Assembly (NCBI RefSeq): GCF_026151205.1
Contig: NC_087074.1
Span: 16,627,962 to 16,691,961, forward strand
Source of the DNA: Bolinopsis microptera
Taxonomy: Eukaryota > Ctenophora > Tentaculata > Lobata > Bolinopsidae
Length of the DNA stretch: 64,000 bases
Reading direction: 5' to 3'
Shown here piece after piece: positions 1 to 64,000 of this stretch. The translations under genes and the position numbers were made by a program. The notes under the pieces are model-generated. The model made no database searches and was not told the DNA's origin. It was given only the letters and a program-made list of their open reading frames with translations. The stretch's first letter is position 1; every line of letters starts with the position of its first letter.

Positions 1-1
1 T

Positions 2-277
2 ATGAATGAACTTAATGACGGTTTTATGACGAGTATGTTACGGTCCTCTTGCTCAGCCATGTCACTGCTGCATGCCTCTTCTAGGTTTCGTTCCGCGCCC
101 GCTGGTCTTTCCCAGCCAGAGCCCACCAGTAGAGCTCCGCCTCCTCGCGCCTTGTCTCCGCATGCGTTGCGAACCGCGTCTCAACTGAGTGTACTTGTCT
201 TTCAGCATAGCAACTCCCCCACATACACTCCTCACAATCCCACTCACAGTGCACAGTGTGACAGATTAGGTAGTGAC
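2..277 (+). CDS. LINE ORF1, 5' segment (cut by Copia)
   Basis: This 92-codon open segment starts at or before the window edge and is in the same frame as the ORF1 segment after the Copia element. With Copia and one copy of its GTGAC duplication removed, the frame runs on with no stop. The segment is rich in Ser, Pro, Ala and Arg and shows no domain I recognise. An ATG lies at position 2, but the true start may be further left. It could be 5' UTR that happens to be open; the frame continuity favours coding. Confidence 0.55.
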
Positions 278-460
278 TGTTAAATCAGAGAAGCAATGAC
301 ACACGTTGATAAGTCAGGAAAGAAGTCAATAGATATACAAAGACCCCACGGCTAACAGAGACATCATATATATAACATACTCCTGAAATATAAGGAGTTA
401 ACTCACATTCAAATATAGATACAAACATATAAAATATAATAGGAGAATATCAAGTTCACA
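278..460 (-). repeat. Copia 3' LTR
   Basis: This is the second 183-bp LTR copy, the same as 5185-5367 by eye. The flanking GTGAC at 273-277 is the target-site duplication shared with 5368-5372. Confidence 0.95.
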
Positions 461-480
461 ATCTCCCTAAACTTTCTCTC
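461..480 (-). other. Copia polypurine tract
   Basis: Immediately upstream of the 3' LTR on the minus strand the sequence is GAGAGAAAGTTTAGGGAGAT. This is purine-rich and correctly placed to prime plus-strand DNA. Confidence 0.65.
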
Positions 481-726
481 AAATATTAAAAATGTTTAAA
501 TATTAAAAATCCCTAAAAACAACATACCCAAGTATCAAACTGGGCTACCTTTAAAACACAGATTCTGCCGTGGGTCAATTCAATCAAAACAATAGAATTA
601 TATCAAATAATTCATTCTCATTCATTCACACTTTTTATTTTAAAAGTTCAGTTCTAACTTTCATTATACATTACAGTTTAATAGTTCAATTCCAACGTTC
701 ATTACACATTACATCAATTACTGAGC

Positions 727-3510
727 TTACAATACAGAGTACTGTCTCAGTTCACTAGGAAGTGTCCCTTTTTCTAACACCTCACGCAACAAAGACGAAG
801 ATGCACCAGCCTTTGTCAAACAGTCTGCAAGCTGGAGATTTGTTGGAACCCACACATAACGTACTTCATTTCTGTTGAATCGTTGTCTTAGACAAGCCAT
901 GGGAATCCTCAACCCTTTGTCTTCAAGGGTGTTTGTTGTTTTCACAGCATCAAAGAGAGACTTGCAATCCGTTATACAGACTATAGGAACATCTATTTTC
1001 ACAATTTCATTCCACTGCGCTTTAATCAGCTCTGCAGACTCCAGGCCGTCAACTAATGCCCAACTTTCAGCAGCTAATGTGCTCTTACATACTTTCTTTA
1101 TCTTTCTACTCTGCCATGTAAGTGGACAGCACTGACCAGATCGGTCAACCATCAATACAAGATGCCCACCTTGTGAGGATCCATCAGCCAGGTTACCAAA
1201 GGAAGCATCACTGAATACAACCATTGTTGTGTGTTTAAGGTCAAGTGAAGGAAACCTGATTGACAGTGGGTTTTTCTGCATAAACACAATTGTCTTGTTC
1301 ACCAGTTTCAGATCTTTGATCGTTCCCGAAGCATAGGAGTTGGATGCAATGCATGTGCCATACGCAATATCTGGTCGTGACTGTGTTGCTGCCCAGAGCA
1401 GCTGTCCTGCTACTGATCGCAACTGACTTCTTTCTGCCTCATTGATTGGACATGCATTCAGTTTTACTTTGTTCTGGTCGATTTTGATTCTGCTCACTTG
1501 ATTTACATAACCCAGCTGTGATATTTTGATTGCCCTGTAACTTTGACTGAGATCGAGCCCAGTGTACGTAAAGGATGTATCGACTTCCATACTGAGCTTG
1601 TATTTCATTTTTAGGGCACCAATGACCTCTTTGATGAATATTTCCAGTCCTCCAAACATAAGATCATCAACATGGATCACTATGATCCCACACGGCTTAT
1701 CATTTCTCTGTAAAAAGAAAAATGATTCATCGTACACTGACACTGCTACACCAAGCTCTACTAGGGTATCTCTTAGTTCGACATACCACATTCTTGGACC
1801 ATCGACCAAGCCATAGATGCATTTGAGGAGTTTCCACAATTTTCCAGATACCTTAGCTTCATTTGGTGGTTTAATGTATACTGTTCTTGAGATATCTTTT
1901 CCCTGTAGAAAAGCAGCCTGTACATCAATGTGCTGCAGTTTCCAATGCTCTGCTTGCAAAAGAGTAATTGCCAATCTGATTGAGTCCCTACTGCATGTTG
2001 GGGAATCTGATCGTATTGCTTGATTTTTCTCCTGATAGCCTAGAGCAACTAACCGTGCCTTGTACACATTCGTGGTATTCTTTATCTTCTTTGTGATTAC
2101 CCACCTCACACCAATCGTTTTCTGACCTTCATCAGGAACTTCCTCATAGACTTTATTGGTACAAAACTTTTCAAGCTCTGCCTCCTTAGCATCAACAATT
2201 GCTTGTTCACATGAATCTGTAACGCTTGTAAACATAACTTCATGTTCCTGCTCCTCTTCTGTATCTTCGTGCCATTCCTCTGTTAACTCAAACCAGTCGA
2301 CACAATGAGTTTCTTCCTCCCCATCAAGCTGAATGTTCAGGCAGTTTTTGTATTTTCCTCCAGCCTTACCTGCTCTACTAAGGATGTAAGCCTTCTCCCA
2401 GACATCCTCTTCTCCCTCTTCAGGGTACTTGGGTTTGTACATCACAGAAGTTTTCGTCTTAGGGAGGTTTTTATTTCCATTACCATTAACACTGGCTGTG
2501 CTTACAGGAGCACTAGAAGGAGTATCTATTTCATCAGTTATTTGCGCCTGAGCCAATGGCAAACTGTCATTTTCATCCTGATTTCTTTCTTCTGTTCTTG
2601 TCATATTTTTCTCAAAGTCAGATAATTCATCATTGTTCGATTCTGAAGGAGCTTTGACACTGACGGGATCACTTTTGTCCTTCAAATTACCAGTTTCTTC
2701 TAATTCAGGGACATATGTTGGCTTAATGTGACAAGGATGTACCTTGATGATCTGAAATCCATGCTTTACAACAAACGTCTGACCATCCCGACCTATGACA
2801 ACACCTGGTCCATGCCAGGAGTCACTGTTGTTTCTTTTATAGAAAATCTTTTCCCCTGGATCGAGATGAACATCATTACATGTTCTGACCTGGCTTTTCA
2901 AAGCTCTCATGATCTTGGAACTATTCTCTGCTCTTATAAACCCCTCTCTGGCAATCCTCATTGCTCTTAGATGATTCTCTACAGTTTCACTACAGACACT
3001 ACTACTCGATTCCATTGCAGGAAGCTTACTGTCTATCACATTGGGGAAAGATGGATTTCTACCCATAACCAACTGCATGGGTGAATACCCACCCGTCATT
3101 TGTAAAGAGTTTTTAGCACTAAGTGCCCAGCTCAAAGCTGTTTTCCACGAACAATTCGAATCTTGCTTTGTCTTTATCATACTTTCAGCTAGAACTTGAT
3201 GATGGCGTTCAACCATACCATTGCTAAAAGGACTTTCAGCTGCCGATTGTTGTGATTCGATATTGAATCTCTCACACATTTCTACATATTCTGCATTAGA
3301 AAACTCCCCTCCATTATCGGCCATAAAACGGCGGGGAGGCCAGAACTGTGCTATCCACCCAGAACAGATTGCCTCTACAATTGTCTCTTTTCGTTTATTT
3401 GGAACCAACAATGCAACTGAATATCGTGTAGCACAGTCAATCATGTGCAGAAATGTTACCTCTCCCTGGACCGTTTTCAAGTCCATAGCTACACAATCAT
3501 TAAACACTGT
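727..3510 (-). CDS. Copia integrase core, reverse transcriptase, RNase H
   Basis: This continues the upstream frame after one in-frame TGA and is open to TAA at 727-729. The integrase D, D and E residues lie in VAMDLKT, FMADNGGEF and GMVERHH. The RT region contains the Copia-typical KARLVALGY and an HVDD catalytic box (HVDDLMFGG) where YVDD is usual. RNase H motifs are FSDASFG, LAAES and ITDCKSL, and the end carries LADCLTK. There is no ATG directly after the TGA, so it must be made by readthrough or as part of the ancestral single polyprotein. Confidence 0.93.
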   Translation of the reverse strand, partial: TVFNDCVAMDLKTVQGEVTFLHMIDCATRYSVALLVPNKRKETIVEAICSGWIAQFWPPRRFMADNGGEFSNAEYVEMCERFNIESQQSAAESPFSNGMVERHHQVLAESMIKTKQDSNCSWKTALSWALSAKNSLQMTGGYSPMQLVMGRNPSFPNVIDSKLPAMESSSSVCSETVENHLRAMRIAREGFIRAENSSKIMRALKSQVRTCNDVHLDPGEKIFYKRNNSDSWHGPGVVIGRDGQTFVVKHGFQIIKVHPCHIKPTYVPELEETGNLKDKSDPVSVKAPSESNNDELSDFEKNMTRTEERNQDENDSLPLAQAQITDEIDTPSSAPVSTASVNGNGNKNLPKTKTSVMYKPKYPEEGEEDVWEKAYILSRAGKAGGKYKNCLNIQLDGEEETHCVDWFELTEEWHEDTEEEQEHEVMFTSVTDSCEQAIVDAKEAELEKFCTNKVYEEVPDEGQKTIGVRWVITKKIKNTTNVYKARLVALGYQEKNQAIRSDSPTCSRDSIRLAITLLQAEHWKLQHIDVQAAFLQGKDISRTVYIKPPNEAKVSGKLWKLLKCIYGLVDGPRMWYVELRDTLVELGVAVSVYDESFFFLQRNDKPCGIIVIHVDDLMFGGLEIFIKEVIGALKMKYKLSMEVDTSFTYTGLDLSQSYRAIKISQLGYVNQVSRIKIDQNKVKLNACPINEAERSQLRSVAGQLLWAATQSRPDIAYGTCIASNSYASGTIKDLKLVNKTIVFMQKNPLSIRFPSLDLKHTTMVVFSDASFGNLADGSSQGGHLVLMVDRSGQCCPLTWQSRKIKKVCKSTLAAESWALVDGLESAELIKAQWNEIVKIDVPIVCITDCKSLFDAVKTTNTLEDKGLRIPMACLRQRFNRNEVRYVWVPTNLQLADCLTKAGASSSLLREVLEKGTLPSELRQYSVL

Positions 3511-5160
3511 TCATCGTGGGAGACCAACTACTGGTCTGGGCTTTGGCTTAGAGTATCTTTGACACACTTCACACTTTTGGCATACATCCTCTAGTACCTC
3601 AAGAAATAGTTTAGAGTCAAAACCTGCATTCTTTAGGAGGGTCTTTAGTTTGTACATCGGTGCATGGGCAAACTGTCTGTGGAGTTTAAGTGCCTTTTTC
3701 GCCATAAGCTTTTTGTTGTTCCCACCAAAAGTTTCATCTGTAACTGTGAGAAATACTTTCACACTGGAGTCCACAAGACTCCTCTTTTTGTTACAGATAG
3801 GCACACAATAGTGCCCAGATTTGCACTCCAAAAGGGGTATTTTCTCTCCATTGAACTCGAGAGTATCTTCAAGAAAGTTAAGGATTGCACCAACCTTTTT
3901 TAATGCAGGCTTGCTAAGCAGAAGAGGAATATCACATTTGACAACATTTGCCTCAATCAAGATTCTTTTGCTTCCGATTCTTCCAGGAATTTTAATGAGC
4001 TTATTTGACACAACTGACTTACCATCTCCAAACGTGAAAGGTGTATGGCAGCTAGTTGAAGACATCATGATCTCTCTCTCAGCATCATCAAGTGTTTCTA
4101 TGTACTGGCTGACCCAATTCTCGCCAACGACAGATTTTGTACAACCTGAATCGATAACTGCACAAGAAAGAGTCTCAAAAACTAGTGAATTCACTTCACT
4201 GTTTTGCTGGTAAAGCACAGACTCTGGATCAGCCACTGTAGTAAGCAATGTTATGTATGTACGTGACAATGAGTCATCTACTTCCATCTCAGCAGGTTGA
4301 CCTTGAACCAAGAAATTTCTCGATGTCCCTTGTTCAGATCTCCAATTTGGGTTTGGTGCTGCTTGATTAGTACACTCTCTTGAGTAGTGACCATTCTTCC
4401 CACAGTTGAAGCAATTGATCTGAGATCTGGGCCTCTTACCTCTCACATACGGATTCCCCTGATTTCTAAGAGTTCCCCTACTCCTCATGGGACCTCCTCT
4501 ATCTTGTCCTCTACTCCGTCTGTAACCATGGGAGGTAAAATTACATGACTCTTCTGGTTCAGTCTTGATACAAGACCCCGTCACTTGGTCAAGTCCTGAT
4601 CTGTTCACATGTACAGAAAAAATCTTTGATATCGTTGAGATCATTTCTGCATATGTAAACTCTTTAACCGTTGCCAGTGCAAGATCCACTTTTTCACTTG
4701 ACAGATTTGCACTGTTTAGAACTCTATATGCTAGTATTGCATCTGGCAGTTCCATCTTGTGTTTCCTCAGGTCTTCATACAACTTAGCGAATTCAGAAAT
4801 AAATGCCTGAAGATTCATACCCTCTTGACGTTCAAACTTTTCAAATCGACAATATGCTCGATATGCCATGTGAGATGAGTCCTCCTGGTATATACTGTCC
4901 AGGCGTTTTATAACTTTGTCCAACCCGTCATCAGCAGTTAAGACGTCTATTCCTAACGATCTCACATGGTTCTTCACCGGTCCCTCAGACAATTCCAAAA
5001 GGAATGCAGTTGCCCGACGCTTCTTTTCGTAGGATGTGAAAGTATTCCATAGGTCAATATCCAACCGCCAGTCTTCATAATTCTGACCTTCCTTGTATGC
5101 CGGTGGGGCCTTTTGTGGTCCAACAGCTTTCCTTTCTACCACCTTATCTTCACCTGTCAT
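3511..5160 (-). CDS. Copia Gag-protease-integrase N-terminus
   Basis: 549 codons run from ATG at 5160, the first Met after the primer-binding site; the open frame extends further up into the LTR, but that start is less likely. The Gag region contains a CCHC zinc knuckle (CFNCGKNGHYSREC). The aspartic protease follows with the DSG active site (AVIDSGCTKS). The HHCC zinc-binding part of integrase begins near the end (HRQFAHAP and CQKCEVCQ). The frame stops at TGA (3511-3513) between the zinc-binding region and the catalytic core, and continues in the same frame afterwards. Confidence 0.93.
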   Translation of the reverse strand: MTGEDKVVERKAVGPQKAPPAYKEGQNYEDWRLDIDLWNTFTSYEKKRRATAFLLELSEGPVKNHVRSLGIDVLTADDGLDKVIKRLDSIYQEDSSHMAYRAYCRFEKFERQEGMNLQAFISEFAKLYEDLRKHKMELPDAILAYRVLNSANLSSEKVDLALATVKEFTYAEMISTISKIFSVHVNRSGLDQVTGSCIKTEPEESCNFTSHGYRRSRGQDRGGPMRSRGTLRNQGNPYVRGKRPRSQINCFNCGKNGHYSRECTNQAAPNPNWRSEQGTSRNFLVQGQPAEMEVDDSLSRTYITLLTTVADPESVLYQQNSEVNSLVFETLSCAVIDSGCTKSVVGENWVSQYIETLDDAEREIMMSSTSCHTPFTFGDGKSVVSNKLIKIPGRIGSKRILIEANVVKCDIPLLLSKPALKKVGAILNFLEDTLEFNGEKIPLLECKSGHYCVPICNKKRSLVDSSVKVFLTVTDETFGGNNKKLMAKKALKLHRQFAHAPMYKLKTLLKNAGFDSKLFLEVLEDVCQKCEVCQRYSKPKPRPVVGLPR

Positions 5161-5172
5161 TTTTGAACCGCT

Positions 5173-5184
5173 GCCTGCTACCAA
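5173..5184 (-). other. Copia tRNA primer-binding site
   Basis: Directly inside the 5' LTR the minus strand reads TGGTAGCAGGCA. Its first nine bases fit the complement of the 3' end of initiator Met tRNA (TGGTAGCAG), the usual Copia primer. The match stops after nine bases, so a different or a half-tRNA primer cannot be excluded. Confidence 0.7.
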
Positions 5185-5367
5185 TGTTAAATCAGAGAAG
5201 CAATGACACACGTTGATAAGTCAGGAAAGAAGTCAATAGATATACAAAGACCCCACGGCTAACAGAGACATCATATATATAACATACTCCTGAAATATAA
5301 GGAGTTAACTCACATTCAAATATAGATACAAACATATAAAATATAATAGGAGAATATCAAGTTCACA
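5185..5367 (-). repeat. Copia 5' LTR
   Basis: This 183-bp direct repeat matches 278-460. In element orientation it is bounded by TG and CA and is followed by the primer-binding site. It is expected to hold the element's promoter. Confidence 0.95.
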
Positions 5368-5372
5368 GTGAC

Positions 5373-8234
5373 CGGTCTTTGCGAGCTGGGGACTGGTTTC
5401 AGATAGCTGTAGTTGTCCTTCTGAGCCTCTGCTTCCTTGTTGCGACGCTCATAGCCGTTACTTTGCTGCTTTTACTTAGGGAACTCAGAAGCAGACCACT
5501 GGCCCCTACCGTTCCTGTTTACGTCAGTGAAGAAGTAGAAAACCAATGTCTTAGTTCTAGTAAAACCTCGTGTAAACAGATCTCTCAACCCGGTTGTTTT
5601 TCCAACTCAATTTTTGATTTCTCTGCTTTGAAACTTGGTAGTTTGTTTCCACCACCTTGGCTGACTAATGCAACAGTGATGATGGCGAACGGCTCTGGGA
5701 AAACAGACGAGGCTAAAGAATCAAGTGAAACAGAGGATAACGACACTGATATTACTGAAGTAAGTGCCACTGAAGGTCTCCTGAAGCCGACCAACAATGT
5801 GCTATCATCTTGCCAGGAAACTCCCGCCAAGAAGCTCAACAGACGTCTAAGTAACGTGAGCTGGGGTAACACTGAAACAAGTGATGATGCTGGATCTGAG
5901 TCAAGTCTTTCAGGTTCACAGACAAAGAGTGATACAAACAGGCGGAGCACAGTGTGGATCAGAGATGACGGTGAGATATTTCTTGACAAAGGGAAGTCCT
6001 GCAAGCTTGGTTACATAAGCGACTACATCAGTACTGAGAGCAATGCTAACCTTTGTGCAGAACTCACTGCTACTGTTGGGAAACTCTGTACACCAAGCAA
6101 CAAAGATAGGTACAAAATCGTCCTCAAACATGGTGTGGAGACCAAACTGACAGATGTTGATCTAAAAAAGGGGGCAAAGAAGCTTAAGAAGACCGCAACC
6201 CCTAAAATGTCTGAACTATCCGTAAACCTGGACGAACCGTCTGAACTTTGCTCTTTTGTCAAATGCCACCAGGATCGTATCAACAAAACGGTTGAGGACG
6301 TTTTTCAGTTGGATGTTAAGTTTGACAAGACCACTATTTATCGGATGAGTGACCCCTCACACAGTATTCCATACGGCAACACTAGCCAGGAAAACAGCAA
6401 TTTCTCTCCAGTAGTTGCAGTGTTGGCACTTGGTCTGAAGGATCCACGCCCCATGTACATCAAGACCCAAGCTGGGAGTCAAGTAACCCACAAAGCGGCC
6501 CTTATGTCTGGCACGTTGTGCGTACTCAGTGGCAAGACAGAGTTGAGATACAAACGCTCAATACCTAGAGGTTGGGGAAAAGTAGAAGAACAGTACTTCC
6601 TGATATTTGAACAGAAATGTCCAACAGAAACTGACAGCGCCCTCAAAGGTCCGCAGAAGAACCCTCAGTCAGACATCACCACGGAACAGGCTGAAGAAAT
6701 GAACTTCCCCCTCCTTAAGACTCCCCCCACTGTTGTTCGAATAACGTCTGTAGCAGACAACCTGGATTATGAAGCAGATGGAGGACTCCTGCTTGCATCA
6801 ACGATCAGTGCAGTTGTAGGGAAGATGGATGAGGGAACGGTAGATAAGGAGCTCATAAGAAGTCAAGTCTCAACTGCAGGATCTTTATCTGAAAAGCGGG
6901 CAAGACTTCAGAACAAAATGTGCATGTCAATCGGGGAACTCTCCATGTCAGCAGCCAATAACTCGATGTCTCACGGCATGAACTTCTCACGATGTGACTC
7001 CCCGAGGATCGAAGACGTGGAAATGAAAGATGACATTGCATCAGTGCGTAATGCTCAAAAATGTGTGGAGAACTCTCTAAAGCATGTTGTGGATTCCATC
7101 GTATCTGTCAAGGCGAATGTAGCAACTCTCCAGGAAGCGACCAAACAACAAACTCAAAAAGAAATCTCGCCTCACCCAACCAGCAACACCGATGTTTTGG
7201 ATGCGATAAGTGACTTGAAAAGTGCAGTGAGTGATTGCAACAACAGAATCAACAATCTGAGCAAGACAAATGTTTTTACACAAACGATAAAGGAGTGCAA
7301 TGGTAAAATTGATGACCTTGTGGAGAACATAAACGGCACAAAAGATGACCTTCAGTCAATGAGGAAGATTCTGAACGACCTTAGTCAAAATGGAGTAGAT
7401 ATCATGAAGAAATCGGTGGAAGACATGGGGAGCTACTACAATAGTGTCTTCTGCGATGAAACAAGGGAGCACATTAAAGACATCCACGCGTATGTAACAC
7501 ACCAAATGTGCGAGGTCGCAATTCAAACTGACCCTTTGATAAAAGAAATAGCAGCGTTAGGAGACCAACCGAACCTAGCCTCGCCTTCGCCCAAATTTGG
7601 TTTCCCCGATCCAATAAAGCCCTCCCTGAAAGTCTTGGTCGAAAGTGGGCAACCCATCAACGTTTGGCTTGTTACCGATTCAATTATGAGACACATTGAT
7701 GAGTCATGCTTGGAATTTAGGAAATATAGGTTGAATTTCAAAAGAATTGACTTTACATGTAGTGAATCACTGACCGGTGAATACATGATGGGGAGCAAAA
7801 TACCAACAGAGAAGCCTCAACTAATATATGTACATCTCGGCATCAATGATATACACAAAGGAGAGGACATTACCAAAATCATCGACAACTTCAAGATCTT
7901 TAATGAAATGCTAGAACTAGTATCTCCCACCACCAGACTGGTCATCTCTTGCCCCCTACTGAACGGAAACACCTACCAGAACCGACACGTCTTTTCCTTG
8001 AGGAGATCCCTGTCCTTATTGGTCAATCAGCAGCAAGACGAGGACCCTAAAACAAAAAGGATTTTCCTTCAGAGAAATGATAAGTTCTTCATTAACACTC
8101 AGTCCACTTCTAAGCAGAACTTGATGTACTTCCGCGATAATCTCCATCTATCAGAAAGAGGAATGCATGCAATCACCAACACCATGAGAGACACCCTCGA
8201 CAAGATCTTCAGGGAGTTTGAGCTTCCAGTCTAA
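5373..8234 (+). CDS. LINE ORF1, 3' segment: membrane helix plus SGNH esterase
   Basis: Counting codons from 5379, residues about 8-37 form a long hydrophobic stretch (AVVVLLSLCFLVATLIAVTL) that looks like a membrane anchor. The middle is acidic and Ser-rich and has probable coiled coil around 560-700. The C-terminal part is an SGNH hydrolase: Ser768 in VTDSIMR, the GIND block at 821-824, and Asp920/His923 in DNLHLSERG. Esterase ORF1 proteins are known from CR1/L2-type LINEs, where they are thought to act in RNP and membrane association. The first in-frame ATG after the Copia site is at 5679, so an N-terminally shortened protein could still be made. Confidence 0.85.
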   Translation, partial: RSLRAGDWFQIAVVVLLSLCFLVATLIAVTLLLLLRELRSRPLAPTVPVYVSEEVENQCLSSSKTSCKQISQPGCFSNSIFDFSALKLGSLFPPPWLTNATVMMANGSGKTDEAKESSETEDNDTDITEVSATEGLLKPTNNVLSSCQETPAKKLNRRLSNVSWGNTETSDDAGSESSLSGSQTKSDTNRRSTVWIRDDGEIFLDKGKSCKLGYISDYISTESNANLCAELTATVGKLCTPSNKDRYKIVLKHGVETKLTDVDLKKGAKKLKKTATPKMSELSVNLDEPSELCSFVKCHQDRINKTVEDVFQLDVKFDKTTIYRMSDPSHSIPYGNTSQENSNFSPVVAVLALGLKDPRPMYIKTQAGSQVTHKAALMSGTLCVLSGKTELRYKRSIPRGWGKVEEQYFLIFEQKCPTETDSALKGPQKNPQSDITTEQAEEMNFPLLKTPPTVVRITSVADNLDYEADGGLLLASTISAVVGKMDEGTVDKELIRSQVSTAGSLSEKRARLQNKMCMSIGELSMSAANNSMSHGMNFSRCDSPRIEDVEMKDDIASVRNAQKCVENSLKHVVDSIVSVKANVATLQEATKQQTQKEISPHPTSNTDVLDAISDLKSAVSDCNNRINNLSKTNVFTQTIKECNGKIDDLVENINGTKDDLQSMRKILNDLSQNGVDIMKKSVEDMGSYYNSVFCDETREHIKDIHAYVTHQMCEVAIQTDPLIKEIAALGDQPNLASPSPKFGFPDPIKPSLKVLVESGQPINVWLVTDSIMRHIDESCLEFRKYRLNFKRIDFTCSESLTGEYMMGSKIPTEKPQLIYVHLGINDIHKGEDITKIIDNFKIFNEMLELVSPTTRLVISCPLLNGNTYQNRHVFSLRRSLSLLVNQQQDEDPKTKRIFLQRNDKFFINTQSTSKQNLMYFRDNLHLSERGMHAITNTMRDTLDKIFREFELPV

Positions 8235-8284
8235 ATTTTAGTCTTCAAATCATGACCACCAACCCAACCTCTTGAAAAAATACT

Positions 8285-11200
8285 ATGAATTTACAATCCA
8301 AAATTATAAGCTGGAACATCCAATCAACAAATACAACTTTTGGCTCTAAGTTTGATGACCCTCAATTTTGTGCCGTCTTTGACAAGTTTCCTATTGTCTG
8401 CCTTCAAGAAATAAGACAACCTGTCAAACACTCGGGTTACAGGTCCTTCAATAAAACCCGCCGGGACAAAAAACATGGTGGCGTATGCATAATGGTCCAA
8501 AACGAAATATCCAAAGGCGTTAAACTTGAAAAATCCACAATTGAAGATGTTGTTGCCTGTAAACTTGACAAAAATTACTTTGGCGTAGATAATGATATAT
8601 TCATTGTTAACTCATACATTAAGCCAGCTAACACTTCCTCTAAAAACTCAAATATTTCGGGCTTTGACACCATCCGTGAACTGGACCAATTTCTCAATGT
8701 TCTTTTAAGTAAAGGTGATGTCATTACTTGTGGTGACTTCAACTCGCGTATCGGCCATGACATTGACTTTATCAAAGAGGACAAATGTGGCTACGAGAGC
8801 TTCATTCCCCTGCCAGAAGACTACACCCCACAAGAACTTCCAACCAGGAACTCAAAGGACAAAAAGTCGAACAATTACAAAAGACCCTTTCTAGAAATGC
8901 TTGTCAATAATGAACTCCATATTCTCAATGGGAGAACTTTAGGAGACTCATATGGTGACTTCACTTGTATTCAGACCAGCGGTGCCAGCGTTGTTGACTA
9001 CTTTATTATATCACCAAACTGCAGTAAGTATCTAAGTCATATGACAATCCAGCCGTTCACTTGCTTTTCTGATCATAAACCACTACTCCTGGCACTCAAC
9101 TTCTCTCCTTCCAACACTCTTGTAAACACAAAGGCACTCCATGAAACTTACGCTCGAGCCCCACTTCGTTACAAAATAACTCCTGATAGCCTTTCAAACT
9201 TACGGGATACAATGATGGACCCACTTGTGGAAGAATGTTCCAAAAGCCTCTTAGAAACAGATTATCCCGAAGATCTCCTAGGTACATACAAATTAAACGA
9301 AGATATCACAGTACACTTGAACAAAATAGCAGACAAATGTCTCCAAAAGACCAAACATCCCAAAATAACCAAAAAGGGATCAATAAATAAACAACCCTGG
9401 TTCACACAAGCCACCAGAGAAGCTAAAATATCTTGTACTCGTGCAGCTCAAATTGTTTCTGATTTCCCCAATAGCGATTATCTTCGAAAAAATTTTTACC
9501 AAGTAAAAAATACGTACAAAAGTTTAATTGACCGTACAAAAAACAAATATCTTGACAAATTGAATACAGATATTGAATCTGGTAAAATTCTTAACTGGAA
9601 ACAATTCAAAAAACTGAAAAAATTTAAAGGAAGAGTTGACAAATTTGATTGCCATGACATGGACAACTTTCAAAAATTCTTTGGTAAACTTTATGCCAAT
9701 GCACATAGCACCATAACTGTAGAGAATAAGGAAGAAATGCTTCAAAATGCAGAGGCTATTAACAATAATTTCCAACCATCCCCTGCACAATCAATACTCA
9801 ATGGCCAGATCTCTGTGGACGAAATATCTACTGCGATCTCTTCACTCAAAAACGGCAAAAGTTCCTCGGAGGATATGATATGTAATGAAATACTGAAGAC
9901 CTTGTCCACAACAAACACACAACTCCTTTGCAAAGTCTTTAACCGCTGTTTGGACACTGGAACTTACCCATGGAACAACAGCATTATTACACCCCTACAC
10001 AAAAAAGGCGACAAAGATAATCCAGACAATTACAGAGCAGTTGCTGTGAGTAGTACAATCGGAAAACTATTTTCGACCATCATGTTAAACAGGATAATCA
10101 AGTTCAAAAATGAATACAACCCGGACCCCATAAATCAACTTGGCTTCGCTAAAGGAGCTCAAACATATGACCACATACTCACACTCAACACCATTACGTC
10201 TAAATACAAAAAGCTCAAGGTTCCCGTCTATGCTGTTTTTGTGGACTTCCGGAAGGCCTTCGACTCTGTTTGCCGTGAAGCTCTTTTCTTAAAATTAGCT
10301 AAACTAGGTATCACTGGCAAAACATTTAATGTTCTTAAACATATGTATAAAAATTCCACTGGCCAGATAAAACTATCTGGATTTGTCAGCGAAAAATTTG
10401 ATATCAATAAAGGAACTGAACAGGGTCATCCACTTTCCCCTGATCTATTTAAGATATACATCAGAGATCTTTCCCCTCGACTAGAATATGATAACTGTCC
10501 GAAACTAATGAACCAACTTATCAGTCACTTACTATGGGCAGATGATCTGATACTCTTGGCACTGGACCCCAAAACCCTCCAAAAGCAACTCGATGCTTTG
10601 AACAATTTCTGCTTGGAATGGGGCGTCGAAATTAATGCAGATAAAACTAAACTCATGAAATTTAATGCCCGTTTTGATACTTATCAGCCGGTTCCCCTCA
10701 AAATTGGTGATCACTTGTTAGAAGAAGTCGAGTCATACTGCTATCTAGGAATCGAAATACACAAATCCGGCACATTCACAAATGCCCGAACTGAGCTCAA
10801 AAAGAAAGCCATGCGTGCACTTTATGCCATGAAAAGCTCAGTAAACAAATCCAAATTATCATTCCGCTCTCTAACAACACTCTTTGATGGTCTTATTAAA
10901 CCTATCGTTCTTTACGGAGCGCCTATTTACACACCTAACATGGCTATCATAAAACACATAACAAAACAAGTCGATCTCAATATGGATGCCGACACAAAAA
11001 CAAAATTTCAAACTAGTATCCTCAAGAAAATTAGCCTTCTGAACAGCGAAAAAGTTCACCTTCACTTTCTTAAATGGTCACTGGGGGTAAATCGTAAAGC
11101 CAGCAACGCAGGCGTCTGGGGTGAGTCAGGCCGCTACCCATTAATCTATGAATGTATTAACCTCACTCTCAAATATAGCCAACGTTTGAAAAATCTCAAA

Positions 11201-12046
11201 GATAACTCGCTTGTCTCCTTAGCTTTCAAAGAACAGATGAACATGAAATTGGACTGGTACAGGGGTTTGGAGCCTGTCCTCGCGCTAGACCCATGTTTCT
11301 CTACCGATCATGTCACAGCCTACCGCACACTCAAAAACAATCACTCCAAGTTACTTTTCGAAAGAAACCCGAGTATCGCAAAACCACCAAAAGAGGACTT
11401 TCTTATTCACAACGGTTTCAAGAAACGAATTCCTCCTCAATCAACACAACCCATCGGGAGTAAAATATTCACACCACACGTCATTACTAAAACTTTGAAA
11501 TGTAACTTTAGAGAATATTGGGGGTCCTGTATCAACACTTCTCGGAAATTAGAATTCTATCGTGACCTAAAATCCAAATTTAACAAAGAGTATTACCTAG
11601 ATAGTGTCATTAAATATGCAGACCGTGCTAATATCACAAGACTGCGGATCAGTGCACATCGACTCGAAATTGAACTTGGCCGATATAATCAAACTCCACG
11701 TGACGAGCGAATATGCTCCTGGTGCAATATAGTCTTAGGTTCTGGTATTATTGAGAATGAAGACCACTTCCTTAACCATTGTGATCTTAACGCTGCATCG
11801 AGGCGAAAAGTCCTAGACAAGATCCAGTCACTCATATCAAATCCAATCAAACCGTCTGCGACATCTTATTCTGTTCACAATGTCATCCCTGGAGCAAACG
11901 TCCTCAAATTCATCAGCAACAACAGTGAAATCATTGAACTTATCACGAACGAAAGTCAAGTCCACCTCACGAGAGTCGTTGCTAGGTTTGCCACTACGTG
12001 TTTTAACAACCGCAAGAAATTTGTTGACTCTCTGGCCAGTACATGA
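8285..12046 (+). CDS. LINE ORF2: AP endonuclease and reverse transcriptase
   Basis: This is a 1253-residue protein. The N-terminal ~265 residues are an exonuclease/endonuclease/phosphatase fold, with SWNIQS, LQEIRQ, CGDFNSRIG and the C-terminal FSDHKPL box. The RT runs from about residue 560 to 820, with FVDFRKAFDS at 652-661, EQGHPLSPDLF, and the catalytic box WADD at 751-754, where most LINEs have YADD or FADD. The C-terminus (about 1140-1165) has a Cys/His cluster, CSWC-x(n)-HFLNHC, found in related LINEs and probably nucleic-acid binding. The frame is intact from ATG to stop. It begins 50 nt after ORF1. Confidence 0.95.
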   Translation: MNLQSKIISWNIQSTNTTFGSKFDDPQFCAVFDKFPIVCLQEIRQPVKHSGYRSFNKTRRDKKHGGVCIMVQNEISKGVKLEKSTIEDVVACKLDKNYFGVDNDIFIVNSYIKPANTSSKNSNISGFDTIRELDQFLNVLLSKGDVITCGDFNSRIGHDIDFIKEDKCGYESFIPLPEDYTPQELPTRNSKDKKSNNYKRPFLEMLVNNELHILNGRTLGDSYGDFTCIQTSGASVVDYFIISPNCSKYLSHMTIQPFTCFSDHKPLLLALNFSPSNTLVNTKALHETYARAPLRYKITPDSLSNLRDTMMDPLVEECSKSLLETDYPEDLLGTYKLNEDITVHLNKIADKCLQKTKHPKITKKGSINKQPWFTQATREAKISCTRAAQIVSDFPNSDYLRKNFYQVKNTYKSLIDRTKNKYLDKLNTDIESGKILNWKQFKKLKKFKGRVDKFDCHDMDNFQKFFGKLYANAHSTITVENKEEMLQNAEAINNNFQPSPAQSILNGQISVDEISTAISSLKNGKSSSEDMICNEILKTLSTTNTQLLCKVFNRCLDTGTYPWNNSIITPLHKKGDKDNPDNYRAVAVSSTIGKLFSTIMLNRIIKFKNEYNPDPINQLGFAKGAQTYDHILTLNTITSKYKKLKVPVYAVFVDFRKAFDSVCREALFLKLAKLGITGKTFNVLKHMYKNSTGQIKLSGFVSEKFDINKGTEQGHPLSPDLFKIYIRDLSPRLEYDNCPKLMNQLISHLLWADDLILLALDPKTLQKQLDALNNFCLEWGVEINADKTKLMKFNARFDTYQPVPLKIGDHLLEEVESYCYLGIEIHKSGTFTNARTELKKKAMRALYAMKSSVNKSKLSFRSLTTLFDGLIKPIVLYGAPIYTPNMAIIKHITKQVDLNMDADTKTKFQTSILKKISLLNSEKVHLHFLKWSLGVNRKASNAGVWGESGRYPLIYECINLTLKYSQRLKNLKDNSLVSLAFKEQMNMKLDWYRGLEPVLALDPCFSTDHVTAYRTLKNNHSKLLFERNPSIAKPPKEDFLIHNGFKKRIPPQSTQPIGSKIFTPHVITKTLKCNFREYWGSCINTSRKLEFYRDLKSKFNKEYYLDSVIKYADRANITRLRISAHRLEIELGRYNQTPRDERICSWCNIVLGSGIIENEDHFLNHCDLNAASRRKVLDKIQSLISNPIKPSATSYSVHNVIPGANVLKFISNNSEIIELITNESQVHLTRVVARFATTCFNNRKKFVDSLAST

Positions 12047-12281
12047 ACAGTGAACACTGAAAATCACTGTACCCGCTTTTGTTTCTTTTCGCGCAACGAC
12101 GAGTGCAAACTGCAAAGTGACCTGGCTCAAGCATTACAGCATTACCAAGGCGACTGAAAACAAAATATTTTATGTCAAATCTTTATTTTTCACTTTAGTT
12201 AAGTTATATTAATATAATAAATTCAAATCTTATGATATTGTTATTATCTTAACAGTTACTATTGTAGCTCAAGATTTTAAA

Positions 12282-12328
12282 TTTGTATTCCTTGTATTCC
12301 CTTGTATTCCTTGTATTCCTTGTATTCC
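12282..12328 (+). repeat. LINE 3' terminal short tandem repeats
   Basis: About five near-perfect copies of TTGTATTCC end the LINE. CR1/L2-group elements end in short repeats instead of poly(A), so this is taken as the 3' end of the element. Confidence 0.75.
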
Positions 12329-13112
12329 ACTGGTGAGCAAGCATTTGTTTGTTGTTTAGTTGTGTTGAAAGGGAACATTACTTGATTAATTTATCCATTC
12401 GGATTTTAATAACGATGAGCTATGATATACCGTTCATCTTAGACTATTGGATCAATCTTATTATATGATTAGATTTTATAAACGAACTTGGCATACAAAA
12501 GATTATAATGCGGAGGTTGGCTGGCTCTTCCATAATAAATACGACACTTCAATTTACAGAATGCTTGCTAGAGATAAGACAAAATATTATCAGACTATAC
12601 ATGCAGCATGAGTAACTGGTGGATAAGCCTTCGGTAAAAACGGATCCGGAAAAGTCAATGCGGCACTCGGGTCCTTGGTATTGTCGTCGGTATATTGTCC
12701 ATTATCTACGTTCTGCTTTCGTAGTTTAAACAATAGTGAGTTCTAAATATACAGCTTTAAACCAATTAAGTATGAATGAATGAAATACCTGACAATCCGC
12801 ACTCTTATAATCCAAAAGCATGAGTAACTCGTAGTGATGTATGATTTCTAGAAACTTTAAATTAATTTTGGCGCTCACAGGTCCTCATGAATATATGTGA
12901 TTGCCGCATAAGGTTCTGTAAATGCGCAGGGCACCTTCAAGCTTAAATTATTCACCTTACTGAGGCAGTCAACCAACGCGTGGCTTTATTTTTATGATAT
13001 GATATGTTTTGATTGTTATTAATAAATACCAAAATTTAAATTTGTTTTCCTAAAAAAATTTGTTTTCCTAACAATCAAATATATACAAGTTTCAAAACGC
13101 ATGATCTACATT
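12329..13112. other. Intergenic, no gene recognised
   Basis: AT-rich DNA with no convincing exon. A short open stretch around 12670-12730 (LGIVVGILSIIYVLLS in one plus-strand frame) is hydrophobic but has no start or splice context. Confidence 0.5.
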
Positions 13113-13610
13113 CTACTCCATTATAATAGGGGCATGGATGAGGTTGTATGAGACTTCTGATAGATGGGTCTCATGCTTGGTGTCTACATTCTTCTCTTGG
13201 TACCCTCGTAGAGCAATAAGAGTTGTTCTCAACATTGCAAATGTTATCCTCGTCCTCACATGCCTGTCTACATCGCAGTATCTCTCCCTTCTTTTTCTTG
13301 GTATGAGGTCTGCTACTCTGTTGACAAACTGCTTACACTCTTTAGAAATTCCTCCAGATATGAGGAATACAGCTGGGGTTAAGGTAGCCTTCTCAACATT
13401 CAACACTCTCCAAACTTACTCATCCTTCTTCTCGTTCTCATTCATTTCGTAAACTTCTTGAAGAGTCTTTATCCTGTTTGATAAGCAATTGGGGTGTGAT
13501 ACCCTAATGTCAAGAAAGGTCAAGAAAACAACAATTTCAAATGGAGTCCAAACTCCTCTAGAAGATACATCAAGCCGAGCTTGGTCACCTGTTATGGTCT
13601 TGGGGTTGAG
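13113..13610 (-). pseudogene. Retroelement C-terminal domain remnant (nuclease-like)
   Basis: On the minus strand, open sequence reads WTPFEIVVFLTFLDIRVSHP, then, after one TAA, VWRVLNVEKATLTPAVFLIS and AMLRTTLIALRGYQ. This resembles a C-terminal domain common in retroelement-like proteins of marine invertebrates. Its DxR spacing (FLDIRV) is reminiscent of PD-(D/E)XK nucleases. A related piece lies at 53,840-54,102. The internal stop falls where the family usually has an aromatic residue, so this is a decayed copy. The family name is not certain. Confidence 0.5.
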
Positions 13611-13797
13611 ACAGTCACCCTCGTTTACCTTCTGTAGCTGTATAAATGTTTAAAAGCTCTCAAACAAGGCGATTTTGTATAATTTTTCTTTTCTGCCATG
13701 ATTATGAGCATTATTGAGTGTAGCAGATTTAGTTAAATGCTTTTGCAGTAATTGTTCAATTAAAAAATTTCTCTCAATCCTCAGGTTGGTGTAAAGC

Positions 13798-14853
13798 ATG
13801 ACGGTCGATACTTGTGAACTATGTGGCAATCAGTCAAACCGTTTTACATGCCAGATGTGTATAACCACAGGCAATTTCTGGGCTGACAAAGCTAGGTTTT
13901 CATTCAATGGAAAAAAACAAATTGTTTATAATTTAAAGGGGGAGAAATCAGATCTTCAGAATCAGGTGGCAAAAGCTTACACTTCATCTTGTGAATCAAA
14001 AGAAAGCACTTTAAAATCTGTTAGAAATGAGATAGTGACTCTACAAGAAAGGATTGAACTCATAAAACAACAGACAAATGATCTAAGGGACCAGACAATT
14101 ATTAAGCAAAAGCTGTTAGTTGAGCGTCACAAAAGAGTCAATGAGAAAAAATTATCCCTTCAGAAATTTGTAGAAAAATTGGAGACTACTCAAACTCAAC
14201 ATTCTAAAACATTAGAATTTGTGGCAGATGTTCGAGATGATCTGCAAAGACAGTCTCAAGATGTTCTGAGATCCTTGAACAGAAACATCTACAAAATAAA
14301 CAGCAGTGACGAAGATAATAAAAGTATGCTTGGTATTCATTTTCACGAGTGTTGTGATGCATCTTCATATGTACGGCAGATAAAGATAAACAGAAACGAA
14401 GAATTATCCCACAATACCTACGTCGTATTATCTCTGTTAACCCAACTTTGCAATGTGCTGTCTCCAATTCTTGATTGCAATTTACCCTATAAAATCGATC
14501 TGAGCAGTTTTGCAGGCTACGGAAGAACTTCAAGACTTATCTTCACATCGGTCAAACAACTCAGCTCAAACATTCTTTATCTTTGCTTATCACAACAGGT
14601 TCATCCAGAACTTTTAGAGCCATACGCTTTCATCAGCAACCTCCAACAGCTGTTTGAGTCAGAAGATGTGTGTGACTATCGAACATTCTGTCATTCCCTC
14701 GATCGTCCAGGGGACAGTGATTCAGAGGACACCCCCCCTTCTAGTTCAGATTCTGATGCAGGATGGGAAACAGTCACAGAGGTACAGGAGGAACCCGCTC
14801 CTGCTCTTATGGGTCGTTCTTCTTCTTACTTGGGGTCTCTTATTTGGAAATAA
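13798..14853 (+). CDS. ATG14: ATG14/Barkor, autophagy PI3-kinase complex subunit
   Basis: 351 residues in a single coding exon. An acceptor (CCTCAG at about 13,783) just upstream suggests a 5' UTR intron. N-terminal zinc-type cysteine pairs Cys6-x2-Cys9 and Cys18-x2-Cys21 match the ATG14 N-terminus. A coiled coil follows at about 45-160, the Beclin-1-binding region of the family. The conserved C-terminal block (QLCNVLSPILDCNLP and SSNILYLCLSQQV) is diagnostic. The protein ends with an acidic Ser-rich linker and a short hydrophobic tail (SSSYLGSLIW) in the place of the membrane-sensing BATS segment. It is shorter than vertebrate ATG14 (about 490 residues). It is expected to direct the Vps34-Beclin complex to autophagosome formation sites. 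Confidence 0.92.
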   Translation: MTVDTCELCGNQSNRFTCQMCITTGNFWADKARFSFNGKKQIVYNLKGEKSDLQNQVAKAYTSSCESKESTLKSVRNEIVTLQERIELIKQQTNDLRDQTIIKQKLLVERHKRVNEKKLSLQKFVEKLETTQTQHSKTLEFVADVRDDLQRQSQDVLRSLNRNIYKINSSDEDNKSMLGIHFHECCDASSYVRQIKINRNEELSHNTYVVLSLLTQLCNVLSPILDCNLPYKIDLSSFAGYGRTSRLIFTSVKQLSSNILYLCLSQQVHPELLEPYAFISNLQQLFESEDVCDYRTFCHSLDRPGDSDSEDTPPSSSDSDAGWETVTEVQEEPAPALMGRSSSYLGSLIWK

Positions 14854-14854
14854 A
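14849..14854 (+). terminator. Poly(A) signal overlapping the ATG14 stop codon
   Basis: AATAAA spans the TAA stop codon, and T/G-rich sequence (TTCTTGTTGACAG) follows within 20 nt. If used, the 3' UTR would be only about 10-30 nt. Confidence 0.45.
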
Positions 14855-16550
14855 GATTTTAATTCTTGTTGACAGTTTGAAGTTAATGTAATATAATTTA
14901 GGTTCACACCCTGGATTCGAGCTGAGTCATCTCGGATGATGCAAAGGATGATAGGTAGTTTTGTCACTACTCAAAGTATGAATTAGAATCTCATTACAGC
15001 ATAGGATTGGCCCTTGTCAAATTCTAAAAGCAAGATATTTGCAATTTTACCATATACATTTTAACTCCATATTTTTGTGGATTAATCTTTGACTTAAATC
15101 GTTGTATGGTTGTTGTCAAATTCACATATTATAACATTCTAAGTTCTGTAAAAAATATGTTACATATGACCTTGGTGGTGAAGCACTTTCTTTCATGTTG
15201 AGTCGATTTTAAATGTTGAGTCGATATGGTAATAATCAGACTGTAATTGCTGGATTTACAATATAATCATGTCCAGACATTCTCCTTACTTCGAATTCCA
15301 AAACCGAAAGGTCAGGTAGAATCACCCTCACTCTAATCACTTATCTGGTTTCTAATCAGTATTTTTTAGCTGTGTTCGATTCTCTTACCCTAACTGACTA
15401 CCTGTTAAGCTATCTGCTATCCAGTTTCTATCTGACTCCATTTCCTGGTATCCGGTTACCTCATCTTAAGGGGACATATACAAAAAGCTTTTATGTCCTG
15501 ACCATGCTGTTAACTTCATATTAGAATGAGTACAGTATTTATTATTTACGATCGTGCCTTAAATAATGAAAATTTTTTGAAAATTCGGCTTTTCTTCAGT
15601 TTTGAATATTTCGCTGAGAATTTTAGTACCAGTTGCAGTTGCAGTTATTACTGTTTCACTGAATAGCAGTCACCACAGACCGCCTCCAGTTAACCAGTTG
15701 TTACCATGTAGTTTCAGTATCAATATGGTGTTAAACATTGACTTGTGATTAAAATGAAAACTATTCTCGCCCAAATCATCTTCCGTATTTAGATACATTG
15801 TATAATACATTAATACATGAAAATTAGATAGGCTTTATTCTTTCGAATGTTCTCACTTTCCGTAACGTGTTTTTCGACCTTTTCCCCGGCTTCTCATCTA
15901 GTCAGGTCACATACCTGTATTCCACCAGGTCAACAGAAATCAAATCCATCTGTGTTTAGTTTCCCTTAGTTCAATATCAAACTACATTTCACAGTAATTA
16001 ACCCCAGTCCACGTACCGCTGCAGACCTCGTCTACATTTATAATACACAAAACCACATTAATTGTAAACCAATCAAGTCTTCCAAGTGCAGGTTGGGAAC
16101 TAGTTCCGGCTCAACACTGACTGTATTAATTCGGTGGCAGAAATTGAATTAATGGTTGGTGGGAAGTTGTCCTGAAGCTGCTCTTAACATTTTGCACTCC
16201 TTTTTTGTTTAGTGTATTGTGTAGACGACACTAATAGTAATGTAGTGCATTGTAAATGATTGTTTAGTGGCGTGAGTTGTTAGAATTCTCTTCTGAAAAC
16301 CAATATTTCCTGAAAAGACAACCAATATTTAAGATAGAACGTACATTTTCTGAACAAGTTGCTGTTGTCATACTATTAGATCATAATACATACTTGTAAG
16401 TAATCCTCTGGCACTTGTCAACCCCGCTAACATTCCGTCAACATTACGTGCTCGATAAAGTGAACGTTTTGCTTCACTGCCGGGGGGGGGGGACCCAGCA
16501 CACCCCCCTTCACTGCTACAGGACCCCCTTATGTCTCTTCCCCTAAACTC
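14855..16550. other. Intergenic, nothing recognised
   Basis: AT-rich spacer with no coding frame that has splice or start support. A G10 run at about 16,483 precedes the minisatellite. Confidence 0.5.
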
Positions 16551-17522
16551 GGCACTCCCTCCTGGCCTACTGAAACCCGGCACTCTCCCCTACTGAAACC
16601 CGGCACTCCCCCCCCCCTACTGAAACCCGGCACTCCCCCTACTGAAACCCGGCACTCCCCCCTACTGAAACCCGGCACTCTCCCCCCCCCTGGCCTACTG
16701 AAACCAGGCACTCTCCCCTACTGAAACCCGGTACTCTCCCCTACTGAAACCCGGCACTCTCCCCTACTGAAACCCGGCACTCTTCCCTACTGAAACCCGG
16801 CACTCTCCCCTACTGAAACCCGGCACTCTCCCCTACTGAAACCCGGCACTCTCCCCTACTGAAACCCGGCACTCTCCCCTACTGAAACTCGGCACTCTCA
16901 CCTACTGAAACCCGGCACTCCCCCCTACTGAAATCCGGCACTCTCCCCTACTGAAACCCGGCACTCTCCCCTACTGAAACCCGGCACTCCCCCCTACTGA
17001 AACTCGGCACTCTCACCTACTGAAACCCGGCACTCTCCCCTACTGAAACCCGGCACTCTCCCCTACTGAAACCCGGCACTCCCCCCTACTGAAACTCGGC
17101 ACTCTCACCTACTGAAACCCGGCACTCTCCCCTACTGAAACCCGGCACTCTCCCCTACTGAAACTCGGCACTCTCACCTACTGAAACCCGGCACTCCCCC
17201 CTACTGAAAGCCGGCACTCCCCCCCCCCCTACTGAAACCCGGCACTCCCCCTACTGAAACCCGGCACTCCCCCCTACTGAAATCCGGCACTCTCCCCCCC
17301 CCCCCCCCCCCTCCTGGCCTACTGAAATCCGGCACTCTCCCCTACTGAAACCCGGCACTCTTCCCTACTGAAACCCGGCACTCTCCCCTACTGAAGCCCG
17401 GCACTCTCCCCTACTGAAACTCGGCACTCTCACCTACTGAAACCCGGCACTCTCCCCTACTGAAACCCGGCACTCTCCCCTACTGAAACCCGGCACTCTC
17501 CCCTACTGAAACCCGGCACTCC
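16551..17522 (+). repeat. 23-bp minisatellite
   Basis: About 40 tandem copies of CTACTGAAACCCGG followed by CACTCTCCC. Variant units carry longer C runs or ACTCGG for ACCCGG. Higher-order patterns of variants (ACTCGGCACTCTCA) recur, which indicates growth by multi-unit duplication. Confidence 0.95.
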
Positions 17523-18049
17523 TCGTGGTTGCTCCTGCACCACGGGCTGTAACCAGACACGACCGTGAAACTCTATCGTTCATTTCTAGGTCCTGTAACT
17601 TCATACATCCTGACAGCTTACATCGTGTGCTCAGTGTATTAGTTGTTTTGCTGACTCTTTAATTTTCCATCTGTTGGTACCTCTTGTCGTGTTTCTGTGA
17701 TTTGGTGTCTTCAGACTGTCTATTGTCAGACTGCATAATTTCAGATTGCATTAAAACCCGGTTTAACTGGACTATTGATAGTAAAAACGCCATATCCCGT
17801 TTTTTTGATCGAAAGAATCTCCCGATATAGATAGTTGAACTTCAATTTCCCAATCATAGGTGCAGATTTCGTTTTGAGGTGAACTTTTAAGTTCCCGAGA
17901 AATTTTCTTAAGTTTGCTTTTTTTTCCTCCTCGGGCACATTCGTAACCTACGGGCCAGGTAAACCTAAACTACATATTGACCGTTATGTACGTCGGTATC
18001 TGTTGAGGAGCCAAATCATCTGAAAAGCCCTTAACCTATATTTTGCTCA
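17523..18049. other. Intergenic, nothing recognised
   Basis: No supported exon; only short out-of-context open frames are present. Confidence 0.45.
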
Positions 18050-18240
18050 GGCACGTAGCCAGGATTTTTCTTTGGGGGGGGGGGGGGGGGGCTGTCGGCG
18101 AGCGAAGCTGCAAGCTGTGGCAGGGGTCTGGGGGCGCGGCCCCCAGCGGGGTCCAGGTAAGGGGCGGACCACATTGGCGGGGGCTAGGGGGGCGCAGCCC
18201 CCCGGAAAATTTTGCGAAATAGGGTGTTTTAGGCTAAATT
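18050..18240 (+). repeat. GC-rich dispersed-repeat fragment with G18 run
   Basis: It starts CACGTAGCCAGGATTTTTC, then a G run, then a GC-rich part with short inverted segments (GGGGGCGCGGCCCCC and GGGGGGCGCAGCCCCCC) ending near AAAATTTTGCG. Composition changes sharply at both edges. The 'GTAGCCAGGATTTTT + G run' opening resembles short dispersed repeats of marine invertebrates, but the family is not identified. Confidence 0.5.
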
Positions 18241-19613
18241 GAAAGTTTAATGAATTTACAAAAATGTATGGTTTGGCATAATCATTGCCTACAATCCTGA
18301 CCTGAGTAATTTACCTCTTTGAGACTTTATTTTGGGTTGAAAATTAAGTTTATCGAGAGGAAGTGAAAAATCTCTGGTTCAAATTTGGATTTGAAGCCAT
18401 GTTTAATTTTTTCTGTTGAGGTCAATTTTTTGCGCAGAAAGCGTTCGATTTTATGTTTGCTTTTAATTTTTATGGTACCGACGGCACCTGAAATCGACGA
18501 AATCTGCAGGGGTGTTCCCAATCTCTGTGTGACATGAAAAAGATCAGGCAACAGTCACTATCATGCTTGTAGAATACACTTAACAGTGACCAGTCATGTT
18601 CATGTAGAATTTTCTAGTCCCATACCGTAATGGTGTTCAACTTATTGCGTCAGAGATACCTTACTATACTTGCACTATTAGGGTAATGAACTTGTTGGCC
18701 GTTTAGACCAACATACGACGTCTATACGTGCTATAAGATGGAGGAAACCTTACATGTTACAGGGAAGTGAGATAAACAACCTAAAATCATCAAGATTCGG
18801 TAGTAATAGCTGTTAAGCTCTATTTTGGTCAAGATTTTAGGATTGTCGATATTATCACTTAGTTGGTTAGTGCTTTGTCGACGTTTGTCAGTGTTTGTCA
18901 GTTGTTTAATTCACGTGAAAGGTACCTTTGTGCCCATTAGCCAGGAGCAGGAAGTAGCTACTAGATGTACTACACAGTACAAATTAATATACACTAATTA
19001 TACATTTCCCTGGCAAACAGCACGTAATGGTATATATTATATTATTTGTCTGTGGGCCTTTACTTGGCACGAAGGTTTATAAAACATTTTGGTTATTAAA
19101 TATTTTGTAACATTTTTTTGTGTTCAAATTCTTTTCTCAAAATTGTTTCCGTTACTCTGAGAATTAGGTTGAAATTTTCTCAATATAATGTTACGTGTTG
19201 TAGTGATTTAATCTGATTCCAAAACAGCAATGACTCTCTAGTTTGATTGTGTAATTCAGTAAAAGTACAGGAATCATTAGCCACACCTTAATATAAGCGT
19301 GATCTTACGAGGTCTTGTAATGTTAACACACACTACTCCACCAGAGCTCGAAATGACAAATTTGTCAACACTTTTATTAGCTTGTAAACATTCGGCACAT
19401 AGTTTCGAAATGTTCGCAGTAACAGTATCACGACTTACGAGAGTGGTAGAAGTCATATTTTGAATATTGGGTGCGTGACCTGTAGAAACCAGATGGTTAC
19501 TATGGTTACTAACCACTAACCAGGTGGTTAGCCATAGCCTATGTTTCTGGACCCTTTTCATGTACATATTTGGTTAAGTTTCAATATATTTAACATGAAA
19601 TTAATATCTTTAG
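18241..19613. other. Intergenic / upstream of the five-exon gene
   Basis: No coding exon recognised. GGTTACTATGGTTACTAACC-type repeats occur at about 19,495. Any 5' UTR exon of the gene starting at 19,614 would lie here. Confidence 0.4.
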
Positions 19614-19620
19614 CTTCAAG

Positions 19621-22600
19621 ATGATGGGAGAACCAGACTCCGATAAACCAAACTCACAACTCCTGAAAAGAAGGAAGACTGGGAGTAACATTCTTAGACG
19701 ATTGTCCCTTACTGGAAACAAGAAGAGGTTTTTTTTAGTCTTCTTCAATTTTAAAATAAAAATCTGGATTAACTTTTAATGTGACTCTTAGATTTCGATT
19801 GGTTGTAATGGCTCAGAGAGGATCTTTAATAATCTGAAAATGGAATGCTTAAAAATGCCTTATGTAAATCTCCTTTATAATATAAAGCTTCAATCAAACA
19901 TTAATTATAAATTTATACTGCATAAATATCCCAACAATTATCACATGTTAATTGACAGCTTGTAACTTGTAGCAGTTGTGACGTAAAGTATCGAATATTG
20001 CAAGTTTTTAACAAAATACAAGTTTTTCGGGGAAATAATTCCCGGAAAATATTATAATATATATACTACCAGTGAATACAGTGTATTATACTTATAATGG
20101 GTCGTTAGGTATAGCCTCCTCCAGGCCTCTGTACTGCCTCTAAAACTTGTTAATCAGGATAATTATTTAGTCACTTAGTACAAAATTGCTCCAGCAAATG
20201 TTTCTTTTTGTGATTAAGTTTTCTAATTTCCAAGACAAGAAAGGTGTAGAGGTTGAACTTGCAATCGATCGGTTTAACACGTGTAATTAACCCCAGGGAG
20301 AGTATTATCTATAAGCAGATGAAGGATGATGAGGAGGTAGATGAAATGCTGCTAGATCCAGACGACGGGTCGAATGTTCGCTTCAAACGTTCCATCATCC
20401 AGATTAACAGATCCTCCACCTCCACACCAATAAGTAAGTAATTAGTAAGTGATTAGTACGTGATTTAATAATAACTTTACTGATGTTCAATATTAACTTG
20501 ACGATGAGTATTACTGTACATCATGTGCATAATTAATGATTATTTATAATATATTTACCTGTACTACACACACGTCATGTATGTTTTAACTACTGTCTTA
20601 CAACATGAGAATGCAGACTACATCTTGTTACTACATGATTTTACTACATGTGATATTTACATGATAATTATTTTGTATATTTCTGGAGAAATTAAAGGTC
20701 CTTATCTTCTAAATTTAATCTTGTGACGGGAAAGTTCTGGATGTTTTCTGATTAGACCGGATGACAGGGTGACTGATGAGTAGTGAGTAGCAACATACTA
20801 CGTCACCGTGACGTCACGCCAACCCCATTTATACCTCACATTTTTGTGAACTGGGCATCGCCTTAAAGACAGCTCAAACTATATTTACGACGAAAATGAA
20901 TATTTCCATCGTGTTCGCCGTCCTCTAATTAGCAAATACAGCTATATCTCAGCAGTATGGTCTCAGAAAAATGTAATTTTTGATTTTTTTATTTTGACCA
21001 AACAATGATGCCCATTTCGCCCATTTATTCCTCAACTTTTGGTCGCATGGGTGTGGCATCGATGTTCTACGTTCGAATGTGATTTTAATAAAACTTTGTC
21101 TTTAGTCGAGCCTGATCTCAGAAAACATCGGGAATTTTCAAACACAATTTAAAAGACAAGACAAGACAAGGCAACAATTACTGTTCACAACTACATCAGA
21201 CTCATCTAGCTATTGACAATATTATGATATTATGTTACATAATTATAAACGCTAATTGTAACGGTGAGCTGTAGTTATTTGGCAGCTTTGCAATCACCGC
21301 AGACTGTTCCTGCCAGTCGCTACATATCTTATATATTATATAATTGATATACAATTTGAAATGTAATCATTATTCAACCGCACTTGCCTGAGTCCGGATA
21401 TTATTAATACAAAAACTTATTTTGTACTATTAGCTCTGTATACTGAATCACATTCGCTGAGTAATAATATTATAATATGACCCATACTTAACATAATCTC
21501 GCTATATAAATTAATGAATGGGATAAGTTGTACAACATTTGCTTACACGATTCGACTGATAAGAATATCATTTACATTTATTTGTTAAATCTATTTATAG
21601 ATAAATACTAACTTCATTCGAGTCTGACATCAATATGTTAACGCTAAGTTGACTTGTAATCCTTGCAGTGTGAGAAAATCATCTGGTAAACAGTAGCTTG
21701 ATAAATTTAAATAACTGCAAATCAAGAGCAAAAAGTTTATTGATTCATTGGTTTTATTTCGTAGAATTAGTCTTTTCTAACGATCGAAAGCTGTTGTCAA
21801 GATAATACGGGATACTTTGATCTTTTAAGATAAATCCGTCGATCAAATCTCTGTATTTAAAAGATAAGGAGCTGCACTAGTGTTACACAGCACTTGAAGC
21901 CCTACTCCAGAAACCCCACAAACTCTGTGGCACACTTGTTAGTTCAGGGCTCAGCTACGTCATTATAATGACGTCATTATCCACAATCCAGATTATTATA
22001 TTCGTCATTATCCAGATATGCGAGGAAATTTTCGATTTTGGAGGAAATTTGGTGTTAAAGACGAAACTTTTAGAAAACCTGACTTTTTTGGGGGGAGGGG
22101 ATGGGATTCCACAATCAGCCCTTATCCTAACAAAACCCTCGTGTCACTCCTACTTGTTGAACATGCAAGCTTAATGAAGATGTTGTATTGACTAAATCTT
22201 TCAGTAAATACTATTAATGGTTGCGTAAATTGGCTGCTTGTACAAGAGTCATTAATGAATGATATTGATAATGACGGTTTGTTAGTTTAGCAGCGGTATT
22301 ATACGATACTTCCTCTTGAGACCGTGTGCCAACAAGGTCACAGGGTGGTAGCCGGTAGGAAATGACCGGAGTTTTCAGCTGTTTTACTGCACTGAGTTCA
22401 TCTTGTGTTCATCTTGAGTTTAGTCAGGTATATATATTACAGTATGTATTAGTATGCTGCGATTAATTACTGTAAATTCATCTTTGACCTGAGACATGAT
22501 ATCTTAATAGTTATTAAATATAAATATTTGAAAAACTTTTATCAAAAGAGAGTAATCTGTTACTTTTACTGATAACGAGTTTTGTTTCTGAATATAACTA

Positions 22601-25600
22601 ACACCCTCTTTACTTCTCTGTAGTGTTACTTAGCAAGGTGCTCCCTGCAGTTAAAAACAAATAGAACTATACCATTATGGCAGCGCAGATGATCGACAGA
22701 TTTATTGCTGAGGATGACATATTCATGCTAGCTAATGACTCCCACGAATGCAGCGAATTTCTTATCAATAAACTAAGAAAGTAAGAAGGGTGGCTACAGC
22801 AACAAGCTAAGAGTTTTAAAGGTAGACTGTCCCCGACGGGATTGCCCCAACTGCATCTACCCAATTGAGGATTATGTAAACCACTGTGAGCAGTTGACCG
22901 GGACCAAATCTTTACCTCAGTTCTGGGTAAAGGGAGAACACTTTGGAGATGAAGTGAAGTTTGATTACGCTCTCAGATGTGGTGATGTCAATCGAAAGAT
23001 GGGTTTTCTTTTTCCTATCGAGTTGTTGAGGATACAGGCGGCCCGTTTCAAACCCGTTCAACCCTCCCTTTAACCGTCTAATCCCTCTACCTGAATAAGA
23101 GAAAGAGAAAGAGAAAGAGAACTTAATGAGTCCACCTTCTGTATCCCGCACAACTCTGCTGTATTATTAGTTGAATATTTCGGTTCTAAACACGGTACTT
23201 ACATAACACATAAAATGTTTCGTTTGTTCCGGCTATTCTTTTATACAAGTTACAATATATGACTTTCTAGCTTTGTTAGAGATGCAATCTGTCATGATTC
23301 TTAAATCATATTTGTGTTGTCATAGCTCCATTTAAAGTAAATTTGATTTTCTTGTTTCTAACGTGAATGAAATCTAATATTTTATAAAACGTTGATGAAC
23401 TATAAAAACCGTCACAAAGTCGGCTGATTTCCAAACTTTCGAGCTCTGCAAAGTTACCTTCCCAAGCTCTAATCAAATTATAGTACCTCCTACACATGTA
23501 CGTGCTGCAGTTGTAAATTTCAAGTAATTGTTGCTGTGAAAATCCAGATAAACTCAAATAAAGATCTTATTTTTTTGTCTGATAACCATTATAGTAATGT
23601 CATAATATGTGTCCTCCTATAATCGTGTGCGGTACGGATATTACATAGGGGAGGGGGGTTCAGCCCCAAAATCAACGGGATTTTTGGGGATAGGGGAAAT
23701 GAGGGTGAAACCCCCTTTATAAATAATGATATACTTGGTGTGAGAATCCTTCTGTGCGTAGACATTCCCGCATGATATAATATTACATATAATACAACCA
23801 AAAGGCGTTTCAATAGAGCCAGCTCATTAATTCATTGTGATTTGAGGTTCAGTAGTAAGTAGTAAACCGAGGATCTGCTGCACCAGAAACTCAAATAACA
23901 TATCAAGAATGATTTAATTTACACGTCAGTCTGGTGTTGAATAGTTGCTAAATTATGCGAGTAATTCGTCTCGGTTCCAGCATTTAGTTTGACATGATAA
24001 TATGAAATCATAAAAGCACGTTGTCGTTATACGATGCGTTAATCAACATGATATGGCAGTGCTTCTGGTTAAGACACACTGGGCCGCAGTTAGTTTGTAG
24101 TAGACATACAAACTCTCCCAGCAACTCCAGCCCCGAGCTTCTCCTCACACATTCCTGCAATACCTGGCAAAATGCCATCAAAGTTTTAAATGTGTGAAGT
24201 TGTAAGAGAATATCAGTTATTAAGTCATGTACTAATCCCGACAGCACAGTAACTGTATGTGATTCCAGGAACTCTCACTCTCGGAGTGCATTAGAGTACT
24301 GATAGTATATTAGAGTACTGTAATATCAGCTGACTTTGTATCGCCATAAAGGAGACGTTAGAGGCACAGCTTTAAAGTTTAAAGCTCATTTTAAGTTTAA
24401 GCTCATTTGAACAGACTGCAGCCTTTGAGTGTGACCGTGGAAATATTTTAGTTTTAAAACAACAGATGACAGCACTACTAATACTACTAGTACAGCTGTA
24501 GACAGTACAGAAGAAGGATTGTAGCGAGATAAAAAGCCAGTTCCGTCTAGTCAAAAAGTGTTATTTTTACATTCCATACGTTCCATATGGTTTCATTCCA
24601 CTGTCAATACAATCTAAAAACACGCTGTTTTCATTGTATAATGTATGAATGTATAATGTCTCCGCAGAAGATCCAGCTACAGATAAGCCGGGACTATTCC
24701 AGCGATTCAGACAGAGTTTCAGACGTCGACCAGCTCAGAGGTCACACAGCAGCTCCCCCAACTCAGCATATGACCCACTCGAGTCCGGTAATTGATCAAT
24801 TATTACGACTAATTAACCAATTATTTACCCATTACTGATGCAATGTTGAGACACGTTAACTTTAGGGAATCATCATAATTAAGGGAGCAAAATACCAGTG
24901 ATATTCCTATGTTTGGCGATGATAACGACTCTCCACCCATATAATAACATATAAATACAGCCTGTCAGTCCCAAATCCCTGTTTTTAGTTTAAATTTAGT
25001 CATGTAATAATAACTACTGCTGAGATCCAGGCTAAATATATATTTCTAGACCACTTGAAACTCCCTTCCTTTAACCCCAAACCCTCGTCACTACTTTATA
25101 AACAGTTTGCGGCCTACACGGCATGTAGTACACGTGTAGTACACGTGTAGTGCACGTGTAGTAAACGCCTACAAATTTCAGCTCCTCTACCTAGTTGTAG
25201 AGGTATGACGTTAATACTTGACGTTAATACTGGACGCTGTAATCAATTGTAAGGCAGCAAGGTTGTTACACTGGACTATTAGGCGTGTTTTATTGATACA
25301 ATCCGTAACGATCAATGTGGCGTTTCTGCGGGGCATATTTATTATCCACTGTAAGTGTAAATAATGAATATTTTAAGAAATTCTGAGATCTGTGCTTTGG
25401 TAACGGCCCCTCACAGAATTAGCGTATTTTACCCGAATCCATATAAATTATAAAGTGTATTAAATATTAGCTGGTATAACTAATTTATCTTTCCAATACT
25501 GCAAGTTTCTTCTTAAGTCAGATGTGGTTGCTTGGAGTAATACCCTTGTTACAAACTTACAGTACATTAAAGTAAAGGAATGTGTAAAACAGCAGTACCT

Positions 25601-27125
25601 ATATTACAGTAGGTGACATCATTGCCACCAGCTCTATTGTTAACGCTAGTTACATACTTCCTAATATGGGCATGTTTGTAGTCGGTAACTACACTGTGGT
25701 TATTGTTAGGAAGGACACATCAAAGAGAGAATTTTACAAAAGAAGACGGGAGATGGGGATTTCGATCACCAATTGCATGCACCTTCAGTGAGCTATCCGC
25801 TTGCTAAAAATAAAATGTATTGTTTTAAAGAGTGAAGTCATGGTTTCGAGAGAGGATTGTAATTATTTATAGTTACATTTGTATAATTTATAAATATTCA
25901 TCGTCATTTCTGGGCCGTGGCCGTGGACAGTTACTTTCCTTCTGCCATAACAAGTGGTACATATTTTGAAAATTCCATAAATTTTGAAGAAGAAATTGTG
26001 TAAAATTTCAAAACGAAAGAGGACTATAAACGGGCAACAGCACAAATTATCCTTTTTACCGTTTTTTAGTCTCCCATACGCCTACAAAAAGGCTGCACAT
26101 AATACAGCTTCACTGACCGTTGCAGTTCGACTATTAGATAATCACGTACAGCCATATTTATTTTCCACATATTAATAATGGAAAACATTTTGAAACAGAG
26201 ATAATAGAAAAATAGTCTGGTAAGCAAGAGATCATTACGACCATCCGCGTCATACCCTGAAATTTCTATTCGGCCATGGAGATGTAGTTGTTGTTCCGCT
26301 CCGCCCTAGTAACCAGTAACCACCCTAGTAACCACCCTAGTAACCACCTAGTAACCACCTAGTAACTACCCTAGTTCCGCTCCACCCTGGTTACTTGTAA
26401 CTTGGATCATTACAATATCCCACTTTGCGACTAGTCATTATAAATCAAGTTATAATGTGTTGATCAAGATTAGAAGTGTACATTTAAATGGGGCCATTGT
26501 TTCGTGTAAACATTTTAAGTGTATTTGAAACTTACAGTCGTCGAGACTTCTTTGAGTAATTTGTGTGAGTAATTTGTATTGTTAATATAAGTTTTCCCCC
26601 GTTCAGATGAGGAGGGAGACAAAGAGAAGTGTCTGACACCTGACAATGATGATGACGTCATAAATGACGTCATAGCAACAGAGGAGGCCGAGGAGTACCA
26701 GAACAAGATCGAAACTAACGAGGAACACGAGATTTTGTCAGATCATTCTAGTCCCAATGGTTTGAATAGTTGGAATAGTTTCAATTGTTAATCATTGTGT
26801 TAGACAAGTGATGATAAATTACTGATCTCTACACAAGTAACGGCTACAGAAGTCGGATTCCTAATAAAAATGCCATTATAATTATCAAACTGTTATAATT
26901 TCAGATTCAGTGGAAGGCCGGACAGCCTACAAGTTTTCATCTCAATCCACGCCCAACAGACCGAACTGGAAGCAGCGACTTTACAGTTCCTTCAGAAAGT
27001 CAAAGAAAAGCTCCCGCTCGAAATCTATAACCTCTGACACAGAATCACCTGTACCCCTGAAGCGAAGGTATTCGTTACCTACCTTCAAGCGGAAGAAGAA
27101 AGGGGTGAACTATGAAGCTTTGTAA
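19621..27125 (+). CDS. Unrecognised 245-aa basic/Ser-rich protein, five exons
   Basis: Coding exons 19621-19727, 20297-20433, 24668-24787, 26607-26759 and 26905-27125 join in phase (2,1,1,1) to 738 nt. Exon 1 follows a TTTAG acceptor at 19,613, so a 5' UTR exon is likely. Its donor (AG|GTTTTT) is weak; the other donors and acceptors are good. I do not recognise the protein. It alternates acidic segments (KDDEEVDEMLLDPDDG; EEAEEYQNKIETNEE) with basic ones carrying kinase-type sites (RRLSL, RRYSLP). Two segments look like internal repeats: LFQRFRQSFRRRPAQRSHSS in exon 3 and WKQRLYSSFRKSKKSSRSKS in exon 5. No signal peptide or membrane helix is seen. An intracellular phosphoprotein or adaptor is inferred. 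Confidence 0.75.
20434..22676 (+). other. Intron 2, first part
   Basis: This is the intron after exon 2, up to the nested glutaredoxin-like frame. It holds a perfect cAMP-response-type palindrome at 20,811 and otherwise AT-rich sequence with no exon I can support. Confidence 0.5.
20811..20822. promoter_or_regulatory. CRE-like palindrome in intron 2
   Basis: The sequence CGTGACGTCACG contains the full TGACGTCA CREB/ATF site inside a 12-bp palindrome. Function is inferred from the motif alone. Confidence 0.35.
22677..23073 (+). CDS. Glutaredoxin-like protein, nested in an intron, frame broken once
   Basis: From ATG 22,677 the frame reads 34 codons, then meets TAA at 22,782. Shifting one base (or removing a 19-nt GTAAGA...ACAG segment, 22781-22799) continues the same fold to TAA at 23,073. 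The fold is glutaredoxin-like: helix IDRFIAEDD, active-site region HECSEF with a single cysteine (Cys25) where CPYC is usual, then LTGTKSLPQFWVKGEHFGDE, matching the TVP...G-x-H-I-GG block of the family. It lies inside intron 2 of the five-exon gene, same strand, with no other intron. It could be a retrocopy, a decayed gene, or a gene with a micro-intron. Confidence 0.5.
23074..24667 (+). other. Intron 2, remainder
   Basis: It contains a short GAAAGA microsatellite (about 23,097-23,122) and a C/G-rich patch at 23,645-23,715. No exon recognised. Confidence 0.45.
25128..25166. repeat. ACACGTGTAGT short tandem repeat
   Basis: Three to four 11-bp units each carry the E-box palindrome CACGTG. A similar CACGTG-bearing array occurs at 51,429. 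Confidence 0.7.
26305..26375 (+). repeat. CTAGTAACCACC short tandem repeat
   Basis: About five imperfect units of 11-13 bp (CTAGTAACCACC) lie in intron 3. Confidence 0.7.
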
Positions 27126-27295
27126 CTTTTAATATGTGTCGTAGGGAACTTCATTTCTGGACAATTTTCTTGCACGTAAAATCGATGGGATTGGCTTTTA
27201 GTTTGAGTTATATCACGGCAAACTTGGCGTGTTATTTAAACGAGCTGAAATTTTGTATCATCAAACGTGGTCCTGTTGGATTTATTGGATTAAGC

Positions 27296-27301
27296 AATAA
27301 A
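27296..27301 (+). terminator. Poly(A) signal of the five-exon gene
   Basis: This is the first AATAAA after the stop codon at 27,125, giving a 3' UTR of about 190 nt. Confidence 0.6.
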
Positions 27302-27590
27302 ACTGAAAGATCAAAACTTACATGAGATTATCTAAAGATCTTTGTTGTGTCAGAATTTTGCTGTTTCAAATGTTTTCCCGAAAGATAAGAAACTATAAAG
27401 TCACGGGAGTGGGGGGAAGAAATACTTCTTAATGATTGGTCTGATAAGATATATTACATACTTCAGAGTTTTAACACTAGCCATTAATATGAGACTTAGA
27501 GCGAACAGGAGTTGAGTTACAATGCAGCACTACAAAACGCATGCAGTATTACACTAAAAGAGGGCGTGGTCAGCATGTGTGTAAAGAGAG

Positions 27591-27842
27591 GGAGTGAGGA
27601 GTGAGGAGTGAGGAGTGAAGAGTGAGGAGTGAGGAGTGAGGAGTGAGGAGTGAGGAGTGAGGAGTGAGGAGTGAGGAGTGAGGAGTGAGGAGTGAGGAGT
27701 GAGGAGTGAGGAGTGAGGAGTGAGGAGTGAGGAGTGAGGAGTGAGGAGTGAGGAGTGAGGAGTGAGGAGTGAGGAGTGAGGAGTGAGGAGTGAGGAGTGA
27801 GGAGTGAGGAGTGAGGAGTGAGGAGTGAGGAGTGAGGAGTGA
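27591..27842 (+). repeat. GGAGTGA heptamer array
   Basis: About 36 near-perfect tandem copies of GGAGTGA. Seven is not a multiple of three, so translation of the array cycles through all frames (the minus strand gives LLTPHSS runs). These frames are artefacts. Confidence 0.97.
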
Positions 27843-28116
27843 TCGACAAGATCCATGTTTTTTCAAACAGGAGCCTAAAACACATGTAAATATATAAAGA
27901 TATAAATTCTGTACGTATTTACAGACTTCAGGGCGTTCAAATACTCTGACACGACAAGCACTGATAGATACGGCACAATACGCTTTTAGGAATAGTATTA
28001 TTGCTGCTGACTGCTGAGGCTGTTGGATGCACTCAAACAAGGCCATATAGCAGTCCCTCAAACTTTCATGTGTTTGTGAATAGCCCCTTATCATACCAGA
28101 GGAGTTTGGTACGGTA

Positions 28117-28772
28117 CTGTACAGTAGTTGGTAGTAACCGGTACTGGTACTGTACAGTAGATAGTAGTAACCGGTACTGGTACTGTACAGTAGATAGTAG
28201 TAACCGGTACTGGTACTGTACAGTAGATAGTAGTAACCGGTACTGGTACTGTACAGTAGATAGTAGTAACCGGTACTGGTACTGTACAGTAGATAGTAGT
28301 AACTGGTACTGGTACTGTACAGTAATTAGTAGTAACTGGTACTGGTACTGTACAGTAGATAGTAGTAACCGGTACTGGTACTGTACAGTAGTTAGTAGTA
28401 ACTGGTACTGGTACTGTACAGTAGATAGTAGTAACCGGTACTGGTACTGTACAGTAGATAGTAGTAACCGGTACTGGTACTGTACAGTAGATAGTAGTAA
28501 CTGGTACTGGTACTGTACAGTAGATAGTAGTAACTGGTACTGGTACTGTACAGTAGATAGTAGTAACTGGTACTGGTACTGTACAGTAGATAGTAGTAAC
28601 CGGTACTGGTACTGTACAGTAATTAGTAGTAACTGGTACTGGTACTGTACAGTAGATAGTAGTAACCGGTACTGGTACTGTACAGTAGTTAGTAGTAACT
28701 GGTACTGGTACTGTACAGTAGATAGTAGTAACCGGTACTGGTACTGTACAGTAGATAGTAGTAACCGGTACT
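28117..28772 (+). repeat. 33-bp minisatellite
   Basis: About 20 copies of GGTACTGGTACTGTACAGTA + GATAGTAGTAACC. The unit is 11 codons long, so several frames stay open for more than 200 codons, but no frame has protein-like composition outside the repeat. Units contain GTAC palindromes. Confidence 0.95.
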
Positions 28773-30857
28773 GAGAACATGGCAAGGGTGCAAACTGCAA
28801 ACTTTATAAGTTTATAATCAAAATGGGGTTTTTTTTTGAAGATTTATACCAACTAATGTTTACAACTTCTACCAAATTTCTTCCTCAAGTAACGAATATT
28901 TTTCAATAGCTGAGCAATCGTTTTAATAAGCCGGCACCAACTAATACTTTGTGTACACTTACAAGTGTTGCTGAGTCATAATATTTTAAGTTACTTAAAA
29001 ACGTTTACCAATTAAAGTTACGTAATAATATAAAATGTCAATTTGGAGTGCTGTTGTTAATTATTAAATGGTAAAGGTTTTTTTGTTGGGAAGCGGCTTC
29101 GAGTTTTAATTGATAAATGTTTGATTAAAGTAATAAGTTATAGTGTTATTATTATCATCATCATGAAAATTTTTATGCATGTAAAATTTACTCAATTTAT
29201 TTAAGATGTGACAAATCACTATTTATGTACCTACTTAAGGTATCGCGAATTATTATTTATAAGTCTTTATATTTTAAATCAAATTAATTGATGTTAATGA
29301 GACAATTAAAAGTTCCACAATTATCAATGTCACGCCCTAGCACTGATTTAACTATAAATTTTAGAATAAGAGCAAGGATGCATAACCAAAGATCATTCGG
29401 CCAATTAGCCGTCAGAGGAATACCTCCATACTGGAACCAATTATTTGTCGAGCATTGCACATACAGCCGGAATGCTTGTTAAGTCTGCAAATGTAGCAGA
29501 AGAATTTGGAAATAATCGGCCACCCGTATTAGATCACGTTTTAATAAAAATTAATGGGTTTGATTGAATACCAATAATAAGACATTTTAACAGCATCTCA
29601 ATCAGAGGGGACCTCTGTGTATTGGATTTTTAAAATTATCTTTTTGCAAACGACTTTCTGGTGTAACACTAAGTTTACTCTTACCAAGGCTATCACATTA
29701 CATGTGTTGAAACCCCACCAAGCCCTTCAAGCATGACTTAACATGTCCTGTATTAATAAGTCCGATTCTCAGTACACAGACTCTAAATTTACCGCCAAAC
29801 TGCTCTCCGCTTGAAGTTCAGATATTATCTGAATTTAAATCAGAGAGCGTAACGTGTGATTTGTTTTGATTATTATATTGTACAAAAGTGATGTTTTTGA
29901 GTTGTAAAGAATGATTAAGATTGCCAAATGACGGGCAGTGTCAAAGAATATATATTACTGGAATACGATTGTAATTTAAATGCATGTTGTTTTTAATTTC
30001 TTAATTTATCGTCTCAATTTGTCTTCAGTTAATTTTCTAGCCTGGCTAGTGGGAGAGCGTTTCAAGATATACGGCCACGTTTTTTGCCACAAACACGGAA
30101 AATATTGTCCTGCTTTGAAATATCTGTACCGGTGCAAAAGAGATGGTGGGACAAATATTATCAGAACTGTAATTTGATGGAACCCGCGTTATATTTTTCT
30201 TTACATGTGCAGCGCATCACAACATTGTCATGTCGCGCGCGTCCGCTCCATGATAATATTATAAGCACGGTGAGAGGTAGAAAATATGTGATGTGGCCCA
30301 TTTCTTGTCTTGCATGGGCTGAGTGTGTGGCAACATTGTTGTTACATGGGCCGAGTAGTGAGATTGGCAATATTGAATCTCAAAAATTGCGAGTTGGAGG
30401 CCATATTCACGATTCCAGTCACACTGTATCAGCTAGTCAGTTGTGTCCAATTTAATAATTGTGTCATCTTTCCTTTTACTATTTTAGTTGCTTGTCTTTT
30501 AAGAGATGATACCATGACCATCAGTGATAATGCTAAAATAATGATTAATGACCACTGAATATTTAATATAATTACTTTTAAGTATCAGACATTGGCGCAA
30601 AAAAAGTACGCATTTTATATATTTCGAATAAAAAGTACGCATGAGATTTTTAATTCAAAGTGATATTTTGAAAAAATCACACAAGATTCAAAATTGAATA
30701 AGTACGCATAATTATAAATGAAAACCTTTCAATTAAAGACAGTCAATTATAATAATGTTCATTCAAGCAATCAGTTCCTGTAATAAATGATTACAATGTT
30801 AAACAGATCGGTATTGCTTATTTCTGTATATTACTCTTTTGTATCTGCTGATCTAAG
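28773..30857. other. Intergenic, downstream of BTB copy 1
   Basis: AT-rich spacer. The last part (about 30,480-30,857) is duplicated at 34,240-34,674 and marks one edge of the BTB tandem duplication. No other gene recognised. Confidence 0.5.
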
Positions 30858-32564
30858 TTACCCTGTGTAATACACGACAGGTCTTATCTTTGCGGTGTTA
30901 CCGTGGAAGTGACCGCGGTAGTCATAGACATATCCCGGTGGTTTACTTCCTTCACCTTGCTTGTAGAAACGTTGTGACCCCCAGCACCAGTATTTGTTAG
31001 TTCCATCTCGTTGTGGTTTACCGCACCATGTTACCGGACGGGCGTTGTCAGATTTACCCATATAGTTAGTTACATCAATAGTAAAGTGTAAGTTATCAGC
31101 TAACATGTGGGATTCTCTGTGGAAATGTATATCATCAGGGTAGAGGTTAGGGTCTGTGACTAGTTGTATGTTGAACGAATCATCGTATTTTCCTGTTGCG
31201 GCTGTTACTCGCAGTTTAAACCCACAATCCCCTTCCTTGCTGCAGTTTGTTATAGATGATTGTCTGTATTTGAACTTGATGTCGTGATCTCGTGCAAATA
31301 GTTCTTCTGGTGTGTACTCAGAAATTGATGGAATACGATTGATAATTTCATTAGTTACCAAATTAGGATGTTTTCGTATTCTATCAGTTAATCCACCACT
31401 GCCTAGATAACCTTTAGCTTCCATATATTTGAGATCTATAGGTTTCCAGCCTCTTCTTATCATGAGATCAGAGAATACCTCAACACAATAGCTGCTGATG
31501 TATACAGATGGGGTATTCACTTCAATTCCATTGTCAAAAAACCAGCTATAAACCGCATCATAAAAAACATAGCTGTTTACCACCAGTGGAGATTCAATCA
31601 AGAAGTTTGTTATTCGCACGGGAGTATTTAATTCGTTCGCGTTCACCTGCTTGTAGTCATGAAACAAGTTGGGTAAAGCTGCATGTGGTATGACAGTGTT
31701 TGTCTCTTTCAAAGCCATATTGTTGGGTAAAGCTGTGCATGCGATGTTCATCTCTTTCTGGGCTTTATTATATTGTTTCAGAGCCCTCATAATTAACCTG
31801 AAGTCCTCAGTCGAAGGATTTTCGATTTCCTCAAGCTTTTCGAACAGTCGTTGATAACCATGAGTTACGGAGGAAGAAAGGGAGGATTTATAGTTCAATC
31901 TCTCAAGTATAAATCTACGGTTCTCATCAATAGTACATTCATTGTTTTCTAAGTTGTTCAATAGAGCTTCCACAAGAATGTGCTCCTGATCAGCTGCCAT
32001 TTCTATTATCACTTCAAGATTCTTTTTAGGACAAGATGAGACGTCTTTCAAGTATTGGGCTGCAAAATATTGAGTGCAAGTTGACAAGGATGCGAATTGC
32101 TTGATGACAATATCTATAAGTCTCCTCTTTTTTCGTTTATCCATAACGAACATGGCCTCGTCAAATAAGAATAGCTGGTCTTCAAAGTTATCCTCTCTTA
32201 CGGACTCAGTCAATTCCTGAAAGTACTCAAAGCACTTTTCGACTACCCAATCCACCTCAAACACGCAGGCCATTTTATTCAGATCTCGGAAATTTGACTT
32301 TGACAACTTCTCCAAAACACCAGAGTAAGAAGCTTCTAGAAAGCACTCTACAGCATATTTCGAGAAGTCCTCGACTGGTATTTCTGTTTGGAAAAGTTCT
32401 ACTGTCATTTTCTTTATAACCGGACTGTTGAAGGACATAATTGCTGAATTAGCGAAAAGTTCATCGTCCTGTAGAATGAACTTGAGGTTGCCGTGGGAGG
32501 GGGAGCCGAGATATTCCAACCCAAAGTTCATCGGCACTTGAATGCACGGTATTGGGGCGGCCAT
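30858..32564 (-). CDS. BTB/POZ-domain protein, copy 1 (intact)
   Basis: 568 residues from the ATG at 32,564, the Met shared by all three copies. The frame runs 37 codons further up through a Lys run, but that extension is not conserved in the paralogues. Residues about 20-125 are a BTB domain (FILQDDELFANSAIMSFNSP; then the Tyr/Cys-rich end KCFEYF), followed by a BACK-like helical region. The C-terminal ~190 residues (from KFKYRQSSITNCSKEGDCGF to the end) are Cys/Trp/Gly-rich (TWCGKPQRDGTNKYWCWGSQ) and match no domain I know. BTB proteins often serve as Cullin-3 adaptors, which is possible here but not shown. It is a single coding exon. Confidence 0.85.
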   Translation of the reverse strand: MAAPIPCIQVPMNFGLEYLGSPSHGNLKFILQDDELFANSAIMSFNSPVIKKMTVELFQTEIPVEDFSKYAVECFLEASYSGVLEKLSKSNFRDLNKMACVFEVDWVVEKCFEYFQELTESVREDNFEDQLFLFDEAMFVMDKRKKRRLIDIVIKQFASLSTCTQYFAAQYLKDVSSCPKKNLEVIIEMAADQEHILVEALLNNLENNECTIDENRRFILERLNYKSSLSSSVTHGYQRLFEKLEEIENPSTEDFRLIMRALKQYNKAQKEMNIACTALPNNMALKETNTVIPHAALPNLFHDYKQVNANELNTPVRITNFLIESPLVVNSYVFYDAVYSWFFDNGIEVNTPSVYISSYCVEVFSDLMIRRGWKPIDLKYMEAKGYLGSGGLTDRIRKHPNLVTNEIINRIPSISEYTPEELFARDHDIKFKYRQSSITNCSKEGDCGFKLRVTAATGKYDDSFNIQLVTDPNLYPDDIHFHRESHMLADNLHFTIDVTNYMGKSDNARPVTWCGKPQRDGTNKYWCWGSQRFYKQGEGSKPPGYVYDYRGHFHGNTAKIRPVVYYTG

Positions 32565-32675
32565 CCTATTCTTTTTCTTTTTTTTCTTTCTTTTCTTTTT
32601 CTTTGAGACAGGCTCAACCTGGTGGCCCACGAGAGGATTACATGAAAATGCTTTGCCTGCTTCTGGGTTCAGCAT

Positions 32676-34674
32676 GATCCCTGCTGGATGGAGGGGTTAA
32701 ATGTGTGGAGATGATAATGTAAAAGTGAGAGGTGATATAATGTAGTGAGTAGATGTTGTGTTGATTAATGTGATCCTGTTCTTGTGTTATAGTGCTGGAA
32801 GTGATTTAATTTCAGATAGTGATGTTTACTCAATTCACAGCTAATTGCAAATAAAGGTTAAGTTTTATTATATGGAAAAACTTCCATTTTCAATACGTCA
32901 CAATGGAATAACTGGATTGTGATAGGATAAACGTAACTGAATCTTAAGTGCAGTGGATTATTACTGTTTAGATGCAATTTCGATATACATATAATGAAGG
33001 ATCAAACAAATCTATACGGGTAACAAAATAATACGTACGCAACATAAAAGAACGAAAGCGTCACTAGATTTCAAATATAATACATCGGTGCACTCTTTCT
33101 GAGGTTTGTTTGTAAAATAATTATGTGTGTAAACACACAATACACATCATATGCTTTGTATTTATAACCAAGACACGCTGAAAATTAAATATACACAGGT
33201 ATTCCAAGTTCCAGCCCAAAATTCACCGGTACTATTGCACATACTTACAGTGCGCTACTTATTACTTAAGAAATTACAAAAGAAATAAAGTCGTAATAAA
33301 ATATTTATTAAATAATAATAAAACGTCTATCATTAAGAATTACAGAAAATCGTTAAAAAGAGGAAATGCAAATCAAAATAATTTCGTGCTTTGAGGGACT
33401 GCAAAAAATAAAAAAGTACTGAATTGTAAAGAATCAAAATCAAAGTTATCGTCATATGCTAGTCACAAGGTTTTTTATCACAAGTCCAGTAATTTTCATT
33501 GGTACGCTCAAATTACAGAGGACAGAAGTACTATGTATCCAGTCTAAAAATTATCAGTTGTCTCAAGTCTCAAGTATCATTGTGGTCGATTAATTAATAC
33601 TATGTACACTTACAGTACATTAACAATAACATCACCACATCTATCACTAATAAGTAATTCCATGGTCCTGACACGCTCTAAAGATGTTTCTCTCACAACT
33701 CTACCGACCATGATCTCAATTATCGCACATATTTCGACAGGTAGATAACATACTCCGGTAATATTTGTGTGCTTATCTGGTAATGCACAACACAGCTGTA
33801 CGGTGCTACTCCTGAACTTGCCAACTCGTGTCTAATTGTTGGGCTGAAAACTTAAATCACACTTGCTCTGCTGAAAGCGTGGAAAATTAAATAATATTCT
33901 CTGAGAAAAGTAGAACTACTTTTCCAGGAACTGAGAAATGGCCCAAGGTGGCGGTTGTGTCTTATATAATCGTTAAAATAATATCAAGTACAGTGGCGTA
34001 ACGTTGCCTGTTAAATCAGTCGCCAGAACAGAGTCACATTTCACTTTTATATAACAGACGTTAATTCTACCGACGTCGTTTTGAGCCGAACCTTTCTCCC
34101 CAATCGTCGCCAAAGTCGTAAAATTGGAAACCTCCTCCCCTTTGTTTGACGACGTAATTCATTCCAGTTACAACCTTTACTTGAACTATAAATGACCTGT
34201 TAATCGTGCCTTTTTAACTCCAAGCTAAAATTTTCAGTTATTTGTCTTTTAAGAGATAGAATAAGCTCGACATATAAAATGGATATACCATGATCAGTGG
34301 TAATGCTAAAATAATGACCACATATTGTCGCAAAAAACGTGCGCAGATAATTTCGAATAAAAAGTACGCATGAGATGTCTAATCAAAAGTAATATTTTAA
34401 ACAAAGAGTATGTATCAGTATTCAGTATAAGATTTTTTAGAGTACACATTATAATTCCTTAATTCAAAAAAAAAGCTAACATAGGATTTAGAATTGAAGA
34501 AGTACTCATACTATTTTAAATTACACCTTTCAATTTAAGACAGTGTCAAAATAATTTTCAGGCAGGCAATCAGTTCCTGGGATGAATGATTTCTATGTTT
34601 TCATAAACAGTTCAGGTATTGTCATTGATTATTTCATGTTCTGCGAATTAATCTCTTGTATCTGCTGATCTAAG
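32676..34674. other. Spacer between BTB copies 1 and 2
   Basis: No gene recognised. From about 34,240 the sequence is a diverged copy of the region downstream of copy 1, including a shared AATAAAAAGTACGCATGAGA segment. It is therefore the 3' flank of copy 2. Confidence 0.55.
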
Positions 34675-35408
34675 TTACCCTGTGTAATACACGACAGGTC
34701 TTATCTTTGCGGTGTTACCGTGACAGTTGACCCAGCTGTAGACATATCCCGGTGGTCTAGTTCCTTCATGTGACTTGTAGAAACGTTGTGACCCCCAGCA
34801 CCAGTATTTGTTAGTTCCATCTCGTTGTGGTTTACCGCACCATGTTACTGGACGGGCATTGTCAGTTTTATCCATATTGTTAGTTACATCAATAGTAAAG
34901 TGTAAGTTATCAGTTAGAATATGGGATTCTCTGTGGAAATGTATATCATCAGGGTAGAGGTTGGGATCTGTGACTAGTTGTATGTTGAACGAATCATCGT
35001 TTTTCCCCGTTGCGGCTGTTACTCGCAGTATAAACCCACAATCCCCTTCCTTGCTGCAGTTGTTTATAGATGTTTGTCTGTATTTAAACCTGATGTCGTG
35101 ATCTCGTGCAAATAGTTCTTCCGATGTGTACTCAGAAGCTGATGGAATACGTTTGATGGTTTTATTAGTTACCAAATTAGGATGTTTTCGTATTTTATCA
35201 GTTAATCCACCACTGCGGGGGGGGGGGGGGGGGGGGGGCCAATGACTACTTTTGGGGACTTGGGGAATTACGTCAACGATTTTACCCCGAGTCCCCATGA
35301 TTTTTAGTCCCCATTAGTCCCCAAAAGTCTCCATTAGTCCCCATTTAGATTTCAAAAAATCTGGCTTCTCCAGACCAGATCGTAAACTTCTCAAGACTGA
35401 AGTCTAGA

Positions 35409-35732
35409 ATCTTACTATATATAAAGCGAGACGATATATATATATATATATCTGTGCCATTTTACTGACACCACGGCATCGACTTTAACGCAACTTTCTG
35501 CAAAAACCGTAAAAGATATACAACTGAAACTTTTTTGGCTGGGTCAAATGCTTTAATATCCTCCAAATCAGCATGAAAAAATAAAAAATTGGTCGAGGAA
35601 TAATGATTTTAGAGCCGAAAATTTGGACCCCCAAGTGGTGTCAAAAACGCCAATTAAATAGGTAATAATTATTTCAGTATCTTGAGTCTTGACACCGTTT
35701 AGGGCTATATTTCACGGGTTCCTGCTAGTATT
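35409..35732 (-). mobile_element. Interspersed 'TACTAGCAGG' element, copy 1
   Basis: This inverted copy of 54,553-54,925 shares many blocks (CTTACTATATATAAAGCGAG at one end; TACTAGCAGG then ACCCGT at the other; TGACACCA; GTAAAAGATATACAA). The asymmetric ends without TIRs and the lack of coding sequence resemble non-autonomous Helitron-like elements. This copy lies inside element A. Confidence 0.65.
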
Positions 35733-36060
35733 TATAAATGGTCACTGGACATTCCTGACTTCTTGGGAGCTACTTGAGGGCTGTTAGAGTACCTCAGGTA
35801 AATTAAGGGAGGGGGCGGGGGCGACTACCAATGACAATATTGAGGAGACATATTGCATATATACGCTTATTTTATCAGATTGATCTAGTAACACGAGTTG
35901 TAGCGCAAGGAAAATAAACGCATTATCAATTTTTCTTATTACTTTTGTATTTATTTGTCTGAAATGATATGCTCAGTAATTTGAAATTGGCGTTGGTTTC
36001 TTTTGTTTTTGACGATCATTTATGGAAATACTCACAAAAGAGTGCTTGCCAGTGCTTAAA

Positions 36061-36309
36061 GGGGGGGGGGGGGGGGGTGACATGTCTCCAATGTCTCCCG
36101 CACCTTATCTTTTCGAAAAAGACAAAGACATTGGAGACATTGGAGACACAGCTTTTGGAGACATTGGAGACATTGGAGACACAGCTTTTGGAGACTCCTC
36201 CTCCTCCTCCTCCTCCCCCTCAGTCCTCCTCAGTCGTTCTCCTCCTCCTGAGTCTTCCTCCTGGGACCTTGGTCCTCCTCCTCCTGGGTCCTCCTACTCC
36301 TCTTCATCA

Positions 36310-36340
<31 letters not shown>

Positions 36341-39317
36341 TCTCAGTCCTCTTCCTCATCCTTCTCGTCAGTCTTCCTCCTCCTCATCAGTCCTCCCCAA
36401 GTCCCCCTCCTCCTCAGTCCTCCCCCAGTCCCCATCCTCCTCCTATTCAGTCCTCATCCTCCTCCTCCTCAGTTCTCCTCAGTCCTCCTCCTTGTAAGTC
36501 CTCCTCCTAAGTCCTCCTCCTCTTCCTGAGTCCTCCTCCTCCTTCTCCTCCTCCTCCTCAGTCCTTCTCCTCCTCCTCCTCCTCCCTCTCAGTCATCCTC
36601 CTCAGTCATCCTCCTCAGCCATCCTCCTCAGCCGTGCTCCTCAGCCATCCTCCTCAGCCATCCTCCTCAGCCATCCTCATCAGTCCTCCTCATCAGTACT
36701 CCTCCTCCTAGGTCCTCCTCCTTCTCCTCCTCAGTCCTTCTCCTCCTCCTCCTCAGTCCTCCTCCTCCCTCTCAGTCATCCTCTTCAGCCATCCTCCTCA
36801 GTCCTCCTCCTCCTCCTCAGTCCTCATCCTCATCCTCCTCTTCAGTCCTCCTCCTCCTGGGTCCTCTTCATCCTCCTCCTCTTCCTCAGTCCTCCCCAGT
36901 CCCCCTCCTCCTCCTCCTATTCAGTCCTCCTCCTCCTCCTCATCAGTTCTCCTCAGTCCTCCTCCTTCTCATTCCTCCTAAGTCCTCCTCCTGAGTACTT
37001 CCCCTCTTCCTCCTGAGTCCTCCTCCTGGTTCATCCTCCTCCTAGTTCCTCCACCTTCTCCTTCTCCTCCTCAGTCCTTCTCCTCCTCCTCCTCCTCCTC
37101 CTCCTCAGTCATCCTCATCAGTACTCCTCAGTCCTCCTCCTTCTCAGTCCTCCTCAGTCCTCTTCCCGAGTTCTCCTCCTCCTCCTCATTCCTCCTTCTG
37201 GGTCCTCCTCCTCCTAGGTCCTCCCCCTCCTTCTTCTATTCACTCCTCCTCCTCCTCCTCAGTTTTCCTGAGTCCTTCTCCTGAGTCCTCATCCTCCTCC
37301 TGAGTCCTCCTCCTGAGTCCTCCTCCCGAGTCCTCCTCCTGGGTCCTCCTCCTCCTAGGTCCTCCTCCTTCTCCTCCTCAGTCCTTCTCTTCCTCCTCCT
37401 CAGTCCTCCTCCTCCTCCCTATCAGTCATCCTCCTCAGCCATCCTCCTCAGTCCTCCTCAGTCCTCCTCCTCCTCCTCAGTCCTCATCCTCATCCTCCTC
37501 TTCAGTCCTCCTCCTCCTGGGTCTTCTTCCTTCTCTTCATCCTCTTCCTCTTCATCCTCCTCCTCTTCCTCCTCAGTCCTCAGTCCTCCTCCTCATCCTT
37601 CTCGTCAGTCCTCCTCCTCCTCAGTCCTCCCCAGTCCCCCTCCTCTTCCTATTCAGTCCTCCTCCTCCTCCTTAGTTCTCCTCAGTCCTCCTCCTTCTCA
37701 TTCCTCCTAAGTCCTTCTCCTGAGTCCTCCTCCTCTTCCTCCTGAGTCCTCCTCCTGGTTCATCCTCCTCTTAGTTCCTCCACATTCTCCTTCTCCTCCT
37801 CAGTCTTTCTCCTTCTCCTCCTCCTCCTCTTCAGTACTTCTGAGTCCTCCTCCCTCTCAGTCCTCCTCAGTCCTCTTCCTGAGATCTCCTCCTCCTCCTG
37901 AGTCCTCCTTCTGGGTCCTCCTTCTCCTAGGTCCTCCTCTTTCTCCTCCTCAGTCCTACTCCTCCTCCTCAGTCCTCTTCCTCCTCCTCCCTCTCAGTCA
38001 TCCTCCTCAGCCATCCTCCTCAGTCCTCCTCAGTCCTCATCCCTCCTCCTCCTGGGTCTTCCTCCTCTTCATCCTCCTCAGTCCTCAGTCCTCCTCCTCA
38101 TCCTTCTCGTCAGTCCTCCTCCTCCTCAGTCCTCCCCAGTCCCCCTCCTCCTCCTATTCAGTCCTCCTCCTCCTCATCAGTTCTCCTGAGTCCTCCTCCT
38201 TCTCATTCCTCCTAAGTCCTCCTCCTGGTTCATCCTCCTCTTAGTTTCTCCACCTTCTCCTTCTCCTCCTCAGTCCTTCTCAGTCCTCCTCAGTCCTCTT
38301 CCTGAGATCTCCTCCTCCTCCTGAGTCCTCCTTCTGGGTCCACCTCCTCCTAGGTCCTCCTCTTTCTCCTCCTCAGTTCTACTCCTCCTCAGTCCTCTTC
38401 CTCCTCCTCCCTCTCAGTCATCCTCCTCAGTCATCCTCCTCAGCCATCCTCCTCAGCCATCCTCCTCAGTCCTCCTCAGTCCTCATCCCTCCTCCTCCTG
38501 GGTCTTCCTCCTCTTCATCCTCCTCAGTCCTCAGTCCTCCTCCTCATCCTTCTCGTCAGTCTTCTTCATCCTCAGTCCTCCCCCAGTCCCCCTCCTCCTC
38601 CTATTCAGTCCTCCTCCACCTCAGTTCTCCTCAGTCCTCTTCCTTTTCAGTCCTCCTGAGTCCTCTTCCTCTTCCTCCTGAGTCCTCCTCCTGGGTCCTC
38701 ATCCTCCTAGGTCCTCCTCCTTCTCCTTCTCCTCAGTCCTTCTTCTCCTCCTCCTCCCTCTCAGTCATCCTCCTCAGTCATCCTCCTCAGTCATCCTCCT
38801 CAGCCATCCTCCTCAGTACTCCTCAGTCCTCCTCCTTCTCTGTCCTCCTCAGTCCTCTTCCTGAGTCCTCCTCCTGAGTCCTCCTCCTCCTCCTCCTGAG
38901 TCCTCCTCCTGGGTCCTCCTCCTCCTGGGTCCTTCTCCTCCTAGATCCTCCTCCTCAGTCATCCTCCTCAGCCATCCTCCTCAGCCATCCTCCACAACCA
39001 TCCTCAGTCCTCCTCCTTCTCAGTCCTCCTGAGTCCTCTTCCTGAGTCCTCATCCTCCTCCTTCTCCTCCTGAGTCCTCCTCCTGGGTCATCCTCCTCCT
39101 AGATCCTCCTCTTTCTCCAATCATACATCTACGTCTCCAGTGTCTCCAATGTCTCCAAAAGCTTTGTCTCCAATGTCTCAAATGTCCCCAATGTCTCCAA
39201 TGTCTCCAAAAGCTGTGTCTCCAATGTTTCCAATGTCTCCAGGACATGTCTCTGCACCCTATCTTTTCAAAAAAGACATTGGAGACATTGGAGACATGTC
39301 ACCCCCCCCCCCCCCCC
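36061..39317. mobile_element. Element E: second G-run/C-run TIR element, nested in A
   Basis: The left end is G17 + TGACATGTCTCCAATGTCT. The right end is its inverse, ending in C16. TTAAA flanks both sides (36,056-36,060 and 39,318-39,322). Inverted subterminal arrays of GGAGACATT and GGAGACACAGCTTTT follow at each end, then about 2.9 kb of homopyrimidine repeat. There is no transposase frame. The design (G run, short TIR, subterminal repeats) is the same as element A, but the TIR sequence differs. Confidence 0.85.
36192..39117 (+). repeat. Homopyrimidine-rich degenerate satellite (TCCTCC / CAGTCCTCC)
   Basis: Nearly 3 kb are dominated by CTCCTC, with interspersed AGTCCTCC, CAGCCATCC and GAGTCC units and longer higher-order blocks that recur several times. 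Purines are almost limited to AG/GAG punctuation. Open frames across it are low-complexity Ser/Pro runs and not genes. Confidence 0.95.
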
Positions 39318-41720
39318 TTAAAATAAAGATCACCAAGTCTGTTCACAGAACGGCTGTTATAAATACTCATTCATCCATCATCTAACATCTTTAAGTGTAT
39401 TAGGAGGGTAAGTCGAAGGGTTAATTCATGATTTTTCATTCGATTATAAGATTCAGATAGTTCAGCGAGTCGGCTACTTCTACCTTCACGAGAGCTAAAC
39501 TTCAATTTACCTCAATCTGAACTGACTTGTACAGTGGTAGAACACATTACAACCGGGCTTATCATTTTACTTTTAAGTCAGATTTATCCTACTCTTATCT
39601 TGGACAAAACATCTCGATCGTATCGTTATTAAACTAACTTGGAAACCATAAATAACTGTCAAAAATTCTGGGGACTTATGGGGACAAATGGTGAATTACG
39701 TCAACGAGTTGACCTCTAGTCCCCATGATTTTTAGTCCCCATTAGTCCCCAAAAGTCTCCATTGGTAGTCATTGGCCCCCCCCCCACCACTGCCTAGATA
39801 ACCTTCATTTTCCATATATTTGAGATCTATAGGTTGGATGAATGCGGGGCTTGAAGAACTGCTCCGAGAGAATCAGTGCGGGTTCAGGAAAAACAGGTCT
39901 TGCATAGATCAGATTTATTCGCTCCGTACTATTATTCACAACAGCATTGAGTTTAATTAAATCTCCCCCTTTACATAAATTTTGTGGACTTTAAAGCTGC
40001 ATTCGATTCACTTAATCGGGAGTTTATCTGGAAAGATTTCAGTCATTATGGCTTGCCTTGTAAATACATTCGCATAATGCAAGCATTCTTTTGCGGCACC
40101 GTCAGCGCTGTCAGACATAATGGCGAGCTCTCTGAGTGGTTTGACGTTACATCTGGTTCTGGGCAGGGGGATATTCAGGGTCCACCTATCTTTAATGTTT
40201 GCATCAACCTGCCTGCGCAGCGGGCTGAGGATAACAAAGTGTTGTCACACGGGGCAGTGCTGCAGAGAGCTACCACCAGCTCTGGTCAGGATACAGTCGT
40301 CTTGGATACTGACTATGCAGATGATTTGGCTATCATGGACAACACCAAGGACGGTCTCCAGGAGACGACTGATCTTTTATGCAAGTATGCGGCTCAGGCT
40401 GGCCTCAGAATCAATGCGAAGAAAACAGAGGTTATGGCCATCGGCAAGAATACATCACAGAGGCCGTATACTGAAGCATCAACGGTGGACATTACAGTAG
40501 GAGACACGGCTATCCAGCAAGTCAGCAACTTCACTTACCTTGGGTCGATTATATCAAGTGATGGGACTATTGACCGGGACTTGTCTGCACGGATCCAGAA
40601 AGCCTCAGGAGCATTCAATCAGCTCGGTAATATTTGGAAGAATTGCAATATCCAAACTAACACCAAAATACGGATATATGTTGCAGCGGTTCTAACAATA
40701 TTACTTTATGGAAGCGAAGTCTGGAACACTACTTCAAAGCAACTACATCGCTTCGAAGTTTTTCATCAAAACTGTTTGAGGAGAATCCTTCGAATTAAGT
40801 GGTTCCACCGGACGAGCAATGTTCAAGTGTTGGAGCGGGCAAGAATAAACCTGGTTATAACCTACATCAGTGCCAACCGTCTTCGCTGGTTTGGACATGT
40901 TTCTAGAATGCCGGACACCAGGCTACCAAAGTATCTACTTGACTGGACACCTGCTCTCGGCCGAAGATCACGTGGGCGGCAGTAGTGTATTGTGCACAGT
41001 ACACACCTTTTTTGAAGGGTTTCCGAGGTAATTTCCAAACATACCGTATGTGGCGTGATGACACGGTAATATGTCACAATATTTTACATAGTTGAAGGTA
41101 CCTGGTTCGATCCCCCACCAGCCCCGCCCCATAATTTAATTACATGTACATCTATTGTTTAAAGTATCAACAATGTTAACATCTGGCAAGCGGCGACCTT
41201 TTAACGGTGTGCTGATGAGGTTCGAAATAATGTCTAATGTTCTTTAATCTAAATTTAGTGCACCGTTTCAGGACAACACCTGGCACTTTGCTTACACTAT
41301 CATTCAGCGTTCAGCTGTTTGTTGCGTAAATTCTGACTCTGTTTCAGCTTTAATTGTTCTGAACTTTAACTTAACTGTTTTTAATTCTTTTGACTGTAGT
41401 GTTTACCTGATACATAATTTTCCTCTAGACGAGTAATTATTACAGAAATAAATTCAAACATTCAACTTGCCAGGATTATGCTGAACGAAATTATATCAGA
41501 TCTCCATAAGGTAGTATGACGCAATGAATAAAGATGCAACTGCCAGTGCACCATGTTAATTACTGTTCCCAATTCTTTAATCATACCCGTAAATATTTGC
41601 TCGGTATCTGACAGCAGTTCATCGATTGATGTTCCGTGTTCTGTTTCCTGATATTTTGTGAGCGGAATATTAAATATTTTCTTGCGTAAGATAAGATGAA
41701 ATCCGTCACCTTATCTTACA

Positions 41721-42540
41721 CAATACTGAATACTGAATGAATACTGACTACTGAATGAATACTGAATGAATACTGAATGAATACTGAATACTGAATGAAT
41801 ACTGAATGAATACTGAATGAATACTGAATGAATACTGAATGAATACTGAATACTGAATGAATACTGAATGAATACTGAATGAATACTGAATGAATACTGA
41901 ATGAATACTGAATGAATACTGAATGAATACTGAATGAATACTGAATGAATACTGCATGAATACTGAATGAATACTGAATGAATACTGAATGAATACTGAT
42001 GAATACTGAATGAATACTGAATGAATACTGAATGAATACTGAATGAATACTGACTGAATACTGAATGAATACTGAATGAATACTGAATGAATACTGAATG
42101 AATACTGAATGAATACTGAATGAATACTGAATGAATACTGAATGAATACTGAATGAATACTGAATGAATACTGAATGAATACTGAATGAATACTGAATGA
42201 ATACTGAATGAATACTGAATGAATACTGAATGAATACTGAATGAATACTGCATGAATACTGAATGAATACTGAATGAATACTGAATGAATACTGAATGAA
42301 TACTGAATGAATACTGAATGAATACTGAATGAATACTGAATGAATACTGACTGAATACTGAATGAATACTGAATGAATACTGAATGAATACTGAATGAAT
42401 ACTGAATGAATACTGAATGAATACTGAATGAATACTGAATGAATACTGAATACTGAATGAATACTGAATGAATACTAAATGAATACTGAATGAATGTTGA
42501 ATAATGAATACTGAATAATACTGAATAATATACTGAATAC
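41721..42540 (-). repeat. 11-bp minisatellite, left arm of element D
   Basis: About 75 copies of TGAATGAATAC with occasional missing-unit variants (GAATACTGAATACTG). It is mirrored in the right arm. The IQYSFSIHSVF-type open frames are repeat artefacts. Confidence 0.95.
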
Positions 42541-42699
42541 TGAATGATAATTATGATGTATTATTTTTAAAAAAAGTTATAATGTAGACAAGGAAACACA
42601 TGTTTAGATTTTTGAAGATAATTTTAACTAAACTATATTCAATAACTCTATATATCCAAATTCTTATCTCAATAATTATCAACGTTTTGGTTATAAAGT

Positions 42700-43395
42700 T
42701 CAAGAATCTTCCTGACGATATATTTGTGAAAGTTTAAGAAGCTTGATGATAATATTTTTGTTCTCGTTCATTAGTTTGTTGACATCAGATAGACTAGTAG
42801 TCGTGATAACTGCATTCAACAGAGCTTGTTCTTCCATACTTAAAATTGTGGCGATGTCTTGTCCACAGTCAATGAGATGCTGCTCAAATTTCGCAAACAT
42901 TTCCGTTTTCATTATGTAAGAGAATAAAAAGTCCATACATTCGTTTTCTTCCTTGCATAATTTACTTTGTAACAGGACATCTAGAGATTTGAGTAATTTC
43001 GACATATCATTTACCTTTTTATTTATTTGCTTGATTGCTACGCTTTTCCGCTTGCCTTTGTGTTGCCGAACTGAGTCAGATTCTAACTCATCACTACTTA
43101 ACACACTTCTACTATCACTATATGGTATTTTTGACTCATCATCAGCACTTGTTTCCTCATAGTTAGAACCGTCTTGTTGAGATTCTTCAGATATTATCGT
43201 ATCAGCATCTGAATATGTGGAAGCAGGATAATCCAGTTTTACATCAGTCGCATCCGAGTTAGCTTTTGATAGTGGTTGAATTTTAGAGCTTGTTTCTGAC
43301 TCTCCGTTCTCTCGATGATACCGACTTTTGTGTGAGGACAGGCTATATCTATTGACAAAAGACTTGTCACAAAATGAGCAAGATATAGGACTCAT
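42700..43395 (-). CDS. C2H2 zinc-finger protein of element D, left arm (intact)
   Basis: 231 residues from ATG 43,395. It has one N-terminal C2H2 finger, C-x2-C-x12-H-x4-H (CSFCDKSFVNRYSLSSHKSR then YH). A Ser/Asp/Glu-rich middle with a basic patch (RQHKGKRKSVAIKQINKK) follows, then a helical C-terminus (MDFLFSYIMKTEMFAKFEQH). The frame is intact, while the copy in the other arm has a stop. A DNA-binding role in transposition or its regulation is inferred from position; no catalytic domain is recognised. Confidence 0.75.
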   Translation of the reverse strand: MSPISCSFCDKSFVNRYSLSSHKSRYHRENGESETSSKIQPLSKANSDATDVKLDYPASTYSDADTIISEESQQDGSNYEETSADDESKIPYSDSRSVLSSDELESDSVRQHKGKRKSVAIKQINKKVNDMSKLLKSLDVLLQSKLCKEENECMDFLFSYIMKTEMFAKFEQHLIDCGQDIATILSMEEQALLNAVITTTSLSDVNKLMNENKNIIIKLLKLSQIYRQEDS

Positions 43396-43548
43396 GATAT
43401 TACAAAGGATACGTTTAGAACGTTTTGCAACAACAGTCTTCAAATATATTATTCAATCTAACGGGAATGCTTCAAATTTTGTGGAGTAATTAACTCAGAC
43501 CCACGTGCTATTTTATATTTTAAAAAAACAACTAATCTGCTTTCCCTA

Positions 43549-43671
43549 CCCTACCCTCCTCCCTCCAGGGAGGGAGGGTAGGAAAGGAGGGAGGGAGCCC
43601 GAAGTCCTTAACACCCGTACATACAAATACAATGGGACCTAACCGTTGGTTAAGAAAAAGACACGTCGATC
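43549..43671. other. Central spacer of element D
   Basis: This is the only sequence that is not arm-symmetric. Its first part is itself an inverted repeat (CTACCCTCCTCCCTCC / GGGAGGGAGGGTAGG, about 43,549-43,582), and the rest is unique. Confidence 0.75.
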
Positions 43672-43823
43672 AGGGAAAGCAGATTAGTTGTTTTTAAAAA
43701 ATATAAAATAGCACGTGGGTCTGAGTTAATTACTCCACAAAATTTGAAGCATTCCCGTTAGATTGAATAATATATTTGAAGACTGTTGTTGCAAAACTTT
43801 CTAAACGTATCCTTTGTAATATC

Positions 43824-44519
43824 ATGAGTCCTATATCTTGCTCATTTTGTGACAAGTCTTTTGTCAATAAATATAGCCTGTCCTCACACTAAAGTCGGTA
43901 TCATCGAGAGAACGGAGAGTCAGAAACAAGCTCTAACATTCAACCACTATCAAAAGCTAACTCGGATGCGACTGATGTAAAACTGGATTATCCTGCTTCC
44001 ACATATTCAGATGCTGATACGATAATATCTGAAGAATCTCAACAAGACGGTTCTAACTATGAGGAAACAAGTGCTGATGATGAGTCAAAAATACCATATA
44101 GTGATAGTAGAAGTGTGTTAAGTAGTGATGAGTTAGAATCTGACTCAGTTCGGCAACACAAAGGCAAGCGGAAAAGCGTAGCAATCAAGCAAATAAATAA
44201 AAAGGTAAATGATATGTCGAAATTACTCAAATCTCTAGATGTCCTGTTACAAAGTAAATTATGCAAGGAAGAAAACGAATGTATGGACTTTTTATTCTCT
44301 TACATAATGAAAACGGAAATGTTTGCGAAATTTGAGCAGCATCTCATTGACTGTGGACAAGACATCGCCACAATTTTAAGTATGGAAGAACAAGCTCTGT
44401 TGAATGCAGTTATCACGACTACTAGTCTATCTGATGTCAACAAACTAATGAACGAGAACAAAAATATTATCATCAAGCTTCTTAAACTTTCACAAATATA
44501 TCGTCAGGAAGATTCTTGA
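43824..44519 (+). pseudogene. Zinc-finger gene of element D, right arm (nonsense at codon 23)
   Basis: This is the inverted copy of 42,700-43,395. TAA at 43,890-43,892 falls inside the zinc finger, where the left arm has AAA (SHK). Otherwise the two copies are nearly identical, with a Lys/Arg change just before. A shorter frame from a later start (134 codons ending at 44,519) stays open. Confidence 0.9.
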
Positions 44520-44674
44520 ACTTTATAACCAAAACGTTGATAATTATTGAGATAAGAATTTGGATATATAGAGTTATTGAATATAGTTTAGTTAAAATTA
44601 TCTTCAAAAATCTAAACATGTGTTTCCTTGTCTACATTATAACTTTTTTTAAAAATAATACATCATAATTATCA

Positions 44675-45712
44675 TTCAGTATTCAGTATATTATTCAGTA
44701 TTATTCAGTATTCATTATTCAACATTCATTCAGTATTCATTTAGTATTCATTCAGTATTCATTCAGTATTCAGTATTCATTCAGTATTCATTCAGTATTC
44801 ATTCAGTATTCATTCAGTATTCATTCAGTATTCATTCAGTATTCATTCAGTATTCAGTCAGTATTCATTCAGTATTCATTCAGTATTCATTCAGTATTCA
44901 TTCAGTATTCATTCAGTATTCATTCAGTATTCATTCAGTATTCATTCAGTATTCATTCAGTATTCATGCAGTATTCATTCAGTATTCATTCAGTATTCAT
45001 TCAGTATTCATTCAGTATTCATTCAGTATTCATTCAGTATTCATTCAGTATTCATTCAGTATTCATTCAGTATTCATTCAGTATTCATTCAGTATTCATT
45101 CAGTATTCATTCAGTATTCATTCAGTATTCATTCAGTATTCATTCAGTATTCATTCAGTATTCATTCAGTATTCATTCAGTATTCATTCAGTATTCAGTC
45201 AGTATTCATTCAGTATTCATTCAGTATTCATTCAGTATTCATTCAGTATTCATCAGTATTCATTCAGTATTCATTCAGTATTCATTCAGTATTCATGCAG
45301 TATTCATTCAGTATTCATTCAGTATTCATTCAGTATTCATTCAGTATTCATTCAGTATTCATTCAGTATTCATTCAGTATTCATTCAGTATTCAGTCAGT
45401 ATTCATTCAGTATTCATTCAGTATTCATTCAGTATTCATTCAGTATTCATTCAGTATTCATTCAGTATTCATGCAGTATTCATTCAGTATTCATTCAGTA
45501 TTCATTCAGTATTCATTCAGTATTCATTCAGTATTCATTCAGTATTCATTCAGTATTCATTCAGTATTCATTCAGTATTCAGTATTCATTCAGTATTCAT
45601 TCAGTATTCATTCAGTATTCATTCAGTATTCATTCAGTATTCAGTATTCATTCAGTATTCATTCAGTATTCATTCAGTAGTCAGTATTCATTCAGTATTC
45701 AGTATTGTGTAA
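44675..45712 (+). repeat. 11-bp minisatellite, right arm of element D
   Basis: About 90 copies of GTATTCATTCA, the reverse complement of the left-arm array but longer by roughly 200 bp. The array length explains most of the length difference between arms. Confidence 0.95.
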
Positions 45713-47816
45713 GATAAGGTGACGGATTTCATCTTATCTTACTCAAGAAAATATTTAATATTCCGCTCACAAAATATCAGGAAACAGAACACGGAACATC
45801 AATCGATGAACTGCTGTCAGATACCGAGCAAATATTTACGGGTATGATTAAAGAATTGGGAACAGTAATTAACATGGTGCACTGGCAGTTGCATCTTTAT
45901 TCATTGCGTCATACTACCTTATGGAGATCTGATATAATTTCGTTCAGCATAATCCTGGCAAGTTGAATGTTTGAATTTATTTCTGTAATAATTACTCGTC
46001 TAGAGGAAAATTATGTATCAGGTAAACACTACAGTCAAAAGAATTAAAAACAGTTAAGTTAAAGTTCAGAACAATTAAAGCTGAAACAGAGTCAGAATTT
46101 ACGCAACAAACAGCTGAACGCTGAATGATAGTGTAAGCAAAGTGCCAGGTGTTGTCCTGAAACGGTGCACTAAATTTAGATTAAAGAACATTAGACATTA
46201 TTTCGAACCTCATCAGCACACCGTTAAAAGGTCGCCGCTTGCCAGATGTTAACATTGTTGATACTTTAAACAATAGATGTACATGTAATTAAATTATGGG
46301 GCGGGGCTGGTGGGGGATCGAACCAGGTACCTTCAACTATGTAAAATATTGTGACATATTACCGTGTCATCACGCCACATACGGTATGTTTGGAAATTAC
46401 CTCGGAAAACCCTTCAAAAAAGGTGTGTACTGTGCACAATACACTACTGGCGGCCAAGAAAGAATTGGCGAACCTGTGTCCTAGAAGACGCAGTAACATT
46501 CACAGGAGATCCAGACATTGTATTTGATAAGGTCCGAGAGTTGGCAGGAAACCGAAAGCACTGGAGAGAGATGATACGACATAAGCGGCAATTCCTTGCT
46601 GCAGGCCACTCGAATGATTGAGGAGACCTTATCAAGTATCAAGTAAGTAAGTATAGGTTTCCAGCATCTGTTTATCATGAGATCAGAGAATATCTCAACA
46701 AATTTGTCGCTTCTGCACAAAAGCAGGGTCTTCACATCAATTCTTTTGTTAAAAAGCCAGCTATAAACTGCATCATAGAAAACATAGCTGTTTACCACAA
46801 GTGGAGACTCAATCAAGAAGTTTGTTAGTGCCTCCAGATTCTTTATGTCGTTCACCTACTCAAAGTCATGAAACAAGTTGGGTAGAGCTGCATATGGTAT
46901 GACAGTGTTCATCTCCTTCAAGGCCCTTATATTGTTGGGTAAAGCTGTGCATGCGATGGAAGTTTTCATCTCCTTCAGGGCTTTATTGTATTGTTTTAGT
47001 GCCCTCATAATTAACCTGAAGTCCTCAGTTGAAGGATTTTCCAGTTCCTCGAGCTTTTCAAATAGTCGCTGATACGCAGACTCGGAAGGAGAAAGGGAGG
47101 ATTTATAGTTCAATCTCTCAATTATAAATCTACTGTTCTGATCAATAGTGCATGCTTTGTATTCTAAGTTGTTCAATAGAGCTTCCACAAGAATGTGCTC
47201 CTGATCAGCTGCCATTTCCATTATCACTTCAAGATTCTTTTGAGGACAAGATGACACGTTTTTCAAGTATTGTGTTGCAAAATATTGAGTGCAAGTCGCC
47301 AAGGATGCAAATTGCTTAATGACAAGATCTATAAGTCTCCTCTTTATTCGATTATCCATAACGAACATGGCCTCATCAAATAAGAATAGCTGTTCTTCAA
47401 AGTTATCCTCTCTTACGGACTCAGTCAATTCCTGAAAGTACTCAAAGCACTTTTCGATTACCCAATCCACCTCAAACACGCATGCCATTTTATTCAGATC
47501 TCGGAAATTTGACTTTGACAACTTTTCTAAAACACCAGAATAAGAGGCTTCTAGAAAGCACTCTAAAGCATATTTCGAGAAGTCCTCGACTGGTATTTCT
47601 GTTTGGAAAAGTTCTACTGTCATTTTCTTTATAACCGGACTGTTGAAGGACATAATTGCTGAATTAGTGAGAAGTTCTTCGTCCTGTAGAATGAACTTGA
47701 GGTTGCCGTGGGAGGGGGAGCCGAGATATTCCAACCCAAAGTTCATTGGCACTTGAATGCACGGTATTGGGGAGGCCATCCTATTCTTTCTTTTTTTCCT
47801 TTCTTTAAAAGACAGG

Positions 47817-47940
47817 CTATTGCTGTTATCGAAGAATATGTCAATATCATGCTGCACTGTTCTAAACTGTTAGGCACCCGCGCGCTACGTATCCAAAGGA
47901 AAGTACCAAACGCCGAGACACAAAACCTACAGCCATTAAC
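47817..47940. repeat. ~120-bp dispersed repeat at the BTB duplication junction
   Basis: The sequence ATTGCTGTTATCGAAGAATA ... CCTACAGCCATTAA recurs at 50,657-50,770 with a few changes. Here it sits exactly between the 5' end of BTB copy 2 and fragment copy 3. Confidence 0.8.
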
Positions 47941-48445
47941 TCGCAAAATATTGAGTGCAAATCGCCAAGGATGCAAATTGCTTAATGACAAGATCTATAA
48001 GTCTCCTCTTTATTCGATTATCCATAACGAACATGGCCTCATCAAATAAGAATAGCTGTTCTTCAAAGTTATCCTCTCTTACGGACTCAGTCAATTCCTG
48101 AAAGTACTCAAAGCACTTTTCGATTACCCAATCCACCTCAAACACGCAGGCCATTTTATTCAGATCTCGGAAATTTGACTTTGACAACTTCTCCAAAACA
48201 CCAGAATAAGAGGCTTCTAGAAAGCACTCTACAGCATATTTCGAGAAGTCCTCGACTGGTATTTCTGTTTGGAAAAGTTCTACTGTCATTTTCTTTATAA
48301 CCGGACTGTTGAAGGACATAATTGCTGAATTAGTGAGAAGTTCCTCGTCCTGTAGAATGAACTTGAGGTTGCCGTGGGAGGGGGAGCCGAGATATTCCAA
48401 CCCAAAGTTCATTGGCACTTGAATGCACGGTATTGGGGAGGCCAT
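47936..48445 (-). pseudogene. BTB copy 3, N-terminal fragment
   Basis: 169 codons from ATG 48,445 encode the BTB domain and are nearly identical to the same part of copy 2 (the first ~168 codons). The frame ends where the ~120-bp repeat begins. The sequence upstream of the ATG matches the upstream region of copy 1 (CAGGCTC, then ACCTGGTGGCCCACGAGA), so it keeps the original promoter side. A truncated BTB-only protein is possible. Confidence 0.85.
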
Positions 48446-48641
48446 CCTATTCTTTCTTTTTTTTCCTTTCTTTAAAAGACAGGCTCGACCTGGTGGCCCA
48501 CGAGAAGATTACATGAAGATGTTTTGCCTGCTTCTGGGTGTAGCATCCCTGCTGGATGCCGGGGTTAAATGCAATGATGTTAAATAGTAATACGTTTCGT
48601 AGCCTACAAACGTATGGCGAATACGAATACGTATTTCTCAA

Positions 48642-49245
48642 GGGTGAACGATGTACTTCGAAATCGAATATGGGATATACATTTTTTACATATTTTTCAT
48701 TTGAACGCTTAGGAAAGCTTCTGCGAGTACAAAGTAAACATTGTTACGTAGGAACTGTGCTGATTATACGAGTTAACGTCCCACGAGTAAAAAATAACTT
48801 AGTATCCGGGCAATGGTTACTCGAAAATGATGCCTTCCTCTGATTCTCCTTGCTATTCATAAGCGCAGTAAACAGGTAAGCATCAGGTGACTGTATTCCG
48901 AGTTTCTTATTGACGTGATGCAGATGCGGGCAGGCATCTACTCACAGACATGTTTCAACCTACCAGGCAATGTTGTCTCCTTATTTGGATGTAAAAAACC
49001 GATACACGAGAATTCTGGCTCCATAGTTAGAGCTTCATTTTTCCTTCTTGGCTCTGCACGTGTCTCACCAAGATATTGTACGGAATATTGTAACTAGTTA
49101 CTACTTATATATTACACTAATGAGTAATGTAGAAGGAATGACTGGAATGATCACACTATACTACCTGTAATAACATATCCTAAGAAGTGTTTTACAGTGA
49201 TAATATCAAATATGGTAACTTAGTAATTAACTAAAATGTTTTATT
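48642..49245. other. Intergenic, nothing recognised
   Basis: A short open frame (48,556-48,843, plus) has no recognisable domain or splice context. Confidence 0.45.
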
Positions 49246-49566
49246 GGGGTCAGGGTCAGGGTCAGGGTCAGGGTCAGGGTCAGGGTCAGGGTCAGGGTCA
49301 GGGTCAGGGTCAGGGTCAGGGTCAGGGTCAGGGTCAGGGTCAGGGTCAGGGTCAGGGTCAGGGTCAGGGTCAGGGTCAGGGTCAGGGTCAGGGTCAGGGT
49401 CAGGGTCAGGGTCAGGGTCAGGGTCAGGGTCAGGGTCAGGGTCAGGGTCAGGGTCAGGGTCAGGGTCAGGGTCAGGGTCAGGGTCAGGGTCAGGGTCAGG
49501 GTCAGGGTCAGGGTCAGGGTCAGGGTCAGGGTCAGGGTCAGGGTCAGGGTCAGGGTCAGGGTCAGG
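49246..49566 (+). repeat. GGGTCA hexamer array
   Basis: About 53 perfect copies of GGGTCA, which translate as GQ or GS runs. It is not the animal telomere repeat TTAGGG. The perfection suggests recent expansion. AGGTCA-like half-sites of nuclear receptors resemble the unit, but no function is implied. Confidence 0.97.
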
Positions 49567-50271
49567 GACTTGAGGAACTTTTTTTACTTGATTGGAACGT
49601 GCTAGCTAGCCAGTTTCGGGCTCAATATACTCTTTGTTCACGACTCAATACAACAATGCTGGTAAGGCTGTATCTTTATAATTATGTAAACTTGCCTTTT
49701 ACGACTTTCAGTCTTTCACGTATATATGTAACAGAACATTTTATATAACAATAGCTTCAATCAATTACACAATCTCCAATTTATCGATATCAAATTAAAA
49801 TATACCAAGTAGCAATGAGCAAGTAACAGATCAAATCGTATATTTAATCGGAAATGTGCTGCATTCGGATCAGTTTATAATTTTGGACAAACGTCACGTC
49901 GGACAAAAGTCGTGTTACCCATGATATTATTATTACGTAAATTATACATACTGTGGCAGTGTTGACTCATATAATAGCGACAAGAGAAACGCCATTGTTG
50001 GACGTGAGGAGCTGGAGGGTGAGAACTCCTCAAACTTTTTTTCAATTCCTTCTGTAACGTCCCGAATAAATATAGTCGATCAGGTGCTATTTTGGATTCA
50101 GAGTAGGATGGTTTTCACTTTAGTTCCGCGATGGTAGTGCAAATATTTTTTCTACGACAAATCTCACTGTATCCCGTATCCGGCAGTGTCCCGTATCCGG
50201 CAGTGTCGTCATTTTTGTGTTGAGCGCTGTAGCAGGTTATAGCTGCACTTCGATATTTTTCAGCTCGGCTC
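49567..50271. other. Intergenic, nothing recognised
   Basis: AT-rich. A TATCCCG/GTATCCGGCAGTGTC short duplication lies at 50,170-50,207. Confidence 0.45.
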
Positions 50272-50469
50272 CATATTCACGATCATTTCAACTATATTAG
50301 TATATACGAGATAGATCCAGAAAACTCGGCCATCCTCGTATCTGTCTTCAGCTGTCAGGTTTCCTGGTTCTTACAGTTTACACTGATGGTTGCTCTCAGT
50401 CTCACAACAACAGATCCGGATATTGAGGACTATGATTCGGGGTTCCTGTATGCTGTACGATCCCCATAA
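50272..50469 (+). other. Possible unassigned exon or 3' coding end
   Basis: After a TTTTTCAG acceptor (about 50,262) a plus-strand frame stays open for about 66 codons without repeats (HDHFNYISIYEIDPENSAIL, later DPDIEDYDSGFLYAVRSP) to TAA at about 50,467. There is no ATG start and no homologue that I recognise. It may be chance. Confidence 0.2.
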
Positions 50470-50656
50470 CGAACGGACACATTACACTTTGTATCTCAGT
50501 CACCTGAGTAGCTAGTGGTCCCATTTTTAAGCACAATTGTAAATTGTCTCAATTTGACTCGATCCAATCATTTTAAGTACACAAAATCGCAGAAATTAAC
50601 GTTCGACCACTCCCAGCAAGCAAGCGCTGACCTGTGGCGCGCATCCGCATATTATT

Positions 50657-50770
50657 GCTGTTATTGAAGAATATGTCAATATCATGCTGCACTATTCTAA
50701 ACCGTTAGGCACCCGCGCGTTACGTATCCAAAGGAAAGTACCAAACGGACACAAAACCTACAGCCATTAA
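50657..50770. repeat. ~120-bp dispersed repeat, second copy
   Basis: It matches 47,817-47,940 (GAAGAATATGTCAATATCAT; TACGTATCCAAAGGAAAGTA), with a small deletion after ACCAAACG. Confidence 0.8.
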
Positions 50771-51428
50771 ATCATGGCCACTGAGCAAACAACCACCTAG
50801 AGTTCCGTGTTCCAAGCATCTACTTGTGTCATTACTCGTCTAGACTTAATTGGTCGAAAGCCTGGAAAAGGAAATTCAAATAAAACCCGGAAATGTTAAC
50901 TTGATCAGATCTCAGCCCTGATACACTGCACGTTCATCTCAGGAAAGCTTGGCTGGTCTACATTCTTCCTTTTCCAGCTCCTTGGAATGTGATCTAACAC
51001 TGAACAATGAACATCGAATTATCGGAATTACAGGAATGTACATTCAGATTCCAGTGCATCCTGCTTTACATTCCAACTACCTATTACTAACATTGGGACT
51101 GCCTGGTAACCTTGAAGTTCAGCAATAAAACAAGAAGCATCCTTAAATTGCGGACATGAGAAGTGTGGTTGTTTATAGAAATTGTTAAATTATTGCAATA
51201 AAATAAAGAGCAACTGAAGAACCTTAGCTTTTTCCATAAAACGTCTATGCAAATCTTCACAAATTGATAAACCAACAATTTAACTAAGAAAAGCAAGTTT
51301 GTAGAGGGACACAACTTGCTGAACTGGCCTGTAAAGACTAAGGTTTACTTATATTTCTATGTGTGTGTCTGACGTGTATGTGGGAAAGTAGAAGGAAACT
51401 TCCCCTGATTCTGTTTATCTAAACGTGG
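50771..51428. other. Intergenic, nothing recognised
   Basis: No supported gene. Confidence 0.45.
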
Positions 51429-51475
51429 CTGTACCACGTGTATACCACGTGTATACCACGTGTATACCACGTGTG
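51429..51475. repeat. CACGTGTATAC tandem repeat
   Basis: Four copies of an 11-bp unit, each with the E-box palindrome CACGTG. Confidence 0.8.
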
Positions 51476-51643
51476 GTCATCTCACTACACATTACACGTC
51501 ACCCAACTTCAAACCACGGTTCCAATCGATATGCACTTAACACTGTAGACCATTGTTTCTTTGATACATTAATTCTATTCAGGGGACTACATTGCTCATT
51601 CTCCACCTCGCACCTCGCACCGCATGACAGAGTGTACACCAAT

Positions 51644-51683
51644 AAATATATATATATCGTCTCGCTTTATATATAGTAAGATT
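51644..51683 (+). mobile_element. Terminal scrap of the 'TACTAGCAGG' element
   Basis: ATATATATATCGTCTCGCTT followed by TATATATAGTAAGAT matches one end of 54,553-54,925 and of 35,409-35,732. Confidence 0.65.
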
Positions 51684-51756
51684 AGATATATATCAAGCAT
51701 CATGATAAAAACGGGCACTTAACCAAGACACTTAAGACAAACAGATCTATTAATAT

Positions 51757-51815
51757 TGTACAATGTACAATGTACAATGTACAATGTACAATATACAATG
51801 TACAATTAACAATGT
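51757..51815. repeat. ACAATGT tandem repeat
   Basis: About seven heptamer units (TGTACAA on either strand), partly palindromic. Confidence 0.85.
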
Positions 51816-52406
51816 ACATAAATAGCGACCTTTTTATGGCCCAACCAATAATCAGTTCTAAGGCGCATTTACATAACCTAAGAAGTAGGCACACGAACCA
51901 TAGATGTATCATCTAGATCCTACTTCACTCATTGTTTCATTGTTTCCTTGTGAAATGTGATAATGGTCGACTGTTTTGTGTATTGGCCCATTTCTCTTAT
52001 GATGTTCAAACTAAACTTTAGTATTTATCCTCAGCCACACTAATGGGGCGTGGATTTGTATTTTATTGTCGGTGCTTTAATTGTGTTGGATTGCACGATT
52101 ACGTTTATTGCCGGCGGGTGGCTGATTAGTTAGGAACTAAAGTCCAAACGGTGAGGCATGGTTTGTTAACTTTTTAAAAAGCACCTACACTGTATCCTGT
52201 GTAGAGCACTAACCTGATCAGGCAAATTCCTAAAATACCTTGTTCACATAGATTACCTCCATGACTGTTCATTCCTCCTAACCTGATGATAATCCAATTG
52301 TCGTGAGCGGTGAGAGTCTAAAAATTGACAGAAACGATAATCGTCATATAACTAGTTAAATTTGGGGATTGGGACCAATACGTACTACGTAGTAATGTTA
52401 ATATAG
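51816..52406. other. Intergenic, nothing recognised
   Basis: No supported gene. Confidence 0.45.
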
Positions 52407-52464
52407 ATTTGTAGTGTTGTAATTAGTTTTATATATATATAAAACTAATTACAACACTACAAAT
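52407..52464. repeat. 58-bp perfect palindrome
   Basis: ATTTGTAGTGTTGTAATTAG continues into an AT centre at 52,435/52,436 and returns as the exact reverse complement. A 29-bp perfect arm can extrude as a hairpin. Confidence 0.9.
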
Positions 52465-52485
52465 ATATTGCATTTATTCATTATT

Positions 52486-52664
52486 GAGTACTAGTGTTAC
52501 CCGTGCCTACGACCGGGACTTTATGCAAAATTATAAACCCGTCTATTATATTCGAAAACACGCATTACATTTTCGTAGTTAAAACTTTAAAACGGTGCGA
52601 AAGTATGAACAGACCGCAATTTAATACTGAGTGTCCCTCATATATATTATAGTAAAACTTTCAC
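52486..52664 (+). mobile_element. Possible diverged short element with the same ends
   Basis: It begins TACTAGTGTTACCCGT and ends TATATTATAGTAAAAC, similar to the ends of the 'TACTAGCAGG' family but with a different interior. It lies just after the 58-bp palindrome. Confidence 0.35.
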
Positions 52665-52679
52665 TGCTTCACACACTAG

Positions 52680-53541
52680 TTCAGATAAGTATCTTCAAAA
52701 TTGTGATCTCATAGCTTTATAGATCGGTTGGGAGCTTCTGATTCACTAACTGCACTAATCAAACTACAAGTGTGCTGCATTTGGACTACAATTTGAACTA
52801 CAATTAGCTATCATCTTACAATCATATCTTAACTTATCAGACTGTTATTAGACTGTGTAATAGGTAGTGTAATTTTACTGATCAGTGTTCTGATATGACA
52901 ACCAGGTGGTACACAATTACTAATCACTGATAGTAAGTAATCAACTAATTATGTGTAATTACAGTGATCAATTAGTTTCTTCTATCAAGCATCATGACAA
53001 CTAGGACGGACGGGGTCACTGACCAACGGATATTTTAAAATATCCGTGAGTTTTTAAACTTTAAATAGGAAAAATTTGGGCCAAACAGTCCATTTTTAGG
53101 TGTGTGATTAAAACAGTTTTTAGCATTTTCTTGAAAATTGAGGGCCTAAGCGGTCACAAGTCAATTATAAATATGCTCATATTGCAGAAATTTGCAGAAT
53201 TTAGCGAAGTCTCTAAAGGACAAGGAAGGTTTAGGAATAGAGGGGACGTTCTCAAAATGATTCACATTTTTTTGAAAACGAAATTAGATATATACAGAAT
53301 AGTATTACAGGTTATATATTATGAATATCATCATTGCAAAAATAAAAACCAACCAAAAAATTTGTTGATTTTCGATTCGAAAGAGTTAAATTCTAGATCA
53401 TCCATGTTAGATAGTTTTTCCCACTTAATGGAGAGTATGCTTATGATTATAGTTTCAATCAACACATTTTATAGATGATTTATTCATTTATTCAATTGCA
53501 TGCTATGTATTGTATTTCAGTTTATCTTTACCCATAAAAGG
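52680..53541. other. Intergenic, nothing certain
   Basis: A plus-strand frame at 53,104-53,478 (124 codons, Lys/Ile/Phe-rich) has no ATG context or domain I recognise. Confidence 0.4.
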
Positions 53542-53824
53542 TTTGACCGTTGGGAGCGGTATCAAAAAAAAAGAAGTTAGATAGTTGATGACAATGATTC
53601 ACATGCGATCTCCGAGTGTTTGAAAACTAAGAACTGTACACCACGGTCCCAAAGCTAGATATTGATCTAATTAGGAGGGCAGATCCGTCTATAAGTCACT
53701 GATTGCGGTTGCAACTTCTTGACTTTCTGGGACAATGTTTATTTAACGATGATGTGTCTAGCTTTGTGCAATATCTCCCTACATTCCTAACTTTTTTTTG
53801 AAGGTACCGCTCCCAACGGTCAAA
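53542..53824. mobile_element. 283-bp MITE-like element
   Basis: The terminal inverted repeat TTTGACCGTTGGGAGCGGTA is present at both ends and extends imperfectly through an A run to AAGTTAG, about 38 bp in total. The interior is non-coding. No clear target duplication is visible. Confidence 0.8.
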
Positions 53825-53839
53825 GTGTAAAATTATTAT

Positions 53840-54102
53840 ATATAATACAATTTGAAAATATAAACATAATATCAACACATATTACTAGTCCATCCTGGTA
53901 TGAGGTTGATGTCGCTGTTCGTGTCGTCGCACCATTGGACTGCTCTTCCTCTGTGTCCTCGGATGGCGGCGAGGGTTGTGCGGAGGATTGAGAAGCGGAG
54001 TTTTCGGCGTATGTGAGAAATCGTATCACTATAGGGTGTTCCCCTTTTGTTTGATATGAGTGTTGCGATTCTCTTATGGAAAGCTTCAGCCTCTTTCCCC
54101 AT
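53840..54102 (-). pseudogene. Second remnant of the retroelement C-terminal domain
   Basis: The minus-strand frame GKEAEAFHKRIATLISNKRG, then KLRFSILRTTLAAIRGHRG, aligns with the remnant at 13,113-13,610 (KECKQFVNRVADLI; AMLRTTLIALRGYQ). Only the last third of the domain is left. Confidence 0.5.
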
Positions 54103-54552
54103 GCTTCCCCATGCTTCAGTTCACCGATCATGTCACGTTTCGCACCTAAATTTGTGTCCCTCTTGATTGTGTGGGCCTCCAAGACAGTGAGAAGGTGGTT
54201 ACAGAAACAGGAGTTTATAAAAGGGGCCATATCCCTTCTTTTAAAATCTAACAAAGTGTTTTGCGAGTTTTGCGACCATCACGACTGCCCCACAGCTGAA
54301 TATCACGAGTTTTGTAATCGAAGAATGAAGATGTAAAATCGAATGTGCACCTGTTCATGCTAGACGCTAGTCGCCAGTGTACAGTCCTATGATTGAATCA
54401 TGTTAGTGTAGCACGTGTTAGTGTAGCACGTGACTACCATACTATATTACTCTTTTTACTTTCAACACTACTATATAACAAATAATTTAGTAGTTTTACG
54501 AAGATTTCAAGCCTTACGTTGTGTGTTTCCCTTCGTGTCCTAAAGCATTATA

Positions 54553-54925
54553 CTATACTAGCAGGGACCCGTATAACCCTAAAATGGTGTCAAGACTCGA
54601 GAGACTTAAATAATTATTGCCTATTTAATTCGCGTTTTTGACACCACTTGGGAGTCCAAATTTTAGGCACTAAAATTCTTATTCCTTGGCCAATTTTGTA
54701 TGTTTTCATGCTGATTTGAAGGCCATTAAAGCATTTGACCTAGTCAAAAAAGTTTCAATTGTATATCTTTTACGGTTTTTGCGGAACGTCGCGTTAAAGT
54801 TGATGCCGTGGTGTCAGTAAAATGGCACGGATCCATATATATATGGATATATATGTATATATATATGGATATATATGTATATATATATACATATATATCG
54901 TCTCGCTTTATATATAGTAAGATTA
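54553..54925 (+). mobile_element. Interspersed 'TACTAGCAGG' element, copy 2
   Basis: It starts TATACTAGCAGGGACCCGTA and ends CGTCTCGCTTTATATATAGT + AAGAT after an AT-repeat block. The interior matches 35,409-35,732 in inverse orientation (TTTGACACCACTTGGG; GGTGTCAGTAAAATGGCAC). It is non-coding. Confidence 0.7.
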
Positions 54926-55979
54926 CTCATTGTATAGGCATTACGTGACATAAAGACATAAATATTAAATAACCTCCGCTAATTTGAACAAGTGAAACAA
55001 TTTTTCAAGATCTGAGAAAAGCTGACTATACTTTCAACGCATTCAATGAAGATCTTAATCAATTCACAAATACAGCATTCAAGATGACATGTGTTGGTTT
55101 GGTGCAGCAGACTGTAACTACGTTTTTATATACATATCCGTCAAAAATTTCAGAATTATGATAAAATCAGTAGCTTTAAATCAAAACTCTTATATCAAAA
55201 TTGATCTGACAGTAAAGATAAAAAGTGTTATTTAAAGACTGCTATGTTTAGCAGGTTTAATGCTAAACTACGGCCATGAGAAGAATGGTACCATTCTTAC
55301 TAAAAAGATCATGGAGCTCTAAACAGTTCCAATAAGAATATCGACAAAACTCTGGAAACAAATCCCGTGAATGGTTTTGTAAAAGTTTAATAACTGAAAT
55401 AAAATAAAGACTAAAATAGACTGAGGCACTAAATATACTGGAAGGTAAATTACAACTTGTATTTAATTTGTTTATTAAAAATTCAAATTCGATATTCCAT
55501 GTAATTATGAAAACTAAAAGTTCAAACAAGCCCATCACTTTAATAACTGTTAACATAAAATTAAAAATATCAATCTACAATTGTAAAAACTAAATTCTAG
55601 TGCAGACCCCTTCCACTCGAATTTGGTTAAAAATATTGAAATTAGAAATCAAGTAAAAGTTATGAATCTAAATATACATTTAAGTTTATATCACAAAATT
55701 TCATTCTTAATCTCATAATATAATTTAAACTAAGAGTTCAAGGATGAAGATTCTCGCTATACTAGTCCGATCAAAGTCAATAATTAGTTAGCACAACAAG
55801 AATTGTTGTTAACAAAATTTAATTTGCCTCAATTAACCGTTAGGCGTTAACTAAATAAATAGTCAATTTGTAGTAACCACAAATACTTCAACGTTTGACA
55901 TGATATTGTTGATTACGACTTCACAGCGACTGAAATCAACATATTTAATTTGTCTGCCACTACATTCACACATTCATAC
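54926..55979. other. Spacer downstream of the receptor gene
   Basis: AT-rich. A minus-strand AATAAA at 55,471-55,476 could be the poly(A) signal of the receptor gene. A short minus frame (55,263-55,556) shows no domain. Confidence 0.45.
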
Positions 55980-58900
55980 TCAAAGTTCAATGTCAACTTC
56001 TCCTTTGGTAGCCACGTTGACGTGAACTTCTCCGTTCTTTGCGTTCCTTTTACCACCCTATAGAAAAAAGGTGTTACCAAGGTGTTACTGAGGTGTTACT
56101 TAGGTGTTACTACCATGATTTTAGGTTATACAAAAAAGATTCTGAACATGACATTGGGTATTGATTATATTTAAATCATTTGTGTTTTCCTAGCTACAAG
56201 TACAATCAAGGAAAATAATCAAGGAAAACAATCAGGGAATACAGTTCAGGTTCATGCGATGATTGTGAAGTATTGTAACATGCGATTTTAATGATTGGAA
56301 ATAATATTTACAGCTATAGCAGGGAAAATTATTTCTGTTAAGTGTTAAGATTTGCGGCAAGATAGTCGTATCCAGCATTTAACATTTAACAATCATACCT
56401 GCATATCTACCACAATAACTTCAATTTCGGGCTCGGATTTCTTTTTCTTTGAGCTTATGAAATCATTAAACCCCTCTATAAGATCCGGGTGACCATCGAA
56501 AAGAATCTTAACCTCTGCTCTGAGATCTGATTTACTAAGTTTCTTAGGTTTAAAGTCATTTAGCATTTTTAGAAAAGTCTTATAAACTTCAGGTTGATCC
56601 GCAAATCTGGTCTGGACTTGATCCACGAACTCAGTGGCCGCATTGAATTTAGGGTGGGACTCTGGTGATGCCGCCAGATCCGTGATGATTTCCTTATCAG
56701 AATCAATTGCTGCCGGGTTCTTCGTAACCTGATACATTTTACTATATAGATACCGTAGACCCGGCCAAGTATATTATGTGCCCACTATTTTATCAGCTCC
56801 TTGTTTCTGTTATTGATGTATTCAACATATTTGCATAAAAGAACCTTGTGCAATCAAAACGGATTGGATTCATTGAAAAGTTTGGCATATTTATCAATAT
56901 GGGCATACTTTATACATACTGTACAGCAGCAATCATGGCTTTCTAAAGACTAAAATACCATTGAACTAATCATTAGGATTCTATTTTAAAATAATTATTT
57001 TCATGACCCCGACCGTACCTGAAGTACATCGACTACTGTGTATTCATTTTCCGTAGTTTGATTTTTCCCCTTCGATTTCAAGAACTCATTGAAGGCATCC
57101 ACCAGGTCCGGATGCCCTTGAAACAGCACCTCAACCTTTCCCGCCAAGTCCGATCTATTTATGTTCTTAGCTCTGTATTCTGTGAGGGTGTTCAAAAATG
57201 CTCGATAAATATCCGGTGCTTTCTCGAAACGGTCCTGTACTCTGTCCAGGAAATTAACAGCATCATGGAATTTAGGATGAGACTCGGGCGGGGACAGGTT
57301 AGTTTCCTGAACCGGATTTCTGATGACCGTTGGTTCCAGAGGTATCGGCTTCTCCTGCAACGAATAATTCTCTGTACAGGGCGCCAACTAATTGCTGGGG
57401 TGTGATACTGATAGCATGGTAGTTGTGGGGGTTAATGGGGCCACCACTTAAGTTTATTAAATAACCACTCGGATCCTTGCCAATTGTGCTAACATGCTCT
57501 ACCAATTAGATAAACAGCAATTTAAAGACCAATAACAGATGTTGACTGTTGATATAAGTTGGCCACCTAGGCCACCTTGCACCTTCAAATCACCAGTGTA
57601 CAAATTGCCCTTAATAACATCACCAAGCACATCTTTAATAGACTCGACTATTATAGCATCTAAACTGGTAGATGAATAGCTGGCCGCGTGTTATTAGTCC
57701 AGGGAAACAATTAGCTAGAGATACAGGCTGTGTCACATGGGAACACGGCACAATGGCTACTTACAAAAGGAGTGAAATGTGAAAACATGACAAAGACCAC
57801 ATTCTACTCTCTTCTTAGAAACGCAGTTGGAATGTGAACCGGTACCTGAACGCTGGTAGGTCACATGAGATGTTTACCTAACACTTATAGCTATATAGCC
57901 ACTTTGTGTTCACATTCAACTGATATAGAGGGCTATTAAAGCTCGGTAATTATTGTGAACGAAGAGACGGTGGTTCTTTGTCACGTCAGCTAATGAACTA
58001 TTTAAATGAAACAGAATGTTTTTTTAAAAGAATGATGTCTACTTGTCTAGCCAATTAAGGGACGTACAGCAAATATAAAGCTTTTCAACTTTGGAGCTAT
58101 AAACTTCTCAGAGCGATAATATGAAAAACACAAGCTTTCCCGCTCATCACTCACCAGATACAATGCTAATTTCATGAATTTAAAGAGATATAGTTAATGG
58201 TGAAAGCTTAGAAACAGAACGTTTGCATATAAATGAAATAAAAAAATGCTTTTCTTAACTAAGTTAGTTAACTTGGTTAAGTTAACTAAGTTCGTTAGTA
58301 TTGAACAGATCACAAAGAGATTTGGAAACGCTATATCTTACCTTTGTCTTTTTGCGTTTTGCGCAACATGTTCGGCAGCAGATGAACGCGAAAATGATGA
58401 AGAGGAGCCCTACAGCAATACAGATGGCTACGATTATTCCACCCCAGTTCGTTTCTGCGGGTAGGGTTGGTTTAGTGTTTTCTAACAACAATATTGCTCT
58501 TGATTAACCGTTCATTGAGAAAGGAAGCTGCCACAAAACTCCCCTTTTATCATTTCTCTGAGCAGTAAAAACAGAATCTTCACAATCCCATGCTTCAAAG
58601 TTGATGCCACCCTTTATCTCTTTATAATGCCATCTGGCAGCATCGTACACACTCCATCAAACGAAACATTTGTTATTGCTTAAATCATATTAAATCCACC
58701 ATTCTCTTCTACATTCAAGGCAGCTAATTCTATTTTGTATAACCAATTTTAGAACTCCAGAATGCTATTTAACAAATTCAATATCATCTAACTTATAGAA
58801 TAACGTCAGAAAGGGTCGAAGTTAACTAACTACAGTATTATACAAGTAAAAATCTCCGCAAGCAACCCTCGCGCGAATAATGAAATGTTGGGTACTTACT

Positions 58901-61080
58901 TTCCTTGGGGTCGAATGTAACAGTAAACTGAAAGAAATGTACACCGTTAGTAAATGTTATACAGTTTCCATGGATAATTCGCATAATAGTTTGCCACAAT
59001 ATATAGCACAGAATTTTCAACTTGAGATTGGGGACATCACGGTCAAAGCTTATTCTTTGTTAAATTACGGAGAAATAGAATTCTCATAGACTTACTTCTC
59101 GACTAAACTCGGCCTCTTGTCCATCATACGAAAACCGGAAAGCACACCCATATTTCTCATCCAAAATTGGTTCCTTTTGATCCTCCTTCTTCTTCAACAA
59201 CTCCAGTTCATTAAATTTAACTGCTGCCGTATTCGCATCTGGATAAACCAATTCCTCCAATATCTTTCCAGATACCAAATGTGTTATATCACTCTCTGAA
59301 TGAGGAGTATGTTACACTTATTATCTTCACTTAATGAGGAAAAAGTTACACTAATCATTTTCACTTAATGATGAATATGTTGCACTCACTATCATCACTT
59401 TATGAGAATTTCGCCCTAACGTGCTCTATTTTTACATTTGAGTCAATCATAAAGTATTTGCAGCCTTTAAAATGCTGCAAAGTGTCAATTTACTTACCTT
59501 CTAGTTTGCCTTCTCCTGGGTTATCAATAAATGTGCAAACAAAAGCATCCTCTTCCCTCTCCTTCTCATCCATCCGTTCGTAATACACCACTTGGAGCCC
59601 AGGGTGGTTCTTCCAATCAACAGAGGGGACCGAATTTATATCTGTAGGTGGGAGAGTGTGTTAGAGCAAATCGGGCTGTTTCTATGGTGACGCGTAACTA
59701 GACGTGTATGGAATGTTAAGTGGAATGTTAAGTGGAATTTTGCAGAATTCCATTGTTTAAGGTTCCCAGTTTTACATTCCGGAACGCATCCAGATTGAAT
59801 TGCTTGGAAGGAAACTCAATTATGGGCACTGCTCCCGGAATTTAAGGGAGATTTTGTTTGTATAAGCGATGGAATTTCTTTGAATTGAATAGATTGACTG
59901 GTGGACTAATAAAAACACTAATAACGCTAATAAGATGGTAGTAAGTGCCAAGTGGAACTGGTGAAAGTGGAAGAATAGCTTAAATTAGCTCTGTAAAAGT
60001 CGGTTATAAAATAATATGAGTAGTGATACATTTCAGTATTATGTATCACGATGGAAATATTTTAAGCCAGTCCAAACCAGCTGGCTCCATAACATGAAGA
60101 CTTCGTTTTAACAATTGTATGAAAAGCACGAATAAGTAAATTCAAAAATAGAAAATTTTGGCGGAAGAAAAATTACCGATCTGATAGAATCTGAGTTTGG
60201 AGTAACCAGTACTGGCATCATTCAGTTTCACAGTGGCGTCAACTTCAAACTTGTAAGTTTCACTTACAATGGGCCACACTTGCAGAGTCACCTTACTCTC
60301 TTCAATTTTGCTGAAAAGAATTTATTGTAGATTTTAGAAAGTGCCAACAACAAAATTATATTAAGTTTAAGAGATTTATAAATACTGTAGTCAAGGGTAA
60401 AATACTTGACGAATTCATGCAGCAAATTAAAATATTAGTAGAAATATTTAAAATGTATCTTACAAGTTGTATTTTGCGACTGCTACATTGAATGTTACAC
60501 TTGGTGCTCCATTATAACCAGTAATTTCATACACTGATTCTCCCATAACATTCCCTGCTTCTATCAAGGCTCCATCGTATATCTCCAGAGTATTTACAGG
60601 ATCCTCCTCTGAAATTGATACTCGTTAGATGAAATTGATACTCGTAAGACGAAATTGATACTTGTTAGCTGTTAATTAGAAACAATGATTAAAACTTTTG
60701 AATTATGACTAACTATTTGTTTCAGAATATGGCACTAACCAGTGCCAAGACACGTATAACAGATCAGGGAACTTGAAGTCTTAAAATCAAGTTCATAATA
60801 CAAAAGTAACTTAGTCCCACGAAAACACAGTAACGGGGTCACTACTACACGTTACACAGAGTAACGGGTCACTACTACACTACTTATTTGTTGGATTTAA
60901 CAGTTGACAATACGCTTGGAACTGTGTAGCTCATATCGTGGTAAGTGGCCCCCTTTTCTACCGTGCCCCCTTTTCTACAGTGTAAACTTAAAAGAACAGC
61001 TCACCTGTACCCAGCTTATTACAATGCAAAACATCGAACAAAGTCACTGAAAACGCCAGGAAACGCACAAAACCGCACAT
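55980..61080 (-). CDS. Type I membrane receptor: Ig-like ectodomain, TM helix, two cytoplasmic PAH domains
   Basis: Exons (minus): 61080-61005, 60608-60464, 60310-60177, 59641-59498, 59295-59096, 58927-58900, 58481-58342, 57354-57019, 56728-56399, 56057-55980. All borders are GT/AG and all phases agree, giving 536 residues. Residues 1-20 look like a signal peptide (MCGFVRFLAFSVTLF). The ectodomain is beta-rich, and Cys154 and Cys217, 63 apart, fit an Ig-type disulphide. Residues 258-278 form the membrane helix (IIVAICIAVGLLFIIFAFIC), followed by CCAKRKK. Residues 318-383 and 429-494 are PAH domains (LFQGHPDLVDAFNEFL; LFDGHPDLIEGFNDFI), known from the SIN3 corepressor, where they bind short amphipathic helices. 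The PAH exons have no ATG of their own, which supports one gene. The ligand and function are unknown. Confidence 0.82.
56067..56115 (-). repeat. GGTGTTACN short repeat in last intron
   Basis: Four units of about 12 bp (AGGTGTTACTT-like) lie close to the acceptor of the last exon. Confidence 0.7.
57380..57515 (-). repeat. Possible tRNA-derived SINE remnant in the intron before the first PAH exon
   Basis: The minus strand reads TAATTGGTAGAGCATGTTAG, which resembles a tRNA D-arm/A-box, then AAGGATCCGAGTGG in the place of a T-arm, followed by non-tRNA sequence up to CACCCCAGCAATTAGTTGGC. It cannot fold as a complete tRNA. A SINE head is the likeliest reading. Confidence 0.35.
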
Positions 61081-61689
61081 GATACAGTTACTATTTACTA
61101 AGCTACATTCCACACAACTTTACGAGACTTCAAGCAACTGAATGGCACTGAATGCGATGACCGATCGTGAACGAAACGAAAGAACGAGAAATGAAAACAC
61201 ATTAATACCGGTGTGTCACACATGTTATTAGTGTTATTAGTCAATACCGGCATTACCGACACTCCATATCACATTTCTTATGATTAACATAATAGAATCT
61301 CGAGTTACACACGGGAAGGTGTCTAAGGGGTCATGACAAAAGCTCCCAGTAGTTACTATGGTGGTTACCATGGTAACAGTTGGTGGTTTCCATGGTTATA
61401 CTTACGGTATACTTGGAGGTATTTCCGTGCGTATTCAGCGCCTCCAGATACGACTCCCTTCACTACGAAGCTTGTGGAGGACTTAACGGTGTCTGAAATT
61501 AGTAAGATTAGTAAAATTTATATTAAAATTAGTAAAATTATTAAAATTAGCGAGATTGTTATTCCACGGAAACACACAATAATCCATACCACTGATGGAC
61601 CATAGATTATGGTTAATCTATATCTTTTAAACGTTATTCGAGCCCAGAATATAGGTTGCGTAATAAGTCAACAATTAAATATTCTCCAA
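61081..61689. other. 5' flank of the receptor gene
   Basis: Upstream of the start codon there is no coding exon I can support. It holds the X-box-like palindrome at 61,364 and a GTTATTAGT/TACCGGCATTACCG region. Confidence 0.5.
61364..61377. promoter_or_regulatory. X-box-like RFX site
   Basis: GTTACCATGGTAAC is a perfect 14-bp palindrome that fits the RFX X-box GTNRCC-N(0-3)-RGYAAC. It lies 284 bp upstream of the receptor ATG. RFX factors drive cilium genes and, in vertebrates, MHC class II genes. Use here is inferred. Confidence 0.4.
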
Positions 61690-63483
61690 CTAGCTGGGAG
61701 GGTAATAGTACAGTAGGTGGCTACTAACTAGCTGGGAGGGTAATAGTACAGTAGGTGGCTACTAACTAGCTGGGAGGGTAATAGTACAGTAGGTGGCTAC
61801 TTACTAGCTGGGAGGGTAATAGTACAGTAGGTGGCTAATTACTAGCTGGGAGGGTAATAGTACAGTAGGTGGCTACTTACTAGCTGGGAGGGTAATAGTA
61901 CAGTAGGTGGCTACTTACTAGCTGGGAGGGTAATAGTACAGTAGGTGGCTACTTACTAGCTGGGAGGGTAATAGTACAGTAGGTGGCTACTTACTAGCTG
62001 GGAGGGTAATAGTACAGTAGGTGGCTACTTACTAGCTGGGAGGGTAATAGTACAGTAGGTGGCTACTTACTAGCTGGGAGGGTAATAGTACAGTAGGTGG
62101 CTACTTACTAGCTGGGAGGGTAATAGTACAGTAGGTGGCTACTTACTAGCTGGGAGGGTAATAGTACAGTAGGTGGCTACTTACTAGCTGGGAGGGTAAT
62201 AGTACAGTAGGTGGCTACTTACTAGCTGGGAGGGTAATAGTACAGTAGGTGGCTACTTACTAGCTGGGAGGGTAATAGTACAGTAGGTGGCTACTTACTA
62301 GCTGGGAGGGTAATAGTACAGTAGGTGGCTACTTACTAGCTGGGAGGGTAATAGTACAGTAGGTGGCTACTTACTAGCTGGGAGGGTAATAGTACAGTAG
62401 GTGGCTACTTACTAGCTGGGAGGGTAATAGTACAGTAGGTGGCTACTTACTAGCTGGGAGGGTAATAGTACAGTAGGTGGCTACTTACTAGCTGGGAGGG
62501 TAATAGTACAGTAGGTGGCTACTTACTAGCTGGGAGGGTAATAGTACAGTAGGTGGCTACTTACTAGCTGAGAGGGTAATAATACAGTAGGTAGCTACTT
62601 ACTAGCTGGGAGGGTAATAGTACAGTAGGTGGCTACTTACTAGCTGGGAAGTGGGAGGGTAATAGTACAGTAGGTGGCTACTTACTAGCTGGGAGGGTAA
62701 TAATACAGTAGGTAGCTACTTACTAGCTGGGAGGGTAATAGTACAGTAGGTGGCTACTTACTAGCTGGGAGGGTAATAGTACAGTAGGTGGCTACTTACT
62801 AGCTGGGAGGGTAATAGTACAGTAGGTGGCTACTTACTAGCTGGGAGGGTAATAGTACAGTAGGTGGCTACTTACTAGCTGGGAGGGTAATAGTACAGTA
62901 GGTGGCTACTTACTAGCTGGGAGGGTAATAGTACAGTAGGTGGCTACTAACTAGCTGGGAGGGTAATAGTACAGTAGGTGGCTACTTACTAGCTGGGAGG
63001 GTAATAGTACAGTAGGTGGCTACTTACTAGCTGGGAAGTGGGAGGGTAATAGTACAGTAGGTGGCTACTTACTAGCTGGGAGGGTAATAGTACAGTAGGT
63101 GGCTACTTACTAGCTGGGAGGGTAATAGTACAGTAGGTGGCTACTTACTAGCTGGGAGGGTAATAGTACAGTAGGTGGCTACTTACTAGCTGGGAGGGTA
63201 ATAGTACAGTAGGTGGCTACTTACTAGCTGGGAGGGTAATAGTACAGTAGGTGGCTACTTACTAGCTGGGAGGGTAATAGTACAGTAGGTGGCTAATTAC
63301 TAGCTGGGAGGGTAATAGTACAGTAGGTAGCTACTTACTAGCTGGGAGGGTAATAGTACAGTAGGTGGCTAATTACTAGCTGGGAGGGTAATAGTACAGT
63401 AGGTGGCTACTTACTAGCTGGGAGGGTAATAGTACAGTAGGTGGCTACTTACTAGCTGGGAGGGTAATAGTACAGTAGGTGGC
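61690..63483 (-). repeat. 38-bp minisatellite built from an exon/5' splice-site junction
   Basis: About 47 units. On the minus strand each reads CCACCTACTGTACTATTACC + CTCCCAGCTAGTAAGTAG. The first unit continues seamlessly from the Ig-type exon at 63,453-63,589 and includes its last bases and its GTAAGT donor. Most units keep GTAAGT. Some at the far end have GTTAGT, a few have GTAATT, and two carry an inserted GGAAGTG. Confidence 0.95.
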
Positions 63484-63833
63484 TTCGTTCTCTGCAACTA
63501 CATATTTTTCTGAGTTTGATCTCTTTTTCCTCCCATAATATCCCGGATTAGTTTGTCTCTTGTACGTTTTTCCAGTTGATTCGTCAAACCTGAAGATTCA
63601 AGTCAGCAGAGGCACACTAGACAGAATTTATTTGAGTTATTTATATTATCTAAACTTACAAAATCTGACGCGAAAATGTGTTACACTATGCACATGAACA
63701 TCACCTTCAGTTGTCAGTTATGTTTATTGTTCAACCTACCATGAGCAGCCAAGATTAACAACTTTTTTACTGAAATACACCTTCAGTTTAATTCCATCGT
63801 TGTATTCAACATAGTCGGTGGTGTGGTCAAATT
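63453..63833 (-). CDS. Partial Ig-type receptor gene (two exons seen, 5' end outside window)
   Basis: Exons 63833-63740 and 63589-63453 join across TG|G (Trp). The protein reads DYVEYNDGIKLKVYF, NLGCSWF, then EKYVVAENEATYCTITLPAS, with the beta-strand and Cys spacing of an Ig-like domain. The last exon ends in phase 1 at GCTA|GTAAGT, or reads on to TAG four codons later if unspliced. The next exon could be at 60,608 (also phase 1), which would make this an alternative or longer 5' end of the receptor gene, or it may be a separate tandem gene. Confidence 0.6.
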
Positions 63834-63845
63834 CTGCAAAAAAGG

Positions 63846-63886
63846 GGATATTAGCGGATATTAGCAGATATTAGCAGATATTAGTG
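63846..63886. repeat. GATATTAGCA decamer repeat
   Basis: Four near-perfect 10-bp units lie in the intron upstream of exon 63833-63740. Confidence 0.8.
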
Positions 63887-64000
63887 GAACTGAGAGGTGA
63901 TTTATAATAATAAAACCACGATTTACCACGATTTACCGCGTTTTCTTCCATTCCGCCAGTCTCTGTAGTAACTAGTAAATCAGGGTTTTACCAGATAAAA

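Follow-up and report, generated by a model that had tools for sequence, protein, structure and literature searches.

A predicted giant immunoglobulin-superfamily membrane protein with cytosolic tandem PAH domains in the ctenophore Bolinopsis microptera

Introduction

The SIN3 corepressor carries three PAH domains (PAH1–PAH3) and a histone-deacetylase-interacting domain (HID). PAH domains are described as having been studied almost wholly as nuclear repressor scaffolds (PMC7948954). A 64,000-nucleotide stretch of the B. microptera genome (contig NC_087074.1; the window hereafter) raises the question of whether domains of this type form the cytoplasmic tail of a cell-surface receptor. The original prediction for this locus was a small receptor of ten exons, comprising a signal peptide, an Ig-like ectodomain, one transmembrane (TM) helix and two PAH domains. 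We find that the predicted exons join the TM helix in frame to the two PAH domains, as proposed. The start and size first assigned to the protein are probably incorrect, however, and the small receptor probably corresponds to the 3′ end of a gene for a very long membrane protein.

Gene structure

All ten exons proposed are present, with GT/AG borders at nine of nine introns, fitting phases and no internal stop; the joined product is 527 amino acids long, against the 536 stated. The start at 61080 was not confirmed, as exons on the same strand go on upstream: phase-1 modular exons extend beyond the window to a signal-peptide-like exon at the window-equivalent position 80326. After curation, the model comprises 38 GT/AG exons on the minus strand and 2037 amino acids, laid out as a putative signal peptide, 17 modules, one TM helix, two PAH domains and a short C-terminus (Table 1 for the part in the window). 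Read directly from the letters, the chain is open and phase-consistent, with phase 1 at the start of every one of the 17 modules and at the TM exon, the TM exon joined in frame to the PAH exons and no letter N in the gene region; the exons are presumably spliced as modelled. The hydropathy profile of the long model has a single peak, as predicted, with a Kyte-Doolittle value of 3.34 over 19 residues (second-best window 1.53), and positive residues lie on the inner side of this helix.

Table 1. Exons and other elements of the locus within the window
Feature	Position	Strand	Remarks
Module D15, exon 1	63740..63833	-	phase 1 in, phase 2 out; D12–D15 similarity E 7.8e-9 (17-sequence set)
Module D15, exon 2	63453..63589	-	
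Module D15, exon 3	61406..61492	-	phase 1 at end, suited to direct join with exon 60608
38-bp tandem repeat, about 47 copies	61689..63484		nearly all inside the intron within D15
Originally predicted signal-peptide exon	61005..61080	-	unlikely to be where the gene begins; skipped or, at most, an alternative promoter
Module D16, exon 1	60464..60608	-	D13–D16 similarity E 2.3e-4 (17-sequence set)
Module D16, exon 2	60177..60310	-	
Module D17, exon 1	59498..59641	-	
Module D17, exon 2	59096..59295	-	
Module D17, exon 3	58900..58927	-	28 bases; absent from the gene finder's choice, retained by hand
TM helix, then CCRTCC and basic stop-transfer KRKKTK	58342..58454	-	retained by hand
First PAH domain	57019..57354	-	single exon, phase 0-0, without methionine
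Second PAH domain	56399..56728	-	single exon, phase 0-0
C-terminal exon and stop	55980..56057	-	protein end ...GEVDIEL
AATAAA	55471..55476	-	possible polyadenylation signal

Splice weights for the gene finder were set by hand, and its codon table was derived from the first model that it had itself produced. On the real sequence its chain scored 501, in a run that preceded curation and gave 41 exons instead of the final 38, and the opposite strand gave no chain; three of 12 Markov-2 control sequences gave a chain (best score 5.6) and nine gave none, a comparison biased towards the real sequence because the codon table was self-trained. Curation started from 42 gene-finder exons, of which seven were dropped as spurious (66997, 65533, 64997, 63971, 61046, 58409 and 57664); donor 68937 was replaced by 69072, and exons 67249, 58927 and 58454 were added by hand. 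The TM exon had been skipped in one run and given another acceptor and frame in another, and its right frame was placed manually. Weak borders are the donor of exon 70501–70373 (score −0.4), the acceptors at 70813 (−0.1), 68250 (0.1), 66066 (0.2), 56728 (0.4) and 67249, the last of which was missed by the gene finder.

Ectodomain modules

Over the whole long model, the Pfam profile Ig_3 scores 102.5 bits (cut-off 30) and I-set 77. Taken singly, six of the 17 modules have a Pfam Ig match at E ≤ 0.01 and 11 have none, the curated Pfam cut-off being passed by three. Modules D4–D10 have titin as their best solved relative, and the cysteine pair is missing in five of the 17. When unrecognised modules were compared by hhalign with a profile of nine cysteine-bearing modules, neither the eight tried singly nor one four-sequence profile gave a significant match. 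The pairs D12–D15 and D13–D16 are similar and have a common exon layout; D14 and D17, which would complete the supposed repeated block as its third members, gave no match within the 17-sequence set. For D16 and D17, the description 'Ig-like' draws on position, exon phase, the cysteine pair of D17 and the likeness of D16 to D13 (itself without Pfam match); neither module matches a Pfam family or, in profile comparison, any of the clear Ig modules. A protein of the NUP210 kind, that is, a nuclear-envelope Ig protein, was considered and rejected: the long model has 11 Pfam matches, and no family so named is one of them. For a TM candidate taken from a different Ig locus, the Pfam matches were weak and stayed below cut-off.

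The ectodomain, at 1733 amino acids with 81 asparagines, contains no N-glycosylation sequon, a property spotted post hoc as one of several inspected; shuffled sequences contain 12.8 on average, none of 20,000 shuffles was as low, and the reverse pattern occurs 12 times. Ig-motif frames from other loci of the genome contain 13 sequons in 13 frames (expected 12.1), in a set of frames that were used without exon trimming and that include two near-duplicate pairs. The first comparison covered eight Ig loci, read on one strand, four of which (L015, L016, L017 and L019) gave no frame; the second, from which the counts just given come, covered 12 stretches: L032, L033, L042 and L043 yielded no frame, and L039 and L041 include frames that the first had already counted. 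A non-secreted frame of the window is also sequon-poor (1 against 4.5 expected, P 0.047), far more weakly than the ectodomain, and another has 1 against 2.2 expected. A chain of 17 modules without sequons suggests selection against N-glycans on the extracellular chain, which might serve close packing or homophilic contact. Among the literature matches listed, none was relevant to sequon avoidance by its title and the start of its abstract.

PAH domains

The presence of two PAH domains was borne out by Pfam PF02671, which scores 102.1 bits for the 527-amino-acid protein (cut-off 21.3) and 50.8 and 59.5 bits for the two frames alone; NCBIfam gave nothing above cut-off on the PAH exons. At E ≤ 1 the 527-amino-acid model matches 18 sequences of solved structures, all of them from SIN3 or from the fission-yeast homologues pst1–3. 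The first PAH exon, the one modelled, is predicted to fold into four helices (27–42, 47–61, 67–77 and 82–93), and the best fold matches of this model are SIN3 PAH structures, with a Foldseek probability of 1.00 and a best E of 0.008 (none of 78 matches at E ≤ 0.001). Competence of the groove was assessed by eye.

With the 497-amino-acid C-terminal part as query, no second TM-PAH gene was found in the genome. Eight of the ten matches are the receptor gene itself, and the remaining two, rejected as paralogues, are SIN3 (E 0.24) and a frame on C4 (E 0.115). SIN3 proper is a separate gene in the same genome. A recent exon copy of this SIN3 was rejected as the origin of the PAH exons, since the frames of the SIN3 PAH are interrupted and the receptor's are not (the SIN3 interruption being read from frames, not splice sites). 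Likewise, the two receptor domains group together (ultrafast bootstrap 86, under the usual 95) and do not pair one each with SIN3 PAH1 and PAH2. The accompanying assumption that PAH domains are confined to SIN3-type nuclear scaffolds proved too narrow, given WRKY19 and the related harmonin-homology domains (HHDs) described in PMC7948954, and an RTEL1-like helicase frame in the same genome that is also over the PAH cut-off.

Extent of the gene

Two alternatives would divide this locus differently. That the gene starts at 61080, with an ectodomain of two modules only, is very improbable. Exon 61080–61005 could plausibly code for a signal peptide and has a good phase-1 donor. It is not wholly trivial, because the entire window, searched on both strands, yielded only five ATG-to-donor candidates that include a hydrophobic stretch (≥1.8); four such candidates lie on the gene strand in 24 kb, including this exon and that at 80326, which has a hydrophobic N-terminus by hydropathy, as distinct from a trained signal-peptide predictor, and a donor scoring 5.3. 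However, the upstream modules finish at 61406 in a phase fitting exon 60608, no TM exon of their own is seen by eye before 61080, and the absence of sequons is common to all modules. Moreover, D12–D13 resemble D15–D16, in exon layout too, and have no such exon between them; therefore, exon 61492–61406 should join 60608 directly, skipping 61080–61005, which could be an alternative promoter.

It is also quite unlikely that two neighbouring genes are present, namely an Ig/TM receptor that stops shortly past the TM exon, followed by an independent small PAH gene starting in the 987-base intron 58341–57355. Read-through of the TM exon meets a stop after 19 more residues, and a short-tailed isoform is therefore possible; the intron also contains protein-like frames at 57690–57300. 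Against this, the first PAH exon has no methionine and must therefore be spliced from upstream. Four of the intron's 13 ATGs lead to a donor in phase with a score >0 (3.8 at best), and their frames do not exceed 42 codons. The donor of the TM exon scores 4.7 and the phases fit. In our judgement, a free protein made of two PAH domains and no other would itself be unusual. A repeat origin of the intron was rejected, as 981 of its bases occur once in the genome in a search that skips simple repeats.

Proposed function

The best explanation, and one we consider fairly probable, is a gene for a giant type-I IgSF membrane protein with a putative signal peptide, 17 sequon-free modules, one TM helix and cytosolic tandem PAH (alpha-alpha-hub) domains that would gather or sequester amphipathic-helix partners at the membrane. 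An IgSF adhesion or recognition receptor is the best reading. The partner bound by its ectodomain would lie in the matrix or on a different cell. By analogy with SIN3 and harmonin-type hubs, each PAH domain may grip a short amphipathic helix belonging to a cytosolic protein; the receptor could thereby hold or concentrate such helix-bearing partners at the membrane, with the tandem arrangement conferring avidity.

The tail might tether transcription factors or release them to the nucleus. It is unlikely that juxtamembrane cleavage frees the PAH tail to enter the nucleus and compete with SIN3 for repressors. The PAH type is that of SIN3, and KRKKTK just inside the membrane (a motif identified by eye) could be a nuclear signal once freed, but a basic stop-transfer sequence is ordinary, and Sin3_corepress (PF08295, the HID) is absent among the Pfam matches of the 527-amino-acid model (E ≤ 10) and of the 2037-amino-acid model (E ≤ 1). 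A freed tail should therefore not recruit histone deacetylase by that route. Similarly doubtful is a receptor that wires extracellular recognition into the SIN3-ligand network, its PAH tail holding SIN3-binding repressors at the membrane and releasing them, or being released, when the glycan-free Ig chain is engaged. A membrane protein with two PAH domains would mean that an animal lineage, probably one that branched early, had co-opted this docking module for use at the membrane. It would also provide a short route, open to testing, from surface contact to transcription regulators.

Comparison with known systems

The receptor PAH domains belong to the same family as those of SIN3, with 30–36% identity to the compared SIN3 PAH1 and PAH2 sequences and a four-helix model. 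In contrast to SIN3, the receptor is a membrane protein with two PAH domains, each in one exon of the model where the PAH frames of the genome's own SIN3 are interrupted; a segment of that SIN3 matches Sin3_corepress at 2e-23. With the ZNF598-type PAH (PAH_ZNF598), the 527-amino-acid model is barely over cut-off (25.9 against 25 bits), and the long model (21.4) and the frames alone (18 and 15.1) are below it, whereas PF02671 scores far higher.

In common with IgSF receptors and giant Ig proteins (Robo, NCAM, titin-type I-set), the predicted protein has phase-1 Ig modules, a hydrophobic N-terminus and a single TM helix. It differs from them by its cytosolic PAH domains, by 17 modules without a sequon, and by many modules having diverged past profile detection.

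WRKY19 is described as a plant protein with a PAH domain alongside TIR-NB-ARC-LRR, kinase and WRKY domains (PMC7948954). A PAH domain within a receptor-like protein is common to both, WRKY19 being of the immune type; WRKY19 belongs to another kingdom and carries a WRKY DNA-binding domain, and the account given in that source mentions no Ig ectodomain.

PAH domains are grouped with the related HHDs, some of which act at membranes (PMC7948954). The HHD profiles CCM2_C and HHD_RTEL1 are not among the matches of the receptor tail; both are matched by the RTEL1-like frame, with an HHD_RTEL1 score under the cut-off. The harmonin HHD is reported to bind the cadherin-23 tail, and the HHD region of PDZD7 to target the plasma membrane (PMC7948954, PMC7788954, PMC8083959). 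According to these sources, harmonin, whirlin and PDZD7 have related helical alpha-alpha-hubs that work beside membrane adhesion proteins; their hub is of the HHD type and resides in a separate scaffold, whereas that of the receptor is of the PAH type and would be built into the membrane protein itself.

The receptor gene and its PAH domains

The ten minus-strand exons of the original prediction (61080-55980) could be rebuilt with GT/AG borders at all nine introns and an open frame; joined, they encode a protein of 527 aa. The two PAH domains proposed for it were recovered by Pfam (PAH, 102.1 bits in two stretches of the 527-aa protein, cut-off 21.3), with single PAH frames scoring 50.8 and 59.5 bits, and the one transmembrane (TM) helix proposed was unmistakable in hydropathy analysis. 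The ZNF598-type PAH family passes narrowly in this model (25.9 bits, cut-off 25) and falls below the cut-off in the long model described below (21.4). All 18 solved chains matching the 527-aa model at E ≤ 1 were SIN3 or fission-yeast homologues. The predicted structure of the first PAH exon, made from the two exons of the window, contains four helices placed with confidence (mean pLDDT 69.6, with low-confidence ends); SIN3B PAH1, yeast SIN3 and SIN3A PAH2 head its fold matches, with target-length TM-scores up to 0.84 and E-values of at least 0.008 (0 of 78 at E ≤ 0.001). Because the exon chain is open with GT/AG borders, and because of the PAH scores, the SIN3 matches in sequence and fold and the TM hydropathy, the TM and PAH exons are genuine coding sequence and not a product of chance.

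Seven PAH matches were found in the genome. Two lie in the receptor gene, three in a SIN3-like gene, in which a Sin3_corepress segment is also present, and the remaining two are copies of one RTEL1-like helicase frame; the search found no second TM-PAH gene. The two PAH domains of the receptor share 47% identity and form a group of their own, apart from SIN3 PAH1, PAH2 and PAH3 (ultrafast bootstrap 86, usual threshold 95). Judging from these sequences, a single PAH domain was probably acquired and duplicated afterwards. In the alignment, both receptor domains share with PAH2 a Leu at the position that probably corresponds to Leu332 of SIN3 PAH2. SIN3 PAH1 has Met at the equivalent position (PMC7948954). 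The RTEL1-like copies, one on a chromosome and the other on a 28-kb contig, are equal in PAH score and frame length and may reflect an unplaced duplicate of that gene.

Extent of the gene and its ectodomain

On the reading of its exons, the gene is longer than originally modelled. More exons, their frames bearing Ig signatures, lie on the same strand upstream of exon 61080 and beyond the window end; an exon-chain gene finder traced them through four extra 10-kb stretches as far as MILKKALAVLCLVTTVWSG (contig C3, 16708287), an exon resembling a signal peptide. After curation, the long model (2037 aa, 38 exons) has no internal stops and GT/AG at 37 of 37 introns; it departs from the 42 exons that the gene finder had chained in that seven were removed, three added and one donor shifted by hand. 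The chain scored 501 in a run with 41 exons. Of 12 second-order Markov sequences given the same ends, nine yielded no chain and three did (best 5.6), and the gene finder returned none on the opposite strand. The codon table was trained on the model itself and is biased toward it; the gap to the controls is nonetheless very wide. In Pfam, the long model scores 102.5 bits for Ig_3, 86.6 for Ig_2, 77.0 for I-set and 97.8 for PAH.

All 17 ectodomain modules (D1-D17) and the TM exon start in phase 1. Searched module by module, six of the 17 match a Pfam Ig family at E ≤ 0.01 (D4, D5, D6, D8, D10, D11), only D5, D6 and D10 among them passing the Ig cut-off; D14 matches weakly (E 0.05) and the other ten match no Pfam Ig family. 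Exactly two cysteines are present in 12 of 17 modules, those of D9 being too close for an Ig bridge; D7 has one, and D3, D12, D13 and D16 have none. Titin is the best solved relative of D4-D10 (2.4e-10). A further Ig locus (L035), in one of 12 stretches scanned, combines a candidate TM helix with a short tail of ordinary appearance.

The ectodomain (1733 residues) contains 81 asparagines and no N-X-S/T sequon; shuffled versions average 12.8, zero was never reached in 20,000 trials, and S/T-X-N, the sequon pattern reversed, is present 12 times. The tail has three sequons (1.5 expected). Four Ig frames from other loci, drawn from eight loci of which the remaining four yielded no frame, carry 4, 2, 1 and 1 (expected 2.4, 0.7, 0.6 and 0.6). 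Thirteen Ig-motif frames elsewhere in the genome, some of them also in the four-frame set, with two near-duplicate pairs and some intron included, hold a normal 13 (12.1 expected). Counting against specificity, two non-secreted frames of the window have one sequon each (4.5 expected, P 0.047; 2.2 expected). The absence, noticed post hoc, is graded as a strong observation. Extending throughout the ectodomain, it argues that D1 to D17 form one protein, which would be exposed to the glycosylation machinery and under selection against N-glycans.

Possible alternative starts and tails

The original prediction placed the start of the gene at exon 61080. This is probably wrong, since all module starts and the TM exon are in phase 1, exon 61492 closes in phase 1 and can be joined directly to exon 60608, and D12-D13 resemble D15-D16. 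Within the set of 17 sequences, D12 is similar to D15 (E 7.8e-9) and D13 to D16 (E 2.3e-4), with matching exon layouts (94/113/93 versus 94/137/87 bases, and 133/140 versus 145/134), and no exon of the 61080 kind is in use between D12 and D13; D14 and D17, the third pair of the supposed repeated block, gave no match in that set. Four ATG-to-donor stretches with a hydrophobic run of ≥1.8 occur on this strand in 24 kb, the proposed true start among them. Chance origin of exon 61080 is a weaker argument than phase or module likeness, because the 64-kb window yielded only five such candidates, both strands counted. The exon may instead mark an alternative promoter.

The gene finder omitted the TM exon in one run and partly used it in another frame in a second, perhaps owing to the unusual codon use of a membrane helix; the originally predicted exon was retained by hand. 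Its donor is strong and matches the first PAH exon in phase, and the genome search found the intron between them once. The first PAH exon lacks methionine and so depends on an exon further upstream. Of the 13 ATGs in the 987-base intron 5′ of it, four are followed by a donor in phase that scores >0, and their frames span no more than 42 codons. Read-through after the TM exon, adding 19 residues, would give a possible short-tailed form. We regard a single TM-PAH protein as the highly probable architecture. Protein-like frames within or beside this intron, also found once in the genome, are a possible alternative or relic exon.

Features of the receptor gene, the window and related loci
Feature	Position	Strand	Remark
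Signal-peptide-like exon	80326 (window-equivalent)	-	upstream end of chain
Ectodomain D1-D17	79564-58900 (window-equivalent)	-	
Tandem repeat	61689-63484		38-bp unit, ~47 copies, 97% match; nearly all in one receptor intron
Exon 61492	61492-61406	-	
Exon 61080	61080-61005	-	originally read as signal peptide
TM exon	58454-58342	-	
Protein-like frames	57300-57690		
First PAH exon	57354-57019	-	
Second PAH exon	56728-56399	-	
BTB-like gene family	30858-32696, 46481-48508		several related copies, intact and broken (by eye)
Large inverted duplication	41711-45717		
208-aa frame	43893-44519	+	nearly identical to end of 250-aa frame; same short-period repeat flanks both
250-aa frame	42700-43452	-	
Adjoining mobile elements	727-12046	-/+	Copia-type gag-pol frames (-); LINE-like element (+) with ORF1 and endonuclease/reverse transcriptase frames; families by eye
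Frames resembling BTB-like family	C2:9.316-9.321 Mb		adjoin SIN3
RTEL1-like copies L006, L007	C11:9646374, C93:16786		
Ig locus L035	C10 near 2.90 Mb		

Possible function

Among the literature matches listed, which are open papers, no title or abstract opening describes a transmembrane PAH protein, and the consulted passages of a hub review, which reports having searched InterPro, name no TM-PAH combination (PMC7948954). As far as these sources extend, this is an IgSF receptor with a kind of tail not met before. PAH domains are αα-hubs and bind short amphipathic helices in partners that are otherwise disordered. By analogy, the PAH tail is predicted, with somewhat better than even confidence, to dock helices in the cytosol; putative tethering or release of transcription factors by the tail seems improbable. 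Most economically, the receptor would carry its own PAH hub and collect helix-bearing partners beneath the membrane; SIN3-type repressors might be among them. The hub fold group is active at membranes too, as the cadherin-23 tail is bound by the harmonin HHD and the HHD region of PDZD7 targets the plasma membrane (PMC7948954, PMC7788954, PMC8083959); in acting there, these related αα-hubs resemble the hub that the receptor itself would carry.
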